DNA of 39,287 nt from an uncultured Acidobacteriota bacterium. Its GTDB lineage: Bacteria; Acidobacteriota; Vicinamibacteria; Fen-336. Shown here piece by piece: positions 1 to 39,287 of this stretch. Where the stretch lies: assembly GCA_902826455.1 (NCBI GenBank), contig CADEEV010000044.1, forward strand, positions 1-39,287, written 5' to 3'. Position numbers and translations under genes: made by a program. Position 1 is the first letter of the stretch. Each line of letters opens with the position of its first letter. The notes beneath the pieces were generated by a model. It saw only the letters and a list, made by a program, of their open reading frames with translations, was not told the DNA's origin and made no database searches.

Positions 1-729
1 GAGGGCGCCGCGCTTGGTGACGACGCCGACCTCGGTGTCCCCCACCTTCACGAAGGCGCGCTCCAGGTCGCCCACGGCGAGGAAGAGGAGGTACGTGGAC
101 ATGCGCGGGCTCTTCGGGAACTCGACCCGCGACCAGCCGTTCGGTAGCTCCGTGCGCTTCGCGACCGGCATGTTGCTCACGACGAGGTCGGCCTTCGGCA
201 CCGTGGCGGCGACCGTGAACGTCGCCTTGTAGATCGGCTCGTCCCAGGACGGGATCAGGCGGCGCGCGTCGGAGTTCTCGAACTGCGTGAACAGGCCGCG
301 CTTCTTGCCCGCGGCCGTGTCGTAGTCGAGGGCGAACAGCCCCACGGCCTGGGTGCCGATCTTGCCGGTGTAGTCGAGATCGAGGCGATACGAACCCTTC
401 GGGATCGCCTTGGCGAAGGTGAAGGTCGCGGTCTGCGCCGGGGCGTCGACCGTGACCTTGGGCGCCGCCCACGCTCCCGCGCTCCCGCCGCTCAGCTTGA
501 CGCTCGCGAACGTGAAGTCGATCGCGTTCAGCGTGATCGAGGGCGTCGGCTCGAGCACCTCGATCGCGATGCCCACCTGCCCCTTGAAGGAGAGGGCGCC
601 CGCGTCGGGCGTGACCGCGACGTCGTAGTGCGTCGGCCGCACCGAGCGCGGCAGCTGGGTCGGGATCTCGGCCGCGGTCGCCACGGACGAGAGCATGAGG
701 CCCGTCAGGAGAATCGGGAAGCGGGACAT
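1..729 (-). CDS. M1 family metallopeptidase (aminopeptidase), N-terminal part, truncated by window edge
   Basis: The visible 243 residues start at ATG 729 behind GAGGGTGAAC and run off the window at base 1. A Sec-type signal peptide (MSRFPILLTGLMLSSVATAA) is followed by the beta-rich N-terminal domain of M1 aminopeptidases. Diagnostic stretches are PTHYDVAVTP near residues 32-41 and FTQFENSDARRLIPSWDEP near 147-165; in the family the latter reads TQFExxDARRxFPCxDEP. The GAMEN and HEXXH zinc-site motifs lie beyond the edge, so catalytic competence cannot be judged. Family members remove N-terminal residues from peptides, and the signal peptide places this one in the periplasm or outside. It lies 47 bp downstream of the helicase gene on the same strand and may share its transcript. 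The replacement of the usual Cys in PCxDEP by Ser is a minor variation. Confidence 0.88.
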   Translation of the reverse strand, partial: MSRFPILLTGLMLSSVATAAEIPTQLPRSVRPTHYDVAVTPDAGALSFKGQVGIAIEVLEPTPSITLNAIDFTFASVKLSGGSAGAWAAPKVTVDAPAQTATFTFAKAIPKGSYRLDLDYTGKIGTQAVGLFALDYDTAAGKKRGLFTQFENSDARRLIPSWDEPIYKATFTVAATVPKADLVVSNMPVAKRTELPNGWSRVEFPKSPRMSTYLLFLAVGDLERAFVKVGDTEVGVVTKRGAL

Positions 730-776
730 GTTCACCCTCTTGAAGTGAAAGCGCTGCCCGATGATACCGCGCGGCG

Positions 777-2855
777 CTAGCGCGGGCGCTTGCGGCGGGG
801 CGAGGGCTTCGCGGCTCCGGCCTTGCCGCGCTTGAGCTTCTTCTTGAGGTCGGGCAGCTCGCCGTCGTCCTCGGGCTCGAGGGTGGCTTCGACGCCGACC
901 CAGCCCGCCGGCGGTTCCGAGCCCTGCGCCTCGAAGAGAAAGCGCGAGGGCACCGAGCGCGCCAGGCGTCCGTAGCGCGCGCGCTCGGCCGCGAAGCTCA
1001 AGGTCAGGTTCGTCATGGCGCGGGTGATCCCGACGTACGTGAGGCGCCGCTCTTCCTCGATGCCGCCCTCGGCGACCGCCCGGGCGTGGGGCAACAGACC
1101 CTCTTCCATCCCGACCAGGAACACGTGGGGGAACTCGAGTCCCTTGGCGGCATGGAGCGTCATGAGCGTGACGCCGTTGCGCCGCGCATCGGTCTTCTCT
1201 CCGGGACCGTCGCCGCTCGTGAGTGCGAGCTCCTCGAGGAACGCGTGGAGCGACGGCTTCGGCGCGCGCCGCACGTGGTTCTCGGCGAAGTTCAGCACCT
1301 CGAGGACACCCGCCCAGCGCGCCTCGCGGGTCATCGGGTCGGCGTAGAGCCGCGTCACCTCGGCCTTGTAGTCGACGGCCTCGAGGAAGCGCTGCAGGCG
1401 CGGCACGAGGTCCTGGCTCGCGTCCGTGAGCCCGGAGGCCTCCACCGCGGCCCGCAACTTCTGGTACCCCTCCACCGCCTGGGGCGACAGGTCCGCGATC
1501 TCCGACGCGCGGCCGAAGGCCTCGGCCGCCGAGATGCCGTGATCGGTGGCGAACGCCAGCACGCGATCGAGGCTCGCCTTCCCCACGCCCCGCGCCGGCG
1601 TGTTGACGATGCGCAGGAGCGACGTCTCGTCGAGCGGGTTCACCGCGAGCTTCAGGTACGCGACGATGTCGCGCACCTCCTTGCGGTCGAAGAACGACAT
1701 GCCGCCGCTCACGGTGTACGGCAGGCCGTTCGCGCGCAGCTCGGCCTCGAGGGGCCGGAACTGGATCTGGGTCCGGCACAGGATCGCGAAGTCCTCGGGC
1801 GTGCCTTCGTCGAGGCGCAGGACGCCGCGGATCTCGCCGACGACGAACTGCGCTTCGCCGGTCTCGTCCTTGAGCCGCATGAAGCGCACGGGGTCGCCGT
1901 GGCCCCGGGCCGACTCCAGGGCCTTCTCGTGGCGCGACGCGTTCTTGCGGATCACGATGTTCGCCACGTCGAGGATCGGCCGCGTCGAACGATAGTTGGT
2001 CAGCAGCCGGATGATCCTGGCGCCGGTGAAGTCCTTGTGGAAGCCGAGGATCTTCTGGATGTCGGCGCCGCGCCAACCGTAGATCGACTGGTCGTCGTCG
2101 CCCACGACGCAGACGTTGCGGTGCTCCTCGCCGATCAGCCGCACGATCTCGTACTGGGGATGGTTCGTGTCCTGGTACTCGTCGACCAGCACGTAGCGGT
2201 ACTGCTTGCGGTAGTGCTCGCGGACGCTGGCGTGGTCGCGCAGCAGGCGCACGGTCTCGAGGAGCAGGTCGTCGAAATCGAGGGACCGCGTGCGCGCCAG
2301 GTACTCGCGATAGCGCTGCCAGACCGAGCCCACGAGCTGGTCGCGGCCGCCGGACCCGCTCTCGAGGAAGCCCTCGGGGGTCTGCATGCGGTTCTTCGCG
2401 AGGGAGACCCTCGCGAGCACCGCCGACGGGTTCATCGCCGTCTCGTGGACGCGCAGCTCGCGCATCGCCGACTTGACCGCGTTCAGCTGGTCCGAGGCGT
2501 CGCAGATCGTGAACCTCTTGAAGAGGCCGAGGACGTGGCCGTGCTCGCGCAGCACCTTCGCACAGAACGCGTGGAACGTGCCGACGGTCACGGCCTTCGC
2601 CTTGTCGTCCACCAGGGCCTTCAGGCGCTCGCGCATCTCCCCCGCGGCCTTGTTCGTGAAGGTGACGGCCAGGATGCTCGCGGGTGGAACGCCGCGCGAG
2701 ATCAGGTACGCGATGCGGGTGGTGATGACGCGCGTCTTGCCGGATCCGGCGCCGGCGAGGACCAGCAGCGGCCCCTCGGTCGTCGTGACGGCTTCGCGCT
2801 GGTCAGGGTTGAGCTTCGACAGCAGGCCGCTGCCGGTCGGTGTGAGTGTCGCCAA
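777..2855 (-). CDS. UvrD/PcrA/Rep-type ATP-dependent DNA helicase (SF1A)
   Basis: This 692-residue protein carries the full superfamily 1A motif set. The Q motif is LNPDQREAV (about 15-23) and Walker A is AGAGSGKT (34-41). Walker B is DEYQDTN and motif III is GDDDQSIYGWRGAD. LLTNYRST follows, then motif V TLHAAKGLEFPHVFLVG and motif VI EEERRLTYVGITRA. The length fits Rep/PcrA/UvrD (about 670-750), and I cannot say which paralogue it is. These enzymes are 3'-5' translocases that unwind DNA in nucleotide excision repair, mismatch repair or replication restart. The C-terminus is a lysine/arginine-rich tail (KKKLKRGKAG, SPRRKRPR). The only plausible start is TTG 2855, because the upstream kinase's TGA lies in the same frame 15 nt before it and no good Shine-Dalgarno sequence is visible. 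Expression may therefore depend on coupling to the kinase gene. Confidence 0.95.
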   Translation of the reverse strand: MATLTPTGSGLLSKLNPDQREAVTTTEGPLLVLAGAGSGKTRVITTRIAYLISRGVPPASILAVTFTNKAAGEMRERLKALVDDKAKAVTVGTFHAFCAKVLREHGHVLGLFKRFTICDASDQLNAVKSAMRELRVHETAMNPSAVLARVSLAKNRMQTPEGFLESGSGGRDQLVGSVWQRYREYLARTRSLDFDDLLLETVRLLRDHASVREHYRKQYRYVLVDEYQDTNHPQYEIVRLIGEEHRNVCVVGDDDQSIYGWRGADIQKILGFHKDFTGARIIRLLTNYRSTRPILDVANIVIRKNASRHEKALESARGHGDPVRFMRLKDETGEAQFVVGEIRGVLRLDEGTPEDFAILCRTQIQFRPLEAELRANGLPYTVSGGMSFFDRKEVRDIVAYLKLAVNPLDETSLLRIVNTPARGVGKASLDRVLAFATDHGISAAEAFGRASEIADLSPQAVEGYQKLRAAVEASGLTDASQDLVPRLQRFLEAVDYKAEVTRLYADPMTREARWAGVLEVLNFAENHVRRAPKPSLHAFLEELALTSGDGPGEKTDARRNGVTLMTLHAAKGLEFPHVFLVGMEEGLLPHARAVAEGGIEEERRLTYVGITRAMTNLTLSFAAERARYGRLARSVPSRFLFEAQGSEPPAGWVGVEATLEPEDDGELPDLKKKLKRGKAGAAKPSPRRKRPR

Positions 2856-2870
2856 GGAGGACGCTTTGTA

Positions 2871-5423
2871 TCACAGCTCGGCCAGCAGCTTCTCGACGTT
2901 CCGCGTCTGGCTGTGCTGGGGGCCGAGCGTCTTGCGGTAGAGCGCGAGGGCCTCGGCGAGCGTCGTGCGTGCCTCGTCGTCGCGATGCAGCGCGATCAGG
3001 CAGCGCCCCCACTTCGAGAGGATGCTGGCGCGGCTCGAGTCGGTCTCCGGCGCGCGCGCCTTCCCGGCCGCGACGCGCAGCAGGTCGGCCGCCTCGGCGT
3101 TGCGGCCGCGGAGCAGGAGCGTCTCGCCCAGGTTGCCCATGGCGATGAGGGTGCCCGCGTGGTCGGCCCCCAGCACGCGGCGGCGCCGCTCGAAGGCGTC
3201 GCGGTACTGCGCCTCGGCCTCGGGGAGACGGCCGGCCGCCTGGAAGAGCGCGCCCAGGGCGTTGATCGAGGCGAGCGTGCCCGGATGGTCGGGGCCGAGC
3301 GTGCGCGTGCGGCCGGCCAGCGCGCGCCGGCACCACGTCTCGCCCTCGGCGAGCTTCTTCTGGGCCCGCAGCGACGAGCACAGGTTCGCCATGGCCGTGA
3401 AGGCGTAGGCGTGGTCGGCGCCGAGCGTCCTCGTGTAGCCCGCGAGGGCCACGCGATAGTTCGCCTCGGCCTCCTCCGGCTTCTCGCGGTCCGAGAGCAC
3501 CAGGCCCAGGTTGAGGGTCGTCGTGAGCGTGTCGGGATGCTCCGGGCCGAGCACACGGCGCGAGGCATCGAGGGACTGCCGCAGGTAACCCTCGGCCTCG
3601 TCGAGGCGGCCGATGTCCCACAGCAGCAGGCCGAGCGCATCGAGGGACGAGAGCGTGCTGGGGTGATCGGGCCCGTGGACCCGTCTCGCCAGCGTCAGCG
3701 CCTCGCGCTGCACCGCCACGGCCTCCTCGCGCTTGTCGCGATCGCGCAGGACCTGGCCCAGCCACTGCAGCGCGTCGACCAGCTCCGCCTCGCCCTCCGT
3801 CCCGCGTCTCCGCAGCCCCTCGATCGTGGCGCGGAAGAGGACCTCGGCCGGCTCCAGCGCGCCCTTCTGGTACTCGACCACCGCGAGGCGCGACGACGCG
3901 AGCAGCGTGGCGAGGGCGTCGGGCCCGGCCGTGACGCGCAGGCCGTCGCGCGCCGCGCGCAGGTGCCCTTCCGCCTCGGGAAGCTTGTCCTGGAGACGCA
4001 GCGCGTCGCCGAGCTCCGAGCGCGCCACGAGCGTCGCCGGATCGAGGTCCCCGAGCGTGCGCCGGCGCGCCTCCCACGCCTGCTGCGCGAGCTTCGTCGC
4101 GGGAGGGTACAGACCTAGGCCCTTGTACACCTGGGCCATCGTGCCCTGGAGGCGCGCCTTCACGATGGGCTCCGCGCCGAGGGCGCCGTCGATGCGCGCG
4201 GCGGCCCGGTCCAGGATCTCGTGGGCGGTGATCGACTGGCCGCGGGCTTCCCCGGGATCGGCGACCTGGAACAGCCCGACGAGGAAGTCGGCGGTCTGAC
4301 GGGCGGTCGCGGCCTCGACGTTGGCGCGGTCGCGCTCGCGGGCCAGCCGGCGCGCCTGGACGGCCTGGGACACGGCGAGGGCCGCGAGCATCGCGACGAC
4401 GCCCGCCGCGGCCAGCACGCCGATGCGGTGGCGGCGGACGAACTTGCCTGCGCGATACCCGGCGCTCGGCGGCCCCGCGAGCACCGGCTGGTGCTCGAGG
4501 TGCCGCTCGATGTCCGCGGCCAGCTCGGCGGGCGACCCGTAGCGCCGGGCACGGTCCTTCTCGAGCGCCTTCATCGTGATCCAGTCGAGGTCGCCGCGCA
4601 GGCGGCGGTCCCCGCGCGTGCTGGGCCGCTGCGGGTCCACGTCGCGGATCAGGCGCCGCAGCTCCTCGAGGCTGGCCGTCCGCAGCCGTACCGGATCGAA
4701 CGGCAACGCCCCCACGAGCAGCTCGTAGAGGATCACGCCCAGGGCGTAGACGTCGGTGCGCGTGTCGACGTCCAGGCCCGAGAGCTCCGCCTGCTCGGGG
4801 CTCATGTAGACGGGAGTGCCGACGATCGCGCCCAGCTCGGTGTGCATGGTCTTCGTCGTGAGCCGCTGCGAGACGGCCTTCGCCACGCCGAAGTCGATGA
4901 TGCGGGGCTGCGGGCGGCCGTCGTGGGCGGTCACGAGGACGTTCGAGGGCTTGAGGTCGCGGTGGATGATGCCCTTCTGGTGCGCGTGCTGGACGCCCTC
5001 GCAGACCTGCACGAAGAGCTTGAGGCGCGCGGCCGTCGACAGCCCCTGGGCCTCGGCGTAGGTCGTGATCGCCTGGCCCCGCACGTGCTCCATGACGAAG
5101 TACGGCTGGCCGCGGGGCGTCGCGCCGGCGTCGAACACCTTCGCGATGTACGGGTGGTCCATGAGCGCCAGGGCCTGGCGCTCGGCCTCGAAGCGGGCGA
5201 CCACCTGGCGCGTGTCCATGCCGGCCTTGATGACCTTTAGGGCCACGCGGCGCCGCATCGGCTCGGACTGCTCGGCGAGCCAGACCTCCCCCATGCCGCC
5301 TTCGCCGATCTTCTGGAGCAGGCGGTACGGGCCGATCGGCTCCGCGGGCGGCGTCTCGCGCGTCGGCGCGAGGCCGCCACTGCCGTCGTCGTCCAGCGTC
5401 GCGTCGTCCTCGACGTCGCTCAT
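2871..5423 (-). CDS. Transmembrane Ser/Thr protein kinase with C-terminal TPR array
   Basis: An 850-residue Hanks-type kinase. After a 30-residue acidic leader come the glycine loop GEGGMGEV (40-47), the ATP-anchoring lysine in VALKVIK (K63), the catalytic loop HRDLKPSN (154-161), the metal-binding DFG (177-179) and the activation-segment [10 protein letters not shown] (202-211). One hydrophobic segment (about 334-353, [17 protein letters not shown]) then separates the cytoplasmic kinase from about 490 residues of kinesin-light-chain-like TPR repeats. These repeat about every 42 residues with the signature GPDHPxTLxSLxxLG. By topology the TPR region would be extracytoplasmic. Kinases of this layout are abundant in Acidobacteriota, Planctomycetota and Myxococcota. 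It starts at ATG 5423, 15 nt after the solute-binding protein gene, and is followed 15 nt later by the helicase. That invites, but does not prove, a ligand-sensing partnership with the binding protein. Confidence 0.95.
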
Positions 5424-5438
5424 GGCGCGCCTCGCTCG

Positions 5439-6218
5439 CTAGGAGCCGCCCTTGCCGAGGACCGTGAGCACCTGGTCGCCGAAGTACTTCACGACCAGGC
5501 GGCTCCACGACGCGCTGCGCCGGAAGTTCGTGAGGTACTGGGTGAGGGCCGCCTCCAGGGCGTCGTCCTCCTTGCGCACGGCCCAGGCCACGCGCCCGGT
5601 CGGCCCCACGGTGGCGCCCGCCTGCAGGCCCGGCGTGCGCTTGAGGGCGAGCGCGAACTCCGAGACCGGGATCACGGCGGCGCTCGCGTCGCCCTTCTGG
5701 AGGGCCCTCACGAGGGCGTCCATCGTGTCGACCGGCACGAGGGCGCTGGCAGGCACGCCCGCCTGCACCGCTTCCTCGGCCGGCTTCGCGCCGCGGATCA
5801 CCGCCACCCTCGCCGCCTTCAGCTCGTCGAGGCGCGCGATCCGGGCCGCCGGCTTGAGGCTGACGGCGATGTTGTGGGTCGGCATCACCTCGGGCGTGAA
5901 GTCGGCCACGAGGCGGCGCTCGGGCGTGTCGAAGATCGCCACGATCAGGTCGCCGTCGCCCTTTTGCAGCAGGGGCAGGCGCTGGGCGTGGCCGGGCGCC
6001 TTCACGACCTCGATCTTGAGGCCGTGGAGCCTCGTGAAGCCCTCGAGGATCTCGCGCTCGAAGCCCGGCTGGCTCGAGGCTTCGATCGCGAACGTCTCGG
6101 GCGCCTCGTCGGCGGCCACGATCACCCGCAGCACGCCGCGCTTCTGGATCTGCGGCAGGTCGAGGGCCGCCGCCGATCCGCCCGCGACGAGGCTCAGCGC
6201 GACGAGCGCGGCCTTCAC
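5439..6218 (-). CDS. Periplasmic solute-binding protein, family 3 (amino-acid-binding-like)
   Basis: A 259-residue protein starting at GTG 6218, which overlaps the stop of the SGNH hydrolase gene in a GTGA junction. A short signal peptide (VKAALVALSLVAGGSAAA) precedes the SBP_bac_3 fold. Visible family elements are the strand RGVLRVIV (27-34), GFEREILEGFTRLHGLKIEVV (52-72; family consensus GFDVDLAxAIAxxLG), RRLVADFTP (101-109), and the second-lobe signals VAVIRGAK and DASAAVIP. Members bind polar amino acids or related small molecules for ABC importers, or serve as sensor domains. No permease or ATPase gene is nearby. The next gene in the operon is a transmembrane kinase, so a sensory role is an alternative to transport. 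The N-terminal domain of the lytic transglycosylase MltF has the same fold, but the catalytic domain is absent here. Confidence 0.85.
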   Translation of the reverse strand: MKAALVALSLVAGGSAAALDLPQIQKRGVLRVIVAADEAPETFAIEASSQPGFEREILEGFTRLHGLKIEVVKAPGHAQRLPLLQKGDGDLIVAIFDTPERRLVADFTPEVMPTHNIAVSLKPAARIARLDELKAARVAVIRGAKPAEEAVQAGVPASALVPVDTMDALVRALQKGDASAAVIPVSEFALALKRTPGLQAGATVGPTGRVAWAVRKEDDALEAALTQYLTNFRRSASWSRLVVKYFGDQVLTVLGKGGS

Positions 6219-6937
6219 CGGCGCGCGGCGACGAGCGCCGCCTCCGCCACGGGCCGCATGGCCGCGTAGCCCTCGGCCGTCGGATGCACCTCGTCCGAGG
6301 CCAGTCCCGGCCGCATGCCGCCGCGGCCGTTCGACAGGGCCCCGTGGTAGTCGGCGTAGACGGCGCCGACCTGCCGCGCGTAGTCGCGCAGCCACTCGTT
6401 CGTCGCGACGATCGCGCCGGCCGTCTCGAGGCCCGGCCGCCACGGGAAGCTCGCGGCCGGCGGGATCGAGGCCAGGATCACGGAGACCCGGCTCGCCTGG
6501 GCCAGCTCGGTCATCGAGCGCAGGTTGTCCTGGGTCATCTCGGGGGTCGAGGGGCCCGTGTTGCCCGCGATGTCGTTCGTGCCGGCCATGATCTGCACGA
6601 CGCGCGGCTCGAGCCGGAGCACGTCGGCGCGGAAGCGCACCAGCATCTGGGGCGTCGTCTGGCCCCCGATGCCGCGGCACACGCGGCCGTTCGAGAAGAA
6701 GGCGGGATCCGCGTGGCGCCAGCCCTCGGTGATGGAGTCCCCCAGGAACACCGCCTCGACCGGCGCGCCGCTCGCACGCAGGGCGGCGTTCTCGGCCCGG
6801 TAGCGCTCGAGATACGGCCAGTCGGTTCCCAGACGCTCCTCGGCCGACGGCGGCGGGAGGGCGTGGCCGGTGCCGGCCGCGAGGGCGCTGCCCGCGATGG
6901 CGCCGGAAAGGAGCTGGCGGCGACTGACGCTTCCCAT
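6215..6937 (-). CDS. Tat-exported SGNH/GDSL-family esterase or acylhydrolase
   Basis: 240 residues with a Tat-like leader (SRRQLL at 5-10, then a weakly hydrophobic stretch and an Ala-rich cleavage region). The four SGNH blocks are present. Block I is FLGDSITEG with nucleophile Ser68, block II is the GIGGQTT glycine, block III is GTND with Asn121, and block V is DEVHPT with the Asp215/His218 pair. The GIGGQTT and GTNDI forms resemble secreted GDSL lipases and platelet-activating-factor acetylhydrolase-like enzymes that remove acyl groups from glycans or lipids; the substrate is not visible. The start at ATG 6937 has a GGAGG Shine-Dalgarno 5-6 nt upstream. It is the first gene of the leftward run (SGNH, binding protein, kinase, helicase) and overlaps the binding-protein gene by 4 nt. 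The promoter must lie in the roughly 50 bp shared with the divergent FMN reductase. Confidence 0.93.
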   Translation of the reverse strand: MGSVSRRQLLSGAIAGSALAAGTGHALPPPSAEERLGTDWPYLERYRAENAALRASGAPVEAVFLGDSITEGWRHADPAFFSNGRVCRGIGGQTTPQMLVRFRADVLRLEPRVVQIMAGTNDIAGNTGPSTPEMTQDNLRSMTELAQASRVSVILASIPPAASFPWRPGLETAGAIVATNEWLRDYARQVGAVYADYHGALSNGRGGMRPGLASDEVHPTAEGYAAMRPVAEAALVAARR

Positions 6938-6987
6938 GGAGACCTCCGCTCTCGCGTGAGTGTACTCTTGCCTTGGGAGGTGTACGG

Positions 6988-7554
6988 GTGCCGAAGTTGG
7001 GCGTCGTGGTGGGGAGCGTGCGCCAGGGACGCGCGGGCCTTCCGGTGACGGAGTGGTTCGAGGCGATCGCGCGACGCCATGGCGGCTTCGAGATCGAGCG
7101 TCTCGACCTGAAGGAGGTCGCGCTACCGCTCCTCGAGGAGCCGGCCCACCCGCGCCTCGGCCGGTACGAGGGCGCGGCCGTCAAGGCCTGGAGCGCCCGC
7201 GTCGCGGCCCTCGACGCCTTCGTCTTCGTGTCCCCCGAGTACAACTACGGCACGCCCCCGGCCCTGGCAAACGCGATCGACACGCTGTTCGCCGAGTGGG
7301 CCTACAAGCCGGTGGGCTTCGTCAGCTACGGCGGGACCGCCGGCGGCACCCGCGCCGTCCAGATGACGAAGCAGATCGTCACGACCCTCAAGATGGTGCC
7401 GCTGGTCGAGGCCGTGGCGATCCCGTTCTTCGCCCAGTGGATGGACGCGGCCACGGGCGCGTTCAAGGGCAACGAGGCCCTCGAGAAGAACGCGGTCAGC
7501 ATGCTCGACGAGCTCGTCCGCTGGACCGGGGCGCTCAAGGTGCTGCGAGGCTGA
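6988..7554 (+). CDS. NADPH-dependent FMN reductase-like flavoprotein
   Basis: 188 residues with the flavodoxin-like FMN_red fold. The FMN phosphate loop is GSVRQGRAG (9-17), the isoalloxazine-binding loop is SPEYNYGTPPALANAID (82-98), and SYGGTAGG follows at about 113-120. Relatives are dimeric and reduce FMN, azo dyes, quinones or chromate with NAD(P)H; the physiological substrate cannot be read here. I chose GTG 6988 over TTG 6973 because GGGAGG (6975-6980) sits 7 nt upstream of it, whereas the TTG would precede its own ribosome site. The protein then starts PKLGVVVGS, directly at the first beta strand, as is typical. It diverges from the SGNH hydrolase gene and ends 4 nt before the zinc-ribbon gene, so the pilin-like cluster may be transcribed with it. 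Confidence 0.9.
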   Translation: MPKLGVVVGSVRQGRAGLPVTEWFEAIARRHGGFEIERLDLKEVALPLLEEPAHPRLGRYEGAAVKAWSARVAALDAFVFVSPEYNYGTPPALANAIDTLFAEWAYKPVGFVSYGGTAGGTRAVQMTKQIVTTLKMVPLVEAVAIPFFAQWMDAATGAFKGNEALEKNAVSMLDELVRWTGALKVLRG

Positions 7555-7558
7555 AGCA

Positions 7559-7891
7559 GTGGCCGCCCCCGCGAGCACTGGAACCTGGACCTGCCCCGGC
7601 TGTGAACGGCGCGTGCCGCGGCGCGAGCCCCGCTGCCATTGCGGCGCCGCGCGCCTCGAGCTCACCGCCGACTCCGTCGCGTCGGGGGCCGCGCCGGCGA
7701 GCCCCGCGCTGATCGCGGTGGTCGTCCTGCTCGTCGCGGGCTGCGTCCTCCTGCTGGTCGGTCGCGGGGGATCGCCCCACGCTCGGGCCGGAGCGCGCCC
7801 CTCCGCGGGCACGACGGGCTCGACGCCCCGGCCGGGGTCCGCGCCCGGCGTCTTCCCGCCGCTACCCGAGCTGCCGCCCGAGCCCGAGTGA
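7559..7891 (+). CDS. Small zinc-ribbon, single-pass membrane protein
   Basis: A 110-residue protein I do not recognise as a named family. It begins at GTG 7559, 4 nt after the FMN reductase stop. Residues 11-29 form a compact zinc-ribbon-like knuckle with Cys12-x2-Cys15 and Cys26-x-Cys28. A hydrophobic segment at about 50-68 (ALIAVVVLLVAGCVLLLVG) would span the membrane, and the C-terminal 40 residues are rich in Pro, Gly and Ser (ending PELPPEPE). The stop overlaps the start of the PilW-like gene as GTGA (7888-7891), the best argument that it is real and part of the pilin-like unit. Possible roles are assembly or regulation of that unit at the membrane, which is inference only. The alternative is a spurious ORF, but the Cys pattern, the TM and the tight junctions on both sides argue against that. 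Confidence 0.68.
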   Translation: MAAPASTGTWTCPGCERRVPRREPRCHCGAARLELTADSVASGAAPASPALIAVVVLLVAGCVLLLVGRGGSPHARAGARPSAGTTGSTPRPGSAPGVFPPLPELPPEPE

Positions 7892-9525
7892 CGCCTCGCA
7901 AGTCCGAGCGCGGTCACACCCTCGTCGAGGTCCTGATCGTCGTCGCGATCACGCTGCTCGTCCTGCTGCTCGTCTACTCGCTGACGCGCGTCGGCGTGCG
8001 CCTCGCGGACTCGACGAACGGCCGGCTCGACCGGGAGACCGTGGCGCTGCGCTCCCTGGAGGCGATGTCGTCCGAGATCGCGCGGGCGGGCTACGGCCTC
8101 GCCCTCGACGTGCCGCCTCTCGTCCCCGAGGCGCCCCCCGCCGGCCAGCCGAGCCGCTCCCTCGTGATCCGCTCGCGGCCCGAGCCCGGTGGCGCGCACC
8201 GCGAGGTGCGCTTCCGCTTCGAGAACGGCACCGTGACCCGCGCGATCGACGGCCGCACCTCCCAGGTGCTCGCGACGCGCGTCGCGGACCTGGCGTTCGA
8301 GTTCCTCGACGACCTCGGATCTCCCGTCGCGCCCTGGCGCGTGCCGTCGGCCGGCGCGCTCGTGCGCACGGTGCGGGTCGGCTTCACGATGCTCCCCGCG
8401 CCCGGCGACGTGGCGCCGTTCGAGCAGCGCCTGAGCGTCGGCCTCGAGAGCCAGGGCACCACGCTGCGCTTCGACCCGCCGCCGGAGCACGCGTTCCAGT
8501 TGCGGCGGGTGTTCGTGCGCCTTCCCAACGCCGTCGCGGTCGTCTCACGACCCCACGGCGACTCGGGCGTCGCCGTCGTCGACTCCCCCGCGGGCTGCAA
8601 CGCGCTCTACATGTTCCCGCTCGAGAGCCTGATCGGGGACGTGCGCATCGACAGCGTCGGCGCCCTCGAGGGCGTCTGCGACGTGCGCGGCGCGGCCTTC
8701 GCCCCCGAGGAGAGCGCCTGGGCCGGCTCGCTGCTGCTGGCCCGCGGCGCGCTCCGCTCGGCCCAGGTCTTCCGCGTCGTTCCGGACGCGGAGGGACGCC
8801 TCGGCCCCGGCGCGCCGGTCGTGAAGGTCGCGGACACCGAGCTGCTCAAGAGCGTCACGGGCGCGGCCCTCGACCACGATGCCGTGTTCGTGGCCGACGG
8901 CGACGCCGGCATCGTCTATCGTCACGCCCTCGACGCCGAGGCCTCGAGCTTCACCAGCGCGGCCGTGCTTCCGGGAATCCCCGGGCCGATGGCCTTCGGG
9001 CTCGACGGCGTGCTGTACGCGCTGGTGGCGCCCGCCCAGGGCGGCGGCGGCGACACGCTGTGGTCGATCCCGGTCGACGCCAGCGGAACGCCCCGCCCCC
9101 TGGCGCGCCTCGAAGGCCGCGGCCGCTCCCTCGCCTTCGATCCCGTCACCGGCTCGATCTTCGCCCTGGTCCTCGACCGCGCCGACGACAGCGTGCTGCT
9201 GGAGTTCTCGCGCCGGGCGCTCCACGACACCGCCGTCCCCCCCGAGGTGCGTTTCCGTCTGTCCGAGTGGAAGGCCGAGGTCGAGAGCGCCTTCCCGCCT
9301 CTCGATCCCACGATCCCGCCGCTCCTGTTCCCCGAGCGCCTCTCGTTCGCGTCCTTCGATGCGAACGGCACGCTCTACTTCGGAGCCTCCGAGGTCAGCC
9401 TCGTGTTGCAGGGCGAGCTGGACCGGCCCGGCCTCGGCAGGCGGAAGGTGGGGCTCTCGGGCCTGGTGGGCGTCGACGGCCGGACCTTGCGCCCGCGCAC
9501 CCTCCTGCAGGCCTGGAAGAAATGA
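7888..9525 (+). CDS. PilW-like minor pseudopilin with large C-terminal propeller-like domain
   Basis: 545 residues starting at GTG 7888. The N-terminus is a class III prepilin signal: a charged leader RKSERG, then HTLVEVLIVVAITLLVLLLVY, with predicted cleavage after Gly9 and the conserved Glu at +5 (Glu14). Position +1 is His instead of the usual Phe, which is atypical for the prepilin peptidase and N-methyltransferase. Residues to about 190 look like a PilW/PulJ-type minor pilin (SLEAMSSEIARAGYG and an EVRFRFENGTVTRAI strand). The remaining 350 residues contain repeated beta-propeller-like blades (VFVADGDAGIVYRH, PGPMAFGLDGVLYALV, RSLAFDPVTGSIFALVL, FASFDANGTLYFG). Such an addition would be displayed at a pilus or pseudopilus tip. 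It overlaps the PilX-like gene by ATGA. No assembly ATPase or secretin is in the window. Confidence 0.82.
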   Translation: MTPRKSERGHTLVEVLIVVAITLLVLLLVYSLTRVGVRLADSTNGRLDRETVALRSLEAMSSEIARAGYGLALDVPPLVPEAPPAGQPSRSLVIRSRPEPGGAHREVRFRFENGTVTRAIDGRTSQVLATRVADLAFEFLDDLGSPVAPWRVPSAGALVRTVRVGFTMLPAPGDVAPFEQRLSVGLESQGTTLRFDPPPEHAFQLRRVFVRLPNAVAVVSRPHGDSGVAVVDSPAGCNALYMFPLESLIGDVRIDSVGALEGVCDVRGAAFAPEESAWAGSLLLARGALRSAQVFRVVPDAEGRLGPGAPVVKVADTELLKSVTGAALDHDAVFVADGDAGIVYRHALDAEASSFTSAAVLPGIPGPMAFGLDGVLYALVAPAQGGGGDTLWSIPVDASGTPRPLARLEGRGRSLAFDPVTGSIFALVLDRADDSVLLEFSRRALHDTAVPPEVRFRLSEWKAEVESAFPPLDPTIPPLLFPERLSFASFDANGTLYFGASEVSLVLQGELDRPGLGRRKVGLSGLVGVDGRTLRPRTLLQAWKK

Positions 9526-10070
9526 GGAAGAACGAGACCGGCTCGGCGCTCATCGTGGTGCTGGTGGCGCTGCTCGTCCTCACGCCCCTGGCGCTGCTCG
9601 TCTCGACGCTCGCCACGTCGTACCAGCGCCGCACCTACGTCTTCCGCGACAGCCTCCGCAGCCGCTACGCCCTGCGCGGCGGCCTCGACATCGCCCTGGG
9701 GCGCCTGCGAACCCTCGAGCCGCCCCTCGCCCTGGGGAGCCAGCAGCGCTTCGAGCTCGCCGAGCCCGACTCCCTCGCCGTCTCCGTGCGCGTCGATCGC
9801 GACAGCGACGCCGCGGTCGGCATCGACGGCCGCGTGCTGCGGGGCCGTGAGCTGTCGGGCGTCGACCTCGCGAGCGTCGGCATCGACGGCGAGCGCCGGT
9901 CCGCCCGGCTCTATCAGGCCCTGCAGCTCTACGTCGTGCAGGCCGAGACGGCCGGGTCCGCGAGCAGCCCGGGAATGCGTCTCGTCGCGAGCGTCGCGAA
10001 GACGGAGGACGGCGAGATGCTGGTGCTCGGCACGCGCTACGACACGGCGCTGTTCGGGAGCGGCCGCTAG
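9522..10070 (+). CDS. PilX-like minor pilin/pilus assembly protein
   Basis: 182 residues from ATG 9522, whose ATGA overlaps the stop of the PilW-like gene. The N-terminus resembles PilX: a short basic leader (MRKNETGSA) directly followed by a long hydrophobic helix (LIVVLVALLVLTPLALLVSTLA, about 10-31). The helix runs into an amphipathic continuation with SYQRRTYVFRDSLRSRYALRGGLDIALGRL, where PilX proteins have the same arginine-rich alpha-1 region. The rest is a predicted alpha/beta globular domain ending in beta strands (MRLVASVAKTEDGEMLVLGTRY). PilX-type proteins lack the strict prepilin Glu and act with PilV/PilW in initiating type IV pili or pseudopilus tips. The partner role with the preceding gene is inferred from the overlap. 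A weak hairpin without a U-tract follows the stop. Confidence 0.72.
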   Translation: MRKNETGSALIVVLVALLVLTPLALLVSTLATSYQRRTYVFRDSLRSRYALRGGLDIALGRLRTLEPPLALGSQQRFELAEPDSLAVSVRVDRDSDAAVGIDGRVLRGRELSGVDLASVGIDGERRSARLYQALQLYVVQAETAGSASSPGMRLVASVAKTEDGEMLVLGTRYDTALFGSGR

Positions 10071-10124
10071 GTCACCGCCGAAAACGGCGAGCCGATCGGG
10101 CCGCGTTCGTGAGACATTCGGGAC

Positions 10125-10934
10125 ATGAGCACTCACGGATCGAAGAAGGCGGACGCCTTCCGTGCCCTCCACCACGACGGCCTGTTGATCCTGCCCAACG
10201 CCTGGGACGCGGGCAGCGCCCGGCTGATGCAGAGCCTCGGCGCGAAGGCCGTCGCGACGACCAGCGCGGGCGTCGCCTGGGCCCACGGCTATCCCGACGG
10301 CGACCAGCTGCCGCTGCACCTGATGCTCGCGACCCTGGCCTCGATCGCGCGCGTCGTCGACGTGCCGATCAGCGTCGACATGGAGAGCGGCTTCGCGAGC
10401 GAGCCGGCGGGCGTCGGCGAGGCGGTGACCGAAGTCATCGACGCCGGGGGCGTCGGGATCAACATCGAGGACGGCGCCGGCTCGCCCGAGCTGCTGTGCG
10501 CGAAGATCGAGCGCGCGAAGGACGCCGGCGAGCGTCGCGGGGTCTCGCTCTTCGTGAACGCGCGCTGCGACGTCTACCTCCGGCAGCTCGTGCCGGTCGA
10601 GCGACGCGTGGCCGAGACGATCGCGCGCGGCGAGCGCTACCGGCAGGCGGGCGCCGACGGCTTCTTCGCGCCCGGGGTCATCGAGGCGGCGGAGATCCGG
10701 GCGATCGCCCACGGCGTCGCGCTGCCGCTCAACGTGCTCGCGCAGCCACGGCTCCCCCACGCGGCGGCCCTCGCGTCCCTCGGCGTGCGCCGGTTGAGCG
10801 CCGGCTCGGGCATCAACCAGGCGACCTACGGGCGTGCCCGGAACCTCGTGACCGACTTCCTGCGCGACGGCGCTTCCGATCCCATGCGCGAGGGCTTCCT
10901 GCCCTACGCGGAGATCAACGCGCTGATGAGCTAG
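10125..10934 (+). CDS. Isocitrate lyase/PEP mutase family protein
   Basis: 269 residues from ATG 10125. The family's (beta/alpha)8 signatures are visible: LPNAWDAGSARLM (23-35), the TTSAGVAWAHGYPD loop (45-58), the metal-site strand PISVDMESGF (81-90), VGINIEDG (110-117) and FVNARCDVYL (143-152), where most relatives read NARTDxYL. Members cleave or form C-C or P-C bonds next to a carboxylate (2-methylisocitrate, oxaloacetate, phosphonopyruvate). This subgroup ('isocitrate lyase/phosphoenolpyruvate mutase family', about 260-280 aa) is largely uncharacterised and lacks the KKCGH motif of true isocitrate lyases, so the reaction is undefined. It stands alone, 54 bp after the pilin-like unit. Its TAG overlaps the convergent crcB stop in a CTAG palindrome. 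Confidence 0.9.
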   Translation: MSTHGSKKADAFRALHHDGLLILPNAWDAGSARLMQSLGAKAVATTSAGVAWAHGYPDGDQLPLHLMLATLASIARVVDVPISVDMESGFASEPAGVGEAVTEVIDAGGVGINIEDGAGSPELLCAKIERAKDAGERRGVSLFVNARCDVYLRQLVPVERRVAETIARGERYRQAGADGFFAPGVIEAAEIRAIAHGVALPLNVLAQPRLPHAAALASLGVRRLSAGSGINQATYGRARNLVTDFLRDGASDPMREGFLPYAEINALMS

Positions 10935-11305
10935 AGGACGCGGCCCGCGGCCATGCCGGCCCACACCGCGAGCAGGCCGAGGCCTACCTGGCCCACGACG
11001 TTCGCCAGGGCCCAGCCAGGGTGGCCGGCGCCGGCGAGCGACAGCGTCTCGTAGCCGAACGACGAGAACGTCGTGTAGCCGCCCAGCACGCCGACGAGCA
11101 GGAAGAGACGCGTGTTGGGGCCCAACGAGCCGCGCTCGTCGGCCAGCACCGCGAGCAGCCCGATCGCGAAGCAGCCCGTCACGTTCACGAGGAGCGTCGC
11201 CCACGGGAACGCCGCGGGCCAGTGCCGCTGCGCGAGGAGGTTGGCTCCGTAGCGCAGGCTCGAACCGAGGGCGCCGCCGATGCCGACCGCCAGCCATGGG
11301 AGCAT
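10931..11305 (-). CDS. crcB: Fluoride channel CrcB/Fluc
   Basis: A 124-residue four-helix membrane protein with all Fluc hallmarks: GGALGSSLRY (10-19), TLLVNVTGCFAIG (37-49) with the pore Asn41, and the GVLGGYTTFSSFGYE stretch (72-86) that carries the phenylalanine box and central Na+ site residues. CrcB dimers export cytoplasmic fluoride. The start is ATG 11305. I looked upstream for the conserved GGxGATGG-type core of the fluoride riboswitch and did not see it. The gene converges with the PEP mutase family gene; the two stop codons share the four bases CTAG at 10931-10934. Confidence 0.96.
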   Translation of the reverse strand: MLPWLAVGIGGALGSSLRYGANLLAQRHWPAAFPWATLLVNVTGCFAIGLLAVLADERGSLGPNTRLFLLVGVLGGYTTFSSFGYETLSLAGAGHPGWALANVVGQVGLGLLAVWAGMAAGRVL

Positions 11306-11543
11306 GCCTGCGAGTCTAGCAGGCTGCCCGAGGCGCCCCGAGTTGCCGCGTCATCCAAGACTCTGAAGTGGATTCTTCAGGAGATTGGATCGCGTCGCGT
11401 CCAGCCCCCTGGATTCAGCGTTTTTACCAATGAATGCGGCATCTTAGACCCGCGCTACCACAACCTTGCTCGCGGCTCCGATATTGCTCTATGGATCGGC
11501 ACACACGACCATTCGACGCTCTTGTCGATGGGAAAGGGGTGGC
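11306..11543 (+). promoter_or_regulatory. Upstream region of the TonB-dependent receptor, with a small inverted repeat
   Basis: This 238-bp region separates crcB (leftward) from the receptor (rightward). Between about 11350 and 11500 the GC content drops clearly relative to the flanking genes, as expected of promoter DNA. A perfect inverted repeat CTGAAG-N6-CTTCAG lies at 11363-11380, and the heptamer TGGATTC occurs at about 11369 and again near 11411. A short hairpin TCGAC-N6-GTCGA (11513-11528) precedes the GGAAAGGGG ribosome site at 11530-11538. I could not assign convincing -35/-10 boxes; TTGCTC near 11465 with a poor -10 is the best I see. Operator, attenuator or chance are all possible for the repeat. 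Confidence 0.35.
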
Positions 11544-14447
11544 ATGCGATTTCGGGCTCTCTTCGTTCTTGCGTTGTTCCTGATCGGCGCCGGGCAGCTG
11601 GCGGCTCAGGGCACGCAGACCGGCGTCCTCGTGGGCACGGTCCAGTCTTCCGACGGCGGTGCCCTTCCGGGCGTCGTCGTGACGATCAAGTCCCCGTCGA
11701 TGCTCGGCGTCCGCACCACGGTCACCGACAGCAACGGCGGTTACATCTTCAAGGGCCTCCCGGCCGGCAGCTACACGGCGACGTTCGAGCTCTCGAGCTT
11801 CGGGACCCTCGAGAAGAAGGCCACGGTCAGCATCGGCGTGAACTCGGAGATCGACGCGACGCTGTCGGTCGCGGCGCTCCAGGAGTCGGTCGAGGTCACG
11901 GCCGAGGTCAACTCGATCATCGGCACGACCTCGGGCGGTGAGACGTACGGTGCCGACAAGATCGACACCCTCGCGACGCCGCGCACGATCCAGGGCATCG
12001 CGAACCTGGCGCCGGGCCTGACGGACAACACGCCGAACGGCGGCCAGCTCACGATCTCGGGCGCCTTCGCCTACGACAACGTGTTCCTGATCGACGGCGT
12101 CGACGTGAACGACAACCTGTTCGGGTCCCCGAACAACGTCTTCATCGAGGACGCGATCGACGAGACCCAGGTGCTCACCTCGGGCATCTCGGCCGAGTAC
12201 GGCCGCTTCTCGGGCGGCGTCATCAACGCCGTGACGAAGAAGGGCGGCAACGAGTTCTCCGGCAGCTTCCGCACGGACTTCGTGAACCCGAGCTGGACCA
12301 CGGAGACGCCGTTCGAGAAGGAGAACGACATCACCCGCGAGAGCAAGCTGAACCAGGTGTACCAGGCGACCCTCGGCGGCCCGATCGTCAAGGACCGGCT
12401 GTGGTTCTTCGCCGCCGGTCGCAAGGCCAACACGGACACCCAGGAGACCTTCGACTTCACGGGCATCGCCCACGAGGACAGCAACAAGAACAGCCGCCTC
12501 GAGGGCAAGCTGACGGGCGCCATCAACGAGAAGCACACCCTGCAGGCGAGCTACACGCGCAACAACACGACCGACGTCTCGCCCAGCTTCGATTTCAGCA
12601 TCGACCCGCGCACCATCAACGAGTCCGAGACGCCGAACAACCTGTTCGTCTTCAACTACAGCGGCGTGCTGCGCTCGAACCTGTTCCTGGAGGCCCAGTA
12701 CTCCCAGCAGAAGCTGGAGTTCGCCACGGGCGGCGGCTCGAGCCGCGACATCTTCGACTCGCCGCTCTTCACGACCGGCGTCACGGTCGACGGCGGCTAC
12801 CAGTACAACGCGCCGTACTTCGCCTTCAACGTGGACCCCGAGACGCGCAAGAACCGCCAGCTCACCCTGGGCCTCTCGTACTTCCTCAGCACGAAGGACC
12901 TCGGGCGCCACGACATCAAGGGCGGCTGGGAGAACTTCCGCTCCTCGAACATCGGCGGCAACTCGCAGTCCTCGACGAACTTCGTGTTCTACGCGGACTA
13001 CAAGACCGACGCCGGCGGCAACCCGCTCTTCGACGGCAACGGCAACCTGATCCCGGTGTTCGAGGCGGGCCAGAACCTGTTCCTCAACTGGGTCTCGAGT
13101 CCCGGCGCCCGCATCGACATCACGACGGACTCCTTCTACCTGAACGACAAGTGGGCGATCACGAACCGGCTCTCGGCGAACCTCGGCGTGCGCTACGAGC
13201 GCGTGCGCAGCGAGGCCACGGGCGGCATCGTCGGCGTCGACACCGACACGATCGTGCCGCGCCTCGGCCTCGCCTTCGATCCCCGCGGCGACGGCAAGTT
13301 CACCCTGAAGGCGAACTACGCCCACTACGCCGGCAAGTACAGCGAGGCGCAGTTCGGCAGCAACACGAAGGTCGGGAACCCGAGTCTCGTCTACGGCCTC
13401 TACGTGGGTCCGTCGGGCGAGGGCCGCTTCGCGCCGGGCTTCGACACCAACAACTACTTCCTGCTCGACGCGAGCCTGCCCGATTCCAACGTGTTCTTCG
13501 ACAAGGGCCTGTCGTCGCCCGTGACGAAGGAGATCTCCTTCGCGGTCGGCACGAGTTTCGGGCGCGAGGGCTTCGCGCAGCTGCTCTACACCCACCGCAA
13601 GACCACGAACTTCGTCGAGGACTTCTTCAACATCGACCAGGGCACCGTGGACGTGACGCTGCCGACGCAGTGCATCGACTGCGGCGACGTCACCCTCGAC
13701 CGTCGCGAGTACCGCAACAGCGACCTGCCGACCCGGAGCTACTCCGGCCTGCAGTTCCAGGGCGGCTACCGGCTCACGGACCGCTGGGACATCCAGGGCA
13801 ACTGGACGCACCAGTTCAAGTACGAGGGCAACTTCGAGGGCGAAGGCGCCAACACCCCCGGCATCACGTCGTCCCTCGGGGACTATCCGGAGATCCTGGT
13901 GGAGGACCGCAACTTCCCGACCGGGCGCCTTTCCGGCTACCAGCGCGACAAGGTCCGGGTCTGGACCACGTACGACCTCGGCCTCGGCCGGGTCGGCGAC
14001 ATCAACCTGGGCCTGCTGTACCGCTACGACTCGGCCCTCACCTACAGCCTGTCGGTTGGCAACTTCGACGTCTCGGAGACCCAGCTCTCCCACGATCCCG
14101 GGTACGCGCGGCCTCCGCAGCTCCAGACGATCTTCTTCGGCGGACGCGGCGAGAACTTCTTCAAGGGCTCGAACCTCCTCGACCTCGCGGCCACGTACTC
14201 CGTTCCCGTCTACAAGAAGCTGAAGCCGTACGTGAAGTTCGACGTCCGCAACATCCTGAACGAGCAGGTGCTCGGCGCGGGCGTCAACGGCTTCAACACC
14301 ACGATCCAGGCGAACACCGACGGGCCGCTCGACGCGAACGGCCTGCCGACGACGTTCATCAAGTCGCAGAACTTCGGCAAGGCGACCGGCAACAACAGCT
14401 ACCGCCAGCCGAGGACGTTCACCATCGCGGTGGGCTTCCGCTTCTAG
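11544..14447 (+). CDS. Oar-like TonB-dependent receptor with carboxypeptidase-regulatory-like domain
   Basis: 967 residues from ATG 11544, preceded by GGAAAGGGG; the longer in-frame upstream extension lacks a signal peptide and is rejected. Residues 1-22 are a Sec signal (MRFRALFVLALFLIGAGQLAAQ). Residues about 26-110 form a CarboxypepD_reg-like beta-sandwich (GTVQSSDGGALPGVVVTI, then GGYIFKGLPAGSYTATFEL). The plug follows at about 130-235 (LTISGAFAYDNVFLIDGVDVND, then VLTSGISAEYGRFSGGVINAVTKKGGNEFSG), and the rest is the outer-membrane beta-barrel ending RTFTIAVGFRF, with the terminal Phe needed for BAM recognition. Such receptors import large oligomers or siderophores, or act in adhesion (Oar of Myxococcus). 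No TonB box is obvious between signal and plug. The transcript ends at the strong terminator just downstream. No SusD-like partner is present. Confidence 0.95.
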   Translation: MRFRALFVLALFLIGAGQLAAQGTQTGVLVGTVQSSDGGALPGVVVTIKSPSMLGVRTTVTDSNGGYIFKGLPAGSYTATFELSSFGTLEKKATVSIGVNSEIDATLSVAALQESVEVTAEVNSIIGTTSGGETYGADKIDTLATPRTIQGIANLAPGLTDNTPNGGQLTISGAFAYDNVFLIDGVDVNDNLFGSPNNVFIEDAIDETQVLTSGISAEYGRFSGGVINAVTKKGGNEFSGSFRTDFVNPSWTTETPFEKENDITRESKLNQVYQATLGGPIVKDRLWFFAAGRKANTDTQETFDFTGIAHEDSNKNSRLEGKLTGAINEKHTLQASYTRNNTTDVSPSFDFSIDPRTINESETPNNLFVFNYSGVLRSNLFLEAQYSQQKLEFATGGGSSRDIFDSPLFTTGVTVDGGYQYNAPYFAFNVDPETRKNRQLTLGLSYFLSTKDLGRHDIKGGWENFRSSNIGGNSQSSTNFVFYADYKTDAGGNPLFDGNGNLIPVFEAGQNLFLNWVSSPGARIDITTDSFYLNDKWAITNRLSANLGVRYERVRSEATGGIVGVDTDTIVPRLGLAFDPRGDGKFTLKANYAHYAGKYSEAQFGSNTKVGNPSLVYGLYVGPSGEGRFAPGFDTNNYFLLDASLPDSNVFFDKGLSSPVTKEISFAVGTSFGREGFAQLLYTHRKTTNFVEDFFNIDQGTVDVTLPTQCIDCGDVTLDRREYRNSDLPTRSYSGLQFQGGYRLTDRWDIQGNWTHQFKYEGNFEGEGANTPGITSSLGDYPEILVEDRNFPTGRLSGYQRDKVRVWTTYDLGLGRVGDINLGLLYRYDSALTYSLSVGNFDVSETQLSHDPGYARPPQLQTIFFGGRGENFFKGSNLLDLAATYSVPVYKKLKPYVKFDVRNILNEQVLGAGVNGFNTTIQANTDGPLDANGLPTTFIKSQNFGKATGNNSYRQPRTFTIAVGFRF

Positions 14448-14472
14448 GGTCGTTCCAGGAGTGCGACGTACC

Positions 14473-14501
14473 GGGGCGGCCTTCGGGCCGCCCCTTTTTT
14501 T
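14473..14501 (+). terminator. Intrinsic terminator after the TonB-dependent receptor
   Basis: A perfect 9-bp stem GGGGCGGCC (14473-14481) pairs with GGCCGCCCC (14486-14494) around a TTCG tetraloop, which with the closing C-G is the ultrastable C-UUCG-G form. Seven T residues (14495-14501) follow on the plus strand. It begins 26 bp after the receptor stop and ends 3 bp before the convergent aldo/keto reductase stop. The T-tract is on the plus strand only, so it should act in the rightward direction. Confidence 0.95.
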
Positions 14502-14504
14502 CGT

Positions 14505-15497
14505 CTAGCGGTCGAGCAGTGCGCGGCCGGGCTCGGGATAGCGCTCGCCCGCCGCGGCTCCCTTGGGCGCCGCCTCCTCGATGCGGATGAGATCGTTGAC
14601 GGTCAGCGTGACGTCGGTGGCCGCGAGGTTCTCGTTCAGGTAGGCGCGCCGCTTGGTGCCGAAGATCGGCACGATGGACGGGCCCTGGGCGAGCACCCAG
14701 GCGAGCGCCAGCTGCGACGTCGTGGCCTGCTTCTCGGCGGCGATCTGCTCGAGGGCCTTCACGAGGTCCATGTTCTTCTGGAAGTTCTCGCCCTGGAAGC
14801 GCGGCGACCAGCGCCGGAAGTCGTCGGGAGCCAGGTCGTCGAAGCTCTTGATCTGGCCGCTCAGGAAGCCGCGGCCCAGGGGGCTGTAGGGCACGAAGCC
14901 GATGCCCAGCTCGCGGCAGGCCGGCAGGACGTCGTCCTCCACGTCGCGGCTGAACAGCGAGTACTCGCTCTGGAGGGCCGCGATGGGGTGCACCTTGGCG
15001 GCGCGCCGGAGGGTCTTGGCCGAGGCCTCCGAGAGGCCGAGGTGGCGCACCTTGCCGGCCTTGACGAGCTCGGCCATGGCGCCCACGGTCTCCTCGATCG
15101 GCGTGCTCGGATCGACCCGGTGCTGGTAGTAGAGGTCGATCACGTCGACTCCGAGACGCTGCAGGCTCCCGTCGCACGAGACCTTCACGTAGTCGGGGCG
15201 CCCGTTGGCGCTGCGGTCGTTGGGCCCCGGGCCCCGTACGATGCCGAACTTCGTGGCGATCACCACCTGGTCGCGGCGGCCGGCGATGGCCTTGCCCACC
15301 AGGACTTCGTTCGTGTACGGGCCGTACATGTCGGCGGTATCGAGGAACGTGAGGCCCGCGTCGAGGGCCGCGTGGATCGTCGCGACCGACTCCTGGTCGT
15401 CGCGCGGCCCGTAGAACTCCGACATCCCCATGCAGCCGAGGCCCAGCTCCGAGACCGTCGGGCCCGTCTTCCCCAGACGTCGCGTGTCGAGTGCCAT
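14505..15497 (-). CDS. Aldo/keto reductase
   Basis: 330 residues from ATG 15497. The (beta/alpha)8 AKR fold shows the catalytic tetrad: Asp53 and Tyr58 in LDTADMYGP, Lys83 in IATKFG, and His126 in YYQHRVDP. The N-terminal [23 protein letters not shown] and the NADPH-binding [14 protein letters not shown] near residues 278-291 place it with the AKR13/YakC-type oxidoreductases that reduce aldehydes or sugar-derived carbonyls with NADPH. The ribosome site is weak. It converges with the TonB receptor across the terminator and diverges from the DHDPS-family gene over 62 bp, which must hold both promoters. A metabolic link to the DHDPS/OYE pair is possible but unproven. Confidence 0.95.
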
Positions 15498-15559
15498 GAC
15501 ACGAGTTTATCCCCGGGACGCCATGACGCCAGCCCGACCGTTTGGTAGGCTCGCCCGCC

Positions 15560-16531
15560 ATGGCTTCCTCCCACGTTTCCCTCGAGGGCGTCGTCGCCCG
15601 CATCCGTCCCGCGCGGGCCATCGAAGGGCTGTCGGCCGTGCTGATGCCGTTCACGCCCGACGGCCGCCCCGACCTCGACACGTTCGCGCGCCTGCTCGAG
15701 CGCACGCTGCAGGCCGGCCTCACGCCGGCCGTGAACATGGACACGGGCTACGTCCACCTGCTGAGCCCCGCCGTCCGCCTGCAGGTCCTCGACATCGCGA
15801 AGGACCGCCTGGACGGCGGCCGCTTCGTCGCGGGCGCGTTCGTGGAAGACTCGACCGGCCCGCTCCGCGAGCGCTACGCGCGCGCCTGCCACGAGATCTT
15901 CGTGCGCGGCGGCACGCCCATCGTCTTCCCCTGCTCCGACTTCAAGCGCCTGCCGGGCTCACAGGTGGTGAGCCTGTTCGCGCAGCTCGCGGCGGGCACG
16001 CCCGGCCTGCTCGGCTTCGAGCTCGGCGAGGCCTTCGCGCCCTTCGGGCGCATCTTCGACACCGACACCGTGAAGGCGCTGATCGAGACCGAGGGCCTGC
16101 TCGGCATCAAGCACTCCTCCCTGAACCGTCGCCTCGAGTGGGAGCGCCTGGCGCTGCGCGACGCGCGGCGGCCCGAGTTCCACATCTACACGGGCAACGA
16201 CCTCGCCATCGACATGGTGATGTTCGGCAGCGACTACCTGCTGGGCCTCTCGGCCTTCGCCCCCGAGGCCTTCGCGCTGCGCGACCGCTACTGGCTCACG
16301 GGCGACGCCCGCTTCTTCGAGCTCAACGACCAGCTCCAGTATCTGGGCGCCTTCGCGTTCCGCGCGCCGACGCCCGCGTACCGCCACAGCGCGGCCCAGT
16401 TCCTGAAGCTCACAGGCGGCCTCGTCCACGACACGCCTCCTGCCGGAGCGCCGTCGCGGCCCGCGAGCGACGTGGTCGTGCTGGCCGAGATCGCGCGGGG
16501 CCTGCAGGCCTTCTTCGACACGGATGACTGA
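15560..16531 (+). CDS. Dihydrodipicolinate synthase (DapA/NAL) family protein, non-canonical active site
   Basis: 323 residues from ATG 15560 (an in-frame TTG at 15542 would add six residues but has no better ribosome site). The barrel of class I pyruvate-type aldolases is recognisable: [23 protein letters not shown] (25-47), and the Schiff-base lysine in LLGIKHSS (Lys184). The DapA hallmark GTTGE is replaced by NMDTGY (59-64). The YYN tyrosine that relays protons in DapA and NanA is replaced by FPCSDF (123-128). It is therefore unlikely to be a true DHDPS; it may be a sugar-acid dehydratase/aldolase or a retro-aldolase for another 2-keto acid. It overlaps the OYE-family gene by 8 nt, so the two products probably act in one pathway. 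Confidence 0.82.
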
Positions 16532-17939
16532 GTACCGCCGCGTCGCGACGCTGCGCAGCGCCGCGGCGCTGCGTGAGCACCTGTCGACCCTCGGCGTGAC
16601 GCTGCCGCTCGACGAGCGTGTCGAAGCCTCGGGCCCGCTCGCAGCTCCTTTCAGGACGCCCGACGGCTTCCGCATCGGGAACCGCTTCTGCATCCACCCC
16701 ATGGAAGGCTGGGACGGCACGACGGACGGCCTTCCCACGGACCTCACGCGACGGCGCTGGGCGCGCTTCGGCCAGAGCGGCGCCAAGCTGGTCTGGGGCG
16801 GCGAGGCCGTGGCCGTGAGCCCGGAGGGCCGCGCCAACCCGAATCAGCTCCTGATGGCCCCGGCGACCCTGGGCGGCATCGAGCAGCTCCGGCGCGATCT
16901 CGTCGACGCCCATGCCGCCGCCTTCGGCCGGAGCGACGACCTGCTCGTGGGCCTGCAGCTCACCCACTCGGGCCGCTTCGCGCGGCCGCGCCAGAAGACG
17001 CAGGCCGAGCCCGTGATCCTGTATCACCATCCCGTGCTCGACCGGCGCCTCGGCCTCGGGCCCGAGAGCCCCGTGCTGAGCGACGCCGAGATCGAGCGCC
17101 TGATCGGCTGCTTCGTCGAGGCGGCGGCCATGGCCTGGCAGGCGGGCTACGCGTTCGTGGACGTGAAGCACTGCCACGGCTACCTCGGTCACGAGTTCCT
17201 GAGCGCCCGCCACCGGCCCGGGCCGTACGGCGGCAGCTTCGAGAACCGCACGCGCTTCCTGCGCGAGATCGTCGGCGGCATCCGCGCTCGCGTTCCGGAG
17301 CTGCGGATCGGCGTGCGGCTGTCGGCCTTCGACATCGTCCCGTATCGCACAGGCCCGGAAGGCCACGGCGTCCCCGAGACGGCTTCACTGCCCTACGACG
17401 CCGCCTTCGGACTCGAGGCCGACCTGGAGGACGCGACGCAGTTCCTGCGCCTGCTCGAGTCGCTCGGCGTGACGCTCGTGAACCTGACGGCAGGCAGCCC
17501 GTATTACAACCCGCACATCCAGCGGCCCGCGCTGTTCCCGCCCTCCGACGGCTACGGGCCGCCCGAGGATCCCTTCGTCGGCGTCGCGCGCCAGGTCGCG
17601 GCGACGGCCGAGCTGAAGCGGCGCTTCCCCGGCCTCACGATCGTGGGCTCGGCCTACAGCTACTTGCAGGAATGGCTGCCGAACGTCGCGCAGGCCGTGG
17701 TGGGCGGCGGCGGCGCCGACTTCGTGGGCCTCGGCCGCATGGTGCTGTCGTATCCCGAGCTTCCGGCCGATGTCCTCGCCGGACGCACGCTCACGCGACG
17801 CCTCATCTGCCGCACCTTCAGCGACTGCACCACGGCGCCGCGCAAGGGCCTGGTGTCCGGCTGCTATCCCCTCGACCACTTCTACAAGGAGCGGCCGGAG
17901 TTCGACGCCCTCGCGGGCTTCAAGAAGGCGGCCGGCTAG
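16524..17939 (+). CDS. NADH:flavin oxidoreductase of the Old Yellow Enzyme family
   Basis: 471 residues from ATG 16524, inside the end of the upstream gene. Family elements include [19 protein letters not shown] (51-69), [13 protein letters not shown] (143-155), and the substrate-site stretch [17 protein letters not shown] (214-230) followed by [18 protein letters not shown]. Relatives read HGAHGYLxxQFLS there. [21 protein letters not shown] near 391-411 is the FMN phosphate site. The C-terminus has Cys429, Cys435 and Cys447. The spacing mimics the 4Fe-4S motif of 2,4-dienoyl-CoA reductase-type members, but Phe432 stands in the second position, and the extra flavin/NADPH domains of that group are absent. 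The reaction is probably reduction of an activated C=C bond or a dehydrogenation; the substrate is unknown. It converges with the M19 dipeptidase gene 7 bp later. Confidence 0.88.
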
Positions 17940-17946
17940 TCCCCAT

Positions 17947-19143
17947 TCAGGGCGCGACCGTCGGAAGCGCCTGTCGTTCCACGGCGGCGAGCACGCGCAG
18001 GAAGTTCTCGCCCGCCAGCTTGCGCAGCTCGGCGTCGCTCCAACCGCGGCGCGCGAGCTCCTCGAACAGGGCCGGGAAGCGCGACGTGTCCTCGAGCCCG
18101 GCGATCCGGTAGGACTCCATGCCATCGAAGTCGGCGCCCAGGCCGACGTGATCGATCCCGGCGACCTTGCGGATGTGGTCGATGTGGTCGGCGACGTCGG
18201 TGAGCCTCACGGGCGGTGCGGGGTTCTCCGCCTCCCACACCGCCATGTCCTTGCGGGCCGCCGGCCGATCGTTTCCATGCCGCGCCATGAGCACCGCCCA
18301 GTACGCGTCGCCGCGCTCGTACCAGGCCCAGTGCTCGCGCGTCGTGAAGTACGCGACGAAGGTGACCATCACGATCCCGCCGTTCGTGGCGACGCGTCGC
18401 AGCAGCGCATCGGGCACGTTGCGCGGCGCCGGGCACAACGCCCGCGCGTTGGAATGCGAGAGGATGACGGGCGCCCGCGCCAGCTCGAGGACGTCGAACG
18501 CCGTCGCGTCGGCCGCGTGGGAGAGATCCACCAGCATCCCGAGGCGGTTCATCTCCCGCACCACCTCGACGCCGAACGGAGACAGGCCGTCGAAGCGCGC
18601 GGCGCCCGCGTTGGCGTCGCCGATGTCGTTGGTGTCGTCCCAGGTCAGCGTCATCGCCCGGACGCCGTGCCGGTACGCCGCCCTCAGCAGCGCCAGCGAG
18701 CCGCCGATCTGGTCGCCGCCTTCGAGCCCGAGGAGGGCGGCGATGCGGCCCGCCTGGAAGGCGGCGCGGAGACCGGCGCCGTCGGTCACCACCGTGAGGT
18801 CCTTGGGGTGACGGGCCGCCAGCTCGCGGAACAGGCCCGTCGAGTCGCGGATGCCTTTCTCGCGGTCCGCCTCGGCCATGAAGCCGACGGTGAAGATCGC
18901 CGCACCCACGCGGCCCGCGCGCAAGCGCGGCAGATCCACCTGCCCGACCGTGGGCTTCCCGATGTCGTAGGCGGTCGCCGGCAACAGGCCCTTCTCGTCC
19001 TCGGTGAGGTAGTGAAGGAGCAGGTCGTTGTGCCCGTCGACGAGCGGCGTCTGCTTCAACAAGGCGTCGATCCGCGAGCCGACGCTCACCGGAGCCGCAG
19101 CGGCTCCGCCCGACAGCAGGACGAGCAGGGAGATCGCGATCAC
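17947..19143 (-). CDS. Secreted membrane-dipeptidase-type zinc peptidase (M19)
   Basis: 398 residues from GTG 19143, beginning with a Sec signal (VIAISLLVLLSGGAAAAP). The M19 binuclear zinc ligands are all present: His38 and Asp40 in VDGHND, the bridging Glu141 in LGLEGGDQ, His209 in VDLSHAAD, His230 in ILSHSNAR, and the catalytic Asp338 in GLGADFDG. The length is usual for renal-dipeptidase-like enzymes, which cleave dipeptides with relaxed stereospecificity at the C-terminal residue (including D-residues), N-acyl-amino acids in some subgroups, or beta-lactams. It is last in the leftward run of exported hydrolases, 27 bp after the esterase, so it likely works outside the cytoplasm on the same material. 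It converges with the OYE-family gene. Confidence 0.95.
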   Translation of the reverse strand: MIAISLLVLLSGGAAAAPVSVGSRIDALLKQTPLVDGHNDLLLHYLTEDEKGLLPATAYDIGKPTVGQVDLPRLRAGRVGAAIFTVGFMAEADREKGIRDSTGLFRELAARHPKDLTVVTDGAGLRAAFQAGRIAALLGLEGGDQIGGSLALLRAAYRHGVRAMTLTWDDTNDIGDANAGAARFDGLSPFGVEVVREMNRLGMLVDLSHAADATAFDVLELARAPVILSHSNARALCPAPRNVPDALLRRVATNGGIVMVTFVAYFTTREHWAWYERGDAYWAVLMARHGNDRPAARKDMAVWEAENPAPPVRLTDVADHIDHIRKVAGIDHVGLGADFDGMESYRIAGLEDTSRFPALFEELARRGWSDAELRKLAGENFLRVLAAVERQALPTVAP

Positions 19144-19170
19144 CGGGCGCTCACGTTCCTGCGCCCATTA

Positions 19171-21201
19171 TCAGGGCTTCGACAAGTCGAAGGCGGCACC
19201 GTCCTGGAACAGGTACTGGACCGGCCAGGCCTCGCGCAGCGTCGCCAGGGCCTCGGACCAGCGGAAGGCGCCCGACCCGCCCCCGCGCAGCGTCGTGTCC
19301 GGCACCACGGCCACCACCGCGTCCGCGAACAGCGCGGCGTCTCCGCGCGGCGCCACCTGGAGCGCCTTCACGTGCAGGACCTCGCGCGCGAAGCGCGCCA
19401 CGATCTCGGCGTCCTCGAGCATCTCGAAGAGCTGCGGCCGGCCGCTCAGCAGGCCGTTGTAGGCCTGGTTCGCGAGAACACCCGAGAGCGGATTCGCGTA
19501 GGCCTCGGCCTCCCCGGCGGTGACGAGGGTCGGGTCGTCGATCGATTCGGCCTTGTAGCGCATGCGAGTCTCGCCGGCGCCACGGGTGTCGAACGAGAGC
19601 ACGTCGTGGCCGGCCTCGACCAGCTTCACGATCTCCCGCCACGTGTCCGGCCCGACCTTCCCGTCGAGAGCCAGGTCGAGGATGGTGGTGGTGTGTGCGG
19701 CCCCGTCGCCGTAGATCCGCAGCACCGGGATCGTCAGGTTCCCGCTGTGGCCCACCCGGTAGCGCTCGACGTGGATGCCGTCGCTGACCGTGGGGCCGAG
19801 CGCCTTCCAGGCGATCACGCCGCGGCTGCCGCGCTCCGCACTCTCGGCGACCACCGGCCAGCTCGCGACCCTGGCCGACTCGGCTCCGTCGTAGAGCGCC
19901 TTGAAATCCCTGGCGCCGCGCCTGGGCCGGGAGCGCGCGTCGTCACGGATGAGCTCGGGCAAGGAGCGGCCGGGAAGATCCACGCGCACCTGGCCGGTCG
20001 GCGTGCAGCGCAGGGTCTCGGCGTCGAGGAGCGCGACGGTCGCGAGGCCTTCGTGGACCGGCAGGCCGTTCCAGCGGTCGAGGAAGGCGAAGGCCGCGAG
20101 GCGGTTCTCGGGCGAGTAGGCGTGGCCGTGGTAGCCCTGCGTGAAGCCCACGCGGTCCGCCTTGCCGAAGCGACCGTACAGGGTTGACAGCTCGCGATAC
20201 GTGCGGCGCGCCCCTTCGATCGGCACGAAGTCCTTGATCGCCGACGCGATCACGAGCGGCCGCGGGTAGACGAGAGCCAGGAGGCCGGGATGGTCGATGC
20301 CTGCGGCGACGAGCCCGGAGGGATCCTGCTCGGGGTCCGTGTCGGGGTCCTCGAAGATCCGGTTCGCCATCCGCATCGGCAGCGCCGTGACGTAGCACGA
20401 CGGGGCCACGACCCCGATGCGCTCGTCGAGGGCGCCGATCCAGGCCGACTGCAGGCCGCCGCCGCTGGTGCCGGTGATCGAGATGCGCGCGGCATCGACC
20501 TCCGGCCGCGTCAGCAGGTAGTCGAGGGCCCGCATGCCGTCCCAGATCTCGTAGCGGCTCAAGCTCGTCCCCGCGAGGCACGCGAGGTTGCCGAGCACCG
20601 CGTGCTCGCCGCAGACGAGGTTGTAGCGGCTCTTCCTCGCGGCGGGGTCCCAATACTGGCTGCGCTCTCCCTGTCCCACGGGATCCCACGAGAGCACCAC
20701 GTAGCCGCGGGCCACGAGCTGGCCGGCGATCTCCTGGTAGTTCTTGAACGACTTGCCGTCGGGGGCGTGGCCGCACGGCAGCAGCACGGCCGGCCGCTTC
20801 GACACCGGGCCCTCGGGAACGTAGAGCAGCGCCGTCACGTGGAGGCCGGGCTGGCTCTCGAAGATCACCTTCTCGATGCGATATCCGGACATGGGCACGG
20901 TGCCGGTGATGCGGGCGTTGAGCGGCGTCCGGGTCTGCGGGAGCCCGCCGATCAGCTCGAGGAGCGCCGCCCGCATCGCCTTCTGCTTCGCGAGCAGCTC
21001 GGCCTCGGTGCGCAGGCCCGCGAAGGCCGCGAGGCGCGCGTCGTCCTGGCGCCAGGCGCGGTCGAGCTGGTGCTGCAGGAACGGCGTGATGCGCGCGCCC
21101 TCGGGCGGCTCCCCCAGCACCCGGAAGGCGTCCGCCGGAGGACCGTCCGCGGCCGCCGCGCCCGCCAGAGCCAGGAACGCCACGAGCATCGTCGTCTTCA
21201 T
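19171..21201 (-). CDS. Secreted alpha/beta hydrolase, acetyl-xylan-esterase/S9-like, two-lobed
   Basis: 676 residues from ATG 21201 in an ATGA overlap with the upstream amidase gene. The signal peptide is MKTTMLVAFLALAGAAAA. The first lobe is a typical alpha/beta hydrolase: a YVPEG and PAVLLPCGHAPDGKS entry strand, SWDPVGQGERSQYWD (171-185), the nucleophile elbow GTSGGG with Ser246, a candidate acid in SAIKDFVP (Asp324), and a histidine in GYHGHAYSPENR (His358 or His360). This resembles the AXE1/dienelactone-type esterases that deacylate glycans. The second half (about 390-676) keeps hydrolase-like strands (VLSFDTRGAGETRMRYK, VLHVKALQVAPRG) without an obvious GxSxG, so it may be a degenerate second hydrolase lobe. 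It stands in the leftward hydrolase operon of the central locus. Confidence 0.88.
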   Translation of the reverse strand: MKTTMLVAFLALAGAAAADGPPADAFRVLGEPPEGARITPFLQHQLDRAWRQDDARLAAFAGLRTEAELLAKQKAMRAALLELIGGLPQTRTPLNARITGTVPMSGYRIEKVIFESQPGLHVTALLYVPEGPVSKRPAVLLPCGHAPDGKSFKNYQEIAGQLVARGYVVLSWDPVGQGERSQYWDPAARKSRYNLVCGEHAVLGNLACLAGTSLSRYEIWDGMRALDYLLTRPEVDAARISITGTSGGGLQSAWIGALDERIGVVAPSCYVTALPMRMANRIFEDPDTDPEQDPSGLVAAGIDHPGLLALVYPRPLVIASAIKDFVPIEGARRTYRELSTLYGRFGKADRVGFTQGYHGHAYSPENRLAAFAFLDRWNGLPVHEGLATVALLDAETLRCTPTGQVRVDLPGRSLPELIRDDARSRPRRGARDFKALYDGAESARVASWPVVAESAERGSRGVIAWKALGPTVSDGIHVERYRVGHSGNLTIPVLRIYGDGAAHTTTILDLALDGKVGPDTWREIVKLVEAGHDVLSFDTRGAGETRMRYKAESIDDPTLVTAGEAEAYANPLSGVLANQAYNGLLSGRPQLFEMLEDAEIVARFAREVLHVKALQVAPRGDAALFADAVVAVVPDTTLRGGGSGAFRWSEALATLREAWPVQYLFQDGAAFDLSKP

Positions 21202-22457
21202 TCCGTGATCCCCCGATAGGTCTCGGGCCGGCGCTGCTTCAGCACGGCCGAATGCCAGTTTCCCACCCACGGCCGCAGCACCGGCTTCGACAGGTCGATC
21301 GCCTGCACCGCGGTGCCGTCGCCTTCGTTCTTCCAGGTCCGGACCCGGATCTCGCCCGCCGGGTCGATCACCGCGCTCGGCACGTCGTAGCCGCTCGTCA
21401 CGACCCAGACGCCGTTGTCCATGGCGCGCGAGCGGATCTGCGTGAGATCGCCGCCCCAGCCCGGCGCGAAAAGGATCTCCGCCCCGGCCAGCGTGAGCAC
21501 GCGCGCCGGCTCGTCGAAGGCCGTGTCGTGGCAGATCAGGATCCCGATCCGCCCGAAGTCGAGATCGAGGGGCTGGTAGACGTGTCCCGGCGAGAGACCG
21601 GCCTCGACCTCGCCGACCGGGACCTGCACCTTGCGATACGTGCCGGCAAGGGCGCCGTCGCGTCCGATCACGAACGCCGAGTTGTACACGGTCTCGCCCT
21701 GTCTCTCGTAGGCGCCGTAGAGCACGTACGCGTGCTGCTTCCGGGCCTGGGCCGCCAGGGCCTGGAAGGCGGCGCCGCGGGCCTCCTGCGCGGCGCCCAC
21801 GACGTCGAGGCCGGTGCCGATCGAGGTCAGGGCCTCCGGCAGCACGTAGATGTCGGGCTTCTGCGGGGCCGCGCGCTCCATGAGCGCCACGAAGGCGGCC
21901 ACGTTCGCCTCGGGAGTCGAGCGGCCGGACGGCCGCCAGTAGAGCGTCGCGATCCGCGCGACGCGCGACGGAACCGGGGACTGCGCGGCGAACGACACGG
22001 CGCCGAAGCTGACCCGGGCCCGCGGCGCCCACTGGAGCAGCAGGCTCACCTCCGCCTTCTCCGCGCCGGCCGGCGCCGTCAGCACCCCGTCGCAGACGGG
22101 ACGGCCGGCGCTGCCCAGGCCGGTGGCGACGTACTCGGGCGCCACCTCTTCCGCGACGCGGGCGCCCTTCCAGCGCACCTGGCAGACGACGCCGCGCTGC
22201 AGGCTGTCGAGGCCCTGGGCCGTCAGCTCGGCACGCAGCCGGTAGCTCTGGCCGCCCGCCACGGGGGCGTCGCGACGGAAGCCGCCGAAGACGGTGGCGA
22301 GGCCGCGGCCCGCCACCTCCAGCCGCCCGCCGTTGCTGGCATAGGCGGGCGCCAGGGCCGGACGCGGCGCGAACCGGCTCCAGCCCCCGTCCGGTGCGTC
22401 GGCCCGGAAGGCCACGAGGTTCTCGGCCGCGACGAGCGCGAGCACGGCGAGCAGCAC
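21198..22457 (-). CDS. Carbon-nitrogen hydrolase (nitrilase superfamily) with N-terminal beta-rich domain
   Basis: 419 residues from GTG 22457, one base after the upstream gene's stop. A short hydrophobic leader (VLLAVLALVAAE) suggests export. Residues about 12-160 are beta-rich and look like a carbohydrate-binding-type jelly roll (SYRLRAELTAQG, AEVSLLLQWAPRARVSFGAVSF). The rest is the nitrilase fold with the Glu-Lys-Cys triad: Glu208 in VLPEALTS, Lys276 in YRKVQVP, and Cys309 in ILICHDTAFDEPAR. Such enzymes hydrolyse amides or transfer acyl groups. An exported member fused to a sugar-binding-like domain fits removal of N-acyl or amide groups from a glycan, which is inference. The stop overlaps the esterase start (ATGA). 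Confidence 0.9.
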   Translation of the reverse strand: MLLAVLALVAAENLVAFRADAPDGGWSRFAPRPALAPAYASNGGRLEVAGRGLATVFGGFRRDAPVAGGQSYRLRAELTAQGLDSLQRGVVCQVRWKGARVAEEVAPEYVATGLGSAGRPVCDGVLTAPAGAEKAEVSLLLQWAPRARVSFGAVSFAAQSPVPSRVARIATLYWRPSGRSTPEANVAAFVALMERAAPQKPDIYVLPEALTSIGTGLDVVGAAQEARGAAFQALAAQARKQHAYVLYGAYERQGETVYNSAFVIGRDGALAGTYRKVQVPVGEVEAGLSPGHVYQPLDLDFGRIGILICHDTAFDEPARVLTLAGAEILFAPGWGGDLTQIRSRAMDNGVWVVTSGYDVPSAVIDPAGEIRVRTWKNEGDGTAVQAIDLSKPVLRPWVGNWHSAVLKQRRPETYRGITE

Positions 22458-22458
22458 G

Positions 22459-24024
22459 CTAGACCCCCTTGCGCCAGTTGGCGTCGCCCGCCGCCTTCAG
22501 GGTGACGCTGAGCGACCCGTCCGCGTTCACCGGCTGGGCGCAGGCCCAGCGCACCGGCCGGCGCACGCCGAAGCTCTCGATCTCCGCCTTGAGCCGCACT
22601 TCCTGGCCCTCCTGGCCCTGCGGCAGGACGAAGGACGCCTGGCGCAGCCGACCCGCGTACGGGTGGCCGGCGTCGAGGCCGCCCGCGACGCTCCAGCGGC
22701 CGTCGGGCGCGGCGACGCTCACGTGCAGGATCCCCGGCACGCCCGCGACGCCGTCGTTCGCGAAGGCGATCACGAGCTCCGCGGTGCCGTAGCGCTTGCG
22801 CTGCCAGATCCACGACGGACGCACGCGGTAGCCGATCCGCTGCCGCAGGTCCGCGAAGACGCGCGGGCGGGCCGCATCGTAGCGCGCGACGCCCTCGGCC
22901 TCGGTCCACAGCGACCAGTAGTTGCCGCCGAGGTCGAGGGTGTGGAGGACGGTGTTCTCGATGACGTCGACACCGGCGGCGTCGGTCTTGTAGTTGGGCG
23001 TGTCGGTCCGGTAGTGGCGGTGGTAACCGTCCTCCATGATCACGGCGAGCCAGGGCGGCCGGTTCGCGAGCTCCTCGATCTGGATCGGCTCGTCCAGGAT
23101 GATGCTGTCGGAGCGCAGCCAGGCGCCCGCACGCACCGCGTCGTCGTGGACCTGGTGGTTCCCGACCCCGCTGATGTCGGGTTGCGTGTTCACGGCGAGG
23201 GGCGTCTTCTTCCAGGTCTCGAGCTGCACGCGGGTCATGTCGACGAAGGTGCGCTCGGCGGTCAGGTAGTCCGGGAACGGGCTCGCGTAGTCGCTCACGT
23301 GGCCCTCGCCCCAGAAGCCGAACATCATCAGGTCCACGAACTCCACGAGCGGGTTGCCGTCGAACTCGGCGGCCAGCAGCCCGTTGAGATCGCGGAACGC
23401 CTTCTGGAACTCCGGATGGTCCGAGCGCGGCTCGACCCGCTTCGGCCCCGGCTTGCCGGCCTTGCGCTCCACCGTCACCGTCGGCACCTTGCCGAGCAGG
23501 TAGTCCGGGATCGAAAGGTGCGCGGGCTGGATCTCGGGGCTCGAGAGCTGGATGCGGAAGCCGACGCGCTTGCCGTGGCGCCTGGCCGCGTCGAACGTCG
23601 CGGCCCAGACCGGGTTCTTGTCGAGGCGGCCCGGCTGCGACTGCACGTCGCGCCAGTCGCAGCGGATGTAGAGGACGTCGGCCAGCGCCAGGCTCGCCAT
23701 GCGCTCGACGGCGTCCTCCAGCGTCTGCCGGCCGTCGCGCGCGGCCAGGGCCGGGCCGTTCTCCTCCCACGTGTAGCCGACGAGTCCCATGCCGAAGTTC
23801 GGCACCGGGCCACGGGCGGCCGTTGTGTTGAGGATCGTGTACCAGCCCTCGTCCTGGTCGATCCCGAAGGGGCCCTGGTTGAGACGCGTCGACGGCCGCG
23901 GCCCCGAACCGAAGTCGTGGCCCTGCCACAGGTGGGTCGGCACGTCGGCCGAAGCACGGCCTGCGGAGCCCGCCAGCAAGGAAACGGCCGCACCCGCCTT
24001 GATGAAGTCGCGCCTCGAGCTCAT
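22459..24024 (-). CDS. Tat-exported TIM-barrel, glycoside-hydrolase-like protein (DUF4832-like)
   Basis: 521 residues from ATG 24024 with a GGAGG site 4 nt upstream. The N-terminus is a clear Tat signal (SSRRDFIKAGAAVSLLAGSAG). Residues about 75-380 read as a glycosidase-like barrel: LADVLYIRCDWRDVQ (113-127), VGFRIQLSSPEI (154-165), VDLMMFGFWGEGH (230-242), PLAVNTQPDISG (275-286) and LAVIMEDGYHRHY (326-338). Glu240 in FWGEGH is the likely acid/base or nucleophile, as in FWGEWH of DUF4832-type putative glycosidases. A beta-sandwich follows from about 405 (TAELVIAFANDGVAGVPG), typical of that group. I cannot name a CAZy family or substrate. It is first in the leftward operon and sits under the consensus TATAAT and palindrome shared with the symporter operon, so it is probably co-regulated with sugar uptake. 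Confidence 0.78.
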   Translation of the reverse strand: MSSRRDFIKAGAAVSLLAGSAGRASADVPTHLWQGHDFGSGPRPSTRLNQGPFGIDQDEGWYTILNTTAARGPVPNFGMGLVGYTWEENGPALAARDGRQTLEDAVERMASLALADVLYIRCDWRDVQSQPGRLDKNPVWAATFDAARRHGKRVGFRIQLSSPEIQPAHLSIPDYLLGKVPTVTVERKAGKPGPKRVEPRSDHPEFQKAFRDLNGLLAAEFDGNPLVEFVDLMMFGFWGEGHVSDYASPFPDYLTAERTFVDMTRVQLETWKKTPLAVNTQPDISGVGNHQVHDDAVRAGAWLRSDSIILDEPIQIEELANRPPWLAVIMEDGYHRHYRTDTPNYKTDAAGVDVIENTVLHTLDLGGNYWSLWTEAEGVARYDAARPRVFADLRQRIGYRVRPSWIWQRKRYGTAELVIAFANDGVAGVPGILHVSVAAPDGRWSVAGGLDAGHPYAGRLRQASFVLPQGQEGQEVRLKAEIESFGVRRPVRWACAQPVNADGSLSVTLKAAGDANWRKGV

Positions 24025-24056
24025 GGAACCTCCGCTTGACCGGGTGAACGGAAGAG

Positions 24057-24062
24057 ATTATA
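24057..24062 (-). promoter_or_regulatory. Consensus -10 box for the leftward hydrolase operon
   Basis: Read on the minus strand these bases are TATAAT, a perfect sigma-70-type -10 hexamer, 33 bp before the ATG at 24024. The GC content of this 84-bp intergenic region is far below that of the neighbouring genes. The -35 position (about 24080-24085) is not a good TTGACA match and lies inside the palindrome at 24069-24088, suggesting that regulator binding controls access. A weaker plus-strand TTTAAT at 24079-24084 could serve the symporter operon. Confidence 0.6.
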
Positions 24063-24068
24063 AGCAAT

Positions 24069-24088
24069 CGCAATTTCATTTAATTGCG
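24069..24088. promoter_or_regulatory. Perfect 7-6-7 palindrome, candidate operator between divergent operons
   Basis: CGCAATT (24069-24075) is mirrored by AATTGCG (24082-24088) around the spacer TCATTT. It lies in the middle of the only AT-rich stretch of the central locus, over the -35/spacer region of the leftward TATAAT promoter and 20 bp before the symporter GTG. A dimeric repressor or activator of GntR, LacI or similar type would fit the 20-bp size. No regulator gene is within the window, so the protein would be encoded elsewhere. The site is seen directly; its function is inferred. Confidence 0.6.
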
Positions 24089-24108
24089 TTTACTGAGGAT
24101 TCCGCCCC

Positions 24109-25761
24109 GTGACCCACTTCGGCGCCCTCGACTGGATCCTGACCGCGCTCTCCCTCGTGGGAACGTTGTGGATCGGTCTCCTCACCCGTCGCTACGTCGG
24201 CCGCATCGAGGACTATCTCGTGGCCAGCCGCGGCATGGGCGCCTACGTCGGCACCGCCTCCCTCGTCTCGACCGAGATCGGCATCATCACCTACATGTAC
24301 CAGGCCCAGTTCGGGTTCCTGGCGGGCTTCTCGGCGTTCATCGTCGGCGTCATCACGATCGCGATCTGCTATTTCGTCGGCAAGACCGGCTTCGTGATCA
24401 CGAAGCTGCGCGAGATGGAAGTGATGACGGTGCCCGAGTACCTCGAGCGCCGCTACTCCCGCAACGTGAGGGTCATGGCCGGCCTGATCATGGCCGTGGG
24501 CGGCTCGCTCAACCTCGGGATCTTCCCGATCATCGAGGCGCGCTTCCTCACGATCACGACCGGCATTCCCGCCCAGTACGTGAACTGGACCATGGCGACG
24601 CTGCTGCTGATCGCCCTCGTCTACACCGCGATCGGCGGCATGGTCTCGCTCATCGTGACGAACTACGTGCAGTACGTGCTGCTCGCCTTCGGCACGGTCG
24701 TCGTGACCGTCGCGGGCCTGTACTCGGTCGGCTGGGGCACGATGACGCGCAGCGTCACCGAGCACATGGACGGCCGCGGCTTCAATCCCTTCGCCGACCT
24801 CGACGTCGGCCCCGCGTTCATCCTGTGGCAGATCCTGCTCTGGGTGGCGCTCATGACGGTGTGGCAGTCGGCCGCGATGCGCTCGTTCTCGGCGAAGGAC
24901 GCCGCCACGAGCCGCAAGGTCTTCACGCTCACGTCCTTCCTCTTCCTGGGCCGCGCGGTGCTGCCGATGGCCTGGGGCATCGCGGCGTTCGCGTTCTTCT
25001 GGGGCCAGGCGCAGCCGGTGCTGCCGGGCCCCGGCGAGACGCCGGTCGACCACATGCAGCGCCTCGACCGCGACCTCGCGAGCGGCTTTGCACCCCGCCT
25101 GGCCAAGGGCGAGGTGGCGACCCTGCTGCCCGAGATCGATCGGCTGGAGCGGCTCTCCGCCGCGGCCACGGTCCCCGAAGCGAAACCCATCGCCGCGCGG
25201 GCCAAGGGCTACCGCGAGGAGGTCGCGATGGTCGCGATGCCGTGGATGATCGCGACCGTCCTGCCCACGGGTCTCGTCGGCCTGATGATGGCCGGCATGC
25301 TGGCGGCCTCGGTATCGACCTACGCCGGCTACTTCCTGGGCTGGAGTGCGATCCTCTCGCAGGACGTGGTGACGCCGCTGCTGAAGCGGCCCTTGTCCGA
25401 GGCCGGCAAGCTCCGGCTGACGCGCGTGACGATCGTGCTGCTGACGGTCTTCATCATGATCTGGAGCCTCGTCTACCACGTGCCGGGACCGGCCTTCTTC
25501 TACCTGCAGGTGACCGCGAACCTGTTCATGGCGCCGACCCTGATCACGATCGTCGCCGGTCTCTACTGGGCGCGCGCCTCCTCGGCCGGCGCCTACCTCT
25601 CGTTCGTGCTGGGCGCCCTGTCGTCCCTCGGCTACCTGATCCCCGGACTCGACCTCAGCGTCGCCACCGCCGGCAACGCGAGCTGGGTGCTGGGTCTCGC
25701 CGGGCTCGTGCTGGGCTCCCTCGTCTTTCCCGACCGCGCCGCGAAGGAGGTGACGTCGTGA
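24109..25761 (+). CDS. Sodium:solute symporter (SSS family)
   Basis: 550 residues from GTG 24109 with GAGGA 9 nt upstream. The protein is almost entirely transmembrane helices of the LeuT-like SSS fold. Family marks include the early RRYVGRIEDYLVASRGMGAYVGTASLVSTEIG (27-58), where SSS proteins have SxEDYxxAGRxxG and the unwound TM1, and the TAIGGMVSLIVTNYVQYVLL region (173-192; family consensus GGxxAVxxTDxxQ). A hydrophilic insert of about 70 residues (about 300-372) separates two helices. SSS proteins import sugars, sialic acid, amino acids or carboxylates with Na+; downstream kinase and isomerase genes favour a sugar or amino-sugar substrate. It is the first gene of the rightward operon, diverging from the hydrolase operon, and its stop overlaps the start of a 49-residue membrane protein. 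Confidence 0.95.
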   Translation: MTHFGALDWILTALSLVGTLWIGLLTRRYVGRIEDYLVASRGMGAYVGTASLVSTEIGIITYMYQAQFGFLAGFSAFIVGVITIAICYFVGKTGFVITKLREMEVMTVPEYLERRYSRNVRVMAGLIMAVGGSLNLGIFPIIEARFLTITTGIPAQYVNWTMATLLLIALVYTAIGGMVSLIVTNYVQYVLLAFGTVVVTVAGLYSVGWGTMTRSVTEHMDGRGFNPFADLDVGPAFILWQILLWVALMTVWQSAAMRSFSAKDAATSRKVFTLTSFLFLGRAVLPMAWGIAAFAFFWGQAQPVLPGPGETPVDHMQRLDRDLASGFAPRLAKGEVATLLPEIDRLERLSAAATVPEAKPIAARAKGYREEVAMVAMPWMIATVLPTGLVGLMMAGMLAASVSTYAGYFLGWSAILSQDVVTPLLKRPLSEAGKLRLTRVTIVLLTVFIMIWSLVYHVPGPAFFYLQVTANLFMAPTLITIVAGLYWARASSAGAYLSFVLGALSSLGYLIPGLDLSVATAGNASWVLGLAGLVLGSLVFPDRAAKEVTS

Positions 25762-25907
25762 GCTGGATGGCGCTGTGGACGCTCGTGTTCTTCGTGACCC
25801 TCGCGACGTTCGCGGTGATCTCGGCGCTGATCGCGATCAAGGGCATCGACGAGATCAAGGAGCTGTTCCGGGAGCTCGAAGCGTCGAAGACGCGTCGCGA
25901 CAAGTAG
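25758..25907 (+). CDS. Small symporter accessory protein, 49 aa, single TM
   Basis: Starts at GTG 25758 in a GTGA overlap with the symporter stop. The ideal Shine-Dalgarno GGAGGTGA (25747-25754) lies inside the symporter's last codons. The 49 residues form one hydrophobic helix (about 5-27, ALWTLVFFVTLATFAVISAL) followed by an acidic/basic amphipathic tail (GIDEIKELFRELEASKTRRDK). Small single-pass proteins encoded immediately after SSS genes are known in several phyla and annotated as symporter small accessory proteins. They are thought to be subunits or stability factors, analogous to small partners of other SSS carriers. The overlap implies near-stoichiometric synthesis with the carrier. 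The gene is too short for many gene finders. Confidence 0.85.
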   Translation: MSWMALWTLVFFVTLATFAVISALIAIKGIDEIKELFRELEASKTRRDK

Positions 25908-25917
25908 GAGGACCGAC

Positions 25918-26226
25918 GTGGCCCACGTGCTCCGCTTCGTGCAACGCTTCCGCCCCGCCGACGAGAGGGCCTTCCTGGCCCTCGAGGCGCAGTTCGCGGC
26001 CCTCGAGCGCAAGAAGGGCTGGCCGCGCGGGCGGCGCATGCGCCCCTACGCCGGGCGCGAGCCGGTCCACACCCTGGTCTGGGAGTGCGAGTTCGAGAGC
26101 CTCGCCGGAGCCCAGGCGGCGCTCGCCCGCATGGCCGGGGATCCGGGCCACGAGAAGCTCCTCAAGAAGCAGGTGCCGTATTTCCTCGACGCCTACACCG
26201 AGATCTACGTGGTGCTCGACCTGTGA
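25918..26226 (+). CDS. Dimeric alpha/beta-barrel (ABM/NIPSNAP-like) protein
   Basis: 102 residues from GTG 25918, with GGAGG 8 nt upstream. The pattern is a ferredoxin-like dimeric barrel: strand HVLRFVQRFR, an ADERAFLALEAQFAALERKKG helix, strand VHTLVWECEF, an SLAGAQAALARMAGDPGHEKLLKK helix and a final strand TEIYVVLDL. The central VWECEFESLAGAQAALARMA and the DPG position resemble NIPSNAP and antibiotic-biosynthesis-monooxygenase-like folds. No catalytic residue set is evident. In sugar operons, small proteins of this fold include mutarotases such as rhamnose mutarotase, so anomer or tautomer handling of the imported compound is one hypothesis; substrate binding or a structural role is equally open. 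The stop overlaps the NagB-like start (GTGA). Confidence 0.78.
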   Translation: MAHVLRFVQRFRPADERAFLALEAQFAALERKKGWPRGRRMRPYAGREPVHTLVWECEFESLAGAQAALARMAGDPGHEKLLKKQVPYFLDAYTEIYVVLDL

Positions 26227-27101
26227 CGCGCGCCGAGCTGCTCGAGTGGTGCCGCGTTCCGGTCGACGCTCTCGTCGGCCACGCGGCGCTGCGCATCCCG
26301 TTCCGGATGGTGGCGGACTCGGTCGAGATGGGCGCGCTCATGGCGCGCGAGCTGGTCGAGGCCATCGAGGCGGCGAATGCCGCAGGGCGGCCGTACCGGG
26401 CGATCGTGCCGTGCGGGCCGGCGGCCTGGTACGAGCCCTGGACCCAGCTCGTGAACGCGCGGCGCGTGTCGCTCGCCTCGCTCCACGTCTTCCACATGGA
26501 CGAGTGCCTCGACTGGCAGGGGCGGCTCCTGCCCCGCAACCATCCCTACAACTTCCGGACGTTCATGGAGCAGCGCTTCTACGGCGGGATCGCTCCGGCG
26601 CTCAACGTGCCCGAAGCGCAGCGTCACTTCCTCACTCCCGCGAGCATGGGCCGCGTGGCCGAGGCGATCGCCGCCGCGCCGATCGACCTGTGCCTCGGCG
26701 GCTGGGGCCAGGACGGCCACGTGGCCTACAACCAGGCCCGCCGCAACGCCTACGACGCCCTCGACGTCGAGCGGCTGGCGGCGTCCACGATCCGCGTCCA
26801 GGACAACAACCCCGACACGATCCTGGCCCTCGCCCAGCGCACGTTCGGCGCGGCCTACCAGCTCGCGCCGCCGATGTCGGTGACCCTGGGCATGAAGGAG
26901 TGCCTGTCGGCCGCGAAGGTCCGCCTCTTCAGCGACACCGGTGCCTGGAAGCAGACGGCCCTGCGCGTGGCGCTCTTCTCGGAACCGACGGCCGAGTACC
27001 CGATGACGTTGCTGCAGCGCCATCCCGATGCGCTGCTCACCGCCACCCGGGACACGGCGCGGCACCCCGTGGCGGAGCATCCCGGCTGGGAGCTCGCGTG
27101 A
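26223..27101 (+). CDS. NagB-like glucosamine-6-phosphate isomerase/deaminase homologue with altered active site
   Basis: 292 residues from GTG 26223. It follows the NagB/6-phosphogluconolactonase fold: a PCGPAAWYEPW phosphate-loop region (63-73), LHVFHMDECLDWQGR (87-101) with Asp93 where NagB has the enolising LDEY aspartate, HPYNFRTFM (107-115; NagB HPxSYxxFM), LGGWGQDGHVAYNQARRN (158-175), and MSVTLGMKECLSAAKVRLF (218-236). NagB reads GGxGxDGHIAFNEP in the fourth of these. Asp164 and His166 are kept but the catalytic Glu148 of E. coli NagB is Gln171 here. That Glu pairs with the His in ring opening, so chemistry or substrate may differ from GlcN6P. It is longer than NagB (about 265). It overlaps both neighbours by 4 nt, between the barrel protein and the sugar kinase, which implies use of a phosphorylated sugar made by that kinase. 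Confidence 0.85.
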   Translation: MTRAELLEWCRVPVDALVGHAALRIPFRMVADSVEMGALMARELVEAIEAANAAGRPYRAIVPCGPAAWYEPWTQLVNARRVSLASLHVFHMDECLDWQGRLLPRNHPYNFRTFMEQRFYGGIAPALNVPEAQRHFLTPASMGRVAEAIAAAPIDLCLGGWGQDGHVAYNQARRNAYDALDVERLAASTIRVQDNNPDTILALAQRTFGAAYQLAPPMSVTLGMKECLSAAKVRLFSDTGAWKQTALRVALFSEPTAEYPMTLLQRHPDALLTATRDTARHPVAEHPGWELA

Positions 27102-28117
27102 CGCTTCGCTACACGAAGCTGATCGGCGTCGGCGGCATCGGCGCGGGCCTCTTGTTCACCCTCGAGGGCGACCACGACCTGGGCCGCAACGAGAGCCGGC
27201 CGGCGCGCCTCGAGGACGCCCGCGACTACTGCAAGCTCCACATCGTCACCCACTATCCGGCCCGCCTGGCGAGCGCCCGCGGCCTCCGCGTACTGCCCGT
27301 CGGCAAGATCGGCGCCGACGAGACAGGCCGGCGCCTGGAGCAGGAGATGTCGGCCGCCGGCATGGACACCCGCTTCCTCAAGAAGCTCAGCTCGGCGCCG
27401 ACGATGTTCAGCGTCTGCTTCCAGTATCCCGACGGCAGCGGCGGCAACCTGACCGCCAGCGACTCCGCGGCGTCGCGGCTGAAGCCGGCCGACCTCGACC
27501 GGGTCGAGTCGCTGCTGGACTCCGCGACCATCGCTCTCGCCGCCCCGGAAGTGCCCCTCGAGACCCGGCTCCGGCTGCTCGCGATGGCGACGGGGCGCGG
27601 CGCCCTCCGTGTCGCTTCGTTCACGCCGGGCGAGCTCGCGACGCCCGCCGTGCGCGCGGCCCTCGCCCAGGTGGATCTCCTCGCGCTCAACGAGGACGAG
27701 GCCGCGGCCCTGAGCGGCGCGCGGCGTGACAGGGGCGAGCCTGGCCCCTTCCTGGAGGCCTGCCGTGCGGCCTTCGCGGCGGCGAACCCGGCGGGCAGCC
27801 TCGTCGTCACCCTCGGCGCCGACGGCGCCCACGGCTATGCGCAGTGCCGCTGGGTCCACGTCGCCGCTCCCCGGCTCGCGGTGCGCAGCACGGCGGGCGC
27901 CGGCGACGCTCTGCTGGGCGGCGTCCTCACGGGCCTCGCCCTGGACATGCCCTTCGACGACGCCCTCGAGCTCGGCACGCTGCTCGCGGCCTTCAAGGTC
28001 ACGTCGCCCCACACGATTCCGCCCGAGGTCGACCGGCCCCTGTTGCAATCCTTCGCGGCGGTCCGCGAGATCCCGCTGTCCCCCGCCCTCGTGCGTTTCC
28101 TCTCGGAGCCCCGATGA
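27098..28117 (+). CDS. PfkB-family carbohydrate kinase
   Basis: 339 residues from GTG 27098 (GTGA overlap). Ribokinase-fold signatures are visible: GGIGAGLLFTLEGDHDLGRNESR (12-34) in place of the usual substrate-binding GGxxxDxxxx start, LPVGKIGADETGRRLEQEM (66-84), LLALNEDEAAAL (194-205) as the N-x-x-E motif, VVTLGADGAHGY (236-247), and the anion-hole/catalytic signature STAGAGDALLGGVL (264-277) with base Asp270. Serine replaces the usual Asp of DTxGAGD. PfkB enzymes phosphorylate ribose, fructose, 2-keto-3-deoxygluconate, nucleosides, N-acetylgalactosamine and others with ATP. The N-terminal lid region is atypical, so I do not name a substrate. The position between a NagB-like isomerase and an M20 amidohydrolase points to an amino- or acylamino-sugar. 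Confidence 0.92.
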   Translation: MTLRYTKLIGVGGIGAGLLFTLEGDHDLGRNESRPARLEDARDYCKLHIVTHYPARLASARGLRVLPVGKIGADETGRRLEQEMSAAGMDTRFLKKLSSAPTMFSVCFQYPDGSGGNLTASDSAASRLKPADLDRVESLLDSATIALAAPEVPLETRLRLLAMATGRGALRVASFTPGELATPAVRAALAQVDLLALNEDEAAALSGARRDRGEPGPFLEACRAAFAAANPAGSLVVTLGADGAHGYAQCRWVHVAAPRLAVRSTAGAGDALLGGVLTGLALDMPFDDALELGTLLAAFKVTSPHTIPPEVDRPLLQSFAAVREIPLSPALVRFLSEPR

Positions 28118-29391
28118 CACTCAAGGACGCGCGGCGCCTGCTGCGACCGCTGCGGGAGGAGATCGTCGGCCTCGCCCAGGCCCTGGTGCGCGTCGACAGC
28201 GTCGCGATCCCCCCGGACGGTCATGAGACGAAGGCCCAGAAGGTGCTGCGCGACCGGCTGAAGCCCTACGGGCTCGACGTCGAGCTCTACGACACGGGCT
28301 TCCTCGAGCGCTCGCGGCATCCCTTCGTGCGCCGCGACCGGAACTACAAGGGACGCCACAACCTGATCGCGCGCCGCTCGGGCACGGGCGGCGGCCGCAG
28401 CCTGCTGCTGAGCGGCCACGTCGACACGGTGCCGGTGGGCCATCAGCCCTGGAAGCACGACCCGTGCTCCGGCACGATCGAGCGCGGCCGGCTCCACGGC
28501 CGCGGCAGCTGGGACATGAAGAGCGGCCTCGCCGCCCAGTTCGCGGCCGCCATGGCGCTCGCGAAGGCGGGCGTGCGCCTGCGGGGCGACCTCCTGTGCG
28601 AGTCGGTGGTGGACGAAGAGTTCGCCGGCGGTGGCGGCACCCTCGCGGGACGCCTGCGGGGCGACAACGCCGACGCGTGCGCGATCGCCGAGGGCACCAA
28701 CTACTCCGTCGTGAGGGCGACCCGCGGCGGCCACTTCTTCGACATCGTCTGCAAGGCCGGCGACCCCATGGGTTACTTCTCGAAGGAGGAGGTCGTGAGC
28801 CCGGCGATCCCGATGGGCCGCCTGCTGGGCTGGATCGACACCTGGGTGAAGAAGCGCAAGGGCGTCCGGCGCGGCGCGACCTACGCCGCGTTCCCGGACC
28901 CGGCGCCGGTCCAGGTCCTCGCGGTCGAAGCCAACCGCTTCGATCCCGACGTGCCCTGGAGCGTGCCCCTCGAGGCCCGCATCCGCGTCTACTTCCAGTT
29001 CCTGCCCCACGAGAACGTGACGGCCGTCGTGAAGACGGTCGAGGCGTCGCTCCACTCCTTCTGCCGGCGCGATCCCTTCTTCCGCAAGTACCCGATCGAG
29101 ATCCGGTACCTCGTGGACCCGCCGCTGCTGGGCCACGAGCTCCCGGCCGCCCACGCGTGGACGCGCTGCTTCCACGGCGCGGCCACGGCCGTGGTCGGGG
29201 ACGAGGCGCTGCTCTCCGCCTCGGAGTGGCCCTGCGACGCCTTCCTCGCCCACCGCGAGTTCGGCATCCCGACGCTGCTGTTCGGCCCGAAGGGCGCCGG
29301 CAGCCACAACGCGAACGAGTACGTCGAGGTCGCCTCGGTGCTGAGGACGGCCGAGGTCTACCTCGCGGCCACGCTCGAGTGGTGCGCCTAG
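28114..29391 (+). CDS. M20-family zinc amidohydrolase (ArgE/DapE/ACY1 type)
   Basis: 425 residues from ATG 28114 (ATGA overlap with the kinase). The M20 catalytic signature is complete: LSGHVDTVPVG with metal ligand His102 and Asp104, GRGSWDMKSGLAA with bridging Asp134, ESVVDEEFAGGG with general base Glu168 and ligand Glu169, the IAEGT ligand Glu193, and a C-terminal GAGSHNANEYV histidine. The middle carries the dimerisation domain. No signal peptide is seen, so it acts in the cytoplasm, unlike the exported amidase across the promoter. M20 enzymes deacylate N-acyl-amino acids, cleave dipeptides or hydrolyse carbamoyl groups. In this operon a role as N-deacylase of the imported compound, in place of NagA, is a reasonable hypothesis; peptide side-chain removal is the main alternative. 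Confidence 0.92.
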   Translation: MTLKDARRLLRPLREEIVGLAQALVRVDSVAIPPDGHETKAQKVLRDRLKPYGLDVELYDTGFLERSRHPFVRRDRNYKGRHNLIARRSGTGGGRSLLLSGHVDTVPVGHQPWKHDPCSGTIERGRLHGRGSWDMKSGLAAQFAAAMALAKAGVRLRGDLLCESVVDEEFAGGGGTLAGRLRGDNADACAIAEGTNYSVVRATRGGHFFDIVCKAGDPMGYFSKEEVVSPAIPMGRLLGWIDTWVKKRKGVRRGATYAAFPDPAPVQVLAVEANRFDPDVPWSVPLEARIRVYFQFLPHENVTAVVKTVEASLHSFCRRDPFFRKYPIEIRYLVDPPLLGHELPAAHAWTRCFHGAATAVVGDEALLSASEWPCDAFLAHREFGIPTLLFGPKGAGSHNANEYVEVASVLRTAEVYLAATLEWCA

Positions 29392-29394
29392 GCC

Positions 29395-29979
29395 CTACTT
29401 CGCCGCGGGCACGGCGCTGAACTGGACCTTCACGAGCAGGGTGCTGCCGACACCGACGCCCAGGTATTCGGGCGGCGTGATGCCGAAGTCGGGCATGACC
29501 AGCCGGAACTCCGCCTGCACGCGCTTGCCGGAGGCTTCGGCTCGGACGTCCACCGTGCCCTGGACCGGCTTCTTCACGGCGTGCAGCAGCAGCGTGCCCT
29601 CGAAGGGGGTGCGGCCCTGGAACGCCTCGTCCCCCGCGTCCTTCAGGACGATATCGGAGAGCACGGCCTTGTCGTAGCCCGCCCCCTTCGCGACCTCGAG
29701 GTACTTGTCGCGCAGGTGCTGGTTGCGCAGGGTGATGCCGGTGTCGATCGTCTGCAGGTCCATGACGATCTCGCCCTGCAGGCGCGCCGGCTTGCCGGGC
29801 ACGAGGGTGAGGCTGCCAGTGAGGTTCGGGTTGGTGGCGGTGAACGCGCCGCCCGGCTTGAGCGGCACGACGATGTCGGCCCGCGGCCGCTCGACCCGCC
29901 ACGTGGGCTCGGCCGCTCCGGCCGCCACCGACGCAAGAAGGATGACGACCGCGCTCGTCTTTTCGCGCCCGTGCCCCAA
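29395..29979 (-). CDS. YceI family periplasmic lipid-binding protein
   Basis: 194 residues from TTG 29979; the start is supported by GAGGAGG 5-6 nt upstream and by the signal peptide that follows (KTSAVVILLASVAAGAAEP). The lipocalin-like YceI pattern is clear: VERPRADIVVPLKPGGAFTATN, GEIVMDLQTIDTGITLRNQHLRDKYLEVAK (family consensus VxVDxxSIDTGxxxRDxHLxSxDFFD), and a beta-rich C-terminus (RVQAEFRLVMPDFGI, TLLVKVQFSAVP). YceI proteins bind polyisoprenoids or other amphiphiles in the periplasm and are often stress-linked. The usual FDxxxFP segment is replaced by KYLEVAKGAGYD. It ends 3 bp from the convergent M20 gene. The 148 bp upstream hold its promoter, though no clear boxes are visible, and no U-tracted terminator for the araD-like gene. 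Confidence 0.9.
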   Translation of the reverse strand: MGHGREKTSAVVILLASVAAGAAEPTWRVERPRADIVVPLKPGGAFTATNPNLTGSLTLVPGKPARLQGEIVMDLQTIDTGITLRNQHLRDKYLEVAKGAGYDKAVLSDIVLKDAGDEAFQGRTPFEGTLLLHAVKKPVQGTVDVRAEASGKRVQAEFRLVMPDFGITPPEYLGVGVGSTLLVKVQFSAVPAAK

Positions 29980-30127
29980 GTGATCCTCCTCGGAGGGATT
30001 CTCGCCCAGTTTTCACTTACGCATCGCGTCCGGTCCTGACGATTTTCGTTGCCGGCAGCCTGTCGGCGAGGGCTTCCGGGCGTTGACGGCCCAGGGCTGC
30101 AATTCACGGACCAACGACCGGGGGGGG

Positions 30128-30811
30128 CTACTTCTGGCCGTAGGTCGTGTGGTAGCGCGTCCACCACTTGGCGATCTCGTCGGTCGGCATCGCCGCCACG
30201 GGACCGAGGGAGCGCGCGAGCCACAGCGTCTTCGCGACGTCCTCGACCATGACGGCCGCCTTCAGGGCCTGGGCCGGCGTCGCGTCGAACGTGAAGACGC
30301 CGTGGCGCGCCAGCAGGATCGCGGGACCCTGGTTCCGGTGCTTCAGGATCGCCTCGGCGATGTGGTCGCCCTCGTTGTCCGTGTAGGGCGCGCACGGCAC
30401 CTCGGCGCCGAACTCGTCGGCCATGGCCGTGAGCGCGCACGGGATCGGGAGGCCGGCGGCGGCGAAGGCCGTCGCGTAGTTCGAGTGGGTGTGGACGATC
30501 CCACCGAGCTTCGGATCCTTCCCGTAGAGCAGCACGTGGTGGATCGTGTCGACGCTGGGCCTGAGCGGGCTCGCGATGCGATCCGGCACGGCGCTCGCGG
30601 GCACCGGGGCGCCGGTCAGGTCCACGACGCACAGGGCCTCGGGCGTCAGGGTGTCGTAGTCGACGCCGCTGGGCTTGATCAGCACCAGGCCGGTCTCCCG
30701 GTCGAGGCCGCTCGCGTTGCCGCTGTGCATCGTGACGAGGCCGGCCTTCGGCAGCGTCACGTTGGCGCGGTGGACCTCGCGGCGCAGCGCCGCGAAGCGC
30801 GCCTCGCTCAC
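30128..30811 (-). CDS. araD: Class II aldolase family, L-ribulose-5-phosphate 4-epimerase-like
   Basis: 227 residues from GTG 30811, overlapping the GH42-like gene's stop by GTGA. It aligns along its length with AraD (231 aa). The substrate loop reads MHSGNASG (28-35; AraD GNVS), followed by LIKPSGVDYDTL (44-55) and PSVDTIHHVLLYG (85-97). The zinc ligands are His107 and His109 in IVHTHSNYAT and His170 in LARHGVF. The epimerase-specific Asp132 (ADEFGAEVPC) and a Tyr near the C-terminus in the TYGQ ending (Tyr224) are also present. AraD interconverts L-ribulose-5-P and D-xylulose-5-P by retro-aldol cleavage. It has no signal peptide, although its upstream partners are secreted, so it would handle the intracellular sugar released by them. 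A related epimerase or aldolase specificity (UlaF, SgbE) cannot be excluded. Confidence 0.87.
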   Translation of the reverse strand: MSEARFAALRREVHRANVTLPKAGLVTMHSGNASGLDRETGLVLIKPSGVDYDTLTPEALCVVDLTGAPVPASAVPDRIASPLRPSVDTIHHVLLYGKDPKLGGIVHTHSNYATAFAAAGLPIPCALTAMADEFGAEVPCAPYTDNEGDHIAEAILKHRNQGPAILLARHGVFTFDATPAQALKAAVMVEDVAKTLWLARSLGPVAAMPTDEIAKWWTRYHTTYGQK

Positions 30812-33800
30812 TGCAGCTCCACCGCGGCCTCGGCCCTGGCGCCCGTCAGGACGTCGGTGGCCGTGACGCGATAGCGGCCCGGGGCGTCGTTGAGGGCGGT
30901 CGGGATGCGGAACGTGCCCTGGGCCCCGTCCAGCAGCACGTTGCTCGCATACTCGGGCAGGAAGCGCCCTTTCGGATCGAATACGTGGCAGCGTACCAGG
31001 TGCGCGCCCGGCTTGCCCAGGCCGAGCGCCAGGCTCACCTTCGTTCCGCGTGCCGCCTGGGTCGGCCCCGTGAAGGTGAAGGCCGGCCGCTCCTCGCCTA
31101 CCGAGAGCACCAGGGCGTCGCCGGGCTGGATCTCGGCCTTCACGGTGTCCGTGCGGCCCAGGTCTTCGCCGGTGCGTACGTTCGTCACCCGCCCGACGCG
31201 CGGCAGCTTGATGGTCACGGCGCGCTTCGCGACCTTGCCGAGCTTCGAGTCGTCGTAGATCGTGACGCCGTCGTGGCCGTAGAGCGTCGCCACGTCCACG
31301 TTCTCCTGGAGGATCGCCACGACGTCGCTGCCGCCAAAGCGGTAGCGCGCGATGCGGGTCTGCGCGAGCGGCGCGCCGTTCGGCTCCTTGACCTCCACCG
31401 CGGCGCGGACGCCGACCTTCGCGAGCACGGCCGAGAGGAGCCCGCGCTGGGAAGCGCCGCCGTAGCTCTTGTTGCGGGCCTTCGAGTACTCGTCGAGCAG
31501 CGTGTTCAGGTAGATCGCGTAGCCCGTGCCGATCTGCCGCACGAACACGGCGGGCGCGCCCCCCACCTGGACCAGGGCCGCGGCGCCGGCCGGCTTGAGA
31601 TCGGCTTCGAGAGCCTCCAGGCCTTCGAGCGTCGCCGCGTCCAGGCCGAACGCACGCCCGGCCTCGGTGACCGTCACGGCGCCCTTGATCCGCGCTCCGT
31701 ACACGCGCTTCGAGGACGGGGCGGCGGCGATGCCGAACAGCGTGTTCAGGAGCCCTGCCGACTGCCAGGCCGCGTGGTCGTCCATGACCCCGGCGGCGCC
31801 GTCCGCGATCACGACGCCCCCGGCCCGCACGTACCTCTCGAGGCTCGCGGCCTCGGCCGGCGACACCGCGAAGGATAGCGGCAGCACGAAGGCCTTGAGC
31901 TTCTTCGGGTCGAGGCCCTTCGTCTCGAGGTCGGGAGCCGCCACGAAATCGTACGAGAGGCCCAGGTCCGTCAGGCTCTTGGTCCAGCCGTCGCGGTTGG
32001 CCGGGAAGCCCGGCTCGTCGTCCTCGTCGACGTTGCGGCTCTGGTGGAAGCCCAGGATGGCCGCCGCGTGCACGGACGGCAGCGAGTAGTGGATGCCGAT
32101 GCCGTCGGTGACGCGGTCCGCCTCCATGAACAGCCGGCCGAGGCCCTCGAAGCGCAGGGCCTGGAACGTCGTGCCCATGTCGCGGCCCGACTTCGCGAAC
32201 GTGAAGTCGGGGTTCACGACCGAGTAGCTCCAGAACAGGTTCGGGAACAGGACGCCCGAGAGCGCCGCGCTCCAGATCTCGTGCTGCACGGGGCGGCCGC
32301 TGCGGCCGTAGCCCGTCCAGAAGCCGATGCGCGAGCCGGGCTTCGCGAACGAGCGGTGGAAGTCCCACTGGTTGCCGCCGCTGTACGAGAGGAAGTCGTC
32401 GACCACCTGGTCGAGGCGCCACCAGTCGCAGCCGTTGTACGCGGTCGTGACCTGGGTGCCCGAGAGCGCGATGCGGCCCTGGGGATCGCCCTCGATCACG
32501 GCGTCGCGCACCACCTGGTAGGCGTGGGCGAAGGAGATCTCCATGTAGGTGCGGAAGTCGGCCCACGGCGGATAGACGCCGGTCTTGCGCGCCTCTTCCG
32601 TGGTCGAGGGCATCACGGCGTCCCAGGCGGCGTAGCTCGACTGCCAGCTCCGGTTGAGCGCGTCGAGGCTGCCGTAGCGCATGGCGAGCCACTTGCGGAA
32701 GTTCGCGAGGGTGTGGGGGCCGAAGTCGAAGTCCACCGGATCCGTGTACGACGTGAGCGAGCCCTCGTCGCCCACGAAGTAGTAGTCCATGTTGTACTGG
32801 GCCTTGCTGCGGGCCGCGGTGCGCGCGACGCTCGCCAGGCGCTCCAGCACCTCGGGATCGTCGAGGCTGGGGCTGCGGGTCAGGAACTTCTTGTCCCCGG
32901 TGCGCTTGTAGAGCTCCTTGCGGGTCAGGTAGAGGACCGAGCTCATGTCGCCCGTGCGCTCGTAGTCCTTCACGGCCTTCTCGAGGCCCTCGGGGGTCGT
33001 GGGGCCGCGGTCGTACCAGTACACGCCGAAGTAGCCGCGGGGGATGTCGAGGCTGTCCGTGATCTCGCCGCCCCAGGTGAAGCCCGTGTCCATGGCCTGC
33101 TCGCGCAGGCGCCGCTGGCGCAGCGCCTCGACGTTGTGGGCCGGCGTCTCGAACGACATGAGCGCCCGGTACTCCTTCGTGCGGCGCTCCTTGGCGACCA
33201 CGGGGATCGGGGCGTGGCGCAGCTCGTCGATGACGCGGCCCTTGTCGTCGATCAGGGCGGCCGTGATACCGACGCGCTTGCCCACGAAACCGTCGAGGGT
33301 GTGGAAGAAGGCCTTCTCCCCCTCGGTGCGCTTCGACTCGACGCTCAGCACGCGATCGAGATCGTCGGTCAGGGTCACGCGCATGCGCGCGTCCTCGAGA
33401 CGGCCGGCGGCCTGCGTCACGACGCTCAGCACGTCGCCTTCCTGGTAGGCGGCGGAGTTCGCCCGCAGCGACACGATGCTCGCGGCCTTGTCGACCTCGA
33501 AGTGGGCGGCGCCCCAGTTGAGGGTCGCGCCGCTCGCCGGATCGCGCAGGATCGCGTTCACGATCACCTTGCCGCCCGGCCAGCCCGAGGCGGGCCGCAG
33601 GCCCTCGGCCGGGACGCTCACGGCCGACTCCCCCGCCGCCACGTCGCGCGCCTCCTTGCGGCTCGCCAGGAGCCCGCCCGACTCGTCCTTGGCCGTCAGC
33701 TCGATCTCGACCTTGCGCGCCTTCGGCGTCGCGAGCTTCATCTCGACGGCGCCGGCCGACGCCTTCAGCGAGGCGAGCGTCAGGTCGCTCTCGCGGCCGG

Positions 33801-34734
33801 CCGCCCACAACACCGCACGCGCGAGCAGCGAGTGGCGGTACTCCCAGTAGTCCCAGTACGTGCGGGTCTTGATCGGGTCGAGGGGCTCGGGCACGAAGCC
33901 CTCGCCTGCTTGGGCGAACGCCACGACCCGGCCCTTCCCGTAGCTCTTCACCGACACCACCGGATGCTCCCCGGCGCGCACCACCACCTGGCCGCGGTTC
34001 TCGTACTTGTAGAACTTGCCGCCGCGATCGCCCGTGGCGAGCAGCTCGGCATCCAGGCCCTGGTTGATGAAGTGCGCTGCCGCCGCTTCCCAGCGCCCGC
34101 TCACGATCGCGTCCTGGCGCAGCGCCGGGTAGCCGCGCTCGGTCACGGTATCGTCGGGCACGCCCACGAGCGGCGAGAGGTCCCACAGCCGCGTGTCGCC
34201 GACCTTCTCGTCGCCGAGGAAGGGATGGCCCGCCACGTCGCCCACGAAGGGATGGATCAGGACGAGGCCGGCGCCCTCGCTGACGCGCTTCAGGATCGCG
34301 TCGCGGCTGGCCCGGGTCATGCGCGTCCAGCCGTTGAGGCCGGGGATCACCATCACCTCGAACGGCGCTGCGCTCGTCAGGTCCTGCTCGACGTATCCGA
34401 ACACGACTCGGAAGTCGTCGCGGTCGCCGCGCTCCTCGTGGCCGTAGTAGTCGCCGATGCCCCAGCAATTGATGTCCCACTCGCGGTCGATCGAGACGGT
34501 CGTGGGTGCGAGAGACAGCCGCTGCATGAGCTCGACCATGTCACGGCCGCGGCTCACCGACGGGATGAAGAAGCCCTTGATGGGCCCGCCCGGCAGGACG
34601 CTCGCCCACGGCACGTGGGGCGTCGCGACCTCGGTCGAGTACGGGATGTCGTTGCGGTGGGCCGGCTTCTCGTCGGAGCGGACCGGGCCGACGGCGGCGG
34701 CGGACAGGAGCGCTACGGCCAGGACCTTCTTCAC
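30808..34734 (-). CDS. Secreted GH42-like beta-galactosidase homologue, 1308 aa multi-domain
   Basis: Starts at GTG 34734 (GTGA overlap with the CocE-type gene); longer in-frame extensions merely shadow that gene. The signal peptide is VKKVLAVALLSAAAVGPVRS. Residues about 50-320 form a ThuA/glutamine-amidotransferase-like Rossmann domain (FEVMVIPGLNGWTRMT, GLVLIHPFVGDVAG, GKGRVVAFAQAGEGF). Beta-sandwich domains follow to about 530, then a GH42-type barrel. YYFVGDEGSLTSY carries the likely acid/base Glu657 (GH42 usually has NE, here DE). It is followed by the GH42-like FRKWLAMRYGSLDALNRSW and a candidate nucleophile in HEIWSAALSG. A second Rossmann trimerisation-type domain (KAFVLPLSFAVSPAEAASLERYVRAGGVVI) and a C-terminal beta domain (about 1200-1308) close the protein. 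It likely cleaves a galactoside or arabinoside outside the cytoplasm. Normal GH42 enzymes are about 650-700 aa, so this is nearly twice as long. Confidence 0.85.
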   Translation of the reverse strand: MKKVLAVALLSAAAVGPVRSDEKPAHRNDIPYSTEVATPHVPWASVLPGGPIKGFFIPSVSRGRDMVELMQRLSLAPTTVSIDREWDINCWGIGDYYGHEERGDRDDFRVVFGYVEQDLTSAAPFEVMVIPGLNGWTRMTRASRDAILKRVSEGAGLVLIHPFVGDVAGHPFLGDEKVGDTRLWDLSPLVGVPDDTVTERGYPALRQDAIVSGRWEAAAAHFINQGLDAELLATGDRGGKFYKYENRGQVVVRAGEHPVVSVKSYGKGRVVAFAQAGEGFVPEPLDPIKTRTYWDYWEYRHSLLARAVLWAAGRESDLTLASLKASAGAVEMKLATPKARKVEIELTAKDESGGLLASRKEARDVAAGESAVSVPAEGLRPASGWPGGKVIVNAILRDPASGATLNWGAAHFEVDKAASIVSLRANSAAYQEGDVLSVVTQAAGRLEDARMRVTLTDDLDRVLSVESKRTEGEKAFFHTLDGFVGKRVGITAALIDDKGRVIDELRHAPIPVVAKERRTKEYRALMSFETPAHNVEALRQRRLREQAMDTGFTWGGEITDSLDIPRGYFGVYWYDRGPTTPEGLEKAVKDYERTGDMSSVLYLTRKELYKRTGDKKFLTRSPSLDDPEVLERLASVARTAARSKAQYNMDYYFVGDEGSLTSYTDPVDFDFGPHTLANFRKWLAMRYGSLDALNRSWQSSYAAWDAVMPSTTEEARKTGVYPPWADFRTYMEISFAHAYQVVRDAVIEGDPQGRIALSGTQVTTAYNGCDWWRLDQVVDDFLSYSGGNQWDFHRSFAKPGSRIGFWTGYGRSGRPVQHEIWSAALSGVLFPNLFWSYSVVNPDFTFAKSGRDMGTTFQALRFEGLGRLFMEADRVTDGIGIHYSLPSVHAAAILGFHQSRNVDEDDEPGFPANRDGWTKSLTDLGLSYDFVAAPDLETKGLDPKKLKAFVLPLSFAVSPAEAASLERYVRAGGVVIADGAAGVMDDHAAWQSAGLLNTLFGIAAAPSSKRVYGARIKGAVTVTEAGRAFGLDAATLEGLEALEADLKPAGAAALVQVGGAPAVFVRQIGTGYAIYLNTLLDEYSKARNKSYGGASQRGLLSAVLAKVGVRAAVEVKEPNGAPLAQTRIARYRFGGSDVVAILQENVDVATLYGHDGVTIYDDSKLGKVAKRAVTIKLPRVGRVTNVRTGEDLGRTDTVKAEIQPGDALVLSVGEERPAFTFTGPTQAARGTKVSLALGLGKPGAHLVRCHVFDPKGRFLPEYASNVLLDGAQGTFRIPTALNDAPGRYRVTATDVLTGARAEAAVELQ

Positions 34735-36479
34735 GAGCGCGGCACCACGGGCAGCACGAGGGCCGACGGGTGGGCTGCGTCGTGGTACAGGGTCTGCCTG
34801 GCCACGACGCCCCCCGTGGCCGTGGCGGTGGGCGCGCCGTCGTTCGTGTTGCGGTCGAAGCGCGGGAAGTTGCTGCTCGACACGTACAGCCGGATGCGGT
34901 GGCCCGCCTTGAAGACGTTGCTCGTGGCCCACAGGTCCACGGTGTACTTCTCGATCTTCCCCGGCTCGAGGGCCACGGCCTTGTCCGTGCCGTTGCGGTA
35001 GCGAGCCCGGACGATGCCGTCGCCCAGGTAGCGCGCGTAGCCCGAGGGATCGACGTCCACCAGCATCGCGGTGAAGTCGGTGTCGACGGCGGAGCTCGAC
35101 GCGTACAGCTCGGCGCTGATGAAGCCGGTGACCTCGGTGTCGGCCGCGAGCGGGGGCGTCGAGAACACCAGCACGTCCTGGCGCGACTCGTTCGGCTTCT
35201 GGTCGAACGGACCCGGGGCGTACTGCTGGCCGCAGCAGAGCCGGCCGCCGATCGTGCGCACGGGGTTCGCGGGATCGTAGTCGTAGGTGTCGGGCGCCTG
35301 TTTCCTGGGCGGCAGCGTCGACAGCACGCCGTCGCCCGCGGCGCTGCGCGCCCCCTTCGTGGCATGGAGGTAGTAGCGGGTCTCCTTCGCCCGTGCCAGC
35401 GGGAACTCCTGCTCGTCCCGCCAGACGTTGTCGCCCATCACGAAGATGCGTACCGGCGCCGACGACGCGTAGCTGTTCAGCTCGCCCTTCAGCGTGTAGT
35501 CGGCCCATTCCAGGAGCATCTGCTGCCCGTCGTAGACCGCCTGGCTGCCGAACGTGACGTCGCCGACCTTGCCCTCGGCCGTCGTGGGAGCGTGCGCCCA
35601 CGGCCCGACCAGCAGGCGCTGGCCCTGGCGCGCCTCTTCGGTGGCGGCGCTCCTGCGCAGTCCGATGAAGTTCTCGATCGAGCCGCGCGAGAAGATGTCG
35701 TGCCAGCCCGCCTCGTGGAGGCCCTTCACGGTCATCTCCGTGTAGTGGTCCTTCACGCGGATCGCGCGCCAGTACTCGTCCGAGGTCTCGTGTTGCAGCC
35801 AGTCGGCGTAGTAGGGCGCCAGGTCGCCCGCCTTCGGATAGTCGAGGAGCTTGTAGCCGCCCGCGGGCGTCGCCTCCACCCAGTCCTTCGGCTTCGCGAG
35901 GCCCATGGCCTTTTTCTGCAGCGTGTCCTCGGCCAGGCCCGTGGTCCACGAGCTGTTGAACCAGTGCATGCGCGCGCCGCCCTGGTAGGTCCAGCCCTCG
36001 TAGTAGTCGGAGGCGGTCACGGTCGGCTGGATCGCCACGAGGTGCGGGGGCTTCGCCGTGGCGGCGAGCATCTGGGTGGCCCCGACGTACGAGCCGCCGA
36101 ACATGCCCACCTTGCCGTCGGAGTACGGCAGCGCCGCCGCCCACTCGATCGTGTCGTAGCCGTCGTTGGCCTCGTTCCGGAACGGGTAGAAGTCGCCCTC
36201 GGACTCGTAACGGCCGCGCACGTCCTGCAACACCACCACGTAGCCGTGGGAGGCGAAGAACACGCCGGCGTTGGGGTCCGCCCGGTTGTACGGCGTGCGC
36301 TGGAGGATCACCGGGAAGCGGCCCTCGGCGTCGGGACGATAGACGTCCGCCACCAGCGCGACGCCGTCGCGCATCTTCACCTTGACGCCGCCCTCGGCGC
36401 GCACGCGGTAGAGATCCTCCGCCGCGGCCGGCACGGCACAGGCGGCCAGGACCACGGCCAGCATCGCTCGTGTGTTCAT
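34731..36479 (-). CDS. CocE/NonD (S15-type) secreted hydrolase
   Basis: 582 residues from ATG 36479 with AGGAG 9 nt upstream. The signal peptide is MNTRAMLAVVLAACAVPAAA. The N-terminal alpha/beta-hydrolase domain shows VKMRDGVALVADVYRP (34-49), PVILQRTPYNR (56-66), VVVLQDVRGRYESEG (81-95), the nucleophile elbow GMFGGSYVG with Ser130, and the catalytic His in LLVGPWAHAP. The C-terminal jelly roll (LVFSTPPLAADTEVTGFISAELY, then HRIRLYVSSSNFPRFDRN) is typical of the X-Pro dipeptidyl-peptidase/cocaine esterase C-terminal domain. Members cleave X-Pro dipeptides, acyl esters or amides. Given the GH42-like and AraD-like neighbours joined by 4-nt overlaps, deacylation of a decorated glycan is a plausible inference, but peptidase activity is not excluded. 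Confidence 0.93.
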   Translation of the reverse strand: MNTRAMLAVVLAACAVPAAAEDLYRVRAEGGVKVKMRDGVALVADVYRPDAEGRFPVILQRTPYNRADPNAGVFFASHGYVVVLQDVRGRYESEGDFYPFRNEANDGYDTIEWAAALPYSDGKVGMFGGSYVGATQMLAATAKPPHLVAIQPTVTASDYYEGWTYQGGARMHWFNSSWTTGLAEDTLQKKAMGLAKPKDWVEATPAGGYKLLDYPKAGDLAPYYADWLQHETSDEYWRAIRVKDHYTEMTVKGLHEAGWHDIFSRGSIENFIGLRRSAATEEARQGQRLLVGPWAHAPTTAEGKVGDVTFGSQAVYDGQQMLLEWADYTLKGELNSYASSAPVRIFVMGDNVWRDEQEFPLARAKETRYYLHATKGARSAAGDGVLSTLPPRKQAPDTYDYDPANPVRTIGGRLCCGQQYAPGPFDQKPNESRQDVLVFSTPPLAADTEVTGFISAELYASSSAVDTDFTAMLVDVDPSGYARYLGDGIVRARYRNGTDKAVALEPGKIEKYTVDLWATSNVFKAGHRIRLYVSSSNFPRFDRNTNDGAPTATATGGVVARQTLYHDAAHPSALVLPVVPRS

Positions 36480-36490
36480 TCTTCGCTCTC

Positions 36491-39287
36491 CTAGGACTTC
36501 GGACTGGCCAGGGCGGCCCGGCTGAGATAGTGGGACATGACCTTGTCGGGCATCAGCAGGGCCTCGCGGAACTTGGCCTTCGCCTCGTCCTCGCGCCCCA
36601 GGGCGCGCAGGAAGAAGCCCTGGCCGGTGGCGTTGGAGCCGGGGAAGTTGGTGCCGACCACGAGGCGGTTGCGCCAACCCTCGAGCGCCGTCTCGAGGCG
36701 CGCCCGCGCGGCCTTCTCGGCGTCGCCGCCGAGGCGCTGCGCGGCGCGGTAGGCGAAGGCGGCGTCCGGCTGCGGGTAGCTGTCGACGCGCTTCGCCGCC
36801 GCGGCCCAGTGGCGCTTCGCGTCGGCGTCGGCGCCGGCGCGGTCGAAGACCTCGCCGAGCAGGTACTGGACCCGGGCGCTGTCGAGGAACGCGCCCATGC
36901 CCGTCTTCGTGAACGGCAGCTTCGCGGCCTCGCTGCCGAGGCCCCGTGCGACGGCCAGGGCCTCGTCCTTCTTCCCCGCCCTCGCGAGGGCCAGGGCGCG
37001 CTGGAGCCGGATCTCGAGAAAGACCTGCCGGACGTTCGTGCCGAACTCCTCGCGCGGGAAGAAGCGTCCGACGAGCAGCGCCTCCGCGTCGTCGAAGCGG
37101 CCCGCTTCCACCAGCCCGAGCGTCAGCTTGAACACCAGCGCCGCCGGCAGCGCGGCCTTGTCGGGGTAGGCCTCGAGGGCCTTCACGCGCTCCTCGGGAG
37201 GCCGGCCGAGGGCACCCAGCACCTGGTCGAGCGCCAGGTACACCTCGACGTTCGTCGGATCGGCCGTGACGCCCTCCGCGAGCACCTGCCGGGCGCGCTC
37301 GTCCTGTCCGCCCATCTGCAGCAGCGTGAGACCCATGTTGCGATGCAGTGTCGGGATCTGCGGGCGGATGCGCCGCGCGAGATCCCACTCCGCGATCGCC
37401 GCCTCGGTGCCGCCCCCCGAGAGGTAGAGGGAGCCGAGCAGGAAGTGCGCTGTGGCGTCCCTGGGATCCACCTCGAGGGCCCGCTTCAGTACCGGCAGGG
37501 TCTCGGCGCGCTGCGGGAAGACGTAGCGCGTGGAGAGCGCCTGCGCGGCGGCATAGTCGGCGGGCCGGCCGAGCTTCTCCTGGCAGTAGGCCCGGTAGTA
37601 CGCGACCTCGGGATGCGCCTGGGGCGCCGCGAGGCCCAGCTCCGGGTGGACGCCAGCGCCCGTCGGGTAGCGGCGGGCGAGGAGCGCGAGCGCGTCGTCC
37701 CAGGCGCCGATCTCCATGTAGTCGACCGCCACCTCCAGGACGCGCTGCGGGTCGCCGGCGAGGTGCGACCAGAGGGCCGCGTCCGGCGTGCCCAGCAGCA
37801 CGGCCTCGTTGCGCAGGAGGGAGGCCGTCGGGTCCTCGCGCCGCCAGCGCGCGAGACGCTTGCCCGCCTCGGCCGTGCGGCCGCTACGCCGCAGCAGCGC
37901 GACCTCGAAGCCGCCCGCCCGCACCATGTGGCTGTCGGCCTGCAGCGCCTCGCGGATCCGTTCGAGAGCGACTCCGGCGCGGCCCGCCCGGGCTTCGAAC
38001 CGGGCGACCTGCAGCAGCGCCGCCGGCCGCGTCTTGGAGTCGAAGGCGGCCTTCTCCCAGGCCGATCGTGCGGCCTCCTCGCGCCCGTCCGCGCGCTCGG
38101 CCAGGCCCAGCGCATACCAGGCCTCCCCGTCGGTCGTGACCTGCGCCAGGGCCGCCGTGAGCCGGGGACGCGCCTCGTCGAAGCGCTTGAGGCCGACCCG
38201 CAGCCGGCCCGAGGCCTTCAGCAGCTCGAAGCTCGCCGGGAAGCGGCGCAGCCCGTCCTCGTACGTTCCGTCGGCCTTCAGCAGCTTGCCGTCGAGCTCC
38301 TGCGAGCGGCCGAGCTCCACGAAATCGCCTTCGCTGCGCGACTCGACAGGCGCGATGCGCCGCGGCGTCTGCGGGCCCACCGTCACGCTCTCGCGCGGCA
38401 CCACGTCCCACTTCCCCTCGGTGTGGGACAGCAGCACGCGGCCGCCGGGGGCATGGATCTCGACGGCATAGGCGCTCTCCGCCGGCAGCTTCGGGAACGC
38501 CTTGCGGAACACGTCGCGGGGCGTCAGTGACAGCGCCTCGTCGACGACGATGCGCCCACCGTCGCGGATCTTCAGCCGGCCGCCGGCGAGCGCCTCGCTG
38601 ACCTGGAGGCCGATCGTGACGCCGGGCTCGCGGCTGATCCGCAGCGTCGCCTCCGGCGTCGCGCGGGTGAAGCCGCCCAGCGCGCGCACCGGCATCCAGA
38701 GCTCGGTGAAACGGAGCTGCTCCTGGGGCTCGAGGAACGCGTAGGTCTCCTGGTTGCGGAACAGCCCGGCCTGGATCTCGACCTCGGCGCTCTCGTTGTC
38801 GGACAGCGCCTTGCGCCAGTCGAGGCCGTCGGCGTCGACGCCCCAGCTCCAGACCTTCTTGGCCGGCAGGTCCTCGGGTGCCGCCCAGTGCACGACGCCC
38901 GCCTTCGTGCGCGGGTGGTAGATCCCCATGAACGGCTCGCGGCTGCCGTGGCTGAACAGCGACACGGGGCCGAAGTCGTGATTCCCCGGGCGCCTCAGGT
39001 CCTTGCCGTCGGCGTTGATCGGCCAGGTGTCCACGGTGGTGAAGCCGTGGCTCGCCGTGAACTCCATCGGGTAGACGAGCTCCGAGTCGTCCCAGGCCTC
39101 CACCGCGGCGTTCGTCCACCAATAGAAGCGGTGCCGCACGTCGCTGCGGTTGTAGAGCGTCGTCGCCTGCTCGAGCACCGCGCGCCCAGGCCGCAGCGTG
39201 AGCGCGACGCGCCACTGCATGCCGTACACGAGATCCACGTTGCCGACGACGATCGACGCGCTGCCGTCGGGGTTGCTGACGACGGCG
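36491..39287 (-). CDS. DUF5107 and TPR-repeat protein, 5' end outside window
   Basis: 931 residues are visible; the frame is open through the right edge and the start is not seen. The N-terminal visible part matches the DUF5107 beta-rich domain: LYNRSDVRHRFYWWTNAAV, then DSELVYPMEFTASHGF and a PFMGIYHPRTKAGVVHWA strand. DUF5107 reads TNxAVxxxxDxxFxYP. From about residue 330 to the end (ASPKS) there are many degenerate TPR helices (EAWYALGLAERADGREEAARSAWEKAAF, TAHFLLGSLYLSGGGTEAAIAEWDLARR, PTLHRNMGLTLLQMGG). The biochemical role of DUF5107 is not established. The fold resembles galactose-mutarotase/GH-associated super-sandwiches, and the genes often sit in glycan utilisation loci. It ends 11 bp before the CocE-type gene and heads the visible part of this operon. 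Confidence 0.85.
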   Translation of the reverse strand, partial: AVVSNPDGSASIVVGNVDLVYGMQWRVALTLRPGRAVLEQATTLYNRSDVRHRFYWWTNAAVEAWDDSELVYPMEFTASHGFTTVDTWPINADGKDLRRPGNHDFGPVSLFSHGSREPFMGIYHPRTKAGVVHWAAPEDLPAKKVWSWGVDADGLDWRKALSDNESAEVEIQAGLFRNQETYAFLEPQEQLRFTELWMPVRALGGFTRATPEATLRISREPGVTIGLQVSEALAGGRLKIRDGGRIVVDEALSLTPRDVFRKAFPKLPAESAYAVEIHAPGGRVLLSHTEGKWDVVPRESVTVGPQTPRRIAPVESRSEGDFVELGRSQELDGKLLKADGTYEDGLRRFPASFELLKASGRLRVGLKRFDEARPRLTAALAQVTTDGEAWYALGLAERADGREEAARSAWEKAAFDSKTRPAALLQVARFEARAGRAGVALERIREALQADSHMVRAGGFEVALLRRSGRTAEAGKRLARWRREDPTASLLRNEAVLLGTPDAALWSHLAGDPQRVLEVAVDYMEIGAWDDALALLARRYPTGAGVHPELGLAAPQAHPEVAYYRAYCQEKLGRPADYAAAQALSTRYVFPQRAETLPVLKRALEVDPRDATAHFLLGSLYLSGGGTEAAIAEWDLARRIRPQIPTLHRNMGLTLLQMGGQDERARQVLAEGVTADPTNVEVYLALDQVLGALGRPPEERVKALEAYPDKAALPAALVFKLTLGLVEAGRFDDAEALLVGRFFPREEFGTNVRQVFLEIRLQRALALARAGKKDEALAVARGLGSEAAKLPFTKTGMGAFLDSARVQYLLGEVFDRAGADADAKRHWAAAAKRVDSYPQPDAAFAYRAAQRLGGDAEKAARARLETALEGWRNRLVVGTNFPGSNATGQGFFLRALGREDEAKAKFREALLMPDKVMSHYLSRAALASPKS

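Follow-up and report, generated by a model that had tools for sequence, protein, structure and literature searches.

A conserved NagB-like and PfkB gene pair at the core of a candidate amino-sugar catabolic locus in an uncultured Acidobacteriota bacterium

Introduction

Do the divergent hydrolase, transporter and sugar kinase genes clustered in an uncultured Acidobacteriota bacterium form a single catabolic system, and if so, for which sugar? The window, that is, the whole stretch of DNA analysed here, is the 39,287-nucleotide contig CADEEV010000044.1. A first-pass annotation had read ten of its genes as a candidate undescribed system paralleling the NagK-NagA-NagB route.

Results

All ten genes (A to J in Table 1) were found where the first-pass annotation had placed them, with small coordinate corrections, and the plus-strand neighbours mostly overlap by 4 bp. 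A third operon, overlooked there, lies on the minus strand (30128-36479) and is part of the locus. Its genes code for a ketose-phosphate 4-epimerase of the AraD type, a glycosidase resembling GH42 and a CocE hydrolase, and the first two point to a galacto-like pathway rather than to the GlcN-like one that had been expected.

Table 1. Genes of the locus, with their positions in the window and the basis of each assignment
Gene	Product	Position	Strand	Basis
A	Exported M19 membrane-dipeptidase family protein	17947..19143	-	PF01244, 332 bits; N-terminal signal by eye
B	Exported two-domain alpha/beta hydrolase (AXE1-like)	19171..21201	-	AXE1, 29.8 bits (cut-off 21)
C	Exported carbon-nitrogen hydrolase (CN_hydrolase), N-terminal beta domain	21198..22457	-	PF00795, 106 bits
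D	Tat-exported barrel-like protein, probable (beta/alpha)8 glycosidase of unknown family	22459..24024	-	Tat signal
E	SSS-family sodium:solute symporter	24109..25761	+	PF00474 (SSF), 103 bits
F	49-aa single-TM protein, symporter small subunit	25758..25907	+	Alignment to symporter tail
G	Dimeric alpha/beta-barrel protein (DABB)	25918..26226	+	DABB fold
H	NagB-like phosphosugar isomerase/deaminase, E148Q form	26223..27101	+	PF01182, 30.6 bits (cut-off 27)
I	PfkB-family sugar kinase without ribokinase GGKGAN motif	27098..28117	+	PF00294, 110 bits (cut-off 25.8)
J	M20 amidohydrolase in deacylase slot	28114..29391	+	PF01546, 93.8 bits (cut-off 24.6)
L	AraD-type class II ketose-phosphate 4-epimerase	30128..30811	-	PF00596, 140 bits
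M	Exported 1308-aa GH42-like glycosidase	30808..34734	-	PF02449, 24.8 bits (cut-off 21); PF08532, 31.2 bits (cut-off 25.8)
N	Exported CocE/NonD (S15) hydrolase, in operon with L and M	34731..36479	-	TIGR00976, 461 bits
O	DUF5107-TPR protein, cut by window end	36491..39287	-	48% over 937 aa to a gene in L090

Relatives of H number at least 140 in GTDB contigs, and the best 80 of them (60-72% identity, at least 12 phyla) were taken as the detailed set. The PfkB kinase gene adjoins the NagB-like gene in 79 of these 80 loci, and the distances of the two proteins correlate (Mantel r 0.73). The core of the locus is thus a kinase and an isomerase/deaminase, to which amide cleavage and C4 epimerisation are attached. 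The Q171 NagB-like and PfkB genes are its constant part, and the M20 and symporter genes are not. Neither Pfam nor NCBIfam names a function for the pair, and a literature search, made mostly without subscription journals, found no description of the gene set.

Larger parts of the set also recur. Three Paenibacillus loci share D, G, H, I and a GH42-like gene, a Brocadiia locus has C, G, H, I and J together, and E with F, H, I, J and a DUF5107 gene are found together in an Acidobacteriota genome; in L090, the relative of O adjoins the NagB-PfkB-M20 genes. Because the same gene sets are present in other phyla, their grouping is beyond chance, and this conserved neighbourhood supports the single catabolic system proposed earlier. 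The dipeptidase gene A, which had been counted as a member, is left without a conserved link: it has no relative in any of the 80 loci, and its membership is therefore the weakest.

In NagB, D72, D141 and H143 are catalytic and R172 and K208 bind the phosphate. All five are retained in 81 of 81 relatives of H, so that a NagB-type reaction on a phosphosugar would be expected. The changed active site noticed earlier is a fixed feature of the family, as Q171 of H corresponds to E148 of E. coli NagB, a member of the ring-opening triad, and is Gln in all 81 sequences; this invariant Gln counts against an amino sugar, since the substrate could be non-amino. Compared with NagB, the phosphate loop (41-TGGT-44) is two residues shorter in all 81 sequences and the allosteric site is lost, and H scores 59.9 bits against the equivalog model TIGR00502, below its cut-off of 236.9.

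The GAGD catalytic Asp is present in 70 of 71 kinases, whereas D16 and the GGKGAN sugar-binding motif of ribokinase are missing in all 71 when compared with RbsK. Ribokinases are nonetheless the nearest named families to kinase I, which also counts against an amino sugar, although the match to the ribokinase model TIGR02152 (77.5 bits) is below the cut-off of 299.65. Nucleoside salvage, modelled on a relative on a Vibrio nigripulchritudo plasmid, was rejected because the kinase there retains the ribokinase motif and D141 is missing from its NagB-like partner.

The position of J, with orthologues (55-61%) in L090, L060 and L063, is taken elsewhere by a PIG-L-like protein or an amidohydrolase, which bears out the earlier view that an M20 enzyme occupies the deacylase slot. 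Three unrelated metal hydrolases share this slot among the 80 loci, namely M20 in 10, PIG-L-like in 9 and Amidohydro_2 in 25. They are never found two together (chance about 1e-4, in a test that ignores kinship), with one possible exception, L102, where a PIG-L gene is near and an M20 gene is 9 kb away. Characterised PIG-L proteins are amino-sugar N-deacetylases, which, together with the exclusive slot, argues for an amino sugar; in contrast, lactonases and decarboxylases, rather than amidases, are common among Amidohydro_2 proteins, which counts against this part of the reading. A PDB sequence search with the Amidohydro_2 and PIG-L-like proteins gave no useful match. Against named M20 equivalogs (ArgE, DapE, PRK06915 and others), J scores at best 222 bits, below 428. 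The absence of NagA, noted earlier at the locus, extends to the whole host genome, in which nothing exceeds the cut-off (TIGR00221, best 36 bits against 225.65). In a survey of 14 genomes, the Amidohydro_1 family was everywhere and hence uninformative.

Judging from its sequence, L is a predicted ketose-phosphate 4-epimerase, and we infer its substrate. Its scores are below the cut-offs of PRK06557 (240 against 251 bits) and TIGR00760 (146 against 389 bits). Relatives of L in 15 of the 80 loci keep all zinc ligands and have an intact phosphate site, and in one further arrangement, that of L102, a GatZ/KbaZ-like gene follows the PfkB gene. GatZ/KbaZ interconvert tagatose-6-P and fructose-6-P (PMC11907403). 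The AraD-like and GatZ/KbaZ-like genes argue for a galacto configuration, against which it counts that the models of the AraD family take their names from L-ribulose-5-phosphate and that the copy in L132 exceeds the cut-off of such a model. An amidase and an epimerase are encoded within one operon in L132 and L115, and both are also present in the window; most of the 80 loci have no epimerase within the stretch examined. A FucI-like neighbour raised the sulfoquinovose pathway, which was discarded because its best match, SftI, was too weak (78.6 bits against a cut-off of 700).

An orthologue of the symporter E (48-50%) is divergent from the NagB gene in G183/L090. The C-terminal tail of the G183 symporter matches F in an alignment that scores 63, against a maximum of 54 in 2000 shuffles, and the counterpart of F is fused to the SSS C-terminus in a relative. 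Relatives of G are found in about 32 of the 80 loci. The model of G (pLDDT 95) is nearest to NIPSNAP (Z 12.8) and LsrG (Z 11.3), which come first among the 50 fold matches listed, and RhaM is not among these; G may perhaps have a mutarotase-like role.

Among the exported hydrolases, D has a Tat signal alone, with no Pfam glycosidase match and no sequence relative in PDB; its low-confidence model is too poor for a fold call, and Foldseek lists GH35 galactosidases. Its relatives (56-57%) are in three Paenibacillus NagB-PfkB loci, and those of M (31-33% over about 1330 aa) are also in three Paenibacillus loci. A relative of C (41% over 417 aa) adjoins the DABB-NagB-PfkB-M20 genes in L060. For B, the relatives in the 80 loci are all distant (28-30%) and confined to three of them, and the D-B adjacency is also seen in a relative, L150 (B 51%). 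Hexosaminidase families are found near other loci, GH20 in L058, L064 and L108, and GH109 in L094, where the annotation is not specific. A GH114 polygalactosaminidase guessed by eye in L129 was dropped for want of Pfam support. Locus L080 is from Paenibacillus koleovorans, which has a lyase that breaks galactosaminic bonds in the sheath of Sphaerotilus (PMC5613140). The GH20 and GH109 neighbours and this locus count for galactosamine.

Discussion

Our leading but tentative explanation is that the locus is a mobile catabolic module for an N-acyl-galactosamine-type sugar, degraded via tagatose-6-P to fructose-6-P. We infer the order of steps, each reaction and the substrate as follows. The exported hydrolases D, M, C, B and N would release a small N-acylated sugar from a glycoconjugate, uptake would be through the SSS symporter and the small subunit F, and a cytosolic amidase (M20 here, PIG-L-like or Amidohydro_2 in other bacteria) would take off the N-acyl group. 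The PfkB kinase would transfer phosphate onto the terminal hydroxyl of the sugar, and the NagB-like enzyme would open the ring and move the carbonyl from C1 to C2 to give a ketose phosphate, and in the case of an amino sugar would also release ammonia. Finally, the AraD-type enzyme would invert C4, and its product would enter glycolysis, the route being GalN-6-P to tagatose-6-P to fructose-6-P. This explanation is favoured by the adjacency and correlated distances of H and I, by the amidase and epimerase found together, and by the lack of NagA in the host; the many loci without an epimerase, the unspecific GH109, the kinship-blind exclusivity test and L102 count against it.

The Nag pathway (NagK/NagE, NagA, NagB) is alike in its kinase, amide hydrolysis, NagB-fold enzyme on a phosphosugar and core catalytic residues, whereas the locus has no NagA, a PfkB kinase, Gln for E148 and an attached C4 epimerase. 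The Aga/Gam pathway (AgaK or PTS, AgaA, AgaS/AgaI, tagatose-6-P kinase, GatYZ/KbaYZ) resembles the proposed route in its logic. AgaS belongs to the SIS family and AgaI keeps E148, and H is neither of them; furthermore, the epimerase replaces the second kinase and the aldolase, and the deacylases differ. Use of N-acyl-galactosamine through tagatose-6-P is itself the Aga/Gam logic (PMC12118421). GatZ/KbaZ share the C4 inversion of a ketose phosphate, for which the window has a putative 4-epimerase of the AraD type. More doubtful, when taken with all its parts, is an undescribed, horizontally spread N-acyl-galactosamine-type pathway that dispenses with NagA/AgaA, tagatose-6-P kinase and aldolase. 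In it, one of three non-homologous amidases would act on the free sugar, the PfkB protein would be a new kinase for amino sugars, the E148Q paralogue of NagB would serve as GalN-6-P deaminase/isomerase, and the AraD-type enzyme would be a tagatose-6-P 4-epimerase.

A galacto-configured N-acyl amino sugar would fit best, and its main rival is a pentose, for instance L-arabinose, which we consider unlikely. In such a kinase-first pathway, PfkB would phosphorylate the aldopentose at O5, the NagB-like enzyme would isomerise it without deamination to L-ribulose-5-P, AraD would form D-xylulose-5-P, and the hydrolases would attack arabinosylated plant glycoproteins. An AraD-type epimerase is common to the L-arabinose pathway AraBAD and this locus, in which PfkB and NagB-like proteins replace the FGGY kinase AraB and the isomerase AraA and the amidase slot is extra. 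The complete active site of the epimerase, the L132 copy and the ribokinase-like kinase are consistent with a pentose, as are a distant NagB-like relative in a Vibrio nucleoside operon with ribokinase and, in L091, a pair followed by genes of the proline-racemase and DAO oxidase families, an arrangement that recalls the use of hydroxyproline. However, a pentose leaves the exclusive amidase slot without a role, the D16 and GGKGAN loss is universal here whereas the Vibrio kinase keeps GGKG.N, and no arabinosidase family was seen among about 110 neighbours scanned, singletons not all listed.

Import of a sugar-amino acid or peptide conjugate (Amadori/Heyns type or peptidyl-amino sugar), which M20/M24/M19 peptidases would trim, an FrlD-like PfkB would phosphorylate and a NagB-like deglycase would cleave, is improbable. 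As in frlABCD (fructoselysine), a PfkB kinase lies beside a sugar-phosphate C-N-cleaving enzyme, kinase I has a weak fructoselysine-6-kinase match (38.5 bits), and there are peptidase-type neighbours (M19, M20 and S15 in the window, M24 in L133) and, by eye, about 12 Terriglobia loci with genes resembling amino-acid permeases. Yet FrlB is of the SIS family, as are, to our knowledge, all known deglycases, neither an FrlB nor an FrlC homologue was recognised at the locus, and the PIG-L-like and Amidohydro_2 members are non-peptidases. Chance assembly of independent genes, a sugar kinase pair beside unrelated hydrolases (e.g. a kinase for nucleosides and an ordinary dipeptidase), would suit the solitary M19 gene and the varying deacylase and transporter types, but is very improbable given the common gene sets in distant phyla, the H-I co-variation, the tight 4-bp overlaps and the ribokinase motif loss. 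The results already contradict it where H, I, G, D, J, L and M are concerned, and it would hold only for A.

The H-I pair, conserved in more than 10 phyla, would fill a gap in the routes by which soil, sediment and gut bacteria use the carbon and nitrogen of amino sugars (or aldoses). It would also put right genes now labelled 'hypothetical protein' or 'ribokinase'. H and I represent two enzyme families that can readily be assayed, the Gln in place of E148 is a natural experiment on the NagB mechanism, and the amidase slot shows clearly that three unrelated hydrolases can occupy one position.

Results

All ten genes named in a first-pass annotation, which had placed a candidate (amino-)sugar catabolic system at 17947-29391, were found in the window, but the extent given ends short of a third operon and a DUF5107-TPR gene. 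In the plus-strand operon, 4-bp overlaps join the SSS symporter (E) to the small TM gene (F), DABB (G) to NagB-like (H), H to the PfkB kinase (I), and I to M20 (J), with a 10-bp gap between F and G; neighbours in the third operon also overlap by 4 bp. Signal or Tat sequences were seen by eye on the exported minus-strand proteins (Tat weakly by Pfam). The Tat-exported barrel-like protein D matched no glycosidase model and had no sequence relative in the PDB.

Gene layout of the window
Feature	Coordinates	Strand	Remark
Operon E-J	24109-29391	+	mostly 4-bp overlaps between neighbours
YceI-like gene	29395-29979		precedes third operon
L, AraD-type epimerase	30811-30128	-	third operon
M, GH42-like protein, 1308 aa	34734-30808	-	third operon
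N, CocE/S15 hydrolase	36479-34731	-	third operon
O, DUF5107-TPR gene			beyond third operon, reaching window end

Just upstream, 11466-17939 encodes a TonB-type receptor, an aldo/keto reductase, a weak DHDPS-like protein and an Old-Yellow-Enzyme-like protein. At other loci NagB-PfkB has relatives of this reductase (51%) and of this receptor type nearby, so the locus may extend into this region.

The host genome is 5.26 Mb long and 100% complete. No orthologue of H was found among 40 near relatives (best match 29%), and among 396 genomes of the phylum just two others, including Acidobacteriota bin48 (CP070717; L042/L090), carry it at 64-67%. At least 140 GTDB contig stretches encode relatives, and the best 80 (60-72% identity), used for locus comparisons, come from Acidobacteriota, Paenibacillus and other Bacillota, Actinomycetota, Chloroflexi, Planctomycetota, Armatimonadota, Bacteroidota/Balneolota, Spirochaetes, Verrucomicrobia/Lentisphaerae, Ignavibacteria, Coatesbacteria and Raymondbacteria. 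A spread so patchy, yet with identity so high, suggests horizontal transfer.

H and the PfkB kinase co-occur widely: the two are neighbours in 79/80 loci by tblastn, and 80 of 81 PfkB ORFs share the strand of H and lie no more than 4 kb from it, with a median gap of -3 bp. Their distances are correlated (Mantel r 0.725, 71 loci; 0/2000 permutations reach this value, the highest being 0.169). G is present in about 32 of the 80 loci, mostly directly adjoining the pair. Its place is taken by an aldose-1-epimerase in three loci (Aldose_epim match shown for L096; the L087 and L117 proteins are its homologues) and by a DUF4432 protein in L092. These replacements raise the possibility of a mutarotase role for G; its predicted fold (pLDDT 95), nearest NIPSNAP proteins and LsrG, does not confirm this.

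Compared with NagB of E. coli MG1655, 81/81 sequences keep D72, D141, H143, R158, R172 and K208. The altered active site already remarked on in H is general, with E148 changed to Q, S151 to R and K160 to Q in 81/81, and the 41-TGGT-44 loop is shorter by two residues. In E. coli NagB, catalysis depends on D72 and the D141-H143-E148 group, R172/K208 and the loop hold the substrate phosphate, and S151/K160/Y254 are part of the allosteric site. H would thus be expected to act on a phosphosugar by NagB-type isomerisation; its ring-opening step would differ, and allosteric control by GlcNAc-6-P would be missing. Compared with RbsK, the kinase retains E143 and the GAGD Asp, while D16 and GGKGAN are missing in 71/71 and R30, E32, R34, D43, C45, K46 and H48 are nearly invariant instead. 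The AraD-like proteins retain the zinc ligands, T116, D120, R221 and Y229 almost throughout.

A deacylase slot is filled by M20 in 10 loci, a PIG-L-like protein in 9 (below Pfam detection; HxDD and HxDH motifs seen by eye) and an Amidohydro_2 protein in 25, no two together. About 7 co-occurrences are expected under independent placement (probability of zero about 8e-5); since related loci are not independent and the statistic ignores kinship, mutual exclusivity is suggestive. L102, with a PF02585 gene 2 kb and an M20 gene 9 kb away, is a possible exception.

Judged by shared gene content, accessory genes tie the window's operons together. Three loci from Paenibacillus have G, H and I in common with the window, together with D (56-58%) and M (31-33% over about 1330 aa). 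A Brocadiia locus (L060) has the CN_hydrolase C (41%) and M20 (60%) besides G, H and I, and in G183/L090 the shared genes are E, H and I, M20 (61%) and that for the DUF5107 protein (48%). In G183/L090 the counterpart of the 49-aa F is fused to the symporter, which makes F most likely a subunit of it. In L150 the AXE1-like hydrolase B comes directly after D (51% and 65%, respectively), and D occurs in 8/396 genomes and H in 3/396, two in common (Fisher p 0.001). A gene related to the M19 dipeptidase was found in none of the other loci.

Several other neighbourhoods were observed. Terriglobia loci (L059, L066, L069, L071 and related) keep beside NagB-PfkB a second divergent set of FucI-like isomerase, FGGY kinase, DeoC/LacD-type aldolase, Amidohydro_2, GH36/31-like glycosidase and APC-like permease. 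MttB-like genes (trimethylamine methyltransferase family, by eye) lie near the pair in two phyla (L102, 8329-9912; L132, 15402-16838). An Acidobacteriota locus (L044, 7966-10472) has, by eye, a 35% NagB-like relative beside a LarA-like racemase/epimerase and PfkB, with M55-like and M24-like peptidases and alcohol dehydrogenases, and is probably another sugar pathway based on the NagB-like subfamily. Around 11-13 kb on two Haloarcula plasmids (L054, L055), two divergent NagB-like paralogues with HGH and TGH in place of DGH in the active site adjoin GlpR, an aldolase and a kinase-like gene. On a Vibrio nigripulchritudo conjugative plasmid (NZ_AP027051.1, 152.6-158.5 kb), a NagB-like protein (37% to H, without D141) is encoded with a nucleoside hydrolase, an adenosylhomocysteinase-like protein, adenosine deaminase, ribokinase and a CNT nucleoside transporter, in an operon that seems to serve a different pathway, acting on an unusual nucleoside.

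Discussion

C4 epimerases are AraD-like in 15 loci, and a GatZ/KbaZ-like gene lies 3' of PfkB in L102. Because an amidase slot, a kinase, a NagB-type enzyme and a C4 epimerase occur combined, the substrate would most simply be an N-acyl sugar of galacto configuration, which would be deacylated, phosphorylated, deaminated and isomerised to tagatose-6-P, and epimerised to fructose-6-P. Interconversion of the last two has been shown for GatZ/KbaZ (PMC11907403). The chief alternative, which we consider less likely, is a pentose pathway that begins with the kinase. It draws on the name of the AraD family, on the likeness of the kinase to ribokinases and on neighbouring genes of hydroxyproline type in L091, and it leaves the amidase slot without a role. 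Circumstantially, GH20 (L058, L064, L108) and GH109 (L094) neighbours agree with HexNAc substrates. Paenibacillus koleovorans, which has the set M20-NagB-PfkB-DABB (L080), offers circumstantial support for a galacto amino sugar: its lyase acts on galactosaminic bonds of the Sphaerotilus sheath (PMC5613140), in which galactosamine is present (PMC11087309).

The proposed route is similar in logic to the Nag and Aga pathways, and its parts are of known folds. The textbook pathway for GalNAc runs through AgaS and a kinase-aldolase branch (PMC12118421), in whose place the window would have a NagB-like enzyme and a C4 epimerase. The NagB-like protein, the kinase, M20 and D fall outside every NCBIfam equivalog, and a literature search covering few subscription journals found nothing describing this gene set, which is widely spread and conserved.
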